Source: Bacteroidota bacterium (lineage in GTDB: Bacteria; Bacteroidota; Rhodothermia; Rhodothermales; UBA10348). Taken from it: DNA of 64,000 nucleotides. This document shows positions 1 through 64,000 of the stretch, in pieces. Below the pieces are notes generated by a model, which worked only from the letters and a program-made list of their open reading frames with translations, was not told where the DNA came from and searched no databases. The DNA is taken from contig JAJCYR010000059.1 of NCBI GenBank assembly GCA_029262775.1, positions 62,001-126,000 on the forward strand. The letters run 5' to 3'. Numbering within the stretch: the stretch's first letter is position 1; each line of letters begins with the position of its first letter. Made by a program: the position numbers and the translations under genes.

Positions 1-2
1 CC

Positions 3-506
3 CCCGGCGCAGCGGCATTTCATGCAGAACTGGCGCTCATTGAACCCACACTCGTCGACATCACGGCCTACGGACCGCTCGGCGATCCTGGGCATCTGGT
101 GCAGACAGGAAGGCGTATGCTGCTCGTGCCTGGCTTTCATGTGGAAGGGGAAGGAATCATTCTCGAAATGAATGGCTTCACGGTCCGCGTCCTCTCTCCC
201 CGAGCCGAGAAGGTGGAACGGGCGCATTCCGACATCACGGTCACGACCAGCGTCACCATGCTGTGTGGGTGCCCCACCGAGCCGGATGGACTCTGGGACA
301 ACAATCGGTACACCATCATGGGAAAACTCTACCGGGATGACGAACTGCTCGGCGAGACCACCCTCGCTTATGCCGGCCAGTCGAACATGTATTCGGGAGT
401 CTTCCGGGGCGTAGCCGAAGGACGGTACCGGGTCGAAGTCATTGCTGCCGATGCCGAAAAGGGCAACTTCGGATACGACCATGTCCGTTTTTCGGTGAGT
501 GAATAA
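3..506 (+). CDS. C-terminal part of an unrecognised protein (5' end outside window)
   Basis: The reading frame is open from the first bases of the window to a TAA at 504-506, so only the last ~167 residues are visible and the true start lies upstream. A GTG at 99 could start a shorter product, but the frame reads sensibly before it. The visible part holds a CGCP motif and a beta-rich stretch (GKLYRDDELLGETTL, then SGVFRGVAEGRYRVEVIA) that reads like an Ig-like or FixH-like beta-sandwich giving a 'modifier of a quantity' domain. No catalytic motif is visible. It lies 65 bases upstream of the DUF4097 gene on the same strand and may be co-transcribed with it. Function unknown. Confidence 0.6.
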   Translation, partial: PGAAAFHAELALIEPTLVDITAYGPLGDPGHLVQTGRRMLLVPGFHVEGEGIILEMNGFTVRVLSPRAEKVERAHSDITVTTSVTMLCGCPTEPDGLWDNNRYTIMGKLYRDDELLGETTLAYAGQSNMYSGVFRGVAEGRYRVEVIAADAEKGNFGYDHVRFSVSE

Positions 507-571
507 CCATGCAAACCATTTGCCCCCGCACGCTGTCCAACCGGTACAATCACCAACTACGGCCCGTTGAA

Positions 572-1684
572 ATGACCAGACTTCTTTTTTTACTTCTCGC
601 ACTCGGCCTGTATGCCGCTCCCAGCAAGGCCCAGGATGTGGACCGAACCGTCGCAGTCAAACCTGGTGGCCTGCTCACCATGAACATTGAAACCGGCGGA
701 GATATCGAAATCCGTGGATGGGACAGGAGCGAAGTCCATGTCCTCGCAAAAATCAACGGCCGGGATGCGGATCACATTGATTTCCAGGTGAGTGAAACCA
801 GTCGTGGGGTCGCTATCCGCTCCGAATACCGAACGCGGCGGGGCCGCTCGTCGTCCGACGTACATATCGTAGTACGGGTGCCAAGCACATTCGACCTCGA
901 TATGGAAACCATGGGTGGAGACCTCACTGTGGTAGGGGTCAGTGGGCGACTCGAGGGATCGAGCATGGGAGGCGACCTCGATCTGAGCGGCCTCTCCGGA
1001 ATCGTCCAGATGTCAACCATGGGGGGCGACGTCACACTCACCGACTCGAAGGTAGATGGAAAAGTCTCCACCATGGGCGGCGATGTAGATCTGCGCAACG
1101 TCACTGGAACGGTGAATGGCACAACCATGGGCGGTGACATTTCATATAATAATGTGCGTTCGCCACAGACCGGCATGGGAGAGACCGTCACCGTGGAAAC
1201 CATGGGTGGCGACATCGAGATTGACGAAGCGCTCTATGGAGCAGACGTCAAAACGATGGGCGGAGATATCACTGTCAACAAGGCGGCACAATTCGTCCGC
1301 GCCGAGACCATGGGTGGTGACATCATGATTCGGGAAGTGAACGGTTGGATTGAACTTGAAACCATGGGTGGAGACGTTGAAGCCCACATGACGGGCGGCA
1401 CGTCCGGTGACCGCCACGTCGATATTGAATCCAAGGGGGGCGACATCGTACTGACCGTGCCGAAGGGTCTTGCCATGACGTTCGACATTGAAGTCGTGCT
1501 CGATGACGACGACGACGATTACCGGATTGAATCCGATTTCGACCTGAACATCGAGGTCGATGCCAAGGATAACCGGTGGCGGGGCGGTGGTCGCGTTCAC
1601 GCGACGGGAACGACCGGAAACGGTGCCAACAGGATCCGGATCAAAACCTATGACGGAGAAGTCATCATCCGCGAAGGGCGCTGA
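572..1684 (+). CDS. secreted DUF4097-type beta-helix repeat protein
   Basis: About 370 residues. The ATG at 572 is chosen because a clear signal peptide follows (MTRLLFLLLALGLYAAPSKA); the earlier ATG at 509 would put 21 unrelated residues in front of it. The mature part is a ladder of repeats, each turn carrying (S/T)MGGD followed by I/V/L: nine MGGD copies and a last KGGD, spaced mostly 15-25 residues, between roughly residues 110 and 300. This is the organisation of DUF4097 (putative adhesin-like beta-strand) proteins, expected to form a right-handed beta-helix in the periplasm or on the cell surface. A run of five or six Asp near residue 312 (DDDDDD) could bind cations. DUF4097 proteins have no settled function; envelope stress or adhesion are guesses. 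Confidence 0.85.
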   Translation: MTRLLFLLLALGLYAAPSKAQDVDRTVAVKPGGLLTMNIETGGDIEIRGWDRSEVHVLAKINGRDADHIDFQVSETSRGVAIRSEYRTRRGRSSSDVHIVVRVPSTFDLDMETMGGDLTVVGVSGRLEGSSMGGDLDLSGLSGIVQMSTMGGDVTLTDSKVDGKVSTMGGDVDLRNVTGTVNGTTMGGDISYNNVRSPQTGMGETVTVETMGGDIEIDEALYGADVKTMGGDITVNKAAQFVRAETMGGDIMIREVNGWIELETMGGDVEAHMTGGTSGDRHVDIESKGGDIVLTVPKGLAMTFDIEVVLDDDDDDYRIESDFDLNIEVDAKDNRWRGGGRVHATGTTGNGANRIRIKTYDGEVIIREGR

Positions 1685-1720
1685 TCGGGACCCGACTACA
1701 CGGCCACGGGCGGCACCCTT

Positions 1721-2236
1721 CTACAGCCCCTCGGGCCATTCCTCGGCAAACCCGTAAACCACAACCGTCTCGCCGGAAGACATCTCGATTCCTATCTCTG
1801 ACATCCCCAATTTCTGCATGATCCGAATGGATCCGGGGTTGTTCAGCACGGACTGACACGTAATGCGTGTCAGTCCGAATGCGTTTTGGGCTACGTAGAG
1901 CGCAGCCGCGGCGGCCTCAAAGCCGTATCCCTTACCCCAGAACGCCTTTTCATAGCGCCAGCCGAAGTCGAGCCGACCTGTTTTGTCATCGAATCCGCAG
2001 AACCCGGCAAACGCTCCCGTGGCCGCCGCTTCGACGACAAACCGCATCCATCCGCGCGTCTCCTGGTGGCGGATCTGCTCGGCTACAAATTCTTCGGCGT
2101 ATGTCCGTGAGCGCGGCTTGCCATTGCCGATTTGACGCATGACGTCCGGATCGGCGACCAGCTCAGCATATGGCGCCACGTCATCGGGCGTCCAGTTCCT
2201 GAGCAATAGTCGTTCTGTCCGTGCATGGATCTTCAT
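1721..2236 (-). CDS. GNAT family N-acetyltransferase (RimJ/RimL-like)
   Basis: 171 residues when started at the ATG at 2236 (MKIHARTERLLLRNWTPDD), the usual N-terminus of RimJ/RimL-type acetyltransferases; an upstream in-frame ATG at 2272 adds 12 poor residues. Characteristic pieces are the N-terminal TERLLLR, the central GFCGFD strand, the acetyl-CoA loop WGKGYGFEAA (Q/R-x-x-G-x-G/A type) and the ITCQSVLNNPGSIRIMQKLGM segment in which a late Asn and a C-terminal helix bind CoA. Family members acetylate protein N-termini or small amines; the substrate here cannot be told. Convergent with the DUF4097 gene (36-base gap) and divergent from glnS. Confidence 0.85.
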   Translation of the reverse strand: MKIHARTERLLLRNWTPDDVAPYAELVADPDVMRQIGNGKPRSRTYAEEFVAEQIRHQETRGWMRFVVEAAATGAFAGFCGFDDKTGRLDFGWRYEKAFWGKGYGFEAAAAALYVAQNAFGLTRITCQSVLNNPGSIRIMQKLGMSEIGIEMSSGETVVVYGFAEEWPEGL

Positions 2237-2301
2237 GGAATTCAAGATACACCCCCCTCCCGTTACGTACATTTCCGGTTCATCAACTGACCATCAATTC
2301 C

Positions 2302-4710
2302 GTGCCAAGCGAACCGGGCCGTGAAAATCGGCATTTCATCCAGCAGATCATTGACAGTGACCGCGCGAGTGGACGCGTGACGGGAGACATAATCACCCGG
2401 TTCCCACCCGAGCCCAACGGGTATCTGCACATTGGTCACGCCAAAAGTATCTGCCTCAATTTCGGATTGGCGGCAGAGTACGGCGGGCGGTGCCACCTAC
2501 GCTTCGACGACACGAACCCGGAAACCGAAGACACGGAGTACGTAGACTCCATCAAGGAGGATGTGCGCTGGCTTGGTTATGACTGGGGAGAGCATCTGTA
2601 CTTCGCGTCCGACTACTTCGAACAGCTCTACGCCTACGCAGAACAGCTCATTTCGCTTGGCAAGGCCTACGTGGACAGCCAGTCCATGGACGAAATCCGG
2701 GCTACGCGGGGTACGGTCACGGAGCCCGGTACAAAGAGCCCCTACCGCTCGCGCTCGGCCGGGGAAAACCTGGACCTGTTCCGGCGCATGCGAGCCGGTG
2801 AGTTCCCGGACGGAGCCCATGTACTTCGTGCCAAAATCGATATGGCCGCGCCGAACATGCTCATGCGCGACCCGCTGCTTTACCGCATCCGCCATGCCCA
2901 TCACTACCGCACGGGCGACACATGGTGTGTCTACCCCATGTACGACATGGCACATCCACTGGAAGACGCCATTGAACACGTCTCGCACTCGCTCTGCACG
3001 CTCGAATTTGAGGTCCACCGGCCACTCTACGACTGGCTGGTCCATGCCGTGTGTACACCGCCCAGGCCGCATCAGTACGAATTTGCCAGGCTGAATCTAG
3101 ACTACACGGTCATGAGCAAGCGCAAGCTGCTGCTGCTCGTCAAGGGAGGTCAGGTCGACGGCTGGAATGACCCTCGCATGCCCACCATCGCCGGCATGCG
3201 CCGCCGTGGGATCCGGCCAGAAGCCATTCGCGCATTCTGCGACATGATTGGTGTGGCCAAGTCTGACAACCGGGTCGACGTATCACTGCTCGAGTACGCC
3301 ATCCGGGACGACCTGAATACGGAAGCGCCTCGCGTCATGGCCGTCCTCCGGCCGCTCAAGGTGGTACTCACCAATTGGCCGGAGGGACAGACGGACATGG
3401 TCAATGCCTCTTGGTGGCCGCATGATATTCCGAAAGAGGGAACGCGGCAGGTACCCTTCTCGCGCGAAATCTACATTGAGCAGTCCGACTTCCTGGAACA
3501 TCCTCCCAAGGCCTTCCATCGCCTCAGTCCGGGCGCGGAAGTGCGTCTGCGCTACGCCTATATCATCCGGTGCGACCGTGTTCTTCGCGATGCAGACGGC
3601 AGCGTCACCGAACTTCAATGCACCGTGGACCTCGATTCACGCTCCGGCAGCGGCAAGCGGGCATCGCGCCGCGTACAGGGCACCATCCACTGGGTCAGCG
3701 CCGCGCATGCCCGGCGCGCCGAGGTGCGACTCTACGATCGGCTCTTCAGCGCTGCCGACCCGGAGCGCGTCGAGGGCAGTGAAACCTTCCTGGACCATTT
3801 CAATCCGGACAGTCTGGAAATCATTCCCGATGCCCTCGTCGAGCCAGTCGTAGCCGACGCCGCCCCTGGCACGCGCTACCAGTTCGAGCGCAGCGGCTAT
3901 TTCTACCTGGACCCCGAGGCCGCTGCAGCCGGCAGACACGTCTGGAACCGGATCATTACGCTGCGCGATACGTGGGGCAAGCGGACGCAGGCAGAATCCA
4001 GCGTCGCATCGCAGGCATCGCCTCCGAACGCCCCTTCGAGCGGTTCTCCTGACAGTACAAAGAAGGAATCCGTCGCCCACACTCCGAACCCGCTCTCCGG
4101 GCTCGATGTGGCCAGCGAGGCCCGTGCTCACAGTCTGGTCCAGGAGTTTCAACTCCCTCTGGAAAGTGCGGCCGTACTGGCCGGTAGCCCAGGCCTGGAA
4201 TCGTGGTTCCGCCGCGCCGCCGGGTCCCACTCCGCCCACTCCGCCAGCGACCAGGCTGCGCGAGCGGAGTCCGCGCCTGCCGACGCCCTGGCCAACTGGC
4301 TGGTGCAGGAATTGCGGCCGCTGCTCCGCACTGCCGACGGCGACGCGGATGGCCACGCGGGGAGTGTTCCCATCCCGCCGGAGCATTTCCGCGCGCTGGT
4401 CTCCATGCACCATCGGGGCACGCTGTCCAGTCGCCTCGCGCGCGAGGTCCTCGCCGACATGCTGACCTCCGGCGACAGTCCGGACCGTATTGTCGAGCGT
4501 CTGGGCCTGGAACAGATTTCCGACGAGGAGGCCCTTTCGACCGTCATGGGCGCCGTACTGGATGCCCATCCGGACCGCGTAGCCGCCTACCGGGAGGGCA
4601 AGAAGGGGGTGATCGGTTTTTTCATGGGCCAGGTTATGCAGAAAACCGGCGGAAAGGCAAATCCGCAGGTTGTTCGCCATCTGATGGAAACGGCGCTGGA
4701 AGGCCGTTGA
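2302..4710 (+). CDS. glnS: glutaminyl-tRNA synthetase with C-terminal YqeY domain
   Basis: About 802 residues. It charges tRNA-Gln with glutamine in the cytoplasm. The class I signatures are present: PPEPNGYLHIGH (HIGH) near residue 45 and VMSKR (KMSKS equivalent) near residue 270, the latter next to NLDYT. After the two anticodon-binding beta-barrels (to about residue 560) comes a Ser/Pro/Thr-rich linker and a C-terminal GatB/YqeY domain of about 140 residues (EHFRALVSMHHRGTLSSRLA, then GKKGVIGFFMGQVMQKTGG). This GlnRS/YqeY fusion is known in Deinococcus and Bacteroidota-related bacteria, where the extension helps tRNA binding. The start is uncertain: the GTG at 2302 gives a natural N-terminus; the ATG at 2221 would overlap the divergent GNAT. 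A tRNA-Gln(CUG) lies at 49036. Confidence 0.95.
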   Translation: MPSEPGRENRHFIQQIIDSDRASGRVTGDIITRFPPEPNGYLHIGHAKSICLNFGLAAEYGGRCHLRFDDTNPETEDTEYVDSIKEDVRWLGYDWGEHLYFASDYFEQLYAYAEQLISLGKAYVDSQSMDEIRATRGTVTEPGTKSPYRSRSAGENLDLFRRMRAGEFPDGAHVLRAKIDMAAPNMLMRDPLLYRIRHAHHYRTGDTWCVYPMYDMAHPLEDAIEHVSHSLCTLEFEVHRPLYDWLVHAVCTPPRPHQYEFARLNLDYTVMSKRKLLLLVKGGQVDGWNDPRMPTIAGMRRRGIRPEAIRAFCDMIGVAKSDNRVDVSLLEYAIRDDLNTEAPRVMAVLRPLKVVLTNWPEGQTDMVNASWWPHDIPKEGTRQVPFSREIYIEQSDFLEHPPKAFHRLSPGAEVRLRYAYIIRCDRVLRDADGSVTELQCTVDLDSRSGSGKRASRRVQGTIHWVSAAHARRAEVRLYDRLFSAADPERVEGSETFLDHFNPDSLEIIPDALVEPVVADAAPGTRYQFERSGYFYLDPEAAAAGRHVWNRIITLRDTWGKRTQAESSVASQASPPNAPSSGSPDSTKKESVAHTPNPLSGLDVASEARAHSLVQEFQLPLESAAVLAGSPGLESWFRRAAGSHSAHSASDQAARAESAPADALANWLVQELRPLLRTADGDADGHAGSVPIPPEHFRALVSMHHRGTLSSRLAREVLADMLTSGDSPDRIVERLGLEQISDEEALSTVMGAVLDAHPDRVAAYREGKKGVIGFFMGQVMQKTGGKANPQVVRHLMETALEGR

Positions 4711-4766
4711 CGAGGTAAGGAGCCTTCTGGAGGGCTGATTGGGGTGCACGCTTGGGCCGTGCGCCG

Positions 4767-5885
4767 TCAGCGTGCCGTCCAGGCCCAGACGGCTCCGGGC
4801 GTTTCGTGCGGCGCGGCGCGGCCTGCGAGCTCAATAATGGCAGACGTTTCACCGCGCCGCGCCCACAGGGTCTGCGGCCCCACCCACACCATCTGTTCCG
4901 GCGAAAAATCGGGCGGCAACGGCTGCACGAACGAGCCCACGCCCGTCCGGTAATGCCACACGCCATCGAGCTGGAATACGAATGTGCCCGGGTCCGGCCC
5001 GTAGCGTCCATGGGAAGCGCTGCCGGTGAGGCCTTCTGGCGGAATGGCCCACGACGACCGCCCACTCGCGGCCGACCAGATAGACAGTCCACGGTTTCCC
5101 GTTCCGTCCTGCAACACAACGTCATACGCCAGTTCGTTGCCATCCCCGATCCAGGAAATGCGCCGCGGCGCATACCGGTCCCCGACAATGCGCCTGGGCT
5201 CGCCACCAGCGGTCGGCACCACGAACAGCGACGTATCCGGCTCGTAGGAACGCGTTTCCCGGTTGTAGTTCAACTCCCGATGTACATAGGCCAGGTGGCT
5301 CCCCCCGGGAGAGACGGCAATCTCTATCATGCGCCGCGCATCGAACGTCGCGCGTGTGGCGCAGTCCGCGCTATCGACCATATAGACATTGTTCGCGTCC
5401 CGAACGGCAAGCGTTCCGTCCGTGCGCACGCCGAGCACCACGTTCGAGGCTGAGCAGCCGACGTCGCGGACCGCAGCGGTCGCGCCATCGATTTCAAACA
5501 CGCCTCCGCCGGATTCAGCTCGCTGTCCGACGAACAGACGCTCACCATTCTGCGACCACGACATGGACAGTTCAGCCGGCATACGGGTCTCATACGCAAC
5601 GCGAACCCGGCTCGTGGAACGGTCAGCCAGCACGATGGCGGTGCCGTCAGCACCCGTGACCTGAAGCGCTACAGCCGTGCCCGGGGGCGATTCCAGGCCC
5701 CGCTCCACGTCTCCATTCGCGCTGGCCGTGACCAGATCCGATACCCGCAGGAACCCGGCAGCAGGTGCCGTATCGACGGCGGCATCTGCTGGCGGCGCCT
5801 CCGGCTCGGAGAGGGCAACGTCGGGCGCTGAAGCGGCGCATCCAGCCAGAAAAAGAATGATCAGGAGGGGAAGCGTACGAATCAT
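4767..5885 (-). CDS. lipoprotein with TolB/WD40-like propeller repeats
   Basis: 372 residues from the ATG at 5885, chosen because it starts a lipoprotein signal (MIRTLPLLIILFLAGC; lipobox LAGC with Cys around residue 16). The upstream ATG at 5960 adds a non-signal leader. After an Ala/Pro/Glu-rich linker the protein shows recurring blades such as LSMSWSQNGERLFVGQ, MIEIAVSPGGSHLAYVHRE and RRISWIGDGNELAYDV, each with the small-residue turn and aromatic strand of TolB/DPP-IV-like beta-propellers. It is likely anchored to a membrane facing the periplasm. No active-site residues are visible. It converges with glnS (56-base gap) and diverges from the ABC ATPase gene. Confidence 0.75.
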   Translation of the reverse strand: MIRTLPLLIILFLAGCAASAPDVALSEPEAPPADAAVDTAPAAGFLRVSDLVTASANGDVERGLESPPGTAVALQVTGADGTAIVLADRSTSRVRVAYETRMPAELSMSWSQNGERLFVGQRAESGGGVFEIDGATAAVRDVGCSASNVVLGVRTDGTLAVRDANNVYMVDSADCATRATFDARRMIEIAVSPGGSHLAYVHRELNYNRETRSYEPDTSLFVVPTAGGEPRRIVGDRYAPRRISWIGDGNELAYDVVLQDGTGNRGLSIWSAASGRSSWAIPPEGLTGSASHGRYGPDPGTFVFQLDGVWHYRTGVGSFVQPLPPDFSPEQMVWVGPQTLWARRGETSAIIELAGRAAPHETPGAVWAWTAR

Positions 5886-5967
5886 GAATATGGCGTAACC
5901 TGTGGGGCGTGACGTCGTCTGAAGAACTTTGTATCTGAAGCATCCCATGAACCTGCCCACTCATGAC

Positions 5968-6663
5968 ATGATCCGACTTGAAAGCATCACGAAAGGCTAT
6001 TTGAATGGGTTCAGCCGCAGTTTTGTGCTGCGAAACGTGAATCTGTCCATCAACAGCGGCGAGTTTGTGTCGATCATGGGGCCGTCGGGGTCCGGCAAGT
6101 CGACGTTACTGCATATCCTGGGAATGCTCGACGAGCCGTCGAGCGGGGAGTACTGGTTCATGGACCAGCCAGCGCACCGCATGAACGAGCGGCAGCGCTC
6201 GGACCTGCACCGCCAGCACATCGGATTCGTATTCCAGGCATACCACCTGATCGATGACCTCACGGTGTACGAAAACCTCGAAACGCCACTGCTTTACCGC
6301 AAAATAAAGGGCAACGAGCGCAAGAGCCTGGTCGCCGAAATGCTGGACCGCTTCGGCATGGTGGCCAAGAAGGACCTGTTCCCGAGTCAGCTCTCCGGCG
6401 GACAGCAGCAGGTGGTCGGTGTGGCCCGGGCGCTGATCATGCAACCGAAACTCATTCTGGCCGACGAGCCGACCGGCAACCTGCACACCTCGCAGGGAGA
6501 GGTCGTGATGGACTGGTTCCGGAGGCTCAACGAAGAAGAAAACGTGACGGTCATACAGGTCACGCACTCGGACCACTGGGCATCGTATGGGAAGCGCGTC
6601 ATTGAACTGGTCGATGGACGCGTCGAGTCGGATTCGAACCCACCGGAGGCCATGGAGGGCTGA
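5968..6663 (+). CDS. orphan ABC transporter ATP-binding protein (MacB/LolD type)
   Basis: 231 residues from the ATG at 5968 (MIRLESITKGY, the usual family start); ATGs at 5929 and 5947 are alternatives. All ABC ATPase elements are present: Walker A GPSGSGKST, Q-loop FVFQAYHLI, signature LSGGQQQ, Walker B LILADEPTGN and the H-loop His in QVTHSDH. FVFQ...LTVYENLETPL and DEPTGNL are typical of the LolD/MacB/FtsE branch, which powers lipoprotein release, efflux or cell-division permeases. No permease gene is adjacent. The stop and the next gene's ATG share a base (TGATG at 6661-6665), so translation of the downstream GNAT/ATP-grasp gene is coupled to it, an unusual partnership. Confidence 0.9.
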   Translation: MIRLESITKGYLNGFSRSFVLRNVNLSINSGEFVSIMGPSGSGKSTLLHILGMLDEPSSGEYWFMDQPAHRMNERQRSDLHRQHIGFVFQAYHLIDDLTVYENLETPLLYRKIKGNERKSLVAEMLDRFGMVAKKDLFPSQLSGGQQQVVGVARALIMQPKLILADEPTGNLHTSQGEVVMDWFRRLNEEENVTVIQVTHSDHWASYGKRVIELVDGRVESDSNPPEAMEG

Positions 6664-8621
6664 TGTCGACTGCATACGTACCCGTCATTCGCCAGGCAAC
6701 ACGACAGGATCTGGATGCACTCGTGTCCCTGGAACGCGAAGCCTTCCGACACGATTTGATTTCGCGGCGCAGTTTCAGGCGCTACCTGGCGTCGGGTTCT
6801 TCGCGCCTGTTGGTGGCCGAACTGCCCGGACAGACGGTTGCTGGTTACATCCTGGTGCACCTTCCGGCGTCGCGGCGGGGAGCGCGAATTTATTCCGTGG
6901 CCGTCACGGGCTTGGTACGGGGACACGGGATCGGGCTGCATCTGCTCAGAGCTGCTGAGGACGTGGCGCGCGAGGCTCATCGCTCTGTCATCACACTGGA
7001 AGTCCGGGCCAGCGACGAGCGCATTCGCGGACTGTACGGGTTTGCAGGGTACCAGGATGACCGCATGCTGCCCTCCTATTACGAAGACGGAGCCGACGGT
7101 GTACGCATGGTCAAGGTTCTCAGCAGCGGTGCCACCCTTCGTGCCGCACCCGGCCGCGTCCCGGTCGTCGTCGTCGACGAGCGCGAGCGTACGGAAGATC
7201 TCGAGGCCTGGGCGCGCGTGCTCTCCACCGCCGAATACCTTTCGCTCGGCGTGGCATCGCCCGGCCGCGTGGTTATCAACCTGTCCTCATCCTACGAGCA
7301 CCTGGCGCGGGGGTACTACGTCAGTCTGCTCGCCGAAGCCCGCGCCGAGCGCTGTTTCCCGGGCGCAGACAACCTGCTCGATATCAACTGGAAACGCATT
7401 CACCGGCGCGCATTGACCGAACTGGAGCCTCTCCTGTCCGGACTGGAATCGGTCCCTGAAACCGTCCTCGTGTTCTTCGGGCACGTGTTCAGCGCCGGTG
7501 TCCCGCAGGAGGAGCTGTCCGTCATCGGGTCGTCGCTGTTCGACCGTTTCCGGTGCCCCATTCTGCACGTTACGTTCCGGCGCCGGGCGCGCGCACTGCT
7601 GGACATCGAGGCACTCGGACTGCACCGGTTGTCGGCCGATGAGAGAACGCTGTTTACCGCCGCCCTGTCCCGCTTTCTGAGGGCTCGAAACCCGCTGCCA
7701 GCGCCGCTTCCGCGCTCTGCAGCGTCCATTGCCATGCTCGTCAACCCCGACGAGACGGTGCCGCCGTCCGACGAAGGGGCGCTTCAGGCCTTCGAACGGG
7801 CCGCCCAGGGCATGGGCGCGCACATCACACGTATAGACCGCGGCGACCTGCACCGCCTGGCCCAATTCGATGCCCTCTTCATTCGCGAAACCACGCGACT
7901 CGACCACTATACCTACCGGTTTGCGCGGAAAGCGAGCGAGGAGCACATTCCCGTCTACGACACACCCGAGGCCATCCTGAAATGCACCAACAAGGTGTAC
8001 CTGTTCGAGATGCTGCGGGCGAGGGGTATTCCAACGCCACCAACGTTCGTATTCGATCGTCGTCGATTGTCAGATTTGGCCCGCAGCCTCACCTTTCCGG
8101 CCGTGCTGAAGGTCCCCGATTCTGCCTTCTCGCTGGGCGTGCACCTCGTCGCTTCGGCCGATGAACTGCGTGAGAAAGCGCAGCCCCTCTTCCGGGCGTC
8201 CGACCTGCTGCTCGTGCAGTCGTTCGTTGAGACGCGTTTCGACTGGCGTATTGGCATTCTCGACGGCGAGCCGCTCTTCGCATGCCAGTATTTCATGGCC
8301 GAGGGACACTGGCAGATCATGGACCACTCCGGTGGCGAAAATGCCATTCGGTTTGGAGACTCCCGAACGGTTACGCTGGGCGACGCGCCGGCGCACGTGC
8401 TCCACGTGGCGACAGCCGCCACCCGATCCATGGGACGCGGCCTCTTCGGCGTCGACGTGAAGGAAACGCCCACCGGGGCCCTTGTCATTGAGGTGAATGA
8501 CAATCCAAATATCGATGCGGGTGTGGAGGACGAGGTGCTGGGCCATGCCCTGTACGAGCGCATACTCCGATCCTTACTTGGGATGCCGGAGCCATCGGTG
8601 CCGGATTCAGGTCCGATTTAA
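6663..8621 (+). CDS. three-domain GNAT / RLAN / RimK-like ATP-grasp ligase
   Basis: 652 residues. Residues ~1-155 are a GNAT acetyltransferase domain (IYSVAVTGLVRGHGIGLHLL is the acetyl-CoA loop). Residues ~165-310 match the RimK-like ATP-grasp N-terminal domain, RLAN (NLSSSYEHLARGYYVSLLAE). Residues ~430-640 are a RimK-type ATP-grasp domain: FPAVLKVPDSAFSLGVHLV for ATP and EVNDNPNIDAGVED for Mg. RimK-type enzymes join amino acids or peptides to carboxylates using ATP. By analogy the protein could acetylate and ligate the same small peptide-like product, but no substrate can be read from sequence. It is translationally coupled (TGATG) to the ABC ATPase and followed after 57 bases by the M41-like gene. 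Confidence 0.88.
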   Translation: MSTAYVPVIRQATRQDLDALVSLEREAFRHDLISRRSFRRYLASGSSRLLVAELPGQTVAGYILVHLPASRRGARIYSVAVTGLVRGHGIGLHLLRAAEDVAREAHRSVITLEVRASDERIRGLYGFAGYQDDRMLPSYYEDGADGVRMVKVLSSGATLRAAPGRVPVVVVDERERTEDLEAWARVLSTAEYLSLGVASPGRVVINLSSSYEHLARGYYVSLLAEARAERCFPGADNLLDINWKRIHRRALTELEPLLSGLESVPETVLVFFGHVFSAGVPQEELSVIGSSLFDRFRCPILHVTFRRRARALLDIEALGLHRLSADERTLFTAALSRFLRARNPLPAPLPRSAASIAMLVNPDETVPPSDEGALQAFERAAQGMGAHITRIDRGDLHRLAQFDALFIRETTRLDHYTYRFARKASEEHIPVYDTPEAILKCTNKVYLFEMLRARGIPTPPTFVFDRRRLSDLARSLTFPAVLKVPDSAFSLGVHLVASADELREKAQPLFRASDLLLVQSFVETRFDWRIGILDGEPLFACQYFMAEGHWQIMDHSGGENAIRFGDSRTVTLGDAPAHVLHVATAATRSMGRGLFGVDVKETPTGALVIEVNDNPNIDAGVEDEVLGHALYERILRSLLGMPEPSVPDSGPI

Positions 8622-8678
8622 GATTTTTGCAGGGAGGCCGATACTCCGCATGAATCGTATACCCGGACCTCGTGACTC

Positions 8679-9200
8679 ATGACTGTACGTACTGCATCCC
8701 GAACAGCCGCAGAACTCCCCGCGCCCGGGCCCGGGCCCGATTCACCAGGCCGGGCCGCAGCCATTCACCAGGCCGGTCATATCCTGCTCTGTATGTACTA
8801 CGGGGTTCAGATTCTCGAAGTCAGGCCGCCCGGCTCTGCTGCCCCCGATATGGACGTAGTCGACTGTGTACATTCCCAGCCTGGTGAGGTCGAAAAATAT
8901 GTCCGCATGCTACTCGCGGGCGGCGTGGCGGAGGGGCGATACCGCGCATCGGGGTATGCCTTTTCCGGGGAGGACCTGGCTCGCGTGCGCGCCGTCCTGT
9001 CCCGGCAGCCCGACGACTTCGAGTCGTGGGTTACGACCCATGCCCGGCGCGTAGCCATTCACCTGGCCGATCCGCGCATGTGGAAAACCCTGAACGATCT
9101 GGCAGATTACCTGGGGACGCTCACCGCCCCTCTTCGAGATTCAGAGCTCGAGCCCGTCGTCGCGCTGATCCGTGACCGCCTGCATACCCCGCTCAAGTAG
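8679..9200 (+). CDS. small M41-like protein with altered zinc motif (HQAGH)
   Basis: 173 residues. After a Pro/Gly-rich N-terminus, residues ~28-50 read AAIHQAGHILLCMYYGV, which aligns with the HEAGH helix of small FtsH-type (M41) metallopeptidase-like proteins but has Gln where the catalytic Glu belongs. Downstream, MLLAGGVAEGRY resembles the LAGxxAE segment that carries the third zinc-site region in M41. Both His are kept, so zinc may still be bound, but water activation by Glu would be lost, suggesting a pseudo-enzyme or regulator. A 14-base direct repeat (8740-8753 and 8763-8776) covers the motif codons in two different frames. The 3' 60 bases overlap the end of the converging TPR gene. 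Confidence 0.65.
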   Translation: MTVRTASRTAAELPAPGPGPDSPGRAAAIHQAGHILLCMYYGVQILEVRPPGSAAPDMDVVDCVHSQPGEVEKYVRMLLAGGVAEGRYRASGYAFSGEDLARVRAVLSRQPDDFESWVTTHARRVAIHLADPRMWKTLNDLADYLGTLTAPLRDSELEPVVALIRDRLHTPLK

Positions 9201-10805
9201 TCGTCGTCCTGGCGTTCGCGCCCGCGCCTCATCGAAAGCACTGGCTGCACGGTCCCAGATACGCATTCTGTATAGCTCCTCGGCGAGGAGTTCATGCGTG
9301 GGTTTCGGTATTTCCGGTGGGCCGAAGGCAAAAGGTAGGCCTGCCTCCTCCTCGGCCGCTTCTTCGAGCTTCGAGACGCCCTCGCGCGCGCGACCCGTCT
9401 CGAGTGCCAATAGTCCTTCGAGCTGCAGCCGGATCACATGGTTTCCAGAGGGGGCAACGGGAATGTCTGCCAGCGCCTCACGGGCGCCCCGTACGTCTCC
9501 GGCCCGTAGCAGGGCAAGCCCCTGACCTGACAGGTAAACAGCGCGGTTATCCGGTAGGCCATCCGACGCATTTTCAGAGCGTCCAGCAGGCACGTCGGCC
9601 GTCCACCTGAGCCAGAGTGAATCGGGTGCGCCGTCGTCGCCAAATGGCGGAGACACTTCCAGCAGATGCAACGACCGCATGGAGGCGAAATACCCCCACT
9701 GTCCCAGGTTGACGTCGCCCGCCTCCACCCAGGCATAACACGCATTCATGAGCGCTTCGGCCTCCCGCCACTGGGCCAGCTGCAAGTGGCCGTAGTGCTG
9801 CCAGGAGGTGTAATGGCCACACGCCCACGGGGCGGGATCCTGGTCGCCGCGCTGCGAGCGTACGGTCGCGACCGCCAGGCGGTTATTTTCCACCACCCGC
9901 TCCCAGAGACCCAGGGCTACGAAAATGTGCGTTGTCATGTGCTGCGCATGGCCGGCTCCCGGAGCTACGTCAGCGTAGGCATCGGCGGCCGGTAGACCGA
10001 GCGGAGCATGGATTGGGTCATCGAACGAATGAATCAGGTAGTGCGCCGCGCCCGGATGCCGCGGATTGCGTTCAAACACCGGCTGCGCCACCGAAGCCGC
10101 CTGCATGTACGTCCGGAATTCGCGCTCGCCATTCGTGGTCCCAAGAATGGAGAGGGCATAGAAGGTGCGCGCCTCGTCGTCGTGGGGCCAGGATAAATGC
10201 AGCTTCTTCATGGCCTCCATGTAGTTGCGGTCCCTCACGGACTTGGGTGGCGCTTCGATCGGGGCGCCGGCCTTTGTGCTGACGGAGCCCGCATAGAGTT
10301 CTTCCACCGCATCGAGGTACATGGCTTCGCGCGGAGTCCTGGCATGTTTCCGGCGCCCCTCGCGGGTAGGCGCCAGGCGCCCGAGTGCCGTCGTACCAGC
10401 GTCAAGATCAACCTGCCGCCACAGCGGATGGTTGTAGGTCATGGCTTCGCCCCAGTAGGCCAGCGCAAACAAGCTGTCGGCCTGCTGCGCCTCACGAAAG
10501 GCCTCTGCCGCCCGGTCGAATTCAAAGCTGTGCAACAACAGCACGCCGCGGTAGAAGGGCTCCTGGGCGGCCTCGTTTCCGGAATTCGGAAAATAAATAC
10601 GCCCCAGGCCGTCCATATCGGTCATGTTGCCGACGGGAACAGGGCCGTCAGCCAAATCGGGTGCGCCCTGTGGCTGGCAGCCGGTGGCGGCGACGAGCAG
10701 CATCACGGCGGCCAGCCGGGCGAACGGAGCGGCTCCCGCGGTTGGAGCGACTTCGGCGACAGGAGCGACTTCGGCGGGCCCTGGAATAGACCTTGAATTG
10801 AGCAT
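9141..10805 (-). CDS. TPR-repeat lipoprotein
   Basis: 554 residues from the ATG at 10805 (an upstream ATG at 10838 is possible). The N-terminus has a long Ala/Pro/Val-rich leader, then LAAVMLLVAATGC, a lipobox-like end at about residue 43; the position is late for a signal peptide, so the true start could be internal. The rest is helical with TPR-like units (FYRGVLLLHSFEFDRAAEAF, FALAYWGEAMTYNHP, HYGHLQLAQWREAEALMNAC) and a conserved GHAQHMTTHIF segment found in secreted TPR proteins of this kind. It probably acts as a periplasmic scaffold. Two 15-base repeats at 10744 and 10762 encode part of the leader. Converges with, and overlaps by 60 bases, the M41-like gene. Confidence 0.8.
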   Translation of the reverse strand: MLNSRSIPGPAEVAPVAEVAPTAGAAPFARLAAVMLLVAATGCQPQGAPDLADGPVPVGNMTDMDGLGRIYFPNSGNEAAQEPFYRGVLLLHSFEFDRAAEAFREAQQADSLFALAYWGEAMTYNHPLWRQVDLDAGTTALGRLAPTREGRRKHARTPREAMYLDAVEELYAGSVSTKAGAPIEAPPKSVRDRNYMEAMKKLHLSWPHDDEARTFYALSILGTTNGEREFRTYMQAASVAQPVFERNPRHPGAAHYLIHSFDDPIHAPLGLPAADAYADVAPGAGHAQHMTTHIFVALGLWERVVENNRLAVATVRSQRGDQDPAPWACGHYTSWQHYGHLQLAQWREAEALMNACYAWVEAGDVNLGQWGYFASMRSLHLLEVSPPFGDDGAPDSLWLRWTADVPAGRSENASDGLPDNRAVYLSGQGLALLRAGDVRGAREALADIPVAPSGNHVIRLQLEGLLALETGRAREGVSKLEEAAEEEAGLPFAFGPPEIPKPTHELLAEELYRMRIWDRAASAFDEARARTPGRRLLERGMQAVTDQRDDGLEL

Positions 10806-10904
10806 GGGTTCTGGATCTCTTGTGGCAGGAAAGCGCAATATGCTGTTTATTCATCCTTGTAACAAGCACAAAGTAACGGGACCCGGCGCCCCGACCCTTC
10901 CCGC

Positions 10905-11525
10905 ATGCCCTGGACCAGCTTCCGCTACTCGCTCTACGCGCCGTTTTATGATCTGCTGGCCTGGCCGCTCGGCGCGGCGCGGCGGCGGGCCGTGGCGCAG
11001 GCAGCCATCGGCCCCCGTGATCATGTGCTCATCGTGGGCTGCGGCACCGGCCTTGACCTGGCGCATATCCCACCCGGCTGCCGCGTCACGGCCACCGACC
11101 TGTCGGTGCGCATGCTGGGAAGCATGCGCCGCCGCGCCCGCGCCCTGGGTCGCGAGGTCGCGCTTCACCGCTTGGACGCCGAGCGCCTCGTATTTCCAGG
11201 CGGCGCGGAGGAGGAGGGCTTCGACGTTGTTCTGGTGCACCTGATTGCCGCCGTTGTACCGGACGGTGCAGCCTGCGTCGGTGAGGCGGCACGCGTACTG
11301 AAAACCGGAGGCACACTCAGCCTGTTCGACATCTTCCGATCCGGCGCGCACGAGCGCCCTGGACTCCTGCTACGCACACTCAACGTGCCAGCCCGCATCT
11401 TTTTCTCCGACATCAACCGGCGCGCCGAAGACCTCACGCGCGGCCTACCGCTCACACTGCTCCAGGATCAGCCCGTGGCATTCGGCGGCCTGTTCCGGGC
11501 GTTGGCCTACAGAAAGCACGCCTGA
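10905..11525 (+). CDS. class I SAM-dependent methyltransferase
   Basis: 206 residues. Motif I is HVLIVGCGTGLDL, followed by VTATDLSVRMLGSM (acidic residue at the end of strand 2) and an acidic FDVVLVHLIAAV strand 4. The start RYSLYAPFYDLLAWPL with Y-x-x-x-A-x-x-Y-D is typical of the UbiE/PmtA-like group that methylates quinones or phosphatidylethanolamine; the substrate is not certain. The C-terminus FGGLFRALAYRK closes the fold. The gene diverges from the TPR lipoprotein (~100 bases between starts) and converges with the TrmH-family gene. Confidence 0.85.
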   Translation: MPWTSFRYSLYAPFYDLLAWPLGAARRRAVAQAAIGPRDHVLIVGCGTGLDLAHIPPGCRVTATDLSVRMLGSMRRRARALGREVALHRLDAERLVFPGGAEEEGFDVVLVHLIAAVVPDGAACVGEAARVLKTGGTLSLFDIFRSGAHERPGLLLRTLNVPARIFFSDINRRAEDLTRGLPLTLLQDQPVAFGGLFRALAYRKHA

Positions 11526-11555
11526 GCACCGGGAAGGCTGCTTACAGCGCGTTCA

Positions 11556-12302
11556 TCAGCGCTGCAGCAACCGCTCGGCGTGCCGCACGGCGCGCATGGT
11601 GAAGTCCGCCTCCAGGCGCTCGAGTTCATCGGCCGAAAGAGCGCCCGCGCCCGCTGCGCGTCGCGCCTGGTCCGCGTGGTAGAGCGCCATGGCGGCCGCG
11701 ACGGAGATGTTGTAACTCTGGACGAACCCCGTCATGGGCAGCAGGACCGACGCATCGGCCCGTGAAATCATTTCTTCCGATACACCCGACAGCTCGTTTC
11801 CGAGCACGATCGCGACGGGCTCCGAAAAGTCGAGCGCCGAAATGGGCACCGCGCTCGCATCCAGATGCGTGACCGCAATCCGATAACCACGGCGGCGCAG
11901 CGGCTCTACACATGCGGCCGCTGTTTCGTGGAAGTGCACATCGAGCCACTTGTCGGCCCCCTGCGTTGTCCGGGCCGATTTCTTCGGCGGAACCGAGCCC
12001 CGGATGACATGAAACTCCTGCAGTCCGAGCCCCTCGGCCGTGCGCATGACGGCGCTTACATTTCCCGTATTGGCGAGTCCCTCGACGACCGTTACCACAT
12101 GGTACGTCCGCTCGCGCACTACACTGCGAATGCGCTCCTGGCGTTCATCGGAGAGGTGCGGCGAGAGACGCTGAATGACTTCAGCTGGCGACAGCTGACG
12201 ATTGCCCGTCGAAAACCCCTCAAACCGGCCACGCGCAGCATGCTCCATGCGGGACATCTCCCGAAGGGCCTCGTCGCGGAAGAGCTCCTGTTCCTTGTTC
12301 AT
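11556..12302 (-). CDS. TrmH/SpoU family RNA 2'-O-methyltransferase
   Basis: 248 residues from the ATG at 12302 (MNKEQELFRDEALREM); the upstream ATG at 12422 adds 40 residues without a family match. The three SpoU motifs are clear: motif 1 GLANTGNVSAVMRTAEGLG with the catalytic Arg, motif 2 VAIVLGNELSGVSEE and motif 3 PMTGFVQSYNISVAAAM, which forms the SAM-binding trefoil knot. The N-terminal QRLSPHLSDERQERIRSVV resembles the tRNA-binding extension of TrmH (Gm18 in tRNA), so tRNA is the likely target, not proven. It converges with the methyltransferase and diverges from the SDR gene (149-base gap). Confidence 0.88.
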   Translation of the reverse strand: MNKEQELFRDEALREMSRMEHAARGRFEGFSTGNRQLSPAEVIQRLSPHLSDERQERIRSVVRERTYHVVTVVEGLANTGNVSAVMRTAEGLGLQEFHVIRGSVPPKKSARTTQGADKWLDVHFHETAAACVEPLRRRGYRIAVTHLDASAVPISALDFSEPVAIVLGNELSGVSEEMISRADASVLLPMTGFVQSYNISVAAAMALYHADQARRAAGAGALSADELERLEADFTMRAVRHAERLLQR

Positions 12303-12451
12303 GACGGTAACGGACTGAGTGGACGGCAAATCGGTAGTGAGGCGGCAGCGCGGCGCATCCGGCGAGTCCGGCACCGGCAGGAATCCCCGTCCGGGAACAC
12401 CGTGCCCACGGACTGCATGCAAGCCGACACTGCGAACAATTAGATCATTTC

Positions 12452-13168
12452 ATGCAACTTACAGATAAAATCGCACTCGTTACGGGTGCCAGCGCCGGTC
12501 TCGGTGCCCAAGTTTCACGCGATCTCGTCGCCCGCGGTGCCCGCGTTTTCGGCCTCGCTCGCCGCGAAGAGCGCCTGAACGCCCTCCAGGACGAACTGGG
12601 CGATGCCTTTACGCCGCTTCCGGCCGACGTCACAAGCGAAGAGGATATCCAGAATACGTTTCGCCGCATTGGTGACCGGCTCGACATCCTCGTCAACAAT
12701 GCCGGCCTCGGCAAATTCGGGCCAGCCAAAGACACATCGACCGCAGACTGGGACCTGCAGATCAACGTCAATCTGAAGGGCGTCTTCCTCTGCACGCGCG
12801 CCGCCATTCCCCTCATGCAGGAGCAGAACCGGCACGTGGGCTTCGGCGGCCACATCATCAACGTGAGCTCGGTCGCCGGACTCATGGGAAACCCCAATGT
12901 GAGTGCCTACAATGTGACCAAATTTGGCCTCAAGGGCTACTCGGAGGCGCTCTTCAAGGAACTCCGCGAGGACGGCATCAAGGTCACGTGTATTTTCCCG
13001 GGATCGATCGAGACCGAGTTTTTCGAGCAGGCTGGCGTCTCCATCTCGGACCATCCCATGACGTCCGAGGACGTTTCCGGCTCGGTCATGCATGTGCTTG
13101 AAGCACCGGACAACTACCTTGTTTCGGAAATCGTCATGCGGCCCCTTCGGCCAAAGCTGAAATCCTGA
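12452..13168 (+). CDS. short-chain dehydrogenase/reductase
   Basis: 238 residues. A classical SDR: cofactor loop TGASAGLG near residue 12, NNAGLG near residue 85, catalytic Ser in INVSSVAG and the catalytic pair in SAYNVTKFG (Y-x-x-x-K). ARREERLN after strand 2 suggests NADP preference, an inference from the basic residues. It oxidises or reduces a hydroxyl/keto group on an unidentified small molecule in the cytosol. The PGSIETEFF segment is typical of the family. The gene stands alone with an 82-base gap before the TRAP solute-binding gene. Confidence 0.9.
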   Translation: MQLTDKIALVTGASAGLGAQVSRDLVARGARVFGLARREERLNALQDELGDAFTPLPADVTSEEDIQNTFRRIGDRLDILVNNAGLGKFGPAKDTSTADWDLQINVNLKGVFLCTRAAIPLMQEQNRHVGFGGHIINVSSVAGLMGNPNVSAYNVTKFGLKGYSEALFKELREDGIKVTCIFPGSIETEFFEQAGVSISDHPMTSEDVSGSVMHVLEAPDNYLVSEIVMRPLRPKLKS

Positions 13169-13250
13169 TACCGAAGCCCTGACGCATACGACCGTCATCC
13201 CGCGACCGTCCACCGTCCGCCCGAACCCCCTCACCCTACCCGATCCGCCC

Positions 13251-14354
13251 ATGAAACGCCGCGATTTTGTCAAAAAAGCGTCCGTAACCGCCGCGGCCGG
13301 GGCTGTTCTGGGTGGATGCGCCGCTTCGGAGGAAGGCCCAGCCGCCGTGCAGACCAGTCCGCGTGTGTCATGGCGTCTGGCGTCGAGCTTCCCCCGCTCG
13401 CTCGATACCATTTATGGCGCGGCCGAAGTCATGGCGCGCCGGGTCGATCAGCTGACCGGTGGCCGCTTCACCATCCGCGCTTTCCCGGCGGGCGAAATCG
13501 TACCCTATGACCAGGTTCTCGATACCGTCCAGAAGGGAACGCTCCAGATGGGCCACTCGGCGAGCTATTATTTCACCGGGCTCAACCCGGCCTTCGCGTT
13601 CGATGCCACCGTGCCCTTCGGCATGAACGCGCGGCAACTCAATGCCTGGATGTACTATGGCGATGGCATGGATCTCATGCGATCGCTCTTCGCCGATTTC
13701 AACATCCGCAACTATCCCGGTGGCAACACGGGCGTTCAGATGGGCGGCTGGTTCCGCCGCCAGGTGGGCAGCGTCCAGGACCTGAACGGACTCAAAATGC
13801 GTATTCCGGGGCTTGGAGGCAAGGTCATGGCCGAGATGGGTGTGAACGTCCAGGTGTTGGGCGGCGGGGAAATCTATGCGGCCCTCGAAACGGGCACCAT
13901 CGATGCTACCGAGTGGTCAGGCCCCTACGATGACGAGAAACTCGGCTTCCACCAGGTGGCCAAAAATTATTACTATCCCGGATGGTGGGAGCCCGGGCCG
14001 GGGCTGAGTTTCTACATCAACCAGGATGCGTGGGCCACGCTTCCGTCCACGTACCAGGCCGCGCTCGAAGCGGCGTGCGCCGAGGCGAACGTGGGCATGG
14101 TGGCGTCCTACGACGCCAAGAATCCGCCCGCACTCGAACGCCTCCTCCAAACAGACATTACGCTGCGGCCGTTCTCGCTGGATATCATGTCGGCGGCGGA
14201 AGAAATTACGCGTGACCTGCAGGCGCAGGAGGCCGCATCGCGCCCCGAGTACGCGCGGATACTCGCCAGCTACCGGGCGTTTGCGGCCGCGTCCAATGCA
14301 TGGCTCGGCACCGCCGAAAATACCTACAACTCCTTCGCCTTCCGGGACCGGTAA
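13251..14354 (+). CDS. TRAP transporter solute-binding protein (DctP/TakP type)
   Basis: 367 residues. The start MKRRDFVKKASVTAAAGAVL with a twin-arginine (RRDF) and a Cys after GG suggests Tat export and lipid anchoring. The mature part reads as a DctP-family periplasmic binding protein: SWRLASSFPRSLDTIYGAAE, FPAGEIVPYDQVLDTVQKGT, GLKMRIPGLGGKVMAEMG and ATEWSGPYDDEKLGF. The W-R-L-x-S-S and the Tyr/Trp-rich YYYPGWWEPG segment are characteristic of TakP-like proteins that bind 2-oxoacids as dimers, so an organic acid is the probable ligand. The likely membrane partners dctQ and dctM lie on the opposite strand 1.7-3.6 kb away, separated by an esterase and glsA. Confidence 0.9.
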   Translation: MKRRDFVKKASVTAAAGAVLGGCAASEEGPAAVQTSPRVSWRLASSFPRSLDTIYGAAEVMARRVDQLTGGRFTIRAFPAGEIVPYDQVLDTVQKGTLQMGHSASYYFTGLNPAFAFDATVPFGMNARQLNAWMYYGDGMDLMRSLFADFNIRNYPGGNTGVQMGGWFRRQVGSVQDLNGLKMRIPGLGGKVMAEMGVNVQVLGGGEIYAALETGTIDATEWSGPYDDEKLGFHQVAKNYYYPGWWEPGPGLSFYINQDAWATLPSTYQAALEAACAEANVGMVASYDAKNPPALERLLQTDITLRPFSLDIMSAAEEITRDLQAQEAASRPEYARILASYRAFAAASNAWLGTAENTYNSFAFRDR

Positions 14355-14358
14355 CGCG

Positions 14359-14387
14359 TGGAAACGAGTTGAAAAACCATCACACAC
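14359..14387 (+). repeat. copy of a dispersed repeat arm
   Basis: The 29 bases in the gap before the esterase gene match, at 27 of 29 positions, the reverse complement of the right arm of the inverted-repeat element at 48807-48985 (core GTTGAAAAACCATCACACAC). This suggests a short dispersed repeat family. Only one arm is recognised here. Confidence 0.6.
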
Positions 14388-14400
14388 AGACACTGTCCTT

Positions 14401-15084
14401 ATGTCCGTTTTCCATTTCCCAACCGCCCGAACGGCCCGCTATGTCCTGCGCGTAGGCCCGTACGCTGAGCCTTCCCCTGTTTCCGATCTCTGGATCGCCC
14501 TGCACGGGTACGGGCAGCTGGCGACGTCGTTTGCCGACGAACTGGCGCCGATTTCCTGCCCCGGCCGTGCGCTCCTCTGCCCCGAAGCTCTCTCGCGCTT
14601 CTACACGAACCATGGGAAGGCGGAAATCGGCGCCAGTTGGATGACCAGCCTCGACCGCGAGTACGAAATCCTGGACCAGGTCAGCTACCTGGACGCACTC
14701 TGGGAACAGGTGGTCGAAGAATTGGAGACCGGTTCCGATCTCGATGGCGCCGGTCTGCCCACCACCGTCCTCGGCTTCAGCCAGGGATGCCCGGCTGCCA
14801 CGCGCTGGCTTGGCAACGGCCAGTTCACTGCCAGTCGCCTTATTCTCTGGGGCGGCGACCACGCGCACGATTTAACGGACGAGGAGTGGGACGCACTCCG
14901 CCTGACGGGAGAAATAATCCTCGTGGCCGGCGAAAATGACCGGATTGTACCGATTGAGCGGCTGCAGAAGGCGGAAACCGAACTCCGCGACGCCGGATGC
15001 AACGTGCGTCTCGTGACGCACCCGGGCGCCCATCATCTGGATGCGAGCGTTCTAAAAAATCGTGTGCCCGATCTCGGACGTTAG
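14401..15084 (+). CDS. alpha/beta hydrolase (phospholipase/carboxylesterase family)
   Basis: 227 residues from the ATG at 14401; further upstream the frame runs through the intergenic repeat. The fold is that of bacterial carboxylesterase/acyl-protein-thioesterase-like serine hydrolases: oxyanion loop ALHGYGQ, nucleophile elbow GFSQGC, acidic residue in AGENDRIVP and the catalytic His in HPGAHHLD. The substrate is unknown. It ends within the 3' end of the converging glsA (33-base overlap). Confidence 0.85.
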   Translation: MSVFHFPTARTARYVLRVGPYAEPSPVSDLWIALHGYGQLATSFADELAPISCPGRALLCPEALSRFYTNHGKAEIGASWMTSLDREYEILDQVSYLDALWEQVVEELETGSDLDGAGLPTTVLGFSQGCPAATRWLGNGQFTASRLILWGGDHAHDLTDEEWDALRLTGEIILVAGENDRIVPIERLQKAETELRDAGCNVRLVTHPGAHHLDASVLKNRVPDLGR

Positions 15085-16065
15085 CAGTTCGAGGGCACGC
15101 ATGCCCAGGTGGGAATTGCCGCGCTCGTTCAGGCGCGGACTCCAGACGGCGACCGAATAGTAGCGCGGGTGGATGGCCACAATGCCGCCGCCCACACCGC
15201 TTTTCCCCGGTAGGCCGACCCGGAAGGCGAATTCACCCGCCTCGTCATAAAACCCGCAGGTCTGCATGACGGCGTTCACGCGCTGCACCATGACGGGCGG
15301 CGCAAGCGCCCTCCCGTCGTGCAGCGTGCGCCCCTCATTGGCCAGCAGGCCCAAGGTACAGGCCAGCTGCGTACACGTCATTTCCATGGCGCAGAGCCGC
15401 ACGTACAGATCCAGCACCTCATCCGGCTCATTGTAGATGTTGCCGAAAGATTTCATCAGGTTGACGAGCGCCGCGTTCCGATGGCTCGCCGCCCGCTCCG
15501 AACGGGCCACGCGTTCATTCCATGAAATGGACGTGTCCCCCGAGAGCGCGTGCACGAACGCATAGAGGTCTTCCAGTGGCCGCTTCAGCGCGGAAATCAG
15601 CACGTCGCAGACCACGAGTGCACCCGCATTGATGAGCGGATTGCGCGGAATGCCCTGTTCATATTCGAGCTGAAACAGTGAGTCGAAGGCGTTGCCCGAC
15701 GGCTCCACATCCATCCGCTCCCAGATTTCATCCGGGTCAATGGTCAGTGCCAAAAGCAATGCGGGCACCTTCGCGATACTCTGCACGGAAAACGCCACGT
15801 CTGCATCTCCCACACTGTGCACGGCGCCATCAAGGCACTGCAGGCTCATCCCGAACTGATCTGGATTCACGCAGGCCAATTCCGGAATGTACGCCGCCAC
15901 ATTTCCGATCCGGACGTCTTCGCCCGACGCAATTCCGGTGCCAGGTCCTTGGGTCCGGACACTGCCAGGCGGCCGTCCTTCGGCCGCCTGTTCGTCCCCT
16001 TCCTGAACCGGACTCAGTCGGTTATGGATGGAGTTGAGTATGTGCTTGTAGTCAATGGTACCCAT
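15052..16065 (-). CDS. glsA: glutaminase
   Basis: 337 residues. It hydrolyses L-glutamine to glutamate and ammonia. Family signatures include AYIPELA, FSVQSIAKV (the Ser-x-x-Lys nucleophile pair), PSGNAFDSLFQLEYEQG, PRNPLINAGAL and the C-terminal VGLPGKSGVGGGI. An extra low-complexity insertion of about 25 residues (GDEQAAEGRPPGSVRTQGPG) sits near residue 23, which is not typical. It is the last gene of a minus-strand series (UDG-rarA-dctQ-dctM-glsA), 9 bases after dctM, which places glutamate production next to a TRAP organic-acid permease. Confidence 0.95.
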   Translation of the reverse strand: MGTIDYKHILNSIHNRLSPVQEGDEQAAEGRPPGSVRTQGPGTGIASGEDVRIGNVAAYIPELACVNPDQFGMSLQCLDGAVHSVGDADVAFSVQSIAKVPALLLALTIDPDEIWERMDVEPSGNAFDSLFQLEYEQGIPRNPLINAGALVVCDVLISALKRPLEDLYAFVHALSGDTSISWNERVARSERAASHRNAALVNLMKSFGNIYNEPDEVLDLYVRLCAMEMTCTQLACTLGLLANEGRTLHDGRALAPPVMVQRVNAVMQTCGFYDEAGEFAFRVGLPGKSGVGGGIVAIHPRYYSVAVWSPRLNERGNSHLGMRALELLTSEIGHTIF

Positions 16066-16074
16066 GCCCCCATC

Positions 16075-17394
16075 CTACCAATCCCACGTCACGAGTTCCG
16101 GCCAAATGACTATGGCCGCCAGGCCAATCATCTGGATGATGATGAACGGGACCGCACCCCGGTAGATATCTCTGGTCGTGATCTCGGGCGGCGCTACCCC
16201 CCGCAGGTAGAACAGCGCGAACCCGAATGGCGGCGTGAGGAAGGACATCTGCAGGTTCATGCCCAGCATGACACCGAACCAGACCAGATCCACACCGAGT
16301 AGCGCCGCGGCCGGCACGAGCAGTGGCACCACGATGAAGGCTATTTCGAAAAAATCGATGAAAAAGCCGAGCACGAACACCACGAGGTTGGCTACAATCA
16401 CCAGGCCGATCACGCCCCCAGGCAAATTCGTCAGGTAATGCTCAATCCAGAGGTCGCCGTTGAGCCCCCGGAATACGAGTGCGAACGCGGTCGATCCGAT
16501 GAGCAGAAAGAGCACCATGGACGTCAGCGAGGTGGTCCGGGCCATCGTCTCGCGGAGCGCCGTCCACGTCATGCGCCCGTTCACCGCCGCCAGCGCCATG
16601 GCACCGACCGCCCCGAGCGCACCGGCCTCGGTGGGCGTGGCAAGCCCCGCGAAAATACTCCCGAGCACCACGAGGATGAGTCCGAGCGGCGGAAGCAATA
16701 CCAGCAGCACGCGGCGAATCAGAAGACTTAGGTTTGCGGGCCGCGCCTCCGGCGGCAACGCCGGCGCGCGGCCCGGCTGGAAAATGGCCACGCCCACGGC
16801 GTATACGGCATAGAGCCCCGCCAGCATGAGCCCCGGCACGAGCGCCCCCCAGAACAGATCGCCCACCGAAATACCCATCTGATCGGCGAGCACGATCAGT
16901 ACGACCGACGGCGGAATGATCTGGCCGAGCGTGCCGGAGGCCATGATGAATCCCGTCGCGAGTTGCTTGTCGTATCCGTACCGCATCATGACGGGAAGTG
17001 AAATCAGCCCCATGGCCACCACACTTGCCCCTACCACGCCCGTTGCTGCTGCCAGGAGGGCCCCCACGAACACGACGGCAAGCGCCAATCCGCCCCGGAG
17101 CGGCCCGAATACCTGGCCAATTGTGGTTAGCAGATCATCGGCCAGGCGCGATTTTTCGAGCATGGTCCCCATGAAAATGAAAAACGGAACCGCCAGGAGA
17201 ACGAAATTCGACATGATGCCGAATGTCCGGTCCGGCATGGCGAGAAGCAGCGGCCAGTCGAGGAGCCCCATCTCAACACCGATGAAGGCAAAAATGAGCG
17301 CCGTGCCGCCGAGCGCAAATGCCACCGGAAAGCCGGTGAAAATGAGCACGAAGGCACCTACAAACATGAGGGGAGCCAGCAGGTCTTCGTTCAT
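16075..17394 (-). CDS. dctM: TRAP transporter large permease
   Basis: 439 residues from the ATG at 17394 (MNEDLLAPLMFVGAFVLIFTG). Twelve or so hydrophobic segments and family signatures are visible: GFPVAFALGG, VPFFIFMGTMLEKSRLADDL, ATGVVGASVVAMG, GTLGQIIPPSVVLIVLADQ, and ATPTEAGALGAVGAM. It forms the Na+- or H+-driven membrane channel of a TRAP uptake system with DctQ. The ATG overlaps the dctQ stop (ATGA), so the two are co-translated. The solute-binding partner is presumably the TakP-like protein at 13251 on the other strand. Confidence 0.95.
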   Translation of the reverse strand: MNEDLLAPLMFVGAFVLIFTGFPVAFALGGTALIFAFIGVEMGLLDWPLLLAMPDRTFGIMSNFVLLAVPFFIFMGTMLEKSRLADDLLTTIGQVFGPLRGGLALAVVFVGALLAAATGVVGASVVAMGLISLPVMMRYGYDKQLATGFIMASGTLGQIIPPSVVLIVLADQMGISVGDLFWGALVPGLMLAGLYAVYAVGVAIFQPGRAPALPPEARPANLSLLIRRVLLVLLPPLGLILVVLGSIFAGLATPTEAGALGAVGAMALAAVNGRMTWTALRETMARTTSLTSMVLFLLIGSTAFALVFRGLNGDLWIEHYLTNLPGGVIGLVIVANLVVFVLGFFIDFFEIAFIVVPLLVPAAALLGVDLVWFGVMLGMNLQMSFLTPPFGFALFYLRGVAPPEITTRDIYRGAVPFIIIQMIGLAAIVIWPELVTWDW

Positions 17395-17978
17395 GAGGCC
17401 TCTCCCGGTCCAGGGCGGCCCGCTTCCGCATCCATCCGGCTGCCCGCATCCATCCCGCCGTCCGCATCCATAATCACACCCAGACTGCGCGCAAACAGCG
17501 ATATACCCTGCAGCGCAAGCAGCAGGAACGCCACCGGAATGACCGTCTTGATGGGATATCGCGGCAAGCCCCCGGGATCGGGTGACGCCTCCATGACGGC
17601 CCATGAGTTCGCCACGGCCGGCCACGCCGTCCAGAGCATGAGCCCGCAGAAGGGCAGCATCAGGAACACGGTCCCCAGCACATTCACCCACGCCTGGCCT
17701 TTTGCCGACAGCCGGCCGTAAAACACATCCACGCGCACGTGCGCATCCTGCCTGAGCGTCGACGCCGCTCCGAGCAGAAAAAGCAGGCTGAACAGGTACC
17801 ACTGCAGCTCCAGCCACATGTTCGAGCTCAGCCCCAGGCCCGTGAACCGGTCCGTGTAGCGGGCCACCGCGTTCAGTGCGCCCACAAGAACCATAACGAG
17901 CGAGAGCCACACGACGACGCGCCCGAACCGCTCCTGAAAGCGATCAATTCCGTCGGCCAAGCGAAGCAGCAACTTCAT
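17391..17978 (-). CDS. dctQ: TRAP transporter small permease
   Basis: 195 residues with four predicted membrane helices (VVVWLSLVMVLVGALNAVARY, WYLFSLLFLLGAASTLRQDAH, VNVLGTVFLMLPFCGLMLW, VIPVAFLLLALQGISLF). The LGAASTLRQDAHVRVDVFY motif is diagnostic for the DctQ family. The C-terminus carries a small tandem repeat in DNA (three CGCATCCAT units around 17426-17470) encoding a Met/Asp/Gly-rich tail. Starts 3 bases after the rarA stop and overlaps dctM by ATGA. Confidence 0.93.
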   Translation of the reverse strand: MKLLLRLADGIDRFQERFGRVVVWLSLVMVLVGALNAVARYTDRFTGLGLSSNMWLELQWYLFSLLFLLGAASTLRQDAHVRVDVFYGRLSAKGQAWVNVLGTVFLMLPFCGLMLWTAWPAVANSWAVMEASPDPGGLPRYPIKTVIPVAFLLLALQGISLFARSLGVIMDADGGMDAGSRMDAEAGRPGPGEAS

Positions 17979-17981
17979 GAA

Positions 17982-19403
17982 TCAGTGTGTTTCGGCACCG
18001 CCGCCGGCACCCGCATCGGTACCGGCGTCCGCATCGTCGTCTTCGGCATATTTCCGGATGCGACGCTCCAGGCTTTCCTCGGCGTCGCGACCGCGAAGAT
18101 ATTCCATGCGCTCCTGAATTGTGCGCTCATACCCCACATCGGACGGCGTATAAAAATACGTCCCTTGCATGTCATCTGGCAGATACTGTTGCGGCACATA
18201 GTGATTCCGGTAGGCGTGCGGGTACAGGTAGCCCTCCCCGTGGCCGAGCCCCCTGGCGTCCCGGCTACCGTCTTTGAGCGCATTCGGCACGTCACCGCTC
18301 TGTTCGCGACCCACGAACCCGATGGCGTCGAAAAAAGAATACGTACTGTTGCTCTTGGGTGCGGTCGCCAGGTAGAGGCAGCACTCGGCCAGATGGAAGC
18401 GGCCCTCGGGAAGGCCCACGTAGTCGAACGCCTGCGCGCACGCGGTCACCACCTGTATGGCCCTCGGATCGGCCAGCCCGATGTCTTCGGCGGCAAAGAT
18501 CATCATGCGCCGGATAATGAAGCGCGGATCCTCCCCGGCATAAAACATGCGCGCCATCCAGTAGAGCGATGCATCGGGATCGGACCCGCGCAGGCTCTTG
18601 ATGAACGCGCTGATGGCGTCATAGTGCGCATCGCCCTCCTTGTCATAGAGCACGGCCCGTTTCTGGATGGACTCCTCGGCCACACCCAGCGTAATGTGCC
18701 GGGTCCCGTCGGCATCCTCGTCTGTCGTTTCGACGGCCAGCTCCAACGCATTGAGCAGCGAGCGCGCATCCCCGTTTGCTGTCCCCACAAGATGCCGCTC
18801 GGCGTCCGCATCTATCCGTACCTGCAGCCCTCCAAACCCGCGCTCGGGTTCGGCGAGCGCTCGGCGGAGCACCCCGCGCAGGTCGGCCTCGGTGAGCGAC
18901 TTGAGCTCAAAAATCCGGCTACGCGACACAAGCGCCTTGATGACCTCGAAGTAGGGATTCTCGGTCGTTGCCCCGATCAGCGTGACCGTCCCGTTTTCCA
19001 CGTGCGGCAGCAGCGCATCCTGCTGCGACTTGTTGAAGCGGTGCACCTCGTCAATGAATAATATGGTCCGCTGGCTGTGCAGGCGGAGCCGTTCTTCCGC
19101 CCTCCCGATGGCCGCCCGGATGTCCTTCACGCCCGCCAACACCGCATTCATGGTCTCAAACGCGGATCGGGTCGTGTTCGCAATGATTCGCGCAAGCGTC
19201 GTCTTGCCCGTGCCCGGCGGCCCGTAGAAGATGAGCGACGATATCCGGTCCGCCTCGATGGCCCGGCGAAGCATGCGTCCCTCGCCCAGGATGTGCTCCT
19301 GGCCCGCAAACCCGTCCAGGGTCTGCGGCCGCATGCGATCGGCCAGTGGGGCACGGCTTTTCATGAATTCACGGGTCGATGCATCGAACAGATCATCACT
19401 CAT
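17982..19403 (-). CDS. rarA: replication-associated recombination ATPase RarA (MgsA)
   Basis: 473 residues. An AAA+ clamp-loader-like ATPase that acts at stalled forks. N-terminal PLADRMRPQTLDGFAGQEHI, Walker A YGPPGTGKTTLA, Walker B ILFIDEVHRFNKSQQD and sensor 1 LIGATTENPYFEV are all present; the tetramerisation region includes YDAISAFIKSLRGSDPDASL and RFIIRRMMIFAAEDIGLADP. The C-terminal tail is Asp/Ala/Gly-rich (EDDDADAGTDAGAGG). Its ATG overlaps the stop of the upstream uracil-DNA-glycosylase-like gene (ATGA), pairing two DNA-maintenance genes. Confidence 0.96.
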   Translation of the reverse strand: MSDDLFDASTREFMKSRAPLADRMRPQTLDGFAGQEHILGEGRMLRRAIEADRISSLIFYGPPGTGKTTLARIIANTTRSAFETMNAVLAGVKDIRAAIGRAEERLRLHSQRTILFIDEVHRFNKSQQDALLPHVENGTVTLIGATTENPYFEVIKALVSRSRIFELKSLTEADLRGVLRRALAEPERGFGGLQVRIDADAERHLVGTANGDARSLLNALELAVETTDEDADGTRHITLGVAEESIQKRAVLYDKEGDAHYDAISAFIKSLRGSDPDASLYWMARMFYAGEDPRFIIRRMMIFAAEDIGLADPRAIQVVTACAQAFDYVGLPEGRFHLAECCLYLATAPKSNSTYSFFDAIGFVGREQSGDVPNALKDGSRDARGLGHGEGYLYPHAYRNHYVPQQYLPDDMQGTYFYTPSDVGYERTIQERMEYLRGRDAEESLERRIRKYAEDDDADAGTDAGAGGGAETH

Positions 19404-20047
19404 CGTGCTGCCAGGTTGTCAACGATGCTGCGGATGCCTGATTCAAACAGGGTAGCCCCGCCCTGCGACGGATGCCGTACGTAGGTAGAGGCAAGGTCCA
19501 GATCGCGAAAAGCCCGCTCGGCCTTCCTGCCTACCGCCACAAGGCGCTCGGCGCCGACAGCGCGGACCACGCCCTCCACAAGCGGCAAAAAGTGCGTGAG
19601 CTCGGCGACGCGCGGCGTGCGGATGGACAGGGGCTTGCCCAACCTGTACGGGTGGCATGGAACGGCATTCCAGGTGAATATCTCGTAGTAATACGGCGCC
19701 AGAATGCGCCAGTAAATCGATGCGCTGTACTCGGCATGCGGAACACTGCGCCGGCTCGACTGGCGGCCCGTGATCGGAAAATCAGGATCCAGAAGTTGCG
19801 CTTCGCTCGTGATGGGAACGCCCGAGAAGCGGCATCCCCAGGGACCGGGGGCTTCGGCCAAAAGCAGGATACGGGGCGGACGGGGCCGTTCACGCACGTA
19901 CGCTTCGAGGTTGGCCCGCCGGATGGGCACGGCGTCTTCGCGGTCTTCTTCCGGATCGCGGTCCACGTACGGATTGAATAATCCGGGGCGTCCGCCCTCT
20001 CTATAGAGCTGGCGGCGAAACAGGGCTATCAGGGCGTCTGCATCCAT
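19400..20047 (-). CDS. uracil-DNA glycosylase superfamily protein
   Basis: 215 residues from the ATG at 20047 (MDADALIALFRRQLYREGG). The UDG-fold signatures are ILLLAEAPGPWGCRFSGVPI (motif 1, with a Glu where catalytic Asp/Asn lies in other families), FTWNAVPCHPYR, and the C-terminal TYVRHPSQGG, matching the H-P-S leucine-loop region. It probably removes uracil or a related lesion; the exact UDG family is not clear. An upstream extension of the same frame to 20536 was discarded because it covers the gltA promoter region and beginning. First gene of the series ending with glsA; overlaps rarA by ATGA. Confidence 0.82.
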   Translation of the reverse strand: MDADALIALFRRQLYREGGRPGLFNPYVDRDPEEDREDAVPIRRANLEAYVRERPRPPRILLLAEAPGPWGCRFSGVPITSEAQLLDPDFPITGRQSSRRSVPHAEYSASIYWRILAPYYYEIFTWNAVPCHPYRLGKPLSIRTPRVAELTHFLPLVEGVVRAVGAERLVAVGRKAERAFRDLDLASTYVRHPSQGGATLFESGIRSIVDNLAAR

Positions 20048-20179
20048 TACTCCATGATACGCAGCAGGTTGAGACGAATTTTCCTTGCAGATCGAACATT
20101 CCGGGTTCATTTTTAGAAGTACAGCGTTAATCTGCCCCGTACGCAATTCGCCAAGGATATAAAGAGCCGGAGACGCCCG

Positions 20180-21472
20180 ATGGACAACGCAACCCCGATG
20201 GACAACGCAACACTTACCGTTCAGGACCAGACACTGGAACTGCCACTTACGAAAGGGACCGAGAACGAGGTTGCCATCGGAATCAAGGCGCTTCGACCCA
20301 GCACGGGAGTCATTACCATGGATCCAGGATTTGCGAACACCGGCTCGTGCGAGAGCGCCATCACGTTCATAGACGGCGAGAAAGGCATTCTCCGCTACCG
20401 CGGCTACCCGATCGAAGATTTGGCCGAAAAGTCGACCTTCTCCGAGGTCGCCTACCTGCTCATCTACGGCGAGCTGCCTACAGCCGATGAACTGGAATCG
20501 TTCCGTCGTCAGCTCAGGCGCCACAGCCTGCTCCACGAGGACATGAAGAAGTTCTTCGAGGGCTATCCGCCGAGCGCTCCACCTATGAGCGTGCTGAGCA
20601 CCATCGTAGCTTCTCTGGCTGCCTACTATCCGGTGGCAAACACAGACGATGATGTGAACCTGAACATCATCCGCCTAATCGCAAAGCTCAATACAATTGC
20701 AGCATTTGCTTACAAGAAGTCAGTCGGTCAGCCGTACGTATACCCCTGTAATGATCATTCCTACGCGGGTGACTTCCTGCACATGATGTTTGCCGTACCT
20801 GCCGAGAGGTATGACATTGATCCATTGCTTACAAAAACGCTCGACATGCTGCTCATTTTGCATGCTGACCACGAACAGAATTGTTCGACGTCAACAGTGC
20901 GTATGGTAGGCAGTTCGGGTGCAGATCTGTTCTCGTCGATTTCGGCTGGCATCCAGGCACTGTCGGGTCCACTCCATGGCGGCGCCAACCAGGCGGTCAT
21001 TGAAATGCTCGAGCAGATTGAAAATGACGGGCGCAACATTGCCAAATATGTCGAACTCGCGAAAGACAGGGACTCGGATTTTCGCCTCATGGGATTCGGG
21101 CATCGCGTTTACAAGAATTTCGACCCGCGTGCCCGGGTCATCAAGCAGAAGGCATCCGAAGTGCTGGATCAGCTCGGTGTGGACGATCCGCTCCTGGATA
21201 TTGCCCGTGAACTGGAACGCATTGCGCTCGAAGACGAGTTTTTCGTCGAACGCAGACTCTATCCCAATGTGGACTTCTACTCGGGCATTATTTACCGTGC
21301 CATGGGTATTCCCACGAACATGTTCACGGTCATGTTCGCCCTCGGTCGTCTGCCTGGCTGGATTGCCCAGTGGCTTGAAATGAAGAAGGATCCGGCGACG
21401 CGTATTTACCGTCCCCGTCAGATTTATACGGGTAGCACCGAGCGCGCATACGAGGTGATTGGCGAGCGCTGA
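20180..21472 (+). CDS. gltA: citrate synthase
   Basis: 430 residues. Condenses acetyl-CoA with oxaloacetate at the entry of the TCA cycle. The three catalytic parts are visible: LHADHEQNCSTSTVR and SGPLHGGANQAV with active-site His, GFGHRVYKNFDPRA, and NVDFYSGIIYRAMGIP with the catalytic Asp. The length and the PGFANTGSCESAITFIDGEK opening are those of the hexameric type II, NADH-regulated-like enzymes of many bacteria. The start region is an 18-base tandem duplication, so ATG 20180 and ATG 20198 begin identical MDNAT peptides; either could be used. Confidence 0.97.
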   Translation: MDNATPMDNATLTVQDQTLELPLTKGTENEVAIGIKALRPSTGVITMDPGFANTGSCESAITFIDGEKGILRYRGYPIEDLAEKSTFSEVAYLLIYGELPTADELESFRRQLRRHSLLHEDMKKFFEGYPPSAPPMSVLSTIVASLAAYYPVANTDDDVNLNIIRLIAKLNTIAAFAYKKSVGQPYVYPCNDHSYAGDFLHMMFAVPAERYDIDPLLTKTLDMLLILHADHEQNCSTSTVRMVGSSGADLFSSISAGIQALSGPLHGGANQAVIEMLEQIENDGRNIAKYVELAKDRDSDFRLMGFGHRVYKNFDPRARVIKQKASEVLDQLGVDDPLLDIARELERIALEDEFFVERRLYPNVDFYSGIIYRAMGIPTNMFTVMFALGRLPGWIAQWLEMKKDPATRIYRPRQIYTGSTERAYEVIGER

Positions 21473-21481
21473 CCGGTACTG

Positions 21482-21511
21482 GAATTAATATTCATACGAT
21501 AATATTAATTC
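21482..21511. repeat. AT-rich perfect inverted repeat after gltA
   Basis: Two perfect 11-base arms (GAATTAATATT and its complement) flank an 8-base loop (CATACGAT). It lies 10 bases past the gltA stop and ~75 bases before the ompA-like ATG. There is no U-run behind it, so it is either a weak terminator or an operator for the downstream gene. Confidence 0.7.
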
Positions 21512-21527
21512 GGTGGCTCTGCGTGCG

Positions 21528-21535
21528 TATATTCG
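21528..21535 (+). promoter_or_regulatory. possible -7 promoter element of the ompA-like gene
   Basis: TATATTCG resembles the Bacteroidota sigma-A -7 consensus TAnnTTTG (one mismatch), 52 bases before the start codon. No clear -33 TTTG is seen at the expected distance, so support is weak. Confidence 0.3.
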
Positions 21536-21586
21536 GATCTTGGGGAAGGTTCTTCCTTCTCAACGATTCACAATACCAGTAGTACC

Positions 21587-23140
21587 ATGAAACACCCACT
21601 ATTTTTTGCGACGGGCATCCTGTCCGCCCTGTTTGTACTTCTTATGGTACCTCTATCTGCCAACGCGCAGGTGGAGCGTGGCGATAAAACACTCTACCTG
21701 CGTCCTCACATTGGACTGTCGTGGTACCTCGGGGACAACGAACAGTCTCCGTTCAACTTCGATGGAGACCTGTTTGAAGACTCCGTCCCATACAACGTCG
21801 GCGGCGAGATCGGGTGGCGCTTCAGCCCCCGCTACAGCCTTGGCCTTGCCTACAGCTTCGGCAATTTCAATCAGATCAGCGATTTTGAGGAAGACACCGA
21901 TATTTCGCTCGACGGTCATGAGTCCACACGCTGGACGGTGAGTCTGGTGGGCCGCCAGTTGCTGAGCGACAAGAAAATTGCACCCTACTGGTTTGGCATG
22001 GTCTCCGTAGGTGGTGGCGACGTCACCAAATTCAGCCCGGCCTGTGCGGCAAACGTAGTAGGCGCCTGTGAGGTTGAAACGGGACTGCTCACGGGCGGCG
22101 TCGGAGCCGGTTTCGGTTTCGACTTCATGCTCAGCCCGTCCATGTCCTTCTTCGTTCAGACGAGCCTTGACGCCCGTTTGCCGGACGACCACGTAGATGG
22201 CCGTGACTACAACGCATTTACAGACATCGAATTCCTGGGCGCCCACACAGCGGGCCTTCAGGCCAACCTGACCCGCTTCCGGCCAGTTGAAACGGTCTCG
22301 GTCATCTGCCCGACGGACGAATTCAATACGGGCGTGCCCATGACGTTTACCGGCTCGGCGAACGAAAATGCCACAGACCCTGTGAATTACCGCTGGAGCT
22401 TTGGCGACGGCGCGTCGGCACAGGGGCCCACGGCTACGCACACGTTCAACCGGGCGGGCAACTTCACGGTCTCGCTCACGGCCACCAACGGCAACGGCAA
22501 GGGCAGCGCCACGGCAGAGTGCCCGGTAACGGTCACCGAGCCGTGCGAAGAAGCACAGATCACCGGCATGCGGGCGTCGAACATGAATCCCGACACCGAG
22601 ACGGATGTTCGTTTCTCGTCTACCGTGTCCGGCAGTGACGCTACGAGCTATCGCTGGAACTTTGGCGATGGCGCGACCGGTACAGGCGCCATGGCTACAC
22701 ACCGGTATGCCCGCGCTGGCACGTACACCGTGACGCTCGAAGTCACCAACTGCGCAGGCACGGTCAGCCGCACCATGACCATTACGGTCATTCCTTTTGA
22801 AGCCGCCATTTGCCGCGAGGTGACTGAAATGAACCCCGCGTTCTTTGCGCACAACTCGTCAGATCTCTCGGCCGATGCGCGTGCTGCGCTCAGCGAAAAC
22901 CTGGAGATCCTGCTCGAGTGCCCGAACCTGAATGCCCGTCTTGAGGGTTGGGCCGCTCCTGGTGAGCGCCGTGCCCAAGAGCTCTCTGCCGACCGGGCCC
23001 GAGCCGCCGAACAGTTCTACGTGGACAACGGCGTAGCTGCAAGTCGTCTGGTGCTTCGACCCATGGGCCGTGCCGAAGGTACGAGCAAGAAGGAAGGCGC
23101 TGGCCAGCACCGCCGCGTAGATACGATTCCGCTGCGCTGA
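21587..23140 (+). CDS. outer-membrane protein with two PKD domains and C-terminal OmpA domain
   Basis: 517 residues. A signal peptide (to SANAQ, ~residue 28) is followed by a beta-barrel-like region to ~residue 235 (TLYLRPHIGLSWYLGDNE, GWRFSPRYSLGLAYSFGNF, GVGAGFGFDFMLSPSMSFF). Two PKD domains follow (YRWSFGDGASAQGPTATHTF and YRWNFGDGATGTGAMATHRY). Residues ~410-517 form a divergent OmpA peptidoglycan-binding domain (FFAHNSSDLSADARAAL; LSADRARAAEQFYVDNGV; RVDTIPLR). It likely tethers the outer membrane to peptidoglycan while the PKD repeats mediate protein contacts. It ends at a strong terminator. Confidence 0.88.
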   Translation: MKHPLFFATGILSALFVLLMVPLSANAQVERGDKTLYLRPHIGLSWYLGDNEQSPFNFDGDLFEDSVPYNVGGEIGWRFSPRYSLGLAYSFGNFNQISDFEEDTDISLDGHESTRWTVSLVGRQLLSDKKIAPYWFGMVSVGGGDVTKFSPACAANVVGACEVETGLLTGGVGAGFGFDFMLSPSMSFFVQTSLDARLPDDHVDGRDYNAFTDIEFLGAHTAGLQANLTRFRPVETVSVICPTDEFNTGVPMTFTGSANENATDPVNYRWSFGDGASAQGPTATHTFNRAGNFTVSLTATNGNGKGSATAECPVTVTEPCEEAQITGMRASNMNPDTETDVRFSSTVSGSDATSYRWNFGDGATGTGAMATHRYARAGTYTVTLEVTNCAGTVSRTMTITVIPFEAAICREVTEMNPAFFAHNSSDLSADARAALSENLEILLECPNLNARLEGWAAPGERRAQELSADRARAAEQFYVDNGVAASRLVLRPMGRAEGTSKKEGAGQHRRVDTIPLR

Positions 23141-23165
23141 GTCCGGCGAAACGCTGAATTTAAAC

Positions 23166-23206
23166 AAAAAGGGGGGCGGCCATTCGGCCGCCCCCCTTTT
23201 TTATTG
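23166..23206. terminator. bidirectional rho-independent terminator
   Basis: A perfect 11-bp GC stem (GGGGGGCGGCC) with ATTC loop, preceded by AAAAA and followed by TTTTTT. It lies between two converging genes, 25 bases past the ompA-like stop and directly at the stop of the JmjC gene at 23207, so it can end transcripts from both sides. Confidence 0.95.
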
Positions 23207-24352
23207 TTACATATCAGTCGGCAGCAGCACCAGGGCTCCTTCGGACACCAGATCCGCCAGCAGCGAGCGGATCTCCGCGCTGCGAGGAATGTCGGTCGCC
23301 GTTGCCCCAGATACCGAACTGATGGCAGCGACCATGGGCTCGAGCGCCGAGTCGAGCTCGAGTTCCTCACCGCGCAGATACCAGACGAGGAGCGAATCCT
23401 GCACGGCGTACTGGCTCTGGTACCGGGCCGGTGCGGCAAGACGCGAGCCCGATTCAAGTGTCCCCATCAGCGCGCCCACCGACATGATCTCCGGTGTCGA
23501 TTCTTCGTCCGGCAGGCGGCGGGGCTCGGTCAGCAGCCGGCCCAGCGGGCGCTCTGCCTGTCGGGCTACATTCTCCATAAGTTCGCGGGCCCAGGCCACC
23601 ACGTCCGGGCTGAACCCACCAGGCGACGACGACGTTTGAAGATCCGGGTCCGCATAGCGCTCGCCGTCGGCCAGCATCATGAGCGCATTTTCCAGAAGGC
23701 CTCCGAGGATGTCAGCCGCCGATGGCGCCCGGCACCCCAGGGAATACGTCATGCACTCCCCGAGCGCAATGCCATGATGGGCATAACGGGGCGGAAGATA
23801 GACCAGATCGCCGGGCTCGACCGCCCAGTCATACTCGGGCTCGAACTGGGTAAGAATCCGTACGTCCAGGTCCGGAACAAGCGTTTCGTCCGCCACCGGC
23901 TCGCCGCCAATCAGCCACCGGCGCTGGCCGTGTCCCTGCAGCAGGAACACGTCATACGCATCGATGTGCGCCCCGACGCCGCCCCCATCGGACGCCAGGC
24001 TGACCATGATGTCGTCAAGCCGCCAAGCGGGCAGAAAATCCAGATGTTTCCAGAGCTCTCGCACCCCTGTATGGAGCTGATCCACCTCCTGGATGAGCAT
24101 GCTCCAGACAGAGGCTGGCACTGGATCCAGCTCCCGGGCTTCAAACGGTCCTTCCACGAGCTGCCACGGATAGTCGCCACCCTCTTCGAGGACGAGCCGC
24201 ACCTGCACGCCTTCCCGGGTCGCCAGCTCCCGAAACGCTGTAGGCGTCAGGGGCGGCTCGAAGGAGGGTGCGGCGCCGCGTACAAGAAGCGGCTTTTTCT
24301 GCCAGTATTCGGACAGAAACTCGTTGGCTGTCAGCGATCCAAAAAAACCCAT
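23207..24352 (-). CDS. JmjC/cupin ribosomal oxygenase-like protein (YcfD/RoxA family)
   Basis: 381 residues from the ATG at 24352 (MGFFGSLTANEFLSEYWQKK). The Fe(II)/2-oxoglutarate facial triad is visible: H129 and D131 in GAHIDAYDVFLLQ and a second His around 192-193 in YLPPRYAHHGIA; spacing matches the E. coli uL16 arginine hydroxylase YcfD. The N-terminal FLSEYWQKKPLLVRG is the standard ROX signature, followed by a dimerisation and winged-helix C-terminal part. It probably hydroxylates a ribosomal protein residue. Its ATG shares one base with the stop of the upstream zinc-ribbon gene (TGATG). Confidence 0.88.
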   Translation of the reverse strand: MGFFGSLTANEFLSEYWQKKPLLVRGAAPSFEPPLTPTAFRELATREGVQVRLVLEEGGDYPWQLVEGPFEARELDPVPASVWSMLIQEVDQLHTGVRELWKHLDFLPAWRLDDIMVSLASDGGGVGAHIDAYDVFLLQGHGQRRWLIGGEPVADETLVPDLDVRILTQFEPEYDWAVEPGDLVYLPPRYAHHGIALGECMTYSLGCRAPSAADILGGLLENALMMLADGERYADPDLQTSSSPGGFSPDVVAWARELMENVARQAERPLGRLLTEPRRLPDEESTPEIMSVGALMGTLESGSRLAAPARYQSQYAVQDSLLVWYLRGEELELDSALEPMVAAISSVSGATATDIPRSAEIRSLLADLVSEGALVLLPTDM

Positions 24353-24561
24353 CAGAATATCCGGTCCAGTATCCACATGAGGGGTAGAATGAGCAGGCAG
24401 GCGAAAAGCCACGCCATCCACCTCACCGCCGGCTTCTGCGGGGGGAATTCGTAGTGGCACCAGGGACAGGTTTCATGGCCCGCCTCTACGTGCAGTCCGC
24501 ACGACGGGCATTCCTGTTCGGGAAACTCGTCAGCCTTGTCGGAAATATCTACGAGGCGCAT
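24352..24561 (-). CDS. small zinc-ribbon membrane protein
   Basis: 69 residues from the ATG at 24561 (MRLVDISDKADEF); an upstream ATG at 24618 adds 19 residues. A zinc ribbon with two CxxC pairs (CPSCGLHVEAGHETCPWC) precedes one C-terminal membrane helix (MAWLFACLLILPLMWIL). Likely a membrane-anchored metal- or nucleic-acid-binding small protein; role unknown. Translationally coupled to the JmjC gene by TGATG. Confidence 0.75.
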   Translation of the reverse strand: MRLVDISDKADEFPEQECPSCGLHVEAGHETCPWCHYEFPPQKPAVRWMAWLFACLLILPLMWILDRIF

Positions 24562-24624
24562 CGGGGTCAGCTCAGGGTGGTACGTGCACCAAGTTAGGAC
24601 GGGTTGGCACGATGTCAAAGCCCG

Positions 24625-25188
24625 CTATCGGACAGCCACGATGTACGCTTCAACCTCGACCGCATCGTCCACAAGCGCATCCATGGTACCCAGGTCCAGA
24701 TCGAATGCGCTGCGCGAGAGTGTATACCGCGCTTCCATGCGGAGCGTATCGGCCGAGATGGCGTACCGGATGGACTCGGGATGCATGGGCCGCTGCTGGC
24801 CCCGGATGGTCAGGAACCAGCCCTCGGACGTGGCATCGACCAGAATGAACGGATGGGAAGCGGCATCCAGAAAGGGTTCCGACCGAAGGGAGCGGTCACG
24901 GAGCCGGTTGTCGGTATCAATGCGTGCTACCGGAATGCGGACGTGTCCGCGGACTGATGCCGGAGTGGACATCGGCGTGCGATCAGCCAGGTGTATGTCC
25001 CCTTCCATGCCCGGAATCTGGCCGTCCACCTCCATGAATCCCATGTGGACCGCGTGGAAGGTGACGTGGCTGTGCTCGGGAACGATCTGCCAGGCGGAGG
25101 CGGTATCGTTCAATCGGACGGGCATGGCCGCGACCCAGAACGCCATGCCCGTCCCCATGACGAATGAGAGCAGGGATGAGGCTCTCAT
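24625..25188 (-). CDS. YceI-like periplasmic protein (divergent)
   Basis: 187 residues with an N-terminal signal-like segment (SLLSFVMGTGMAFWVAAMP). The YceI lipocalin-like pattern is recognisable: WQIVPEHSHVTFHAVHMGFMEVDG, RIPVARIDTDNRLRDRSLRS followed by FLDAASHPFILVDAT. YceI proteins bind isoprenoid chains inside a beta-barrel; the ligand here is unknown. It overlaps the preceding, longer YceI gene by one base (TGATG at 25186-25190), so the two are translated together as a tandem pair. Confidence 0.8.
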   Translation of the reverse strand: MRASSLLSFVMGTGMAFWVAAMPVRLNDTASAWQIVPEHSHVTFHAVHMGFMEVDGQIPGMEGDIHLADRTPMSTPASVRGHVRIPVARIDTDNRLRDRSLRSEPFLDAASHPFILVDATSEGWFLTIRGQQRPMHPESIRYAISADTLRMEARYTLSRSAFDLDLGTMDALVDDAVEVEAYIVAVR

Positions 25189-25805
25189 CAGTCAATCATG
25201 ATGGCGAGAACGTTGATTTCGATTTCGACGTTGTTACCAACGAAATCGCCCCCATTGGAAAGTTTACGGCTGAACATGATGCCGTAATCCTGGCGGTCGA
25301 TGGTCAGTTCTCCGTGGATACCAATCGTAGTCAAACCCGTCGGATCGACAAACGGACGCTTGAATTCAAAAGGGAATTCCACGGTTTGTGTAACACCGTT
25401 GATGGTGAGTTCGCCCTGGGCGACCCCACCTTCTATGGAACGCGTCTCGAACGTGATGGTGGGGTGCTGCTGCACATTCAGGAAGACCGCACTGGTCACG
25501 GCTTCGAAGCGACCTTTCGACTGGCCCAGATAAACGCTGTTCGTCGGAATGGACACAACGGCAGTCACGGGCTCCCCGGACTCGGCATCGACCTCAATAA
25601 TGCCCTCCACTTTTTCGAAGGAGCCAACGACGGAGACCATCGTGAAACGGTCCACCTTGAAGGTAACAAAGGAGTGCTCCGCGTCGATTTCATACGCCAC
25701 CATATCGCGGGAATCCGCGGAGCCGATCGTCGCAGAAGGTAACGGGAGAACGGCCGGCATGGGCGCTGCCGCAAGGGCCAACAGGAGGGAAAATAAAATC
25801 CGCAT
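25188..25805 (-). CDS. YceI family periplasmic protein
   Basis: 205 residues with a signal peptide (MRILFSLLLALAAAPMPA). YceI signature YEIDAEHSFVTFKVDRFTMVSVVGSF, then SIPTNSVYLGQSKGRFEAVTSAVFLNVQQHPTITFE, and the closing TIDRQDYGIMFSRKLSNGGDFVGNNVEI are textbook for the family. It forms a lipocalin-like barrel holding a polyisoprenoid. The D-Y-G-I/M-x-x-x and NNVEIEIN tail are complete. It lies 61 bases downstream of the LytTR regulator gene and may belong to the same transcript. Confidence 0.93.
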   Translation of the reverse strand: MRILFSLLLALAAAPMPAVLPLPSATIGSADSRDMVAYEIDAEHSFVTFKVDRFTMVSVVGSFEKVEGIIEVDAESGEPVTAVVSIPTNSVYLGQSKGRFEAVTSAVFLNVQQHPTITFETRSIEGGVAQGELTINGVTQTVEFPFEFKRPFVDPTGLTTIGIHGELTIDRQDYGIMFSRKLSNGGDFVGNNVEIEINVLAIMID

Positions 25806-25866
25806 GGGTTGTTCTGGTTGGGTTCATAATGAATATGACCGCTCTCACGACCCGTGCCCTGCCCGG

Positions 25867-26625
25867 TTACCTTTCCTGTGACGAGGATGCGCGGCGATGG
25901 GATGAAAGGTGCTCCCGTATGCTTTTCCGGTGCGATCGGCTGGCCGCGACCTGGACTCCGTTGCGTAGTTCCAGGACATACGCGCCGCTTCCCGTCGGCC
26001 GGAATTCGCGGACGGCGGCCAGGCGCACCATGGCCGATCGGTGCACGCGCAGGAAGAACGGTGGTCCCAGGCGCTCCTCCACCTCGTGCATGGTCGAGCG
26101 AAGAAGGTGCTTACGCCCCCCTTCGTGCAGCACCAGGTAGTTGCCGGCCGACTCAATCCAGTCCACGTCGCGCGCCGGTACCACGGTGACGCGCCCTCCG
26201 GTCACGACGTGGAAGCGCTCGCCGAGCGCCTTGATCCGATCGAGCACACGCTCCGAGCCGTGGCCAAGCAGCATGGACCGGGCGTGCGCGACCGCACGGC
26301 GGAATCGCTCCCGGTCGTAGGGTTTGAGCAGGTAGTCGAGCGCGTGCACGTCAAACGCCTTGAGGGCGTACGTATCGTGCGCTGTCACGAAGATGATATA
26401 CGGAAACTCGCCGTCGCCCAATTCCTCTACCACATCGAGACCCGACATGCCGGGCATTTGGATGTCGAGAAACACCAAATCGGGCGCGTACGTGCGGATC
26501 GCGGCGAGCGCCGCAGGGCCCGACCCGCACGACGCCAGGAGTTCAATGTCCCTTTCCTCTGACAGCAGGCGCCGCATGCGGTCACGCGCGAGCGGCTCGT
26601 CATCGACAATCAGTGTACGAATCAT
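25867..26625 (-). CDS. LytTR-type response regulator
   Basis: 252 residues. Receiver domain 1-~120: acidic pocket VDDEPLARDR, phosphorylated Asp in DLVFLDIQMPG, Thr in IIFVTAHDTYA and Lys in DYLLKPYDRERF. The C-terminal ~110 residues are a LytTR DNA-binding domain (VDWIESAGNYLVLHEGG, FLRVHRSAMVRLAAVREF, GVQVAASRSHRKSIREHL). It should bind direct repeats upstream of its targets. The ATG overlaps the stop of the sensor kinase (ATGA at 26622-26625), the classical arrangement of LytS/LytR pairs. Targets not visible; the downstream YceI pair is a candidate. Confidence 0.95.
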   Translation of the reverse strand: MIRTLIVDDEPLARDRMRRLLSEERDIELLASCGSGPAALAAIRTYAPDLVFLDIQMPGMSGLDVVEELGDGEFPYIIFVTAHDTYALKAFDVHALDYLLKPYDRERFRRAVAHARSMLLGHGSERVLDRIKALGERFHVVTGGRVTVVPARDVDWIESAGNYLVLHEGGRKHLLRSTMHEVEERLGPPFFLRVHRSAMVRLAAVREFRPTGSGAYVLELRNGVQVAASRSHRKSIREHLSSHRRASSSQER

Positions 26626-27728
26626 GGGTTTTCCCGCGCGTGGCCTGTCAAGCGGATGGCCACCAGATTTCCCTCCACCTTGAGGTGGGCCGCATCTCCA
26701 TAGAGCTGCGCCAGACGCGACTGCGTGTTTGAAAGACCTATACCGAACGAAGATTCGGGCGGCACGCCCGGGCCGGTATCGCGCACCGACAGGCAGAGCA
26801 CGCTGGCTTCAAGACGCGACATGACTGTGATCCGCCCCGGCCTGTCGAACGGTGCAATGCCGTGCACCACCGCGTTTTCCACGAGTGGTTGCAGGATCAG
26901 GGCTGGTACCGGAAGAGTTTCGGTTTCGGGCTGAACGTCCAGTTCAATCGACAACCGGTCCCCGAAACGCGTCTCTTCGATTTCCAGGTAGGTCCGTATG
27001 AAGTCCATTTCTTCCGCCACCGGAATCAGCGACCGGGTGTCCGAGTCCAGTGACCGCCGGAGCAGGTGACTCAGACGGGCTATCATCTGTTCGGCCCGGT
27101 CGGGACACGCAGCGACGAGCGCACTGATGCTGTTCAGCGTATTGAACAGGAAATGCGGCCGCAGCTGCGCGCGCAGATTCTGCAGGCGGGCATCGGAAAG
27201 ATCCCCCTGAAGCCGCTGATTGGCCAGTTCCTGTTCTTTGGACTGCCGGTAGTACCGGATCCCGAGGTAGACACCCATGATGACCCAGAAGGTGAAGAGG
27301 GCATCGAAACTCTGAATCGGGAGGAGCGACAGCAGGCGCCCAAGCTGCGCATGATAAACCTCTTCCGTTATGATACCGGCTGTGTACATTCCCCCGGACC
27401 GGACGAGCGTCGATACGACGACCTGCAGCGGAGCAACCACAAGGGACAGCCCAACGAGACGAAGGACATTTCCGGTTCCGCCCTCATTTCCGCCCTCATT
27501 TCCGCCGATGGGCCAGCGCCGGGCCGCCGCGAATATGAGCGGGGACAGCAGGCCCCACACGTACCAGTACCCCAACTGGTAAATCAGCGGCGCCCCGAGC
27601 CGCGCCTCATTCCCTTGGGCAACGTAGGTCAGCACGCTCTGCAGCGTAAAGAACAGACCGAGCGACGTCCAGAGCATGAATTGCCCTGAGACCCTCCATA
27701 ACGCGTGTCGGATGGCTGGCGAAAACAT
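26622..27728 (-). CDS. LytS-like sensor histidine kinase
   Basis: 368 residues from the ATG at 27728 (MFSPAIRHALWRVSGQF); a further upstream in-frame ATG (27893) extends into the next gene's promoter. Four to five membrane helices occupy residues ~15-175, then a His_kinase domain with the phosphoacceptor in LRPHFLFNTLNSISALV, LILQPLVENAVVHGI (N-box) and RDTGPGVPPESSFGIGLSNTQSRL (G-boxes). Two 12-base repeats at 27479-27502 encode GGNEGGNEGG in a cytoplasmic or periplasmic loop. Forms a two-component system with the LytTR regulator. Confidence 0.93.
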   Translation of the reverse strand: MFSPAIRHALWRVSGQFMLWTSLGLFFTLQSVLTYVAQGNEARLGAPLIYQLGYWYVWGLLSPLIFAAARRWPIGGNEGGNEGGTGNVLRLVGLSLVVAPLQVVVSTLVRSGGMYTAGIITEEVYHAQLGRLLSLLPIQSFDALFTFWVIMGVYLGIRYYRQSKEQELANQRLQGDLSDARLQNLRAQLRPHFLFNTLNSISALVAACPDRAEQMIARLSHLLRRSLDSDTRSLIPVAEEMDFIRTYLEIEETRFGDRLSIELDVQPETETLPVPALILQPLVENAVVHGIAPFDRPGRITVMSRLEASVLCLSVRDTGPGVPPESSFGIGLSNTQSRLAQLYGDAAHLKVEGNLVAIRLTGHARENP

Positions 27729-27872
27729 GTCACAGACTACGCGCGTCCGGGACAAATGGCAAGTGAGGTGGGACCGATAGCCATGCGACGGGGACAGGCC
27801 GGCAGCGGCTCCGATGTAGCGCCAGGGCAGCTCCTTTGGATCTGCACCCGCTTTCAGCGGTTCGAGGCCCGG

Positions 27873-28745
27873 ATGAATGTCATGTCGCAACAAGAATGGA
27901 CGTCAGCTACCCGCCGGCATACCGCGCGGGTGGCCCGACTTGTGGATGCGCACGTCGAGCGGAGGGCCCGCCACGAGAAGGACCCGGTGGCGGACTTCCT
28001 GTTCGAATACTACCGGTTCCGCATGGCGCACCTGCGGGCATGGTCGCCGGGCGTGGGCGTGGAACTCGCTCTTCCAGGGAGACCGGACGCGGTTACCGGC
28101 GTATGGATTCCGGGTAGCGATGGACACATCCGGCTCGATCCGACGCGCATACCGGCGCATCGACAGAGTGGATTCCGGTTCATTCGGGAACTGCTCGTCA
28201 GAACGGCCGAGCGGCCGCCGCTCTACGGCTGCGCAGGCATGCACGAGTGGGCCATGGTCTACGGCGGGAGTGCGAGGCGCCACGAAGGGGTCCCGCTCCG
28301 GCTGTCGTGCCAGGAAGTGGACCGTGTGGTCGAGGATGTAGGGCCGCGCTGTACACATTTCGACGCCTTGCGCTTCTTTTCCGAGCCCGCCCGGCCCCTC
28401 AACGCGGCGCAGTTGACGCGCGGCGATATACTCGGCGCCGAGCAGCCGGGGTGTCTGCACGCGAATATGGATCTCTATAAATGGGCATACAAGGGGTGGC
28501 CCTGGATCGGGTCGGATCTGGTGGTGGATGGCCTGGAACTCGCCTTTGAAATCCGCGAACTGGATATGCGCGCGAGTCCGTATGATCTTCGCGCGCAGGG
28601 ACTTGAGCCCGTACGCGTCGAAACGCCCGAGGGCCGTGCCCACTATGCGGCGCGGCAAAAGGTGTTCTGCGATCGGGCGCAGGGGCTGAGGCAGCGCCTT
28701 GTGGCTGCGTGGGATCGCGTGCTGGACGCCCAGAAGTCCGTGTAA
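27873..28745 (+). CDS. conserved protein of the family often labelled '3-methyladenine DNA glycosylase'
   Basis: 290 residues from the ATG at 27873 (or 27882). Highly conserved blocks are recognisable: GCAGMHEWAMVYGG, FDALRFFSEPARPLN, EQPGCLHANMDLYKWAYK, EIRELDMRASPYDL and PVRVETPEGRAHYAARQ. Homologues with these blocks are widespread in actinobacteria, where they carry the product name 3-methyladenine DNA glycosylase. I see no helix-hairpin-helix, no AlkA/Tag/AAG motif, so that name is doubtful. The conserved H, C, D and K residues suggest an enzyme. Function unknown. Confidence 0.8.
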   Translation: MNVMSQQEWTSATRRHTARVARLVDAHVERRARHEKDPVADFLFEYYRFRMAHLRAWSPGVGVELALPGRPDAVTGVWIPGSDGHIRLDPTRIPAHRQSGFRFIRELLVRTAERPPLYGCAGMHEWAMVYGGSARRHEGVPLRLSCQEVDRVVEDVGPRCTHFDALRFFSEPARPLNAAQLTRGDILGAEQPGCLHANMDLYKWAYKGWPWIGSDLVVDGLELAFEIRELDMRASPYDLRAQGLEPVRVETPEGRAHYAARQKVFCDRAQGLRQRLVAAWDRVLDAQKSV

Positions 28746-28808
28746 TATTGCAAGTTCCGGGTCTGGTTCTTAACCTGAATTCCTCCAAGACCAATCTGTT
28801 GTGCTCTC

Positions 28809-30122
28809 ATGACGGTCCTATTCCGGTTGCGCGTCCGCTGGCTGCGCTTCCAAATGCCGCGCGTGCCTACGTTCTTCTGCATCGCTCCGATTCTCCCGGC
28901 GTTTCTGCTGCTCATTTTCTGGCCGGTTTTTGTCCCAGCCGCCGACGCCCAGGCTCAGCGGCGCGCCGACAGGGCAAGCCGGAACATTGATGTCCGGGCC
29001 CAACTGCCCCTTGGCGGGCAGGACGCGCTGCGGGCGGTATATCTGGACCAGCATCCGGAGCGGGCGCTGGCCTACGCAGCCGGGCCCGGCGCCTGGCATG
29101 TGGTTGACGTCGCTGACGAAACGCAGCCACGCGCCGTGCATACCGAGCGCACGTCCGGACAGACCTGGCTCGCGATTGACGGGTTTCGCCACAGCGGCAG
29201 CAGCCTTCTGGTGCTGGGCGGATCCGGACTCGAGGTGTGGAACGTCACAGATCCCGCCAGCCCGAAGCTGGTGGTCCGGCTCGATGCGGCGCTTTCCGGC
29301 GACGCTCGCGTCCAGAACGTATTTGCCTACCGATCGGGTAGCCGAGCCAACTGGCTCTTTGTCGCGGCCGGCGGGGACATCCTGGTCTACGATATCGACG
29401 CGGCGCTGACGGGCTCCCCGGAGCCGTACGCGCGGATCGGCCTACCAGAGCCTGTGCCGAACGTGGACTACGGATTCCACGATGCCTGGGCCGCCTTCCA
29501 TGCCGACACGGAGACCGACCGGCTGTACGCCTCCGGAGCCGGTGGATACTACATTTTTGACATAACGGACATGCGCCAACCCCGGCTTGTTACCGAGGTG
29601 AACTCGGCGGCTGTCCAGGTGGGCCGCTCCATCCGGGCTACGCCCGACGGGACCCACCTGGTGACGACGGCAGGCTACGAAACGGCCCCCATTCGGATTT
29701 TCGACATGCGCCCGGCCCTCGACGGCACGGTACCCGTCATGCGAACGGCGGTGGGCGCCTGGACCGCCAACTGGCGCCGGCCCGTCGAACGACATGTCGT
29801 CCGGTGGCCCTTCATTTTCGTGGCGGCCTTTGAAGAGGGCCTGCAGGTGGTCAATATGATGGACCCGGTAGCGCCCTATACCGACGCCTTCTTCCGGACG
29901 TGGCAGGGACCCGTGCCAGCGCCAGGCCAGGAGCCTGTTGGCGCGCGCGACGTGGACGTACGCAATCGTGACGGCCTGATAGCCATCGCCGACCAGAACG
30001 AAGGCCTGTTCCTGTTCCGGATTGAAGCCTTTCACGGCTGGGATGGCCGCGGCTGGGGACTACCCAACGTGAGCGACGTACAGGACTGGGAAAGCGGACC
30101 AATGGAAAACCTGTCATGGTAA
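28809..30122 (+). CDS. LVIVD-type beta-propeller protein, paralogue 1 (divergent)
   Basis: 437 residues from the ATG at 28809 (28854 possible). A signal peptide ends near ADAQAQ. Repeats of the type VWNVTDPASPKLVVRL, YIFDITDMRQPRLVTEV and LQVVNMMDPVAPYTDAF are LVIVD beta-propeller blades. It is the first of six tandem paralogues and the most divergent: the positions that in the others read GGFHN, GHTFTP and HNHE are VQN, VGRSIR and ERHV, so three of the four shared His sites are lost while the FHD site (GFHDAWAAFH) is kept. It may be a structural or regulatory partner. Its stop overlaps the next start by 7 bases. Confidence 0.8.
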   Translation: MTVLFRLRVRWLRFQMPRVPTFFCIAPILPAFLLLIFWPVFVPAADAQAQRRADRASRNIDVRAQLPLGGQDALRAVYLDQHPERALAYAAGPGAWHVVDVADETQPRAVHTERTSGQTWLAIDGFRHSGSSLLVLGGSGLEVWNVTDPASPKLVVRLDAALSGDARVQNVFAYRSGSRANWLFVAAGGDILVYDIDAALTGSPEPYARIGLPEPVPNVDYGFHDAWAAFHADTETDRLYASGAGGYYIFDITDMRQPRLVTEVNSAAVQVGRSIRATPDGTHLVTTAGYETAPIRIFDMRPALDGTVPVMRTAVGAWTANWRRPVERHVVRWPFIFVAAFEEGLQVVNMMDPVAPYTDAFFRTWQGPVPAPGQEPVGARDVDVRNRDGLIAIADQNEGLFLFRIEAFHGWDGRGWGLPNVSDVQDWESGPMENLSW

Positions 30123-31489
30123 AAAAGTCACTACTGCTTGCTGCCTTCGTTCTGATGGGCTCGGGCCTGCCGGCCCTCGCCCAACTCGGCATTGAACAAC
30201 CCCCGCATCCACCCCCGCCAGGAGAGCGGGGGTCGTCCAACATCACCGTGCTCTCTCATATTCCGCTCGGCGCTCCGGGAAGTGTCTCGGACATCGAAAT
30301 CGAGCAGGAAATGGACCGGCCCTACGCCTACGTGGCGCGCCGTATAAACGAGATCGGTTTCGACATCATTGACCTGTCCGACCCCGGGCAGGCGCGCGTT
30401 ATCCACCGCTGGCGCATTGAGGACCAGGAACTGCACGTGGGAGGTGCCATGGACGGACGGTATTTCGCATGGGACGGCCGTGTCTATTACGTGCAGTCCA
30501 TGCAACTGCGCCAGAGTGGTCCGAACTCGGACGTCGGAGCTGTCGTGTTCGATGTGACCGACCTTCCAGGGTCGTTCAAGGAAGTGGGACGCATCCGCCA
30601 GTCAGAGACGCCAGGGGGCTTCCATAACATTTTCATGTACGAGCACTCCAGTGGAAAGCCGCTGCTTTTTGCCACGTCCGGGCAGCATGCCAAGGTATTC
30701 GACATGGCCCGGTTTGTCGATGGCGACCCGTCCGAAATGGAAAACGTCCTCCGGGATGAGAACCGCGAGCTGATCGGCATGGTGCCTGTGGCCGAGTCCG
30801 AGAACATGTGGTCACGCGGATACCACGACTTCATGGTGCAGTACCATGCTGAGAGTGGTCAGGACCGTTTCTACGGCGGCGGTGGTAGCGGTTTTTACGT
30901 GTATGACGTAACCGATCCGGCATCGCCCAACCTGCTCACCAAAATCCTGGACGTGCCCGGCGTGTCCTGGGGACACACGTTCACGCCCACGCCCGATGGT
31001 AATTTTGCCGTCGGCGAGACCGAGTTCCAGTACCAACCACTGCGCATTTTCGACCTGCGCCCGGGCCTCAGCGGCGAGGTAGACAAGATTGATCATGCGG
31101 TAGGGTACTGGCAGGCCGATTGGCGCGCCCTGGCCCACAACCACGAAATGCGCTGGCCGTACGTGTTCGTTTCGGGCTACGAGACCGGACTCGGCGTGTT
31201 CAACATGGCCGATCCCACGAATCCCTATACGGTCGCCTATTACGATACCTATAACGGGGTCCATAATGATCGGCAGGCCGCCCTCGAGCGCCTCGGCAGT
31301 CCTTACACCTGGAATGTGTACGATGGCGCCTGGGGCGTTGACGTACGCAATGCAGACGGACTGATCGTGATTTCCGACATGACGACCGGATTCTGGGCCT
31401 TCCGCATGGACGGCTTCCTCGGTTGGAACGGCGCCGACTGGGGCATGCCCAATGAATCATCCGCCCAGCGCAAATTACTTGACGACTGA
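30116..31489 (+). CDS. LVIVD-type beta-propeller protein, paralogue 2
   Basis: 457 residues; signal peptide MVKKSLLLAAFVLMGSGLPALAQ. Blades contain FDIIDLSDPGQARVIHRW, FYVYDVTDPASPNLLTKI and LGVFNMADPTNPYTVAYY. It keeps all four His sites shared by the array: PGGFHNIFMY, RGYHDFM, WGHTFTP and LAHNHEMRWPYVFVSGY, and the closing NADGLIVISDMTTGFWAF. Compared with paralogues 3-6 it has an insertion of ~15 residues before the last blade (QAALERLGSPYTWNVYD). Secreted, probably periplasmic or released; biochemical role unknown. Confidence 0.85.
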   Translation: MVKKSLLLAAFVLMGSGLPALAQLGIEQPPHPPPPGERGSSNITVLSHIPLGAPGSVSDIEIEQEMDRPYAYVARRINEIGFDIIDLSDPGQARVIHRWRIEDQELHVGGAMDGRYFAWDGRVYYVQSMQLRQSGPNSDVGAVVFDVTDLPGSFKEVGRIRQSETPGGFHNIFMYEHSSGKPLLFATSGQHAKVFDMARFVDGDPSEMENVLRDENRELIGMVPVAESENMWSRGYHDFMVQYHAESGQDRFYGGGGSGFYVYDVTDPASPNLLTKILDVPGVSWGHTFTPTPDGNFAVGETEFQYQPLRIFDLRPGLSGEVDKIDHAVGYWQADWRALAHNHEMRWPYVFVSGYETGLGVFNMADPTNPYTVAYYDTYNGVHNDRQAALERLGSPYTWNVYDGAWGVDVRNADGLIVISDMTTGFWAFRMDGFLGWNGADWGMPNESSAQRKLLDD

Positions 31490-31496
31490 GATCGAC

Positions 31497-32816
31497 ATGA
31501 AACGACATTCCTATCTTCTTTTTTTCGTACTCCTTCTTGTTGTGGGAGCTTCGTCGGCATTCGGACAGGCCACCGAGCTCAAGCGGGGGTCTGACAACAT
31601 GGAGGTCCTCGGCCACGTTCCGCTGGGCAAAACCTCCAGCGTCACCGACATGGAACTCGAGCAGGAGCTTTCCCGGCCATACGCCTACGTCAGCCGGGCA
31701 TCCATTGTTGACGGCGGTCCCAAAGGCATGGACATCATTGATCTGTCGGATCCGGCCAAGCCGAAAGTCATCCTGCGCTGGCGCCTTGAAAACCAGGATC
31801 TGCTCCAGAACCGCGGTGGCATGGACGTGAAGTACTTCAAGGTGGACGGCCGGTACTATGTGGTCCAGTCGTTCGAGTTCGGCAGCGGTCCCTTCAGGGA
31901 GCTCGGAGCCGTCGTTTTCGACGTGACCGGCCTTCCAGACCCGTCGAAGGTCATTGAGATCGCCCGTCTGGAAGAGCCCGAGCACCCGGGTGGCTTCCAC
32001 AACATTTTTATCTACAGGCACTCCAATGGCGGCACCTACCTGTTCGCGACAGTCCGAGGTGATGATGTCCGGGTCTATGACCTGGAGCGTGTCGTAACGG
32101 GTGACCTGGCCCGCGCCCACGTGGCCACCATTTCCAATCCCATGGAAGGCGTTTCGCAGACATCCTACCATGACATGTACGTTGGATACCACCCGGACAG
32201 TGGCGAGGATCGTTTTTATGGTGGGGGCACCGGCGGCTACTTCGTCTTCAACATCACGGATCTGCAGAACCCCGAGATCCGTGCCACATTGACGGGAATA
32301 AATGGTGTGGAGTGGGGCCACACGTTCACACCGAGCCCGGATGGCCGTTACGTGGTGGCCGAGGCCGAATACCAGTATGCACCGCTTCGCATTTTCGACC
32401 TGAAACCGGCGCTTGACGGTGAGGTCTCGAACATCCGCACTCCCATTTCGGCCTGGACCGCGAACTGGAAGAACCTCTCCCACAATCACGAAGTGCGCTG
32501 GCCGTATGTGTTTGTGTCCGGCTACCTCGACGGGCTGCAGGTCTTCAGCCTCATGGATCCCAGGAATCCGCAGACCGTGGGATACTACGACACGTTTATC
32601 GGAGACCCGGATACCGGTCTGAATGCCGTCATCAACGGCGCGTTTGGCGTGGATGTCCGCAACGAGGACGGCCTTATCGTGGTCAGTGACATGTCGACCG
32701 GCTTCTGGACCTTCCGCATGGAAGGGTTCAATGGCTGGAACGGCGAGGACTGGGGCCAGCCCAACGTATCGAGCGTCCAGAAATGGGACGAGAAGCCGAA
32801 GGACGGCACCCGGTAA
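31497..32816 (+). CDS. LVIVD-type beta-propeller protein, paralogue 3
   Basis: 439 residues from the ATG at 31497, which gives a signal peptide (MKRHSYLLFFVLLLVVGASSAFGQ); it lies 7 bases after the stop of paralogue 2. Domain layout as in its neighbours: SDNMEVLGHVPLGK, MDIIDLSDPAKPKVILRW, GGFHNIFIYRHS, SYHDMYVGYHPD, RFYGGGTGGYFVFNITDL, WGHTFTPSPDG, LSHNHEVRWPYVFVSGY, NGAFGVDVRNEDGLIVVSDM. It is closest to paralogue 5 (shared LTGINGV, DGEVSNIR, NLSHNHE, SSVQKWDE). Function not established. Confidence 0.87.
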   Translation: MKRHSYLLFFVLLLVVGASSAFGQATELKRGSDNMEVLGHVPLGKTSSVTDMELEQELSRPYAYVSRASIVDGGPKGMDIIDLSDPAKPKVILRWRLENQDLLQNRGGMDVKYFKVDGRYYVVQSFEFGSGPFRELGAVVFDVTGLPDPSKVIEIARLEEPEHPGGFHNIFIYRHSNGGTYLFATVRGDDVRVYDLERVVTGDLARAHVATISNPMEGVSQTSYHDMYVGYHPDSGEDRFYGGGTGGYFVFNITDLQNPEIRATLTGINGVEWGHTFTPSPDGRYVVAEAEYQYAPLRIFDLKPALDGEVSNIRTPISAWTANWKNLSHNHEVRWPYVFVSGYLDGLQVFSLMDPRNPQTVGYYDTFIGDPDTGLNAVINGAFGVDVRNEDGLIVVSDMSTGFWTFRMEGFNGWNGEDWGQPNVSSVQKWDEKPKDGTR

Positions 32817-32845
32817 TTTTTTACAGAACAACACATTCCAATCGT

Positions 32846-34222
32846 ATGAAACAGTTGATCCAGCGTTCATCGGTAGCCCGACTGCTTGCTGCCGCCATAT
32901 TCACGCTTGCCCTTTTCGCATCTGCCATCATGGCGCCTGCGGCCTTGGCCCAGGACGAAACTCCATGGACGCCGCTCAAGCCCGGCTCGGACAACATGGC
33001 CGTTGAAGGTCATATGCCTCTGGGTAAGCCGCTGAACACCATGGATCTGGACATAGAGCAGGAAGTGTCCCGGCCCTTTGTGTACGTCTCACGTGGAACG
33101 GTTGGCGAGGGCACGGAGCGTGGAACGGATATCATTGACATATCCGATCCCTCGAGTCCAAAAGTCCTCAAGCGGTGGCGGATTGAGAACCAGGAACTTC
33201 ACACGGGTCTGGGTGGCATGGACGTGAAGTATTTCAAGTGGAACGGCCGCTATTATGTGGTGCAGTCCACGCAGTTCGGGCCGGGCCCGAACAATGATCT
33301 CGGCGCCTACATCCTGGATGTCACGGGCCTGCCCGACGCGAATTCCGTGCGGGAAGCAGGGCGGATCCATGAGCCGGACCTGCCCGGAGGCTTCCACAAC
33401 ATCTTTGTCTACAAGCACTCGAATGGCCGCGTGTACCTGTTCACGACGGTATCCGGGCCGAACGCGCACATCTACGACCTCGGTGCCATTGTCGATGGTG
33501 ATTCGGACAAGGGATTCGTGGGCACGGTCCCCGTCCCACTTGCGGGCGGCGAGACGAGTGGCTCCTACCATGACCTCTACGTGGCATGGCACCCGGACAC
33601 CCAGGAAGACCGGTTCTATGGCGGTGGTACGGGAGGATATTATGTGTACGACGTGACCGACGTGGAAAACCCCGAACTCGAAATCACGCTCGCGGGTGTC
33701 ACCGGTGTGCGCTATGGACACACCTTCACACCGAGCCCTGATGGCCGCTATGTCGTCACGGAAACCGAATACCAGTACGCACCGCTGCGCATGTTCGACC
33801 TCAAGCCGGCACTTGACGGCGAGGTCACCAACATCCGCCAGCCCATTTCAGCCTGGACCGCCAATTGGAAGAACCTCGTGCACAACCACGAGGTGCGCTG
33901 GCCCTTCGTATTCGTATCGGGATACCACGACGGACTTCAGGTTTTTTCCTTGATGGATCCGGAGAACCCGGTCACGGTCGGCTATTTTGATACGTATACG
34001 GGTTCGCGCGATGCAGGCGTCATGGCAGGCGCTGTGGCCAACGGCGCCTTCGGCGTGGATGTCCGCAATGAAGACGGCCTGATCGTGATCAGCGACATGA
34101 CGACCGGATTCTGGACGTTCCGTATGGAAGGTTTTGACGGCTGGAACGGTGAAGACTGGGGCCAGCCGAATATTTCCAGCGCCCAGCAGTTTGACGAAGA
34201 ATCGAAAGAAGGAACGAAATGA
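32846..34222 (+). CDS. LVIVD-type beta-propeller protein, paralogue 4
   Basis: 458 residues from the ATG at 32846, chosen for the signal peptide ending APAALAQ (~residue 36). The mature protein begins DETPWTPLKPGSDNM, then blades TDIIDISDPSSPKVLKRW, AYILDVTGLPDANSVREA, YYVYDVTDVENPELEITL. His sites: GGFHNIFVYKHS, GSYHDLYVAWHPD, RYGHTFTPSPDG, LVHNHEVRWPFVFVSGYHDG. Closest to paralogue 6 (TDIIDISDP, QELHTG, NLVHNHE, SGYHDGLQVF). 29 bases after paralogue 3; its stop overlaps paralogue 5 by ATGA. Function not established. Confidence 0.87.
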   Translation: MKQLIQRSSVARLLAAAIFTLALFASAIMAPAALAQDETPWTPLKPGSDNMAVEGHMPLGKPLNTMDLDIEQEVSRPFVYVSRGTVGEGTERGTDIIDISDPSSPKVLKRWRIENQELHTGLGGMDVKYFKWNGRYYVVQSTQFGPGPNNDLGAYILDVTGLPDANSVREAGRIHEPDLPGGFHNIFVYKHSNGRVYLFTTVSGPNAHIYDLGAIVDGDSDKGFVGTVPVPLAGGETSGSYHDLYVAWHPDTQEDRFYGGGTGGYYVYDVTDVENPELEITLAGVTGVRYGHTFTPSPDGRYVVTETEYQYAPLRMFDLKPALDGEVTNIRQPISAWTANWKNLVHNHEVRWPFVFVSGYHDGLQVFSLMDPENPVTVGYFDTYTGSRDAGVMAGAVANGAFGVDVRNEDGLIVISDMTTGFWTFRMEGFDGWNGEDWGQPNISSAQQFDEESKEGTK

Positions 34223-35592
34223 ATCTCGCACAGACCCTCCTGCAGCCCCTCGTATCCCGGAAAGTTGTTACCGTCCTACTCGGCGCGATCCTGATGGCAT
34301 TGGCCATCACGGATCGCGCCGCAGCCCGGCAGGACGCGGTATGGACACCCATCAAACCGGGCTCCGACAACATGGAAGTGGTCTCGCACGTGCCGCTGGG
34401 CGGGCCGGAGAGCGTTGCCGATATCGAGTTGGAGCAGGAACTCTCCCGACCTTACGCCTACGTGGCAAGGGCACGTTTCAATGAAACACTCGCCATGGGC
34501 ATGGACGTGATGGACCTGACCGATCCTTCGAATCCCGTTGTCGCGCACCGGTGGCGCATTGAAAATGAGGAGTTGCATCTGGGACGTGGCGGACTCGACG
34601 TCAAGTATTTCAAGCATGCGGGGCGGTATTACGTCGTGCTCGCCGTGCAATTCCGGCCGGGTCCGAATTACGATCTGGGCGGCATTGTATTTGACGTAAC
34701 CGACCTGCCGAGTGGCAAACCGCCCGTTGAAGTAGCCCGGATTACGGAGCCGCAGAAGCCGGGAGGCTTCCATAACATCTTCATTTACAAGCATTCCAGT
34801 GGGCTTCCGCTGCTCTTTACGACGATCAGCGGGGACACGGCACACATCTATGACCTGTCGAAGGTCGTCTCGGGCGACGTAGCCAATGCCCGGATCGGGC
34901 AGGTTCCCATTCCGTCCGAGGGCGAGGTCACGCGTGCCTACCACGATTTTTACGTAGGATGGCATGAGGAAACGGAAAGCGATCGTTTCTACGGCGGTGG
35001 TTCCGGCGGATATTATGTCTATGACATCACGAGCCTTGAGAATCCGGAGCTGGTGGTTTCGCTGACTGGCATCAATGGCGTCTCGCGCGGCCATACGTTT
35101 ACGCCCGGACCCAACGGGCGCTATGTGATCGCCGAAACCGAATATCAATACGCTCCACTACGCATTTTCGACCTGAAGCCGGCGCTCGATGGCGAAGTGA
35201 GCAATATCCGTGCGCCCATCTCGGCGTGGACAGCCAACTGGAAAAACCTCTCGCACAACCACGAGGTGCGCTGGCCCTATGTGTTCGTCTCCGGCTACCT
35301 CGACGGGTTGCAGGTCTTCAGCCTGATGGATCCCGAGAACCCCCGGACGGTGGGCTATTTTGACACGTACACGGGTCCAGCCCTTGAACCGGGCAACGGC
35401 GGCGTCATGAACGGTGCATTCGGCGTCGACGTCCGCAATGCGGATGGCCTGATTGTGGTATCGGATATGATGACCGGCTTCTGGACCTTCAAAATGGAAG
35501 GGTTCGACGGGTGGAACGGTGCCGACTGGGGCGTTCCCGATGTATCGAGCGTACAGAAGTGGGATGAGGAATCCCGGGAGGGTTCGCGATGA
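34219..35592 (+). CDS. LVIVD-type beta-propeller protein, paralogue 5
   Basis: 457 residues. Signal-like N-terminus to about AAARQ (residue 38), then DAVWTPIKPGSDNMEVVSHV. Blades MDVMDLTDPSNPVVAHRW, GIVFDVTDLPSGKPPVEV, YYVYDITSLENPELVVSL; His sites GGFHNIFIYKHS, RAYHDFYVGWHEE, SRGHTFTPGPNG, LSHNHEVRWPYVFVSGYLDG. It most resembles paralogue 3. Overlaps both neighbours by ATGA (34219-34222 and 35589-35592), so paralogues 4-5-6 are translationally coupled. Confidence 0.87.
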   Translation: MNLAQTLLQPLVSRKVVTVLLGAILMALAITDRAAARQDAVWTPIKPGSDNMEVVSHVPLGGPESVADIELEQELSRPYAYVARARFNETLAMGMDVMDLTDPSNPVVAHRWRIENEELHLGRGGLDVKYFKHAGRYYVVLAVQFRPGPNYDLGGIVFDVTDLPSGKPPVEVARITEPQKPGGFHNIFIYKHSSGLPLLFTTISGDTAHIYDLSKVVSGDVANARIGQVPIPSEGEVTRAYHDFYVGWHEETESDRFYGGGSGGYYVYDITSLENPELVVSLTGINGVSRGHTFTPGPNGRYVIAETEYQYAPLRIFDLKPALDGEVSNIRAPISAWTANWKNLSHNHEVRWPYVFVSGYLDGLQVFSLMDPENPRTVGYFDTYTGPALEPGNGGVMNGAFGVDVRNADGLIVVSDMMTGFWTFKMEGFDGWNGADWGVPDVSSVQKWDEESREGSR

Positions 35593-36923
35593 GAACGCTG
35601 ATTTCGTTTCTTACCCTGTTCACGGTGACGTGGGCCGGTCTCGGCCCGGCCTACGCGCAGGAGCAGAACACCCCGTGGACGCCGCTTGAGCCAGGGTCGG
35701 AAAACATGGAAGTGGTTGGACACCTTCCGCTTGGCGCCGTGATGACGGTCGCTGACCTCGACATGGAACAGGAGTTGGAGAGGCCCTACGTGTACGTTTC
35801 GCGGCGGGCCCGGAACGAGAGTGTAGAGCGGGGCACGGACATTATTGACATCTCGGATCCGGCCCATCCCAAGGTCCTCTACCGGTGGCGCATTGAGAAC
35901 CAGGAACTGCATACCGGCGCCGGTGGCGTCGATGTGAAGCACTTCAAGTGGGACGGTCGGTATTACGTGGTGCAGGGCATGCAGCTCGGCACGGGGCCGA
36001 ACAACGACCTGGGCGCGGTGGTGCTCGACGTGACGGGCCTTCCCGATCCGGGCAGCGTACGCGAAGTGGCCCGCATTCACGCGCCAGACACGCCCGGAGG
36101 GTTCCACAATATTTTTGTGTACAGGCACTCAAACGGACGGGTCTATCTGATGACGACCCGAAGCGGGCCGGGGGCGAACGTGTATGATCTGGGCCGCGTT
36201 GTGAGTGGTGACGTGGACAACGCGCTCGTTGCCAATATTCCGGTCCCGGAGGGGGCGGGTAGCGGGCGCGGTAGTTATCACGACTTCTATGCCGGCTTCC
36301 ACGTCGACACGGACACCGACCGGTTTTATGGCGGCGGTGCGGGCGGCTATTACATTTATGACATATCCGACCTTGAGCGCCCGGAGCTGCTGGTAACCAT
36401 GACGGGCATTACCGGGGTCTCGAGGGGGCACACCGTCACGCCGGGACCCCGCGGACGCTACGTCATCACAGAATCCGAGTACCAATACGCTCCGCTGCGC
36501 ATCTTTGACGTGCAGCCAGCACTCGACGGCGAACTGATGAACATCCGTGCGCCCATCAGTGCATGGACCGCCCATTGGGAGAACCTGGTGCATAACCACG
36601 AAGTGCGCTGGCCCTACGTCTTCGTGTCAGGATACCACGACGGGCTGCAGGTCTTCAGTCTCATGGATCCGGAGAATCCCGTCACGGTCGGCTACTATGA
36701 CACGTATACAGGCCCGCGAAGCCTCGGGTCGATGGGAGGCAATGTGGGCAACGGGGCGTTCGGCGTGGACGTCCGGAACGCCGATGGACTGATCGTAATC
36801 AGCGACATGACGACCGGCTTCTGGGCGTTCCGAATGGAAGGATTCGATGGGTGGAACGGTACGGACTGGGGAATGCCCGACGTATCGAGTGCCCAAAAAT
36901 GGGACCAGCACCCGGCGCAGTGA
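35589..36923 (+). CDS. LVIVD-type beta-propeller protein, paralogue 6
   Basis: 444 residues with a signal peptide (MRTLISFLTLFTVTWAGL, cleavage near YAQEQ). Mature start NTPWTPLEPGSENMEVVGHL; blades TDIIDISDPAHPKVLYRW, AVVLDVTGLPDPGSVREV, YYIYDISDLERPELLVTM. His sites GGFHNIFVYRHS, GSYHDFYAGFHVD, SRGHTVTPGPRG, LVHNHEVRWPYVFVSGYHDG. Closest to paralogue 4. It ends the tandem array; a 102-base gap follows before the small secreted gene that precedes the multicopper oxidase. Confidence 0.87.
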   Translation: MRTLISFLTLFTVTWAGLGPAYAQEQNTPWTPLEPGSENMEVVGHLPLGAVMTVADLDMEQELERPYVYVSRRARNESVERGTDIIDISDPAHPKVLYRWRIENQELHTGAGGVDVKHFKWDGRYYVVQGMQLGTGPNNDLGAVVLDVTGLPDPGSVREVARIHAPDTPGGFHNIFVYRHSNGRVYLMTTRSGPGANVYDLGRVVSGDVDNALVANIPVPEGAGSGRGSYHDFYAGFHVDTDTDRFYGGGAGGYYIYDISDLERPELLVTMTGITGVSRGHTVTPGPRGRYVITESEYQYAPLRIFDVQPALDGELMNIRAPISAWTAHWENLVHNHEVRWPYVFVSGYHDGLQVFSLMDPENPVTVGYYDTYTGPRSLGSMGGNVGNGAFGVDVRNADGLIVISDMTTGFWAFRMEGFDGWNGTDWGMPDVSSAQKWDQHPAQ

Positions 36924-36990
36924 ACCCAAGTCGCCCCCCGCCATCACAGGCTGATCGCAGGGCCGCCGCAGGCCGAACCAGGTGGCGCCA

Positions 36991-37027
36991 ATGGCGTAAA
37001 GGAGGATGAATCAGACTCTTACGCCAT
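36991..37027 (+). promoter_or_regulatory. hairpin enclosing the start of the next gene
   Basis: Perfect 9-base arms ATGGCGTAA (36991-36999) and TTACGCCAT (37019-37027) enclose a 19-base loop that contains GGAGG. The right arm includes the first two bases of the ATG at 37026. In the mRNA this could mask the start codon and SD-like sequence, or it may be a chance palindrome. Confidence 0.35.
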
Positions 37028-37631
37028 GAAACTCCCTGCCTTTCCTGTTCTTGGTGCGGCTGGCACACTGCTCTTCCTGGCCGCCTGGACGAGCCTTCCT
37101 GCGCCATTGGGTACCCCCCATGCGGCATCGTCGGGTACCCATGCACTATCGGCGGCCATTACATGTCCAGCCGTTGACCCCGATCCTCCCGTGTACTATG
37201 CCATTGACCTCGTAACCACGCGCAAGGTGCCCGGAGCACGCATGGCAGAAGGGCAGGGGAACGTAACCTTCGCCACGAGCCCGTTTGGGGTATCCATCTC
37301 GGAGAACGGTCAATATGTCTACAATCTGTCCATCACCATGGAAAATGTGCGCCTGCGCGCCGATCAGGCGCTCGATGTATGGGTGACCACACCCAACCTC
37401 GACGAAATCAGGCATATCGGGCGGCTCAACGAGCAGCTGCAGACGACCGGAAAGGTGGAGTGGAACAAGTTTCTGGTCGTTGTGACGCTCGAGTCAGCCG
37501 GTCAGGAGCCGGGCGACATGTGGACCGGCCCGATCGTAGCCCGCGGCATGTCCCGAAGTGGCCTCATGCACACCATGGCCGGTCATGGTCCGTTTCAAAC
37601 CGAGCCCTGTGCCGTATACGGCTACCGGTAA
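37026..37631 (+). CDS. secreted protein of unknown function upstream of the multicopper oxidase
   Basis: 201 residues with an N-terminal signal-like helix (FPVLGAAGTLLFLAAW). The central region ALDVWVTTPNLDEIRHIGRL followed by EWNKFLVVVTLESAGQEPGD and GPIVARG recalls the C-terminal domain of anti-sigma-K-like (RskA) proteins, where a similar strand pattern ends in VTxE...P.GP; this likeness is weak. The tail has MSRSGLMHTMAGHG (Met/His-rich) and two Cys. It lies 13 bases before the multicopper oxidase gene and is probably co-transcribed with it, so a role in copper or oxidase function is possible. Confidence 0.6.
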   Translation: MKLPAFPVLGAAGTLLFLAAWTSLPAPLGTPHAASSGTHALSAAITCPAVDPDPPVYYAIDLVTTRKVPGARMAEGQGNVTFATSPFGVSISENGQYVYNLSITMENVRLRADQALDVWVTTPNLDEIRHIGRLNEQLQTTGKVEWNKFLVVVTLESAGQEPGDMWTGPIVARGMSRSGLMHTMAGHGPFQTEPCAVYGYR

Positions 37632-37644
37632 ACCCAGCCCAAAA

Positions 37645-39378
37645 ATGGACATGCTCCTTCGTTTTATGCACGCCATTCCCGCAGGCGTCCTGTTGCTTGG
37701 TACAATTTCACCCGCCATCCTGCCCGGCGCGGCACATGCCCAGGACATGGACATGCACGCGGGCCACACCATGGACATGCCCGTCATGCAGGGAGACAGC
37801 GTGCTCTGGCGCATGCCGCCCATGAACATGTCCATGCCTATGCTGCCCGGAATGGAATCAGAGGTGCCCATTACGGCCGCGTACCTGCCCGGCGCGGGCC
37901 TGGATCCCATGTCCGTGCCCGAGGCCCGGCCCTTTGAAATAATGGACGTGGAGGACGGCGACACCATCCACCTGCAGGCCGGACTCGTCCGGCGCCAGAT
38001 AGGCGAGCAGACGCTCGTCATGATGGGATACAACGGACAGTATCCCGGCCCGTTGTTGCGCGTGAAGAAAGGCGCGAACATCAACGTGCACTTCGTCAAT
38101 GCGATAGACGAGCCCACGACCGTACACTGGCACGGCCTGCGCCTGGACGACTACCGCTTCGATGGCATTCCGGGCATATCCCAGGCGCCCGTCCAGTCCG
38201 GCGAAAGCTTTCTCTACAAGCTCAACTTCCCGGATACAGGACTGTACTGGTACCACCCTCACATGCGGGAAGACGTGCAGCAGGATTTGGGGCTCTACGG
38301 CAACATGCTGGTCAACCCTACCGAGGATGACTATTACGCTCCCGTGAACCGCGAGCAGACGCTCATTCTCGACGATATCCTGATAGATGCGAACGGGATC
38401 ATCCCCTACGGCAAAAGTGCACCCACGCACGCCCTCATGGGCCGCTTCGGAAATGTCATGCTGACCAATGGCGTGACGGACTTCTTCATGGGCGTTGAAA
38501 AGGGGGAAGTGATCCGGTTTTTCTTGACCAATGTGGCCAATTCGCGCACCTTCAACGTGGTTTTCGGAGGCAACCCCATCAAAATAGTGGCCTCGGATGT
38601 GAGCAAGTACGAAAAAGAAATGAGCGTGGGCAGTGTGGTCATTGCGCCGGCCGAGCGCTACATCGTGGATGTGCTGTTCGAGAACCCGGGAGAGTTCATG
38701 GTCACCAACACCGTGCAGGCTATTGACCACTTCCGCGGCGAGTTCTATCCGTCGGTCCACAACCTGGCCACCATCCACGTCTCGAACACGCCCGTGGATG
38801 TCTCCCATGCCAATGCCTTCCGGGAACTGCGTACGAACGAGGATGTGATTTCGGACATGGATGCCTTCCGGCCGTACTTCGACAAGGCGCCCGACAAAGA
38901 GCTGGAACTGACCGTGCGTGTGAACAACCTGCCGCTTCCGGTCATGCGCATGATGGAAGTCGACACGCTCTACGTGCCGCCCATCGAGTGGAACGACGCC
39001 ATGCCCATGATGAACTGGGTCTCCACAGGCGAACAGGTCAAGTGGCTTCTGCGTGAGAAGAGCACTGGCCGCGAATCCATGGACATCAAGTGGTCATTCG
39101 AGAAGGATGACGTGGTGAAGGTCCGGATATTCAACACGCCCCGATCGTTCCACCCCATGCACCACCCGATCCACTTCCACGGGCAGCGATTCCTGGTCAC
39201 GCACATTGATGGCGTGGAGAATCCCAACATGGTATGGAAGGACACGACCATCATCCCTGTCGGCTCGACGGTCGATATACTCGTGCACATGTCGAATCCG
39301 GGCACATGGATGGCGCACTGTCACATCGCCGAACACCTGCACGCCGGCATGATGCTCGCCTTCGAGGTAACGGACTGA
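37645..39378 (+). CDS. multicopper oxidase with Met/His-rich N-terminus
   Basis: 577 residues from the ATG at 37645 (signal peptide to AHAQ); the frame upstream overlaps the previous gene. Oxidises phenolic, metal or other substrates while reducing O2 to water. All four copper-binding motifs are intact: HWHG (161), WYHPH (204), HPMHHPIHFHG (503) and HCHIAEHLHAGM (558-569, fitting H-C-H-x3-H-x4-M, so the type 1 axial ligand is Met). Residues ~35-75 are rich in Met and His (MDMHAGHTMDMPVMQ, MPPMNMSMPMLPGM), as in copper-handling CueO/CopA-like oxidases. It follows the six-gene propeller array on the same strand. Confidence 0.92.
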   Translation: MDMLLRFMHAIPAGVLLLGTISPAILPGAAHAQDMDMHAGHTMDMPVMQGDSVLWRMPPMNMSMPMLPGMESEVPITAAYLPGAGLDPMSVPEARPFEIMDVEDGDTIHLQAGLVRRQIGEQTLVMMGYNGQYPGPLLRVKKGANINVHFVNAIDEPTTVHWHGLRLDDYRFDGIPGISQAPVQSGESFLYKLNFPDTGLYWYHPHMREDVQQDLGLYGNMLVNPTEDDYYAPVNREQTLILDDILIDANGIIPYGKSAPTHALMGRFGNVMLTNGVTDFFMGVEKGEVIRFFLTNVANSRTFNVVFGGNPIKIVASDVSKYEKEMSVGSVVIAPAERYIVDVLFENPGEFMVTNTVQAIDHFRGEFYPSVHNLATIHVSNTPVDVSHANAFRELRTNEDVISDMDAFRPYFDKAPDKELELTVRVNNLPLPVMRMMEVDTLYVPPIEWNDAMPMMNWVSTGEQVKWLLREKSTGRESMDIKWSFEKDDVVKVRIFNTPRSFHPMHHPIHFHGQRFLVTHIDGVENPNMVWKDTTIIPVGSTVDILVHMSNPGTWMAHCHIAEHLHAGMMLAFEVTD

Positions 39379-39400
39379 CGGGGAGAGCTCCTCGGGCGGC

Positions 39401-40879
39401 TCAGTCCCGGTTCTGGGCCAACCGGTCACGGATAACCACGATCATGGCCTTGCCGCTCTCGTTGGCCGGGTTGAGCAGCACGGAACGGCGATAATAGTCC
39501 AGGCTTTTATCCAGATCTCCCTTCGCGTACCATGCTTCGCCCAGCGAGTCGTACACATTGGAGCTCTCGGGAAACTGCACCGTGTTGAGCTCGAACATGG
39601 CAATGGCTTCGTCCACACGGCTCTGCCGCAGGAGCGTGTAGCCGAGCGTATTGAGCGATTCCTCCACGAACGCCTCTTCCGGCAGGTCCGCCCTCGCCGC
39701 GTCGTACGCCTCAAACGCGGCCTTTACGCCGCCGTCGGCGAGCGCGTCGAGCAGGCGGCGCCCCAGCTTATAACCCGGATCGTCCAGCGACTCGTAGTTG
39801 AGCCACGCGATGGATGTAGCCGGGCCCGACAGCAGGAGCTCGTAGAGCCGGTCCAGGATGAGCATGCCGTTTTCGCTGTTTGACAGGTAGACCATGCCCT
39901 CCCCTGCATTCGGCGTCACATAGGCAAAGCTGCGATACCCGCTCTGATCACCCCAGTGCCAGAGTGCCTGCCCCTCCCGGCGCGGCTCCAGGCCCAGGCC
40001 CTCACTCCAGTAAATCCCGGCCTCAGCGGACATCTGGGGCGTTGTGAGCGCCATTCGGCCCTTCTCGCTGAGGCCATCACCCCGGGCCAGCGCCAACAGG
40101 AACGTAGCGTAGTCACGCACGGTCGTATGCAGGCTGAACGCCGCATTCGCTTCGGCCGGCGTGAACTTGTTGAGGCCGTTTCCATCGGAGTCGTGCGCCA
40201 CGGCCAGCTGGTCGGCGAACGATTCCTTCCAGACGAAACTGCTCGACGTCATGCCGAGCGGTTCAAATACGTATTCAGTGACCAGCGATTCCAGCGTACG
40301 CCCCGTGACCTCTTCCATGGCCATCTGCAAGAACACAAACCCTTCGCCCGAATACGAAAACATGGTCCCGGGATCGAACTCAATCAGCAGATCGCCCCCA
40401 GCCGGCCGCCAGTTCGGGAATCCCGTGCTGTGCATGAGGGCCGTGCGCGCCGATACCTCGAACAGACGCGGATCGGCCACCTTCCGGTCGTAGCCCAGAT
40501 AGTCGGCGAGTGGGCGGTCCAGGTCGAACAGTCCGGCATCGCTCAGCACCTGCGCCAGATAGGCCACCACAGGCTTGCTGAGGAGCGCCGCCTCAAATAC
40601 CGAGTCCTCTGTCACAGGAGTACCACTCACGCGGCTGCGAACGCCGAGCGGTAGTGTCCACGCCACCTCACCCCCCGAAATCAGGGCAATGGCCGCCCCC
40701 TCAATCCGGGCTTCCTGCATAAGCGCCGTTACCTCGGCCTCCACTACGTCCCGCTCGGGCACGTCCTGCGCCGTGGCTGTTCCTGTCGATGCGGCAACCA
40801 GTGCGACTACCACCACCGCGACCGTGGCCAGGCCGAGCAGGAGTCGGCGCTGCTTGGTATCATGTAGAAAATGCTTCAT
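39401..40879 (-). CDS. beta-lactamase-fold protein with Ser-to-Leu change, C-terminal TPRs
   Basis: 492 residues; a membrane/signal helix at residues ~12-35 precedes a serine beta-lactamase/DD-peptidase-like domain. In relatives the nucleophile motif reads AASLSKPV; here it is AALLSKPV, so the catalytic Ser three residues before Lys is Leu. The other motifs survive: FSYSGEGFVFLQ (YxN position) and LWHWGDQSGY (KTG position). From about residue 385 there are TPR-like units (LNTLGYTLLRQSRVDEAIAM, YDSLGEAWYAKGDLDKSLDY). It may be a non-catalytic binding protein. Convergent with the multicopper oxidase, divergent from the next lipoprotein. Confidence 0.8.
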   Translation of the reverse strand: MKHFLHDTKQRRLLLGLATVAVVVVALVAASTGTATAQDVPERDVVEAEVTALMQEARIEGAAIALISGGEVAWTLPLGVRSRVSGTPVTEDSVFEAALLSKPVVAYLAQVLSDAGLFDLDRPLADYLGYDRKVADPRLFEVSARTALMHSTGFPNWRPAGGDLLIEFDPGTMFSYSGEGFVFLQMAMEEVTGRTLESLVTEYVFEPLGMTSSSFVWKESFADQLAVAHDSDGNGLNKFTPAEANAAFSLHTTVRDYATFLLALARGDGLSEKGRMALTTPQMSAEAGIYWSEGLGLEPRREGQALWHWGDQSGYRSFAYVTPNAGEGMVYLSNSENGMLILDRLYELLLSGPATSIAWLNYESLDDPGYKLGRRLLDALADGGVKAAFEAYDAARADLPEEAFVEESLNTLGYTLLRQSRVDEAIAMFELNTVQFPESSNVYDSLGEAWYAKGDLDKSLDYYRRSVLLNPANESGKAMIVVIRDRLAQNRD

Positions 40880-40954
40880 GCCGAACTGTAAGACCGAAGC
40901 ACCTGCGGGTTCCGGATCCGCCCCTCCAATATCACCCGACCCAGTACCACTACC

Positions 40955-41662
40955 ATGATGTCACTACGCATACCACTCGTCGCCCTGTTCCTCTTTGCCG
41001 CCTGTGCGTCCCCTGAATCGCCCGGTGACGCGCCCGTCGAAGCGCCTACGCAGGAGAGCGCCGATGCTGCGGCTACCGCAGACGGCGTGCCCGCCGGCTG
41101 GCTCGTTCGCACCGATGACGGCTCGGCGCCGAGCGTTGCAGCCGCCGAGGGCACCGACGTCGACATCCGATTTGCTGTCATGGAGCCTGGGTTCCACATC
41201 AACATGTACCGTCCACGGGCCATTTTCTGGCACCCGGATTCCACCGCATCGGGCGACTACCGGGCCGCGGCGACCATGCACCTCTTCGATCCCGGTCAGC
41301 GCCGTGAGGCCTATGGACTCATTGTGGGTGGCTCGGGCCTGGACGGGCCGGATCAGGAATATCTCTATTTCCTCGTACGCCGCACGGGCGAGTTCCTGAT
41401 CAAGGTGCGCCGCGGCAGCGAGACGGAGACCATTGTGGACTGGACCGCCCACGATGCCGTCGTTCCGTACAACGACGAGACGGAAGGCACAGCCACCAAC
41501 ACGCTGGAAGTCGAGACCATGGGCGACATGATCCATTTCCGGATCAACGGGGCGGATGTGCATGCGAGCACCGACGGCTCACTACCCACGGACGGCCACT
41601 TCGGATTCCGTCTCAACCACGGCCTCGAAGTTCACGTGGAAACGATTACTGCCTCGGTATAA
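40955..41662 (+). CDS. lipoprotein with a concanavalin/DUF1080-like domain
   Basis: 235 residues (ATG 40955, or 40958). Lipoprotein signal MSLRIPLVALFLFAACAS, Cys near residue 17, then an Ala/Glu/Pro linker (to ~50). The remainder looks like the beta-sandwich of 3-keto-disaccharide hydrolase (DUF1080)/LamG-like domains: YRAAATMHLFDPGQRREAYG, EYLYFLVRRTGEFLIKVRRG, MIHFRINGADVHAS and HFGFRLNHGLEVHVE. Probably binds a carbohydrate or other ligand outside the cytoplasm. Its last 17 bases overlap the converging hypothetical gene. Confidence 0.75.
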   Translation: MMSLRIPLVALFLFAACASPESPGDAPVEAPTQESADAAATADGVPAGWLVRTDDGSAPSVAAAEGTDVDIRFAVMEPGFHINMYRPRAIFWHPDSTASGDYRAAATMHLFDPGQRREAYGLIVGGSGLDGPDQEYLYFLVRRTGEFLIKVRRGSETETIVDWTAHDAVVPYNDETEGTATNTLEVETMGDMIHFRINGADVHASTDGSLPTDGHFGFRLNHGLEVHVETITASV

Positions 41663-42032
41663 GGACCAGTTCATCGGGAATGTCGTTGCGCTGCGGCTGG
41701 GGATTGACCAGGCCGCCGAGCATGGGCACATCAAAGGCGGTCACGAAATGGGCAATGGTCGAAAACCAGAATTCCTGCTGGAATTCGTATAAATCGTCGT
41801 CGAAGCCCGATCGTTCGCCCTCGTGTCCCAGAATGTCAACGTAGAATACGCGTGGCCAGTCCGGGTAGTCCTGTTGGGCTTTCCGGAGCAGGTGGAACGC
41901 CGTACCCACCGCCTCTTCAAAGGTATCGTCCGGTTGGACGATATGGTAGATCGACACCGTATTGTCGAAATTCATGGCAATGCCCGGCGCATCGGGCTTG
42001 CTGTACTCGGGGACGAACTGGGGATCTCCCAT
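41646..42032 (-). CDS. hypothetical protein downstream of uvrA
   Basis: 128 residues if started at the ATG at 42032 (MGDPQFVPEYSKPDAPGIAM); an ATG at 42089 would overlap uvrA by 41 bases. The protein has a GFDDDLYEFQQEFWFSTIAH segment and conserved-looking YYVDILGHEGE-like text (RVFYVDILGHEGERSG). No family is recognised. Last in the rpoZ-FeS-uvrA series; soluble and acidic. Confidence 0.65.
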   Translation of the reverse strand: MGDPQFVPEYSKPDAPGIAMNFDNTVSIYHIVQPDDTFEEAVGTAFHLLRKAQQDYPDWPRVFYVDILGHEGERSGFDDDLYEFQQEFWFSTIAHFVTAFDVPMLGGLVNPQPQRNDIPDELVLIPRQ

Positions 42033-42048
42033 CACAATGTAGGGCGTG

Positions 42049-45006
42049 TTAGGGCGTGGCTTCTTCTTTGGATACGTCTTCGGGCTCATCGTCGTATGCA
42101 TCCTCGTCATGGGTACCATCATCCTCGCCCACAAACGAATCCAGATCAACAATCTGGTCACCTGCATCGTCATGTTCGGCGACCCGCGCCAGCTCCAGTT
42201 TCAGGAAATGGCCGGTATGGGTCGATGTCTCCGCGAGCGCCTCGGGCGCTCCGCAGAACAGGATGCGCCCCCCACCCGATCCGCCGTCGGGTCCAAGGTC
42301 AATCACATGGTCAGACACCTTCACAACATCCATGTTGTGCTCAATCACAACGACCGTATTTCCCTTGTTTACGAGCGCCTGGAGAACGACCAACAGATGC
42401 CGGATGTCCTCAAAGTGAAGCCCTGTCGTGGGCTCGTCCAGGATATAGAGCGTGGAGCCCGTACCGGGGCGCGAAAGCTCTTTGGACAACTTGACGCGCT
42501 GCGCTTCACCGCCTGACAGCGTGGTGGCCTGCTGGCCGAGGCGGATATAGCCAAGGCCCACCGAATGAAGCGTGCGCAATTTGCGGGCAATGCGCGGAAT
42601 GTGCTCGAAGAAGACGAGGGCATCTTCCACGGTCAAGTTCAGCACTTCGGCAATGGATTTGCCCTTGAACCTGACCTCGAGCGTCTCGGCGTTGTAGCGG
42701 TTTGCACCACACGTCTCGCACTCCACGTAGACATCGGGCAGAAAGTTCATCTCCAGCTTCACGATACCCGCACCCTTGCAGGTCTCGCAGCGACCGCCCT
42801 TGACGTTGAACGAGAACCGGCCGGGCTTGTAGCCGCGGATCTGCGCCTCGGAGAGTTTGGCAAACAGGTCCCGGATGTGCCCGAAAAGCCCCGTATAGGT
42901 AGCCGGATTGGAGCGTGGCGTGCGGCCAATAGGGCTCTGGTCAATGTCAATGACCTTGTCAATGTGCTGCAGGCCATCAAGCTCGTCGAATGGCAGCGCT
43001 ACGGCCTTCGCATTGTAAAAATGTTTGGACAGCGCCGGGTAAAGGGTCTGGTTCACAATCGACGACTTGCCGCTGCCCGATACACCGGTCACGCATGTCA
43101 GTGTGCCGAGAGGAATCTCGAGCGCATCGCCCACAAGGTTGTGCCCCCGGGCACCGGTCATCCTCAGCCGCTTGCCAGTACCCTTGCGACGCACAGCCGG
43201 TACCCGGATGGAACGCTTGCCCTGCAGGTAGGCCGTCGTGAGCGAGATCTGTCCGCCCGTCGAGAGGGGAAGATCGGCGGGAGGGGCCGCGCCAATAATG
43301 CGGCCGCCCAATTCGCCGGCTCCGGGTCCCATGTCGACCACGAAATCGGCCGCCTCAATCATATCGCGGTCGTGCTCGACGACAAGTACGGAGTTTTCCA
43401 GATCACGGAGTTGCTTGAGCGAGTCAATGAGCCGCTCATTATCTCGGGCGTGCAGACCTATGGAGGGCTCATCGAGTACGTAGAGTACGCCCGTAAGCTG
43501 CGTCCCGATCTGGGTAGCGAGGCGAATGCGCTGGCTTTCGCCGCCCGAGAGCGTCCGCGCCGAGCGGTCCAGGCTCAAGTAACCGACGCCTACGCCCACG
43601 AGAAAGTCAAGCCGTTCCCTGATTTCCTTCACGATGGGCCCGCCAATGATATCCTGGCGGCCCGTAAGCTCAAGATCCGCGAACCACGCCTTCAGTCCCG
43701 CAAGATCCATCTGCACGAGCTCGGCGATGTTTTTGCCACCGAGCCGGTACGACAGACTTTCCTTTCGTAATCGCCCGCCGCCACAGCTCGTACACGGCAT
43801 TTCCCGCATGTACGCCTCAGCCCACCTGCGCGACGTGCTCGATGACGTGTTCTCGTACGTATGCTGGATGTGTCCGTTAATGCCCGTAAAACGGTGCTTA
43901 TACGTAACTTTCCGGTCTTTGTAGGCATAGACGATGTCAAATTGGCGGTCGCCCGCGCCCTCGAGCAGCACCGTGCGGGCCTCGTCCGTCAGCTTGCCGA
44001 GCGGGGTATTGAAGTCGAATCCATAGGCATCTGCCACGGCCTTCAGCTGCGAAAACGCCCAGATATCCCGCGGCCCGCCGATCGGTACAATGCCCCCGTC
44101 CGCAATGCTTTTTGCAGGATTGGGAATGATCAGGTCTGGGTCCAATTCGCGCTTCGAGCCCAGCCCGTTGCAATCCGGGCACGCTCCGTAGGGGGAATTG
44201 AACGAAAAGGTGTTCGGCGAAGGGTCATCGTACGAAATCCCGTCTTCCGGGCTGTACAGGTGCCGGCTGAACACCCGATCCTCCTCTGCATCGACCAGAA
44301 AAGCAATCAAAGTCCCGCTACCCATACCGAGGGCCGTTTCCACCGACTGGCTGACCCGGCTGCGGATGCCCTCCTTGATGATAAGGCGATCTACGACAAC
44401 CTCCACATCGTGCACCTTGTAGCGGTCGAGCCTCATCCCCGTCTCGATCATGGTGAGCTCGCCATCGACCCGGACCCGCTCAAAGCCCTGCCGGGCGATC
44501 TGCTCGAAAAGTTCGCGGTAGTGACCCTTGCGTCCCCGGACAACGGGGGCAAGCAGTACCACACGGGAATTTTCAGGGAGCGACAGTATCCCGTCAATAA
44601 TTTCGTCGTCCGATTGTTTACGCATGACGCCGCCCGAGATATGGCTGTGGGGCGTCGATGCACGCGCGTAGATCAGGCGCAGGAAGTCGTAGATTTCCGT
44701 CACGGTGCCCACCGTGGAGCGCGGATTCCGGCTGACTGTTTTCTGCTCGATGGCAATGACGGGACTCAATCCATCGATGAAATCCACATCCGGGCGCTCC
44801 ATCATGCCCAGGAATTGACGGGCATACGCCGACAGACTTTCCATATACCGTCGTTGTCCTTCGGCATAAATCGTGTCGAAAGCCAGGGAGCTTTTTCCAG
44901 ATCCAGAGAGGCCGGTAATTACGACCAGGCAGTTGCGCGGAATGTCGAGATCCACATTGTCCAGATTGTGCTCCCGCGCACCGCGGATGACAATACGGTC
45001 GTTCAT
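42049..45006 (-). CDS. uvrA: excinuclease ABC subunit A
   Basis: 985 residues. The DNA-damage recognition ATPase of nucleotide excision repair. Two ABC modules: Walker A GLSGSGKSSLAF near residue 33 and GVSGSGKSSIVN near 640, signatures LSGGESQRIRLA and LSGGEAQRVKLS, Walker B YVLDEPSIGLH and YILDEPTTGLH. The zinc modules show as CPDCNGLG and GRCETCKGAGIVK with CETCGANRYN. C-terminus is acidic (DDGTHDEDAYDDEPED). ATG overlaps the stop of the iron-sulfur membrane gene (ATGA at 45003-45006). Confidence 0.98.
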   Translation of the reverse strand: MNDRIVIRGAREHNLDNVDLDIPRNCLVVITGLSGSGKSSLAFDTIYAEGQRRYMESLSAYARQFLGMMERPDVDFIDGLSPVIAIEQKTVSRNPRSTVGTVTEIYDFLRLIYARASTPHSHISGGVMRKQSDDEIIDGILSLPENSRVVLLAPVVRGRKGHYRELFEQIARQGFERVRVDGELTMIETGMRLDRYKVHDVEVVVDRLIIKEGIRSRVSQSVETALGMGSGTLIAFLVDAEEDRVFSRHLYSPEDGISYDDPSPNTFSFNSPYGACPDCNGLGSKRELDPDLIIPNPAKSIADGGIVPIGGPRDIWAFSQLKAVADAYGFDFNTPLGKLTDEARTVLLEGAGDRQFDIVYAYKDRKVTYKHRFTGINGHIQHTYENTSSSTSRRWAEAYMREMPCTSCGGGRLRKESLSYRLGGKNIAELVQMDLAGLKAWFADLELTGRQDIIGGPIVKEIRERLDFLVGVGVGYLSLDRSARTLSGGESQRIRLATQIGTQLTGVLYVLDEPSIGLHARDNERLIDSLKQLRDLENSVLVVEHDRDMIEAADFVVDMGPGAGELGGRIIGAAPPADLPLSTGGQISLTTAYLQGKRSIRVPAVRRKGTGKRLRMTGARGHNLVGDALEIPLGTLTCVTGVSGSGKSSIVNQTLYPALSKHFYNAKAVALPFDELDGLQHIDKVIDIDQSPIGRTPRSNPATYTGLFGHIRDLFAKLSEAQIRGYKPGRFSFNVKGGRCETCKGAGIVKLEMNFLPDVYVECETCGANRYNAETLEVRFKGKSIAEVLNLTVEDALVFFEHIPRIARKLRTLHSVGLGYIRLGQQATTLSGGEAQRVKLSKELSRPGTGSTLYILDEPTTGLHFEDIRHLLVVLQALVNKGNTVVVIEHNMDVVKVSDHVIDLGPDGGSGGGRILFCGAPEALAETSTHTGHFLKLELARVAEHDDAGDQIVDLDSFVGEDDGTHDEDAYDDEPEDVSKEEATP

Positions 45007-46004
45007 GCGGTCTCAAGCTGGCCTGCCCCGTTCGACATCCCGGCGCGCCGAAGCGCAATGAGGAGCCACACCGCTACGAGCGCCAGAAGCGCCGTGCGAA
45101 GAACGATTCCGAGCATGTCAGCTCCGCCGAAAGCATCCACAGAGGCGGGCGCGGCAAACCAGTAGTACGTACCGACACTGAGCGCCCCAAGCACGACCGC
45201 CACCACGCGGACCTGCAGATGGAGAACGGCGGACACGACTGCCACTGCGGCACCAAGCAGCACGAGACTCGTCAGACCACCCCCGAAAACACTCGCCGAC
45301 AGCTCTGTGATACCCGCTTCCGGATAATCTGCAGTCAAAAAATAACCGAGAATGATGCCCGGGAAGGCCAGTGAAAAGAGTCCAAAGGGAGTTTTCATCC
45401 AGGCAAATGGACGCGTTTCAGGTGCCACGGCACGCACCGGGTCAATGTCCAGGCACCCTTTTGTACTACACAGATCACACGGTACGCAGCGCGGATTGCG
45501 CACGTGGAGAAGCGGCGACTGTCCGTAAAGTTTTTCAACCGGAAGCACCGGACACAGGGAGTTGCAGAACCCCGCCTTCGAGCGGAAAACCCGTCCAAGG
45601 GCAAACGCAGCCGCCACAATGGCCAAAAGCAGACCAGCAAGCACAGGGCCCTCGGTATTGAGAACGAGGCGCCGACCGGCGATAAGTACAACGAGCAGCA
45701 CCATGCCCACAGCCAGCAGTACATGGAGCGTCTTTCCATGCAATGTGCGTCCACTATTCTGCGCACCGAGTGTATTGGCCGTGGCAATGGGGCACACTCC
45801 CCGCCAGAGACCCGCATTGATCAGAAAGGAAGCGGGGAGCAGGGGTACGACTCCAAACCATGCAAGGCGCAGCGTCCAATCCGGGTACACAACCAGCCCG
45901 GCAATGACAGCAAGCGCCGCGACAAAAGCTGTCACTTGGGCGGCACTCCAGAGACGCTTCTGTGCGGCTGACAGGGGTTTACCGGTTGTCGACCGCTTCA
46001 ACAT
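45003..46004 (-). CDS. membrane protein with ferredoxin-like cysteine clusters
   Basis: 333 residues with about eight membrane helices. After helix 2 a WRGVCPIATANTLG segment, and then FCNSLCPVLPVEKLYG followed by NPRCVPCDLCSTKGCLDIDP. The last gives C-x2-C-x2-C-x4-C, a near-ferredoxin 4Fe-4S pattern on the cytoplasmic or outer side; the organisation recalls NapH/NosR/YccM-type membrane electron carriers. The first cluster is a C-x3-C pair. It probably passes electrons between a quinone pool and an unknown partner. Located between rpoZ (34-base gap) and uvrA (ATGA overlap), an odd place for such a protein. Confidence 0.75.
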   Translation of the reverse strand: MLKRSTTGKPLSAAQKRLWSAAQVTAFVAALAVIAGLVVYPDWTLRLAWFGVVPLLPASFLINAGLWRGVCPIATANTLGAQNSGRTLHGKTLHVLLAVGMVLLVVLIAGRRLVLNTEGPVLAGLLLAIVAAAFALGRVFRSKAGFCNSLCPVLPVEKLYGQSPLLHVRNPRCVPCDLCSTKGCLDIDPVRAVAPETRPFAWMKTPFGLFSLAFPGIILGYFLTADYPEAGITELSASVFGGGLTSLVLLGAAVAVVSAVLHLQVRVVAVVLGALSVGTYYWFAAPASVDAFGGADMLGIVLRTALLALVAVWLLIALRRAGMSNGAGQLETA

Positions 46005-46038
46005 GAGGCTTCCATTTATCTGGGCCCGTCAGCGAGCC

Positions 46039-46341
46039 CTATATATCCTGTTCTTTTGACGAGTCCCTGTAATAGACATCCCCGTCGAGCAACTCGTGAA
46101 TGGCCACTTCCGACGGTTCGGCCCGCACTTCGTACGCGAGACTCACGCGCGCCTGCTCTTCCTGGAAGCGCGGATCTTCGAGTTCCTGTTCGAACCCTTC
46201 GAAATAGGCCAACTTCTCGTCGAGCTCCGCCTTTTCCTGTGTAGCGACCTGCCGGGAGCGCTTGGACAGCACGGTCAGGCTCTCGTAAATGTTACCCGTG
46301 AACGCCGCAATCGCGTCCATGTCAATCGGTTTGATAGCCAT
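46039..46341 (-). CDS. rpoZ: RNA polymerase omega subunit
   Basis: 100 residues. The helix NIYESLTVLSKRSRQVATQEKAEL corresponds to the conserved omega core (NxYExxxVxxKRAxQ) and PSEVAIHELLDGDVYYR to the C-terminal extension found in Bacteroidota/Rhodothermota omega proteins, shorter than or different from E. coli RpoZ. It helps fold and assemble the beta-prime subunit. It diverges from the Ig-like lipoprotein gene (157-base gap) and starts the series with the iron-sulfur membrane gene and uvrA. Confidence 0.85.
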   Translation of the reverse strand: MAIKPIDMDAIAAFTGNIYESLTVLSKRSRQVATQEKAELDEKLAYFEGFEQELEDPRFQEEQARVSLAYEVRAEPSEVAIHELLDGDVYYRDSSKEQDI

Positions 46342-46498
46342 AGCTCGTATTCAAAAGTGTGAGGACCTGCTTAATCGCCGCGAACGCGTCATCTGTTTCC
46401 AACTTAACGTGATCTTGACACGCATTCAAGGCGCGCGTGCGTCCTTAAGCGTGTTCATGGACGGTCGATACCCCGGATATAAGCATACCGACATCGCC

Positions 46499-48010
46499 AT
46501 GCCCCGATCGTACGCATCGCATTACTTCCTGTTGCCGCTCCTCGTCGCCCTTTTTTTTACGGCTGGATGCGACGCATTCAAGCCGGACGACGAAACGGAG
46601 ACCGGGGGATTCGTTTCGCTCTCCGGCCAGGTCCTGAACGCCACGACCTCCGAGCCCATTGCCGGCGCGTTTGTGCGCATCCTGCCGATTGACCTGCTTG
46701 TTGAAACCACTTCCGACGGCCTATACGACGCTGTGGTCGAAATTGACAGCACCATGGATTTGTCCATCCGTGCTACGAAGGACGGATTTTCAGAGGCGTC
46801 CACACAGATTTTGGCACTCGCCGAGCGGACCATCACCGTTCCCAACCTGTCGCTCACCCCAACGGCCGACGCGCCCCGCGAGTCGGGCCGCGCGGCCAAC
46901 ATGCTGCTTCTCAGCCAGACGGCATCGGTCATTGGCGTGCGCGAAAGCGGATCGGAGGAAGTGGCCACGCTGACATTTCAGCTGGCCGACTCGGTGGGCC
47001 GTCCCGTCATTCTGAACCGGTCGAGCCGTATTCGCTTCTCCTTCGGCGTCCACCCAGGAGGCGGCGAGGAAATTGCCCCTCTCGAGGCGCAGACGAACGA
47101 TCAGGGCCAGGTCGATGTCACGCTCTCGAGCGGTACCCGGGCCGGCGTCGTGCAGGTCATTGCTGAGACCGATGTGGCCGGACGAACGGTCCGGTCGCAG
47201 CCCATTGCACTCACCATTCATGGCGGCCATCCAGATTCGGCGCACTTCTCGCTCGGCCCCGTCCGCCGCAACTTTCCCGGACTGAACGCTGTCGGGCTGA
47301 CCAACGAAATCACCGTCATCGTGGGCGACAAATTCTCCAATCCGGTCCGGCCGGGGACGTCCATCAATTTCAATTCCACCCATGGCATAATTGGCGGCTC
47401 GACGCTGACCGATGCAGACGGTCGCGGCTCGGTAAATCTGACGAGTGCCAATCCTCTGCCGCCGGACGGTATTGCCCATATTACGGCCGTCACGGCCGAC
47501 GATCAGCAGAATACGGTGACGTCCACGACGCCGGTGGTCTTTTCGGGAACACCAGACGTGCAGATTTCACCCCCGCTTGCCCGCGTCAACCAGGCCTACA
47601 CCATGACCATTACTGATGTCAATGGAAATCCGCTCGTAGCCGGCACATCGGTCTCTGTGGTCGCGGAAGGAACCGCCGTCAAGGCGACGGGAAATGTTGA
47701 TTTTCAGATTCCTGAAACAACGTTTTCTGGTGGCATGAACTTCGAGCATGTGGTGCGACGTGAGGGAACGACCCGGTTCAAGTTCTTCGTCGTAGAGGAT
47801 GTCGACCCGGATGCGCCAGCCATCCCGGCCGTCAGTTCCATTACCATCACGCTCGATGGTGAGAACGGGTCCCTGGAAATCGTGCTGCTGCCCGATCCGA
47901 ACAGTGCGCCGCGGGTTGTTACGCACGGTCCAGGTCGCGCCGTCAGCGAACGGATCGACAACGGCTACCGCTTTTCAATCGTACCCAGTATCTTCGATAG
48001 GAGGAATTAA
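46499..48010 (+). CDS. lipoprotein with carboxypeptidase-regulatory and Ig-like (Big-1) domains
   Basis: 503 residues from the ATG at 46499, which begins a lipoprotein signal (FLLPLLVALFFTAGCDAF, Cys near residue 22); the upstream ATG at 46289 was rejected. Residues ~40-125 form a CarboxypepD_reg-like domain (LSGQVLNATTSEPIAGAFVR). Residues ~160-400 hold two Big-1/invasin-type repeats (LNRSSRIRFSFGVHPGG, VGDKFSNPVRPGTSINFNST), followed by a third Ig-like domain. Likely outer-membrane anchored and surface exposed. Same strand as plsC, 19-base gap. Confidence 0.8.
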   Translation: MPRSYASHYFLLPLLVALFFTAGCDAFKPDDETETGGFVSLSGQVLNATTSEPIAGAFVRILPIDLLVETTSDGLYDAVVEIDSTMDLSIRATKDGFSEASTQILALAERTITVPNLSLTPTADAPRESGRAANMLLLSQTASVIGVRESGSEEVATLTFQLADSVGRPVILNRSSRIRFSFGVHPGGGEEIAPLEAQTNDQGQVDVTLSSGTRAGVVQVIAETDVAGRTVRSQPIALTIHGGHPDSAHFSLGPVRRNFPGLNAVGLTNEITVIVGDKFSNPVRPGTSINFNSTHGIIGGSTLTDADGRGSVNLTSANPLPPDGIAHITAVTADDQQNTVTSTTPVVFSGTPDVQISPPLARVNQAYTMTITDVNGNPLVAGTSVSVVAEGTAVKATGNVDFQIPETTFSGGMNFEHVVRREGTTRFKFFVVEDVDPDAPAIPAVSSITITLDGENGSLEIVLLPDPNSAPRVVTHGPGRAVSERIDNGYRFSIVPSIFDRRN

Positions 48011-48019
48011 CTGAGCTAC

Positions 48020-48024
48020 GGAGG
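48020..48024 (+). promoter_or_regulatory. Shine-Dalgarno for plsC (GTG start)
   Basis: GGAGG lies five bases before the GTG at 48030. Such sites are scarce in this window, and it fixes the GTG start. Confidence 0.8.
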
Positions 48025-48029
48025 TCACT

Positions 48030-48818
48030 GTGGTTGTACTGCGCTCCATCTGGGGCTGGGTGTCCATTTCACTGCTCATTCTCGTCTGGGTGCCCATCAT
48101 GTGGGTCACCGGCCTCTTCGATAGGGACGAGTGGAGCTATCCCACGGGTCGCCAGTTCCGGCGCCTCGGGTGGATGATGGTCGCCGCGAACCCGATGTGG
48201 CGGGTGACCATCACGGGGACGTATCCGGAGAATATCCGCAACCCGTATATCGTCGTCTGCAACCATCAGTCGTTTGCAGATATTCCCGTGGTGAGCCGGC
48301 TGCCATGGGACATGAAATGGGTGGGCAAAGCCGAGATGTTCCAGCTTCCCGTGCTGGGTTGGCTCATGCACAAGGCCAAAGACATCGCCGTTGACCGGGC
48401 TGACCGGCGCAGTCGCGCGGCCGTCATGATAGAGGTTGCCAAGCGCATTCGGGGCCACATGAGCGTCATGATCATGCCCGAGGGTACACGCTCGCCCGAC
48501 GGCCGCGTGCTCCCGTTCAACGACGGCGCGTTCAAACTGGCAATTAAACTGGGCGTCCCCGTGCTGCCCATTGCGCTCGACGGCACGTTTGACATGCTTC
48601 CGCGGGACGGATGGAAGTTTGGCCCGCCACGCACCGTTCGCCTCCACGTTTTTGATCCCGTCGACACATCGACCTGGGACGACGGCGTTGCCCTGACCAA
48701 CCATGTTCGCGGCATGATCGTGGGGCAGATCGCCGCCTGGCGCGGCGTACCCGAAGCAGAAGTAGACGCTACCTCGAAGGCCGTTGAAAAAACAGTGGAC
48801 CTTCCAGAAGCGTGTTGA
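48030..48818 (+). CDS. plsC: 1-acyl-sn-glycerol-3-phosphate acyltransferase
   Basis: 262 residues from the GTG at 48030. Adds the second acyl chain to lysophosphatidic acid in phospholipid synthesis at the inner membrane. N-terminal membrane helix (SISLLILVWVPIMWVTGLF), catalytic motif VVCNHQSFADIP (H-x4-D) and the phosphate-binding MIMPEGTRSPDGR are present, with LPFNDGAFKLAIKLGVPVLP. The C-terminal ~10 residues and the stop codon lie in the left arm of a MITE-like inverted-repeat element beginning at 48807, so insertion may have changed the tail. Confidence 0.95.
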   Translation: MVVLRSIWGWVSISLLILVWVPIMWVTGLFDRDEWSYPTGRQFRRLGWMMVAANPMWRVTITGTYPENIRNPYIVVCNHQSFADIPVVSRLPWDMKWVGKAEMFQLPVLGWLMHKAKDIAVDRADRRSRAAVMIEVAKRIRGHMSVMIMPEGTRSPDGRVLPFNDGAFKLAIKLGVPVLPIALDGTFDMLPRDGWKFGPPRTVRLHVFDPVDTSTWDDGVALTNHVRGMIVGQIAAWRGVPEAEVDATSKAVEKTVDLPEAC

Positions 48819-48985
48819 AGAACCAGCGTGCACCAAGATGCGAGCGCCGGAATGACAGATGCAAGGCGTCCCGACGCCGAATAGCAGTGCGTTCTGCGCC
48901 GGTACCGGCGCAAGAAGGAGGGACAACGCAGTAGATGGCGTTTCGCCGCCGCAGAAGGGTGTGTGATGGTTTTTCAACACGCTTC
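48807..48985. mobile_element. MITE-like element with inverted terminal repeats
   Basis: Arms GAAGCGTGTTGAA (48807-48819) and its exact complement (48973-48985) bound ~180 bases without a coding frame that resembles a protein; similarity of the arms continues inward with mismatches (GAACCAG / AAACCAT). An 18-base perfect palindrome (TGCGCCGGTACCGGCGCA, 48895-48912) sits near the middle. The right arm recurs at 14359. These features fit a small non-autonomous element or a structured dispersed repeat. No target-site duplication could be confirmed. Confidence 0.5.
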
Positions 48986-48994
48986 CAGGTCAGG

Positions 48995-49023
48995 TTGTAA
49001 AAAGTCACGGGTCGCCGTAAACT
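48995..49023 (+). promoter_or_regulatory. candidate promoter of tRNA-Gln
   Basis: TTGTAA (48995-49000), 17 bases, TAAACT (49018-49023), 12 bases upstream of the tRNA. It matches a sigma-70-like -35/-10 pair with normal spacing; not confirmed. Confidence 0.45.
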
Positions 49024-49035
49024 ACGCGTCTACGC

Positions 49036-49108
49036 TGCCCCATAGCTCAATTGGCAGAGCGTCGGATTCTGGTTCCGGAGGTTCAAGGTTCGACTCCTTG
49101 TGGGGCAA
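49036..49108 (+). tRNA. tRNA-Gln (anticodon CUG)
   Basis: 73 bases fold as a cloverleaf: acceptor TGCCCCA/TGGGGCA with the U1-A72 pair typical of tRNA-Gln, D-stem GCTC/GAGC, anticodon stem TCGGA/TCCGG with loop TTCTGGT (anticodon CTG at 34-36), T-stem CAAGG/CCTTG with loop TTCGACT. The CCA end is not encoded. Followed immediately by a strong terminator. Confidence 0.95.
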
Positions 49109-49112
49109 CACG

Positions 49113-49152
49113 ACGCCTCCTGACAGCCCTCGCCGTCAGGAGGCGTTTTTTT
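49113..49152 (+). terminator. rho-independent terminator of tRNA-Gln
   Basis: A perfect 12-bp stem (ACGCCTCCTGAC) with a 10-base loop and seven T. It sits five bases behind the tRNA. No A-run on the other side, so it mainly serves the + strand. Confidence 0.93.
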
Positions 49153-49163
49153 GTCTACCCGGT

Positions 49164-50594
49164 CTACCCGGACTCGGGCCCATCCACTTCCTTGAGCCCG
49201 TCGAGCACGAACGGCATCAGTTCCGAAACGGTCGGGTGCACGAGCACAACCTGGCGGTAGTTGCGGCAGGCAACCCCGCTGTGCATGATGGCGGCGAACA
49301 TGTTGATGATTTCATCGCCACCGGGGCCAAGGACGCTCGCTCCGAGAATGAGATCGGTCTCGGCATCGACCAGGAGTTTCGCAAACCCCTGTGTCTCACT
49401 CATTTCCTTGGCCCGGCTGATTTTGCCCATGGGGCGAGTGGCCTTCAGGACGCGGTGCCCGGCAGCCAGCGCCTCCCGCTCGGTGAGGCCCACACGGCCG
49501 AGCGGTGGATCGGTGAAGAGGGCGTAGATGGGATTGCGGAGCGATACGGTCCGCGTGCCACCGAAGAGGCAATCGAGCGCAATTTCCGCATCGTTCACTG
49601 CCGTGTGGGTGAACGCCCCCTCTCCGTTCACATCGCCGAGGGCAAATACGCCCGGTTCGCCCGTGCGGCAATGGTCATCGATCTGGATGAATCCGCGCGC
49701 GTTCGCGCCGACGGCCGTGTTTTCAAGTGAGAGCCGGTCCGAATTCGGCGTGCGGCCTGCCGCAACGAGCAGGTGGGTGCCCTCAATCCGGCCGTGGTTG
49801 GTATCGAGGGCAATGCCGCCCGTGTCGGTCGCAGCGACCCGGGACGTCTCGGTACCCGTCAGAATGGTGACCCCTTCTCCTGCCAGGATATCGTGGAGCG
49901 CTGCCGACACATCCTCGTCTTCCTGCGGCATAATCCGTTCCGAGCGCTGCACGAGGGTGACTTCCGATCCGAACCGGCGGTAGATCTGCGAGAACTCGGC
50001 GCCGATGTAGCCACCGCCGAGTATTACGAGGCGTTGGGGCAGCTCCTCCAGATCGAGCAGGCCGGCGCTGTCAAGCCACGGCACGGTGTCCAGACCCTCA
50101 ATGGGCGGCGCCGACGGCCGCGTGCCCGTGTTGATGAAAATGGTCTCGCCCTGGATCCTGGTGGCCGCGCCTACACCTGCAGCCGCGCCTACACCTGCAC
50201 CCGGCGCCCCTTCTTCAGGCTCGACCTCGATCACACGGCCACTGGCGAAACGGCCCCATCCCCGGAAGAGCGTCACGTTCTTTGTCGACTCCATCCACCT
50301 GCTCAGGCCGGTCGTGGATCCGTTCCGGATGCCGTTCATCCGCTCGCGGATGCGGGCATAGTCAATTTCGATGCCGGACGTGCGAAATCCGAACTCCTCG
50401 CCGCGCCGGGCCATATGAATGGCACGCGCCGATGCCACGAGCGTCTTGGTCGGCGTGCAGCCATAGTTGACACAGGAGCCACCCACACGCCCGCCCTCGA
50501 TCACGGCAATGGATTTTCCGGTTGGAATGAGTTTTCCCAGCAGCGTGCCCAGTGCCTGGCCCGTGCCGACGATGACGTAGTCGTATGATGTCAT
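49164..50594 (-). CDS. FAD-dependent pyridine nucleotide-disulfide oxidoreductase (MerA/Lpd-like)
   Basis: 476 residues from the ATG at 50594 (MTSYDYVIVGTGQALGTL). FAD-binding GxGxxx at the N-terminus, redox-active pair in GGSCVNYGCTPTK, NAD-binding VILGGGYIGAEFSQI, second FAD motif FALGDVNGEG and the C-terminal active-site HPTVSE are all present. There is no heavy-metal domain or C-terminal Cys pair, so it is not a mercuric reductase proper; relatives are named FAD-containing oxidoreductase. Two 18-base repeats (50164-50199) encode an Ala/Gly/Val-rich insert. It ends the heme operon, 19 bases after hemH. Confidence 0.9.
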   Translation of the reverse strand: MTSYDYVIVGTGQALGTLLGKLIPTGKSIAVIEGGRVGGSCVNYGCTPTKTLVASARAIHMARRGEEFGFRTSGIEIDYARIRERMNGIRNGSTTGLSRWMESTKNVTLFRGWGRFASGRVIEVEPEEGAPGAGVGAAAGVGAATRIQGETIFINTGTRPSAPPIEGLDTVPWLDSAGLLDLEELPQRLVILGGGYIGAEFSQIYRRFGSEVTLVQRSERIMPQEDEDVSAALHDILAGEGVTILTGTETSRVAATDTGGIALDTNHGRIEGTHLLVAAGRTPNSDRLSLENTAVGANARGFIQIDDHCRTGEPGVFALGDVNGEGAFTHTAVNDAEIALDCLFGGTRTVSLRNPIYALFTDPPLGRVGLTEREALAAGHRVLKATRPMGKISRAKEMSETQGFAKLLVDAETDLILGASVLGPGGDEIINMFAAIMHSGVACRNYRQVVLVHPTVSELMPFVLDGLKEVDGPESG

Positions 50595-50613
50595 ATGTAT
50601 CCTTTTTGGAACG

Positions 50614-51774
50614 TCATGTATGATACGGTGCAGCATCCGGACGTGGAATTCGGTCATCGGCGGCGACAGATCGGGCATAGTGGCAGGGTACGTCACGGTG
50701 GCCATTCGTGCACACCGTTCCCTCGCGCTGGCGACAGCGACAGGGGTAGAGGCCGCGCGTGGCGGGCGCATCGCCCCGAAAAAACGGGGTTACAAGATCG
50801 GCCAGGACCTTGGCCAGTCCGCGGCGATCGGTCAGGACCGGAACGCGGTACATGTCCATGCCGAGCGCCTCGACTTCCGCCCGAAAATCCAGGTCCAGTT
50901 CGGCAAGCGTCTCCGACTGCTCGTGCACGAACGAAATCGGTTCGACCACAACACGCCTGGCCGACAGGGTCCGGATGTGCGCTTCGGTGTCCGGCTCGGT
51001 CCAGGCAATGCCCCGGTTGGCGTGATTCTGGTAGGCGAGCGTCCAGGCCGGACCTCCGAGGAGTTCGGCAATCCGTGCGCAATGCTCTTCGACGTATCCA
51101 TCGTAGCGGCTCCCCATGTCCAGATATGTGATGGGCGTACCGTGCGCCGAAAAATAGAGCAGCGTGTCCGGATTGAGCAGATCCACATCCGCCTCGCGGG
51201 CATACCGGCGGATGTTCTCCGCGCGCAGCTCGGCGTAGGCTTCGTCATGATGCCACGCCGCGAGTTCATGAATGGGCACATCCCATGCCAAATCGCGCGC
51301 CGCCTGCTCCACGTCCTGCAGCGCGGCCACATTGGTCGAAAAACCGCAGATGGGGTAGACGGGAAGCGCCACGAGTGCATCCATGCCGTCTTCCTGCGCC
51401 AGGGCCATGACCTCGGCGATCGTGGGATCGGTAAACTGCATGGCCACGTACGTCCGCACCGGGTGCCCGCGCCCGGTGAGCACCTGTTCAACGAGCACCG
51501 CCTCCTCGCGCGCCTGGGCATTGAGCGGCGATCCGCCAATGCGCGCATAGTCTTCAATCAGCCCCGGCGCCCGCTTTTCGGCGAGCTCCCGGCACCGCAC
51601 CCGACGGGCCTCGTCGGTCGGAAAGCGCTCGAGCGGCGCATTGTTATAAAATATCCGCTCCAGAAACGGCAGCACGGCCTCCATCGTCGGCGCCTCAGGC
51701 TCGCCGAAGTTGAGCATAATGAGTCCAAACGTCTGTGCCAAGGGGTGTGGTATGTTTTGATGGATGCGGCGCAC
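50614..51774 (-). CDS. hemH: ferrochelatase / coproporphyrin ferrochelatase
   Basis: 386 residues from a GTG at 51774. Inserts ferrous iron into a porphyrin. Core motifs: LIMLNFGEPEAP, YVAMQFTDPTIAEV, LYFSAHGTPITY with the metal-handling His, WTLAYQNHANRGIAW, and VVVEPISFVHEQSETLAELD with the conserved Glu. The last ~35 residues hold CRCRQREGTVCTNGHRDVPC, a C-x-C-x7-C-x8-C pattern that could hold a metal or cluster. With HemQ present, the substrate is plausibly coproporphyrin III (CpfC activity). Same operon as hemL (28-base gap) and the reductase. Confidence 0.93.
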   Translation of the reverse strand: MRRIHQNIPHPLAQTFGLIMLNFGEPEAPTMEAVLPFLERIFYNNAPLERFPTDEARRVRCRELAEKRAPGLIEDYARIGGSPLNAQAREEAVLVEQVLTGRGHPVRTYVAMQFTDPTIAEVMALAQEDGMDALVALPVYPICGFSTNVAALQDVEQAARDLAWDVPIHELAAWHHDEAYAELRAENIRRYAREADVDLLNPDTLLYFSAHGTPITYLDMGSRYDGYVEEHCARIAELLGGPAWTLAYQNHANRGIAWTEPDTEAHIRTLSARRVVVEPISFVHEQSETLAELDLDFRAEVEALGMDMYRVPVLTDRRGLAKVLADLVTPFFRGDAPATRGLYPCRCRQREGTVCTNGHRDVPCHYARSVAADDRIPRPDAAPYHT

Positions 51775-51802
51775 GGCGCCCCATCCCGGGTTCTGCAGGT
51801 CG

Positions 51803-53134
51803 TTACAGGTTCTGAAGGGTTTCGCAGGCGGCGCGGTAGGTCGCCTCGACTTCGGCGTCCCCGTGCGCGGCGCTCACGAAGCACGCTTCAAATTGCGATG
51901 GGGGCAGGTAAATGCCGCCACGGAGCATGCCGTTGAAAAAGCGGGCAAAGCGCTCCAAATCGCACGCCGCCACCGATTCGTAGTCTTGCATGACGGCTTG
52001 CGCGCCGTCGCCGGGATCGGTACTGGCGTTGGGGTCGGTGAAAAAAGTGGTGAACATCGTGCCGACGCGCGTCTGCTGGACCGGGATACCGGCACCCCGT
52101 GCCGCCTCGCCGATGGCTTCTTCCACACGGCGCGTGGTATGTGCAATCCGGTCCCAGACGCCAGGCTCAGCCAGGCGCCTCAGCGTCACTACACCGGCTG
52201 TCATGGCCAGAGGATTGCCCGAGAGCGTACCCGCCTGGTACATGGGCCCGACCGGCGCCACCAGGTCCATGATGTCCCGTCTGCCACCATAGGCGCCCAC
52301 TGGCAGGCCACCCCCGATAACCTTCCCGAGCGCCGTGATGTCGGGTGTGACGCCGTAGAGCGCCTGGGCGCCCCCGGGATGCACCCGGAAACCAGTCATG
52401 ACCTCGTCAAAAATGAGTAGCGTATCGCAGGCTTTCGTCGCGCGGCGCACGCCCTCCAGGTACCCGCCAGCGGGTGGAATGACCCCCATATTGCCCGTCA
52501 CGGGTTCCATGATGATAGCGGCAATCTGCCCGCGATGCGCTTCCAGACAGCGCTCCACCGCCTCCAGATCGTTCCAGGGCAGTACGATCGTGTCCTGGAC
52601 GGCGTGCTTCGGGACGCCCGGGGAATCGGGCAGCCCCAGTGTTGCCACGCCCGATCCGGCGCTCGCGAGCAGCACGTCGGCGTGCCCGTGGTAGTTACCC
52701 TTGAACTTGACGACTTTGTCGCGCCCGGTGAATGCGCGCGCCAGGCGGATGGCGCTCATGGTGGCCTCTGTCCCCGAATTCACGAGCCGCACCAGATCCA
52801 AGCTCGGCATGGCGGCCTGGATGAGCTGCGTGAGCGCCACCTCCAGCGGACTCGGCGCACCAAAGCTCGTGCCCTTCGCCGCGGCCTCGGCCAGGGCGCG
52901 CGTCACCTCGGGGTCCGCATGTCCGAGGATCATGGGACCAAAGGAGAGTACGTAGTCAATGAACCGGTTGCCGTCCACATCGGTCATCGTGGCGCCCTCG
53001 GCGCGGTCAATAAAGAGCGGCTGCCCACCCACGGCCCCGAACGCCCGCGCGGGCGAGTTTACACCGCCCGGCATCAGCTCCTGCGCTTCGGTAAAGAGTC
53101 GGATGGATTCCTCAATCTGCATGTCGTGCATCAC
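51803..53134 (-). CDS. hemL: glutamate-1-semialdehyde 2,1-aminomutase
   Basis: 443 residues (ATG 53134; 53131 or 53122 possible). A PLP enzyme making 5-aminolevulinate from glutamate-1-semialdehyde. Signatures: LMPGGVNSPARAFGAVGG, VLSFGPMILGHADP, RLVNSGTEATMSAIRLARA, LLIFDEVMTGFRV, and the PLP lysine in TALGKVIGGGLPVGAYGG. Works directly after HemA, whose unstable product it uses. 15 bases after hemG. Confidence 0.97.
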   Translation of the reverse strand: MMHDMQIEESIRLFTEAQELMPGGVNSPARAFGAVGGQPLFIDRAEGATMTDVDGNRFIDYVLSFGPMILGHADPEVTRALAEAAAKGTSFGAPSPLEVALTQLIQAAMPSLDLVRLVNSGTEATMSAIRLARAFTGRDKVVKFKGNYHGHADVLLASAGSGVATLGLPDSPGVPKHAVQDTIVLPWNDLEAVERCLEAHRGQIAAIIMEPVTGNMGVIPPAGGYLEGVRRATKACDTLLIFDEVMTGFRVHPGGAQALYGVTPDITALGKVIGGGLPVGAYGGRRDIMDLVAPVGPMYQAGTLSGNPLAMTAGVVTLRRLAEPGVWDRIAHTTRRVEEAIGEAARGAGIPVQQTRVGTMFTTFFTDPNASTDPGDGAQAVMQDYESVAACDLERFARFFNGMLRGGIYLPPSQFEACFVSAAHGDAEVEATYRAACETLQNL

Positions 53135-53149
53135 GTCTGTTATGTCTGT

Positions 53150-54874
53150 TCAGTTGTTCCGCTCAAGACGTGCAAGCACCGTATGGGCGGCATCACCAGC
53201 CTGCCGGATGACATCCGGGATGCCGACGCCCCGGTAGGCCGATCCGGTCAGAACGAGTCCGGGAAGCTGCTGTACCAGGCGGTCCATGCGCTCAAGCCGC
53301 TCCGGGTGGCCCATCGTATAGGCGGGCTGCGAGCGCAGCCAGCGGCGCACGCGGACCAGGTCGGGCCGCGCGGCTGCGCCGGGCGCTGCGCCGAGGACGT
53401 CGACGAGTTCGCAGGCGACGTGGCTCAGGAGCTCTTTCTCGCTGGCCCGGAGCAGCGGGTCCTCGGCGGAGCGCCCGAAATAGAACCGCAGCAGTACACG
53501 GCCTTTGGCCGCGCGGCCCTCAATTTTTGACGAGCTCCACGTGCACGCCCGAACGGCCTTCCCCTCGATTTCGGGCACCAGATACCCGTATCCATCGAGC
53601 GGATGGGCTATGTCCTGACGCCTCAACCCGACGGTCACCACGACGGCGGAGTTGTACTCAATGCCCCGAAGCTCTTCGGCCAGGGCACTGGCCGCCGTGA
53701 CAGATTTCCGGTCTTTGGAATCCGGACCCTCCAGCATATCTGCGGCGGCGTACGCGGGGGCCGTAATGATGACGCTGCGGGCGCGGAAAGAGCGCACCGG
53801 GGCCGAGACCACTTGACCTGCCTGCTGGGGCGCACGGGTCCCAACCCGCCAGACGGCGCCCCCTCTGTGGTCGCCCGGTTCTGTGCTCGCCGAGTCTGTG
53901 CTCGCCGGGTCTGCGCTCGCCGGGTCTGCGCTCGCCAGTTCTGTGCTCGCCGGGTTATCGACCCGGTCTACCTTGGACCGCTGCGGCCTATTGTCTATAT
54001 GCACAGACTCCGCGCGGCAATTCGTAAGGACGGTGACCGGGTTTTCGCCGCTCGTGAGGTGCGCCAGGAGCGCACCGGGAAGCGTCTGCATACCGCCGCG
54101 GAGCGTCACGAAGGCCGGGTCTCCGGGCGCAAAGTCCTTGCGCGCAGCCGTGCGGTGAGCGGTCCTCATGCCGCGAAGCAGGCTTCCGTGGACCGCCTCG
54201 AGTTCGTGAAGCTGTGGAAAGGTCGCCCGAAGGCTCAGTCTGTCCACGTCACCGCCATAAATGCCGCCGAGGAGTGGTCCCACGATCCGTTCGTGCATTT
54301 CGCGTCCCAACCGGCGCCGGATAAACTGTCCGAGCGGCTCATCGGTCCTGCCCCGGCGCCTCGGTACAAGCCACTCCATGGCAAGACGCAGTTTTCCGAC
54401 GGGCGAGAGGAGTCTCGTTGCGAAAAGCGGCCACAGCCGAGACGGCACGAGGCCACTCATGCCCTGCGGTAGCGGATACAGCCTCCCACCCTTCTGCACA
54501 AAACTGCCCCGATGCGCCGGGTTGGTCGGCACGATTTCGCCTTCCAGGCCCAATTCGCGGCACAGCTCGAGCGCCCACGGCTTGCGCGCCAGGAAAATAT
54601 CGGGGCCGTGCTCGACGGTGTACCCGTTCACGTGCTCGGTCACGAGCTTGCCACCACACGCGTCCGCGGCTTCGACAACCGTAATGCTGAGACGTGGGGC
54701 CGCCAGGCGCAGGCGCCAGGCGGCCCCAAGCCCGGATATGCCGCCCCCGATTACAAGTACGTCCAGCGCTGCCTCCTCGGTACGCCGAGGGCCGCGAGCC
54801 AGGTCAGGTTCGGGAGCCTCGTCCGGCAGGGGCGTCATTTCAGGGCGGGACGTCGCTTCAGAGCGGGACGTCAT
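53150..54874 (-). CDS. hemG: protoporphyrinogen/coproporphyrinogen III oxidase
   Basis: 574 residues, longer than usual (about 460-480). FAD-binding VLVIGGGISGLGAAWRL begins around residue 38 after a disordered, acidic leader; GPDIFLARKPWALELCREL, RRLGREMHERIVGPLLGGIYGG and FVTLRGGMQTLPGAL are typical of the HemY/HemG flavoprotein. The C-terminus VLTGSAYRGVGIPDVIRQAG closes the FAD fold. A disordered insert near residue 300 comes from five 15-base repeats (53881-53955, PASxx). With HemQ and no hemN/hemF in the cluster, it is likely CgoX (HemY). ATG overlaps hemE (ATGA). Confidence 0.93.
   Translation of the reverse strand: MTSRSEATSRPEMTPLPDEAPEPDLARGPRRTEEAALDVLVIGGGISGLGAAWRLRLAAPRLSITVVEAADACGGKLVTEHVNGYTVEHGPDIFLARKPWALELCRELGLEGEIVPTNPAHRGSFVQKGGRLYPLPQGMSGLVPSRLWPLFATRLLSPVGKLRLAMEWLVPRRRGRTDEPLGQFIRRRLGREMHERIVGPLLGGIYGGDVDRLSLRATFPQLHELEAVHGSLLRGMRTAHRTAARKDFAPGDPAFVTLRGGMQTLPGALLAHLTSGENPVTVLTNCRAESVHIDNRPQRSKVDRVDNPASTELASADPASADPASTDSASTEPGDHRGGAVWRVGTRAPQQAGQVVSAPVRSFRARSVIITAPAYAAADMLEGPDSKDRKSVTAASALAEELRGIEYNSAVVVTVGLRRQDIAHPLDGYGYLVPEIEGKAVRACTWSSSKIEGRAAKGRVLLRFYFGRSAEDPLLRASEKELLSHVACELVDVLGAAPGAAARPDLVRVRRWLRSQPAYTMGHPERLERMDRLVQQLPGLVLTGSAYRGVGIPDVIRQAGDAAHTVLARLERNN
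53881..53955 (-). repeat. five 15-bp tandem repeats inside hemG
   Basis: Units such as CTGTGCTCGCCGGGT repeat every 15 bases with few changes; on the coding strand they add PAS-type pentapeptides (ASADP, ASTEP). The period keeps the frame. Confidence 0.9.
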
Positions 54875-56130
54875 GCCGTACTACCTGGCCGCGCTGTCGC
54901 CGCGTGCACGTGATCGACCAGGCGGCGTACATTATCGACTGGCGTTTCGGGAATAATACCGTGGCCGACGTTGAAAATGTGGCCAGCGCGGCCCCCTGCC
55001 CGGGCCAGTACATCGTCTGCGCCGCGGTGAAGCACCTCCCAGGGTGCGTGCAGCAGGACAGGATCGAGATTTCCCATGATGACACGGTCCATGCCAATCC
55101 GAGCCCATGCCTCGTCGAGCGGTGTATGAAAATCCACCCCCACAGCCGTCGGGCCGGCCGCTGCAATACTCTCCAGATACGCTCCCGTACCGGTCGAGAA
55201 ATGGATGACCGGCACGCCTGTCGCGAGCGCCGAAGCCAATACGCGCCGCGTATAGGGCTGCGCATACCGCTCATAGTCCAGCCGCCCAAGCGCCCCCGCC
55301 CAGGAATCGAAAAGCTGGAGCACCTGGGCCCCTGCTGCCACCTGCGATGCCAGGTAATCCGAAACGACGATGACCAGCTTGGACATGAGCACATGCCACG
55401 CATCCGGATCGCTGTACATGAGGCCCTTGGCGTTCACGTAGCTCTTCGAGCCGCCCCCTTCGATGGCGTAACTGGCGAGCGTAAACGGCGCACCCGAGAA
55501 ACCGATGAGCGGGATGCCCCGCGTATCCAACGCTTCGCGTACCAGACGGATGGCGCCGAGCGTACCTCCCATGACCTCGGCCATGGGAGGCGTCCGAAGG
55601 GCATCAATGTCGCGCCGACTGCGCACGGGGTTTCCCAGGCGGGGCCCGACGCCTTTGATAAAGTCCAGGTCAAGCCCCATCCCGGCAAGCGGCGGCAGGA
55701 TATCCGAAAAAATGATGGCCGCATCCAGATCAAACGCCTCCATGGGCTGCATGGTGATTTCGGCCGACAGCTCCGGCGAGTGAATGCTCTCGAGCATCGT
55801 ATGGTGCTCGCGCAGCGCGCGGTATTCCGGCATGTACCGGCCTGCCTGGCGCATGAGCCAGATCGGGGTCCGGTCGGCTGGCTCTCCGCGGAGCGTTTTC
55901 AGAAAACGGCTGTTTTCAGTGGCGGAAGCAGGTGTGGCGGAGGCAGGCATGGCGGAAGCAGGTGTCGCGGAGGCAGGTGTGGCGGAGGCAGGCATGGCGG
56001 AGGCAGGTGTGGCGGAAGCAGGCATGGCGGAAGCAGGTGTGGCAGAGGCAGGTGTGGCGGAGGCAGGCATGGCGGAAGCAGGTGCCCCGGAACCAGCGCG
56101 CTGCGCCGCATGGGTCATGTTTTCATTCAT
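54871..56130 (-). CDS. hemE: uroporphyrinogen decarboxylase with N-terminal repeat extension
   Basis: 419 residues, about 70 more than usual. Removes four carboxyl groups to make coproporphyrinogen III. RQAGRYMPEYRALR, the catalytic Asp region AIIFSDILPPLAG, GFSGAPFTLASYAIEG, QLFDSWAGALG, and NVGHGIIPETPVDNV at the C-terminus are all present. The N-terminal extension (residues ~17-71) is eleven pentapeptides ASA(M/T)P, encoded by eleven 15-base units (55921-56085). It is expected to be disordered. 19 bases after hemQ; overlaps hemG. Confidence 0.96.
   Translation of the reverse strand: MNENMTHAAQRAGSGAPASAMPASATPASATPASAMPASATPASAMPASATPASATPASAMPASATPASATENSRFLKTLRGEPADRTPIWLMRQAGRYMPEYRALREHHTMLESIHSPELSAEITMQPMEAFDLDAAIIFSDILPPLAGMGLDLDFIKGVGPRLGNPVRSRRDIDALRTPPMAEVMGGTLGAIRLVREALDTRGIPLIGFSGAPFTLASYAIEGGGSKSYVNAKGLMYSDPDAWHVLMSKLVIVVSDYLASQVAAGAQVLQLFDSWAGALGRLDYERYAQPYTRRVLASALATGVPVIHFSTGTGAYLESIAAAGPTAVGVDFHTPLDEAWARIGMDRVIMGNLDPVLLHAPWEVLHRGADDVLARAGGRAGHIFNVGHGIIPETPVDNVRRLVDHVHAATARPGSTA
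55921..56085 (-). repeat. eleven 15-bp tandem repeats in the 5' part of hemE
   Basis: Eleven in-frame units (GGCGGAAGCAGGTGT and GGCGGAGGCAGGCAT variants), 165 bases, encode (ASAM/TP)n at the N-terminus of HemE. Two alternating unit types suggest expansion of a composite unit. Copy number is probably variable between strains. Confidence 0.95.
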
Positions 56131-56149
56131 CGGTGATACCGGGCGGATT

Positions 56150-56863
56150 TCATTCTACAGACGGGGTGTTCTGCCAGAGGGCGTGTCCCACGAAAAAGGG
56201 GCCCATGTGCTCCATGTACTCGGAGGTCTGCTTCGTTTTGCGCATATGCTCGACGACCTTGGAGAGCGGCGCCAGCTCCTTGCCCACGAGCGCTATCACA
56301 AAATCGTTGTCGTTCGCATCGAGCCCATGGCAGGCCAGGCGGATGTCATGCGCGTGGTCGGCGCGACCATACGCCATGCCAATACCGCCGTGCTCCATGA
56401 GCAGGCGGCGCTGCTCCTCGGCTGGTTCTCTCATGAAGGTGCCCTTGCGCCGGAGTGGGTACCAGACGGCCCACGGCCAGGCCGCCGTCGTGGCGTGCCG
56501 CACGGGGCGCCTGACGAGCACCTCGTCCAAATCCGATTCGTAGCCGATGGCATACGTCCGGCCCATCATCGTACAGGCGGGTCGCGGCGCGAGGTCTGCA
56601 AACGGCGCAGCGTTCAGGAAGGGCCGCAGCCCGGTTACAAACCACTCGGGGTGCCTTGTCCAGGTGAGCAGTCCCACACTGCGCGAGCTCCGCACGTCGG
56701 CGTAGAGCACGGCGGGCAGATCGGCCGCCTCGACGGCCGCAATGAGCGCATGGGTCTCCGTCACACCATCAAACACCAGCAACTGCATGAAAAGCCGCTT
56801 GTCGGACGTAATGGGGCCATTCTCGCCGCGCCCCCGTTCGGAAATGGAAATACCTTCAGCCAC
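56150..56863 (-). CDS. hemQ: HemQ/chlorite-dismutase family, coproheme decarboxylase
   Basis: 237 residues from the GTG at 56863, which has a GGAGG about nine bases upstream and overlaps hemB by 8 bases; the ATG at 56905 would overlap by 50 bases. Family features: LFMQLLVFDGV, then AVWYPLRRKG (catalytic Tyr in WYP), LLMEHGGIGMAYG with the likely proximal heme His, and MRKTKQTSEYMEHMGPFFVG at the end. HemQ (ChdC) converts coproheme to heme b, the last step of the coproporphyrin-dependent pathway. The usual distal Gln position seems to be His/other. Confidence 0.87.
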   Translation of the reverse strand: MAEGISISERGRGENGPITSDKRLFMQLLVFDGVTETHALIAAVEAADLPAVLYADVRSSRSVGLLTWTRHPEWFVTGLRPFLNAAPFADLAPRPACTMMGRTYAIGYESDLDEVLVRRPVRHATTAAWPWAVWYPLRRKGTFMREPAEEQRRLLMEHGGIGMAYGRADHAHDIRLACHGLDANDNDFVIALVGKELAPLSKVVEHMRKTKQTSEYMEHMGPFFVGHALWQNTPSVE

Positions 56864-57974
56864 GTTCAGCGTCCTCCGCGAGCCATATGGCCGCGTCTTT
56901 TGCATGATAAGTCAGAATAATGTCGGCGCCCGCCCGCTTCATGGACAGAAGCGTTTCCAGCACCACGGCGCGCTCATCCAGGTACCCGGCCGCCACCGCG
57001 GCCTTCACCATCGCATACTCCCCGCTCACATTGTATACGGCAAGCGGAATCGCCGGAAAACGCGCCTTCAGCGCGCTCACCACGTCCAGATACGGGAGTC
57101 CCGGCTTGACCATCAGGATGTCCGCGCCTTCCGCCACATCGAGTTCGGCCTCGACGAGCGCCTCGGCGCGGTTCGCCGGATCCATCTGGTAGGTTTTTTT
57201 GTCGGCTGGCACACCCGCGCGGGGCCGGGGCGCCGAGCTGAGTGCATCGCGAAACGGTCCGTAAAAGGCCGATGCGTACTTGGCCGTGTACGACAGAATA
57301 CCAACATCCGTGAAGCCGGCCTTGTCGAGCGCGTAGCGAATGGCCGAAACGCGCCCATCCATCATGTCACTGGGCGCCACAAAATCAGCCCCCGCACGCG
57401 CCTGTACGACAGCCATGGCGGCAAGTACGTCCAGCGTCCGGTCATTGTCGATGCGCCCGCCGAGCACAACCCCGTCGTGCCCGTCCGAAGAATACGGATC
57501 GAGCGCCACGTCGGTCGCGACAATCAGATCTGGATGCGCCTTTTTCAGGGCGCGGATGGCGCGCGGATAGAGCCCGTCTTCGCGCAGTGCGTGGCTGGCT
57601 TCGGTGTCCTTCAGATCCGGGCGGATGGCGGGAAAGAGTGCTACACCCGGAATGCCAAGTCGGGTAAGCGCTGCGGCCTCTTCAACCAGCCCGTCCACAG
57701 AATACCGGTACTGCCCCGGCATGGCCGCAATGGGCGACGCCGCGGCCGCCCCGTCTTCCACGAAAAGCGGTGCAATGAAGTCGCTCGCTGAGAGGTGCGT
57801 TTCGCGTACGAGCGCCCTGTGCGCCGCTGACTGCCGGAGCCGGCGGGGTCGGCGCACGAGGTGCCATGCGGAAGCCTGGCTGCTGGCCGGCGGTCCTTCG
57901 CGTATGTCCTCTTCGTTTTTCTGCATGTCCATCTGTGAGACGTTTTTGAGATGTTGCCGCTCAAGCCTATTCAT
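56856..57974 (-). CDS. hemB: porphobilinogen synthase
   Basis: 372 residues. Joins two 5-aminolevulinate molecules. A leader (MNRLERQHLKNVSQMDMQKN) precedes the core: RYSVDGLVEEAAALTRLGI, DVALDPYSSDGHDG, APSDMMDGRV, Schiff-base Lys regions YTAKYASAFYGPFR and ILMVKPGLPYLD. The metal site reads ALDPYSSDGHDG, i.e. without the zinc cysteines, so it is the Mg-type enzyme. ATGA overlap with hemCD at 57971-57974; 8-base overlap with hemQ. Confidence 0.97.
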   Translation of the reverse strand: MNRLERQHLKNVSQMDMQKNEEDIREGPPASSQASAWHLVRRPRRLRQSAAHRALVRETHLSASDFIAPLFVEDGAAAASPIAAMPGQYRYSVDGLVEEAAALTRLGIPGVALFPAIRPDLKDTEASHALREDGLYPRAIRALKKAHPDLIVATDVALDPYSSDGHDGVVLGGRIDNDRTLDVLAAMAVVQARAGADFVAPSDMMDGRVSAIRYALDKAGFTDVGILSYTAKYASAFYGPFRDALSSAPRPRAGVPADKKTYQMDPANRAEALVEAELDVAEGADILMVKPGLPYLDVVSALKARFPAIPLAVYNVSGEYAMVKAAVAAGYLDERAVVLETLLSMKRAGADIILTYHAKDAAIWLAEDAERG

Positions 57975-59773
57975 GACCCGACGGCCTCACCGTCGGCAAA
58001 CCGCGCCAACCCCTCTACGAGATCTTCCACGGTATGCGGATCGGCTACCACATGCACCGGCCAGCCCAAGGCTTCCACGGCGCGGGCCGTGACGGGGCCA
58101 ATTGCGGCCACAACGGCGCGCGCGGCTACCTGGTCAGCCAGAGCGCCAAACTGCGAGCGAAAGGCCCGCGCCGTGGAAGGGCTGGTGAAGGTGAGCGCCT
58201 GAACGCCGGCCTCGAGGGCTTTCCGCGCTCCGGGTGTGACCTCGGCCTCGGCCGTGTCGTAGGCTGCGACGACCTCTAAATGAGCACCGGCCGCGCGCAG
58301 TGCATCGGCGAGCGTAGGGCGCGCCGCGGACGCCTGCACAAGGAGCACCCGGGCGCCCTCGGCGACGGTCAGTGCACTGGCCAGCTCTTCGCCGGTGTAT
58401 ACTTCTGGCACAAAGACATTCCGGACGCCGCGTGAGCGGAACGCATCGGCCGTCTGGCTTCCGACCGCCGCCACGCGCACGCGCTCCGGCCACAGCAGAT
58501 CGCCGCCCCCGGCAGCGCCCCCCGTCCCGGCTGCCGCCGCCGTCGTCAGCGCGTCAAAGAGCACCTCCACACCGTTCGTGCTGGTGCAGACCACCCAGTC
58601 AAACGCGTCGAGATCGGCCAGTGCCGCGTGCAGCGCAGGGTTTGGTCGAATCGTATGAATTTCGATTCCGGGAATGGCTACGGGTGTTGCGTCTTCCGCC
58701 TCCAACGCACGGCAGAGTGGCTCCGCCTGATGCGCGGCCCGCGTGACGAGAACCCGCCAACCGCGCAGGCGACGCGGCGAAGGCGCCGGCCCCCCGTAGG
58801 AAGCCACCAGGCGGGCTGCTCCGAGATCAAGTGCCAGCTCCGCCACGGCCTGGCCCAGCGCAGAGGCATCGGCCCCGCTGTCCACGACGCGGATGCTTTT
58901 TTCTCCCGAGGGCGCGGCCACCAGGCCTTCCAGGACGATGGTTGCAGACCCACTCTCTACTTCGTGGCGCGCGCCCTCCGCCCCCTCCGCGCCCTCCGCC
59001 CCCTCCGCGCCCGCTGCACCTCCCACGACCGCATACGCTGCCACGGGCGATGAGCAGCCTCCTTCGAGCGCCGCCAGGAAGGCCCGCTCGGCCGTCGTGG
59101 CGCGCGCCACGTCCTCATCCTGGATCGCTGACAGTAATTCCAGGACGCGCTCATCCGTCTGCCGGCACTGCACACCGAGGGCTCCCTGACCCGGCGCTGG
59201 CAGCATGGTACCCGTCTCAAACCATTCGGAAACGGTCCCTTCCAAACCCATCCGCGTGAGTCCAGCCGCCGCCATGACGGTCGCGTCGTACGCTCCCTGC
59301 TCCACTTTTTGGAGACGCGTCTGCACGTTTCCCCGGATACTCTCAACGCGCACGTCGGGCCTGAGCATGCGGATCTGCGCCGCGCGGCGCATACTGCTCG
59401 TCCCGACAAGGGCGCCAGGTGGCAGCAAGTCGAGCGTCAGTCCGCCCTTCGCCACCAATACGTCGCGCACATCGGCGCGGTCCAGAATGGCGCCGAGCAC
59501 CAACCCGTCTGCATCCTGGGTCGGTAAGTCCTTCAGCGAGTGCACGGCAATGTCTATCGCTCCGCTGCGCAGGGCCGCTTCGAGTTCGGCCGTAAAGAGC
59601 CCCTTCGCTCCTATCGAGGGCAACGGATCGTGCTGATTTAAATCCCCCGTCGTATCCATCGGAATAATTTCGGTCTGGAGGCCGGGGTGCGCCTCCTCGA
59701 TAAGACCCAGGACCCGCTCTGTCTGCCACCTTGCGAGCGCAGATTTTCGAGTGCCGGCGCGGACGACACTCAT
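57971..59773 (-). CDS. hemCD: fused hydroxymethylbilane synthase / uroporphyrinogen-III synthase
   Basis: 600 residues from the ATG at 59773. HemC part ~1-310: RAGTRKSALARWQTERV, GAKGLFTAELEAALRSG, DIAVHSLKDLPT, GTSSMRRAAQIRML, RGNVQTRLQKVE, PAPGQGALGVQCR, and the dipyrromethane Cys in EGGCSSPVAAYA. A short AEG repeat linker follows. HemD part ~340-600: GWRVLVTRAAHQAEPLCRAL, DWVVCTSTNGVEVLFDAL, AFTSPSTARAF-like QALTFTSPSTARAF. HemC makes the linear tetrapyrrole and HemD closes it; the fusion guides the unstable intermediate. ATGA overlaps with hemA (59770) and hemB. Confidence 0.96.
   Translation of the reverse strand: MSVVRAGTRKSALARWQTERVLGLIEEAHPGLQTEIIPMDTTGDLNQHDPLPSIGAKGLFTAELEAALRSGAIDIAVHSLKDLPTQDADGLVLGAILDRADVRDVLVAKGGLTLDLLPPGALVGTSSMRRAAQIRMLRPDVRVESIRGNVQTRLQKVEQGAYDATVMAAAGLTRMGLEGTVSEWFETGTMLPAPGQGALGVQCRQTDERVLELLSAIQDEDVARATTAERAFLAALEGGCSSPVAAYAVVGGAAGAEGAEGAEGAEGARHEVESGSATIVLEGLVAAPSGEKSIRVVDSGADASALGQAVAELALDLGAARLVASYGGPAPSPRRLRGWRVLVTRAAHQAEPLCRALEAEDATPVAIPGIEIHTIRPNPALHAALADLDAFDWVVCTSTNGVEVLFDALTTAAAAGTGGAAGGGDLLWPERVRVAAVGSQTADAFRSRGVRNVFVPEVYTGEELASALTVAEGARVLLVQASAARPTLADALRAAGAHLEVVAAYDTAEAEVTPGARKALEAGVQALTFTSPSTARAFRSQFGALADQVAARAVVAAIGPVTARAVEALGWPVHVVADPHTVEDLVEGLARFADGEAVGS
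58971..59006 (-). repeat. four 9-bp tandem repeats in hemCD
   Basis: Units GCGCCCTCC and GCCCCCTCC alternate in frame and encode AEG repeats in the linker after the HemC catalytic Cys. Confidence 0.85.
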
Positions 59774-61077
59774 GTGCCCGACCGCATGTCGAGCTGGAAC
59801 AGCTGCCGCACCACGCCCGTCACGTCTGGCGCGCTCTCGCGGGCCCCTTCGCGCAGCTGCATGGTCGGATGGTGCAGTAGTTTCTGGACGAGTGCCTGCG
59901 AAAAGCGGTCCACCTGCTCCTGCACTTCCGGCTCCAGGTCCGACATGCGGCGCGTGAACCGGGCCACTTCCTGCTGCCGGATAGCTTCGGCCTGCTGGCG
60001 CAGCTCGGAAATGAGCGGCTCCGCGCGGCGCTGGGAGCGCCACACCAGAAACCGCGCCAGTTCGTCGTCCAGAATGCGTTCTACATCCGGAATGGCCCGT
60101 TTGCGCTTTTCCAGGCTGACCGTGACTTCGCTCTCGAGGGCATCGACATCGAAGAGCTTTACACCCGGTACGCCTGCCGCCTCCGGCTCCACATCGTGCG
60201 GGACGGCCATATCCAACAGCACGAGCACGCGGTCCGACCGGCCCGCCATGGCGCGCGCAATCATGTCGCGGTTCATCATGGGATACGGACACCCGGTAGC
60301 GCTGAACACGAGGTCGGCATCGGCGAGAACGTCCGGCAGCCCCATGACCGACGCCGATTCCGCCCCCAATTCGGCCGCCTGCCGCACGGCCGTTTCTGGT
60401 GTCCGGTTGATGAGCACGAGGCGTCCGATCTGCATGCCGCGCAGCACCTTGAGGGCCAGTTGGCCCGTATCTCCGAGACCCAGCACGACCACCGTCCTGT
60501 CATCGAGGGTTCCGAGAACGCGCTCGGCGAGGCGAATACCGACCGAGCTCACACTCACTGGATTGCGCCCGATTCCGGTTTCGGCGCGCGAGCGGCGTCC
60601 CGCTTTCAGACCGTACTGCATGAGCGCCTCAAGGTGGGCATCGAGCGCGCCATGCTGGCGCGACAGTGCGATGGCTGCATCGAGCTGACCAAGAATCTGT
60701 GCCTCACCGAGCACCACGGCATCGAGCCCGGCGGCCACCCGCCCCAGGTGCCGGGCGGCCTCCTCGCCGCCCAGTACAAAGAAGTGGTCTGCGACCGGTC
60801 CCAGGTCCACGCCAAGCCCGGCGATCAACGCCACGGCCTCGTCGCGTGACAGACCCGCATCACCATTCCCATTGCGCGACACGTAAAACTCGACCCGGTT
60901 GCAGGTGGCCACGACGACGAGGCCCTGCATGCCTGCGTTCACGGTCGAGCCATCTCCCTGCCCCACGCACGACAGCAGCTGTTGCTGCTCAGCCGTGGTG
61001 AGTGCCACCTTTTCCCGGATGTGTACGGGAGCTGCGTGGTGGTTGATACCAATACAATAGGTTTCGGAAGACGGCAT
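59770..61077 (-). CDS. hemA: glutamyl-tRNA reductase
   Basis: 435 residues from the ATG at 61077 (MPSSETYCIGINHH); the ATG at 61098 adds seven residues. Reduces glutamyl-tRNA to glutamate-1-semialdehyde, the first committed step. Catalytic Cys in VVATCNRVEFYV, GEAQILGQLDAAI, NADPH fold VLGLGDTGQLALKVL with INRTPETA, and the C-terminal dimerisation helices QQAEAIRQQEVARF...QALVQKLLHHPTMQLRE are complete. First gene of the heme operon; its stop overlaps hemCD by ATGA. Confidence 0.97.
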   Translation of the reverse strand: MPSSETYCIGINHHAAPVHIREKVALTTAEQQQLLSCVGQGDGSTVNAGMQGLVVVATCNRVEFYVSRNGNGDAGLSRDEAVALIAGLGVDLGPVADHFFVLGGEEAARHLGRVAAGLDAVVLGEAQILGQLDAAIALSRQHGALDAHLEALMQYGLKAGRRSRAETGIGRNPVSVSSVGIRLAERVLGTLDDRTVVVLGLGDTGQLALKVLRGMQIGRLVLINRTPETAVRQAAELGAESASVMGLPDVLADADLVFSATGCPYPMMNRDMIARAMAGRSDRVLVLLDMAVPHDVEPEAAGVPGVKLFDVDALESEVTVSLEKRKRAIPDVERILDDELARFLVWRSQRRAEPLISELRQQAEAIRQQEVARFTRRMSDLEPEVQEQVDRFSQALVQKLLHHPTMQLREGARESAPDVTGVVRQLFQLDMRSGT

Positions 61078-61085
61078 AAGTGGTA

Positions 61086-61093
61086 CAAATGTA
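61086..61093 (-). promoter_or_regulatory. -7 element of the heme operon promoter
   Basis: On the minus strand TACATTTG matches the Bacteroidota sigma-A -7 consensus TAnnTTTG exactly. TTTG lies 15 bases upstream instead of the usual ~19. The element ends 8 bases before the hemA ATG at 61077, so the mRNA would have almost no leader, if this is the used promoter. Confidence 0.45.
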
Positions 61094-61290
61094 AGCATTA
61101 TTGATCATCAAATAAACTGAATAGATGCAATTCTATGGTATATCCTGAAAATGATCTGCCAAGACCGTGCGAAGAAGTCGCACCTGTCACGCATCTTTGT
61201 ACGGAATTGCCGCGCGCATGTACCTGATGTCATGCTTCTGGTAACACGCCGGTACTGCGCGCAACGTAACAGGTGCCCACAAGGAAAACG

Positions 61291-61311
61291 CGCCCAACGC
61301 CCAACGCCCAA
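61291..61311 (+). repeat. three 7-bp tandem repeats
   Basis: CGCCCAA is repeated three times in the gap between hemA and the zinc-ribbon gene. No function is suggested; it may be slippage-prone. Confidence 0.7.
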
Positions 61312-61351
61312 AGAGAACGCACCCACGTCACGAATCCCGGAGGTAATCATC

Positions 61352-61573
61352 ATGGAACAGAACTTGGACGCTCGGTGCAAATGTGACAATGGAATTGACA
61401 GCTTCTGGGTGAGCCCAGAAGCGCACTATCCGCTCTGGTCATTCTTCGCAGGGCTCATGCTCGGTGTTGCCCCCACACTTCCGGACCGGATCCGGTGGCG
61501 CTGCCGCATGTGCGACACGGTGATCGCAGAAACACGTGACAAAGCATTGCGGGTGCAATACCAGGAAATGTAA
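61352..61573 (+). CDS. small protein with cysteine pairs (zinc-ribbon-like)
   Basis: 73 residues from the ATG at 61352, preceded by GGAGG at 61339-61343 (spacing 8); the upstream frame has no family match. CKC near residue 9 and CRMC near residue 53 could bind zinc. A short hydrophobic segment (LWSFFAGLMLGVAPTL) lies between. No family recognised. The 274-base gap to hemA carries the divergent promoters of both genes. A 9-bp hairpin spans the stop codon. Confidence 0.7.
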   Translation: MEQNLDARCKCDNGIDSFWVSPEAHYPLWSFFAGLMLGVAPTLPDRIRWRCRMCDTVIAETRDKALRVQYQEM

Positions 61574-61590
61574 CAATAAAAGTTACATTT
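61566..61590 (+). terminator. hairpin over the stop codon, weak terminator candidate
   Basis: AAATGTAAC and GTTACATTT, perfect 9-base arms with a 7-base AT loop, cover the TAA of the small gene. AT-rich and followed by only a short T-run, so attenuation is as likely as termination. Confidence 0.4.
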
Positions 61591-61690
61591 ATTTTCAACC
61601 CGTCTGCGCCGGATTTTCACGTGAACCTGCGGCGGGTGGGCGTGTATACGGCCCTCGGCTATCATTACGGCCGAAAGAATCACCCCGCCC

Positions 61691-62698
61691 ATGCCGCGTC
61701 ACGCCTACTCACCGCCACTACTGCTGCGCAACGCCCACCTGAACACGATTGTCGGGGGACGACTGCGTCGCGTGCCGCCACCCGCATACACGCGGGAACG
61801 GATCGATACGCCAGACTCCGACTTCCTGGATCTTGACTGGGCCTATGCCGAGGATTCTCACCACCGCGCCCAGCATGCGGTCATCATTGGCCACGGCCTG
61901 GAAGGCAATTCCGATAAGCCCTATATCCGCGGCATGGTGCGCGCGCTTACCGGAGCCGGCTACGATGTGGTGGCATGGAATTTTCGGGGTTGCTCGGGCG
62001 AGCCCAACCGCCACGTTCATTTTTATCACAGCGGCTCAACCGACGATGTGGAAACGGTGCTCAGCCATGTCCGGACGCGGTACGACCACGCAGCGCTCGT
62101 CGGGTTCAGCCTGGGCGGCAACAAGGTGCTCAAATACCTCGGTGAGCAGGGCCACGAGTCGCTCGCTGACGGAGGCGTGACGTTTTCCGTTCCATGTGAT
62201 TTGACAACGAGCTCCGATGTCATTGAGCGCAGGGAAAACCGGATTTACCTGAAGCGCTTCATGCGGTCCTTGCGGGAGAAGGTGGCTGAAAAGGCCACGC
62301 TCTTTCCGGGATATCTGGACACGAAAGGCCTCGAAAATATCGCTTCCATCCGGGAGTTCGACGACCGCTACACGGCGCCCCTTCACGGCTTTCGCGATGC
62401 GCTCGACTACTGGGACAAGGCGAGCTGCAAACATGTGCTGGAAGACATCCGCCGCCCGGCACTACTCATCAATGCGCAGGATGACTCCTTCCTCTCGCCC
62501 TCCTGTACGCCTGACACGGATAATTCCTGGCTTGAAATCGATACGCCACGCTACGGCGGGCACATTGGCTTCGTGACGCGCCGTGGGCTCTATTACACAG
62601 AGCGACGAACCCTCGAATTTTTGGCGCGCATCTGGTCGCCCGGTCGCGATGCAGAGGACCCGGCCGCAGCATGCCCTACAAGGCTGTTGAACACGTAG
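61691..62698 (+). CDS. YheT-like alpha/beta hydrolase
   Basis: 335 residues. N-terminal LLLRNAHLNTIVGG matches the YheT/EMB8 opening (NxHLQTxxG). Catalytic residues: nucleophile in GFSLGGNKVLKYLG, Asp in INAQDDSFLSP, and His in YGGHIGFV. WNFRGCSGEPN is also typical. YheT proteins are esterase-like with unknown substrates. The next gene starts 6 bases behind it. Confidence 0.93.
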   Translation: MPRHAYSPPLLLRNAHLNTIVGGRLRRVPPPAYTRERIDTPDSDFLDLDWAYAEDSHHRAQHAVIIGHGLEGNSDKPYIRGMVRALTGAGYDVVAWNFRGCSGEPNRHVHFYHSGSTDDVETVLSHVRTRYDHAALVGFSLGGNKVLKYLGEQGHESLADGGVTFSVPCDLTTSSDVIERRENRIYLKRFMRSLREKVAEKATLFPGYLDTKGLENIASIREFDDRYTAPLHGFRDALDYWDKASCKHVLEDIRRPALLINAQDDSFLSPSCTPDTDNSWLEIDTPRYGGHIGFVTRRGLYYTERRTLEFLARIWSPGRDAEDPAAACPTRLLNT

Positions 62699-62704
62699 AG
62701 GGCC

Positions 62705-63019
62705 TTGTACTACGTCTACGTCATAGAACTGGACCCGGCTGTCCAGGGGAACGCCCGTTTTCGCCGGGCGAATTCCGGCGTATCGACAGGAAGTACGTGT
62801 CTCTACGTGGGCAGCAGTGTACGCAAGCCAGCGTTGCGCATGGATCAGCACAAGGAGGGGTACAAGGCGAACCGGTATGCCCGAGAGTTCGGTCTGCGAC
62901 TGAGACCCGACCTTTTCGAGGCATACAATCCCATTCCGACGCGCGCCGATGCGCTCGAACTTGAGGTCTGGCTCGCCCAGCGGCTCCGGAAGAAGGGGTT
63001 TGCGGTGTGGCAAGGATGA
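62705..63019 (+). CDS. GIY-YIG-like small nuclease-fold protein
   Basis: 104 residues, starting with TTG at 62705 six bases after the hydrolase stop. YYVYVIELD stands for the GIY strand and CLYVGSSVRKPALRMDQHKEG for the YIG strand with the following Arg; a Glu in ADALELEVWLAQRL may be the metal ligand. These elements fit a divergent GIY-YIG domain of the UvrC/URI family. Function and activity are not established. Confidence 0.7.
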   Translation: MYYVYVIELDPAVQGNARFRRANSGVSTGSTCLYVGSSVRKPALRMDQHKEGYKANRYAREFGLRLRPDLFEAYNPIPTRADALELEVWLAQRLRKKGFAVWQG

Positions 63020-63122
63020 TGTCACGGGATGGCCGCGCGCTGGAGCTGGGCAGATAGTCCGGACGCGCGCTGGAGGCCGGGTCTGGCCGCGCGCGGCTCG
63101 CCGGGAATTGCTACATTCTGGC

Positions 63123-64000
63123 ATGCAGATTGAAAACACGTTTCACCGCCGCTGGCTGCTCCTCCTGGTTACCGGCATTTCGTTGCTGTTTCTATGGATG
63201 GTGCGCGATTTTCTGATTACGCTCTTCCTGGCGGCGGTCTTCAGCGCCATGGCGCAGCCAATATCGCGCGTATGCAACCGCATGTCGCGGGGTAGGCGTA
63301 CGCTTGGGGCATCGGGCACCCTCGTGATTCTGCTGTTGGGGGTGGGACTGCCGCTGGCCGGGTTTCTGGGGCTTGTTGCAAACCAGGCCCTTGAAATCAG
63401 TCAGGCGGCGCGGCCGTGGATCCTGAGTCAGATTGAGGACCCGAACATACTTAGCGATCGTCTGTCGCAGCTTCCGTTCGTGGGCAATCTGATGCCGGAC
63501 GAGGAAGAACTGGTCACGAAGCTGAGCGAGTTTGCCGCCGCCGCCGGCACCTTTCTGGCCGACTCGGTCATTGGGCTCACGCGCGGCACCGCCACGTTCT
63601 TCCTGCACCTGTTCATCCTGATCTATGCCATGTTCTTCTTCGTGCGGGACGGCTCGCAAATCCTGGACCGCATTCTGTATTACAGCCCACTTCCCCGGGA
63701 ATCGGAAGAAGTGCTACTCGAAAAAATAGTGTCCGTCACGCGGGCCGTCCTCAAGGGTAGCCTTATGATCGGACTCATCCAGGGATCGCTCGCCGGAATC
63801 GCCTTTTTCCTGGTCGGCTTTCCGGGGTGGGCCTTCTGGATGACTCTCATGATCGTGCTTTCCATTATTCCGGCTATCGGATCGGCCCTCGTGTGGATTC
63901 CAGCGGCCGTCATCCTGTTTGTCCAGGGGCCCCTCTGGGTCGCCATCCTGTTTACGACCTGGTGCGCCCTCGTCGTGGGATCGGTCGATAATTTCCTGCG
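63123..64000 (+). CDS. AI-2E family transporter / PerM-like permease (3' end outside window)
   Basis: About 292 residues are visible; the frame is open to the window end. Helices include WLLLLVTGISLLFLWMV, GTLVILLLGVGLPLAGF, FFLHLFILIYAMFFFV and a C-terminal series. IVLSIIPAIGSALVWIPA and VVGSVDNFLR are the conserved AI-2E/UPF0118 motifs. Members export autoinducer-2 or act as Na+/H+ antiporters; the role here is unassigned. The gap before it (63020-63122) is GC-rich and contains two CGCGCGCTGGAG copies. Confidence 0.9.
   Translation, partial: MQIENTFHRRWLLLLVTGISLLFLWMVRDFLITLFLAAVFSAMAQPISRVCNRMSRGRRTLGASGTLVILLLGVGLPLAGFLGLVANQALEISQAARPWILSQIEDPNILSDRLSQLPFVGNLMPDEEELVTKLSEFAAAAGTFLADSVIGLTRGTATFFLHLFILIYAMFFFVRDGSQILDRILYYSPLPRESEEVLLEKIVSVTRAVLKGSLMIGLIQGSLAGIAFFLVGFPGWAFWMTLMIVLSIIPAIGSALVWIPAAVILFVQGPLWVAILFTTWCALVVGSVDNFL

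Follow-up and report, generated by a model that had tools for sequence, protein, structure and literature searches.

Six tandem open reading frames of the forward strand, referred to as P1 to P6, occupy positions 28809-36923 of the window, which is the whole stretch of 64,000 nucleotides that was analysed. These frames are homologous over their whole length and tightly packed, with junctions that overlap or nearly do so (P1/P2 at 30116-30122, P4/P5 at 34219-34222 and P5/P6 at 35589-35592), and their N-terminal hydrophobic stretches resemble signal peptides, which suggests from sequence that the six proteins are exported. The genes of a small exported protein (SM) and of a multicopper oxidase are located directly downstream of P6. 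The features of the locus are collected in Table 1. The residue numbers used below (H163, H221, etc.) are those of the P4 fragment, counted from base 32909.

Table 1. Genes of the propeller array and its surroundings, with the positions of the main motifs in the window
Feature	Positions	Strand	Motifs	Remarks
JmjC_2 domain protein	23207-24460	-
Two YceI-like proteins, LytTR response regulator, histidine kinase	24625-27893	-		divergent from the array
346-aa protein	27705-28745			no Pfam match; directly before P1
P1	28809-30122	+	VQN 29310-29318, FHD 29475-29483, GRS 29622-29630, ERHV 29787-29798	first gene of the array; site-altered propeller paralogue
P2	30116-31489	+	FHN 30620, YHD 30821, GHT 30971, ETEF 31016, HNHE 31136	propeller paralogue
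P3	31452-32816	+	FHN 31995, YHD 32166, GHT 32316, HNHE 32481	propeller paralogue; likely true start ATG 31497
P4	32783-34222	+	FHN 33392, YHD 33566, GHT 33716, ETEY 33761, HNHE 33881	propeller paralogue; likely true start ATG 32846
P5	34219-35592	+	FHN 34768, YHD 34939, GHT 35089, ETEY 35134, HNHE 35254	propeller paralogue
P6	35589-36923	+	FHN 36102, YHD 36276, GHT 36426, HNHE 36591	propeller paralogue
SM	37026-37631	+		small exported protein without Pfam family
Multicopper oxidase	37645-39378	+		exported; ORF opens at 37558, likely ATG 37645

Conserved histidines and predicted fold

An earlier note on this DNA had claimed that five members of the array keep the motifs FHN, YHD, GHT and HNHE in matching positions and that three of the four are changed in P1. 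Both statements are borne out by the motif alignment: the four motifs fall in the same columns in P2-P6, and P1 presents VQN, GRS and ERHV in place of FHN, GHT and HNHE, with FHD at the position of YHD. P1 has lost three histidines in this way and keeps two, namely that of YHD and the second one of HNHE.

When species genomes were scanned, 77 loci were found, with 213 homologues above 150 bits, the window included. In a canonical set of 46 diverse relatives from Rhodothermales, Gemmatimonadota and Acidobacteriota, conservation is 100% at H163, H221, D222, H271, E285, E287, H325, N326 and E328, and 98% at H327. The same columns were followed in one Gemmatimonadota genome, of which 42 sequences were read, a few of them also among the 46 canonical homologues: H163, H221, D222, H271 and H325 are each present in 42/42, E287 in 39/42, E285 in 35/42 and H327 in 30/42. 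As H327 is kept in only 30 of these sequences and H325 in all of them, the universal histidine of HNHE is the first one, and the hard core of the putative site would consist of one histidine per motif (H163, H221, H271 and H325). Several copies from this genome keep the four histidines and have lost E285, E287 or H327, so that the proposed ligands do not seem to be equally essential. The genome, which is that of locus L061, is a groundwater Gemmatimonadetes MAG of 4.6 Mb with 79 matches to the propeller family, some of them fragments; many of these matches are in tandem, with the core histidines kept.

P4 was modelled with AlphaFold2 from the alignment of the 46 sequences as a seven-bladed β-propeller (mean pLDDT 91.5, pTM 0.90) in which DSSP recognises seven four-stranded blades, and P1 of the window is still modelled as a propeller (pLDDT 89); both models are confident. 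In the P4 model each of the consecutive blades 3-6 carries one of the four invariant histidines where its innermost strand, A, begins. In blades 3 and 5 the histidine (H163 and H271, respectively) precedes strand A by two residues; in blade 4 H221 is the second residue of this strand, and in blade 6 H325 is the third. E285 and E287 come after strand B of blade 5. In β-propellers the end of strand B and the start of strand A share a face, and both glutamates are thereby predicted on the same face as the start positions of the four histidines. From this secondary-structure register, the histidine positions on consecutive innermost strands would ring the mouth of the channel, and the layout of the four histidines with E285 and E287 is compatible with a metal site at one mouth of the channel.

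The check proposed in the earlier note was whether the histidine side chains meet in the central channel. The common strand-A register in blades 3-6 argues for this arrangement at the level of secondary structure, and a scattered or outer-surface placement is not what the register of the modelled topology shows. The same note had suggested a metal or catalytic site: the invariance of the histidines across phyla, their shared register and the face taken by E285 and E287 speak indirectly in favour of such a site, and it is from this pattern that we infer metal binding and catalysis.

The site-altered paralogue P1

The P1-like proteins, 27 in number, form one clan with support 1.0, on a long stem branch (0.65). 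In every case they open the array and a P2 orthologue comes next; the P2 orthologues form a clade as well (support 1.0). In one further locus (L087) P1 is cut by the contig end. No member of the P1 clade keeps H325 or E285 (0/27 each); E287 is kept in 4/27, H163 and H221 in 15/27 each, H271 in 12/27 and H327 in 14/27, and Asp stands in place of G382 in 21/27. Since H325 and E285 are gone in all 27 members, the defining loss of the clade is that of H325/E285; the FHN and GHT losses seen in P1 of the window vary among P1 lineages. When the canonical columns with at least 93% conservation are considered, P1 of the window keeps 2 of the 12 His/Glu columns versus 58 of the 93 others (Fisher p = 0.004, which is only indicative because the grouping of His with Glu was picked after the columns were seen), and 2 of 8 if the His columns are taken alone (p = 0.07).

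The dN/dS ratios are 0.09-0.11 for P1 versus 0.014-0.032 for P2, P3, P4 and P6, these ratios being rough, with dS near or above 1. P1 is an ancient clade under purifying selection. A pseudogene or decaying gene, which was also considered, is ruled out by the open frame, the dN/dS of about 0.1 and the confident fold.

P1 had been proposed in the earlier note as a non-catalytic partner. The partner half of this proposal is supported by the antiquity of the clade, its constant position next to the P2 clade and the purifying selection. The non-catalytic half is only likely, because the clade-wide losses are those of H325 and E285 only and the other histidines are lost in some of the members. Related to this, the new Asp at position 382 in 21 of the 27 proteins makes a rebuilt site also possible. 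The view of P1 that fits best is that of a P2 partner whose site is either broken or rebuilt. The recurrence of this site-altered protein provides a clean natural comparison of which residues matter and of whether mixed complexes form. Besides, a second propeller copy in a Gemmatimonas genome (locus L083, positions 5843-7279) has lost the histidine set independently of P1.

Linkage to SM and to a multicopper oxidase

SM has two conserved cysteines (C47 and C195) and the conserved motif MHTMAGHGPF. The multicopper oxidase is composed of three cupredoxin domains (Pfam Cu-oxidase_3, Cu-oxidase and Cu-oxidase_2) and contains all the ligand motifs for type 1, 2 and 3 copper, in which the ligand His, Cys and Met are invariant in 41-45 sequences. 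Near its N terminus there is a Met/His-rich region formed by a conserved HxxH and a WRMPPMxxxMPM-like stretch.

SM and the oxidase are found together in 45 of the 77 propeller loci and never singly. Where the flank is long enough (35 loci), they adjoin the propeller in 26 and are absent beside it in the other nine. Some propellers therefore sit away from any SM or oxidase genes; for these stand-alone copies no consistent partner was found among the neighbours scanned, and SM is encoded elsewhere in 10 of the 11 genomes behind them. In 60 relatives of the window's genome, propeller and SM are both present in the same 34 and both absent from the same 26, with a patchy distribution across the families of the order, so that the propeller is never without SM in the relatives searched, and it is often beside the copper oxidase. 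These 60 genomes are related and the co-occurrence does not represent 60 independent trials. The linkage of the propellers to SM and to a Met/His-rich multicopper oxidase is new here, and no paper joining LVIVD-type propellers with a multicopper oxidase was found in the library searched.

Known propellers and possible functions

Searches in Pfam, NCBIfam and PDB sequences for a named family of the array propellers returned only sub-threshold matches to the LVIVD repeat, to choice-of-anchor B and to 5hrm. The LVIVD repeat (PF08309) has its best score in the window with P2 (19.1 bits versus a gathering cut-off of 20.2), the other paralogues scoring 11-16 or giving no match, and choice-of-anchor B (TIGR04312) scores 20-58 bits, below its cut-off of 100. 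Both families are like the array propellers in their short repeats with '..V.DvsDP..P' strands, whereas their definitions do not include the invariant His/Glu set, the tandem array or the operon with SM and the oxidase. 5hrm is the haloalkylphosphorus hydrolase/phosphotriesterase of Sphingobium TCM1. According to the title of the paper that describes its structure, as cited in PMC11656708, it is a seven-bladed propeller that holds a binuclear metal centre. The AlphaFold2 model shares the seven-bladed fold of this type of hydrolase (Sb-PTE), with around 15% identity, and 5hrm is in the top fold matches listed.

Two other metal-binding propellers, with ligands contributed by successive blades, are of interest for the comparison. 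SBP56/SELENBP1 is a copper-dependent methanethiol oxidase, also seven-bladed, in which cavity histidines and acids are needed for copper and activity, the copper site being H137/H140/D189/E252 (PMC10362175). The topology of the array propellers would be compatible with SBP56-like copper binding in the central cavity. However, the ligands of SBP56/SELENBP1 belong to HXXH and HH motifs instead of coming as one His per blade; the Pfam SBP56 family gave no match in any paralogue (E <= 1) or in the 46 relatives (E <= 0.1), and SBP56/SELENBP1 is not among the 50 fold matches listed. On the other hand, AztD is a periplasmic zinc metallochaperone, an exported propeller whose three zinc-binding pore histidines (H124/H167/H218) come from successive blades (PMC6689063). 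It differs from the array proteins in having eight blades, a peripheral second Zn site and a zinc transporter context, whereas the P4 model has seven blades and a pore-type His ring only, no second site having been identified in it.

The propeller fold and a metal site in it are already known, since metal sites in propeller channels have been described in a few enzymes and one chaperone. The propeller family studied here, its array and its operon appear to be undescribed: in three bacterial lineages, a whole family that neither Pfam nor NCBIfam names at its cut-offs keeps its His/Glu set through heavy duplication. No experimental work on any member of the family was found.

The explanation that we prefer is as follows. 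P2-P6 would be exported (periplasmic or secreted) seven-bladed β-propellers in which blades 3-6 each give one invariant histidine (H163, H221, H271 and H325) to one channel mouth, and these four residues, with the nearby acids D222, E285, E287 and E328, would form a metal site. This site would most likely belong to a system of the cell envelope that is linked to copper and serves redox chemistry or metal handling, because the operon with SM and the Met/His-rich multicopper oxidase is conserved. The tandem paralogues may be variants with a common metal centre and different surfaces or substrates, and P1, ancient and selectively maintained, would most likely act as a structural or regulatory partner in contact with P2 and not as an active copy. 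Taken as a whole, copper-linked metal-site propellers with a site-altered partner have about an even chance of being the correct explanation. Copper is a first guess for the metal, drawn from the strict tie to SM, a Met/His protein, and the frequent tie to the copper oxidase, and could about equally well prove right or wrong, as the carboxylate-rich ligand set also suits Zn, Mn or Fe. The broader proposal of an undescribed three-part exported copper system, made of oxidase, SM and metal-site propellers, falls slightly short of an even chance; in it the propellers would have multiplied to 3-8 per operon, with one genome holding 79 matches, and one site-altered subunit would be obligate and pair with P2.

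The relation to 5hrm leads to a different view, in which the site would bind harder metals (Zn, Mn), one or two of them, and the exported propeller would be a metallohydrolase of the same kind as the Sphingobium phosphotriesterase, with the oxidase as a functional neighbour and not a redox partner. 5hrm is the top bacterial structure by sequence profile (E = 0.0025) and, among the matches listed, also by fold (E = 3.8e-11), although the profile match is weak and limited to the repeats. A His together with several carboxylates suits binuclear hydrolases, and the 79 matches of a single genome look like substrate diversification; nevertheless, neither the strict co-occurrence with SM nor the copper-oxidase linkage would be expected for a stand-alone hydrolase, and this view is considered unlikely. 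Those same neighbours, with the conserved MHTMAGHG of SM and the Met/His-rich N terminus of the oxidase, could instead indicate a metal store or chaperone that hands copper to the oxidase or to SM, in the way in which AztD, a propeller with a three-His pore site, hands zinc to its partner from a second site. That second site is peripheral and no equivalent was found in the array propellers, and 3-8 paralogues per operon, or 79 matches per genome, would be odd for one chaperone task, which makes a chaperone rather improbable.

It could also be argued that the His/Glu set plays a structural part, in hydrogen bonding or in closing loops, or that its ligand is organic and not a metal, and that P1 has merely drifted: invariance just as strict is seen in many Gly, Pro and Trp columns, some of which are also lost in P1. 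Nevertheless, P1 loses the site residues more than the other invariant columns (by the indicative test mentioned above) with its fold intact, and the same set has suffered independent and recurrent losses, both in the second copy of L083 and in the L061 copies without E285, E287 or H327; a structural role is thus very unlikely. As regards the other genes listed in Table 1, the JmjC_2 domain protein recurs near the array in 15 further loci, the 346-aa protein has the same place in 11 other array loci, and the histidine kinase and the LytTR regulator recur in two further loci only.
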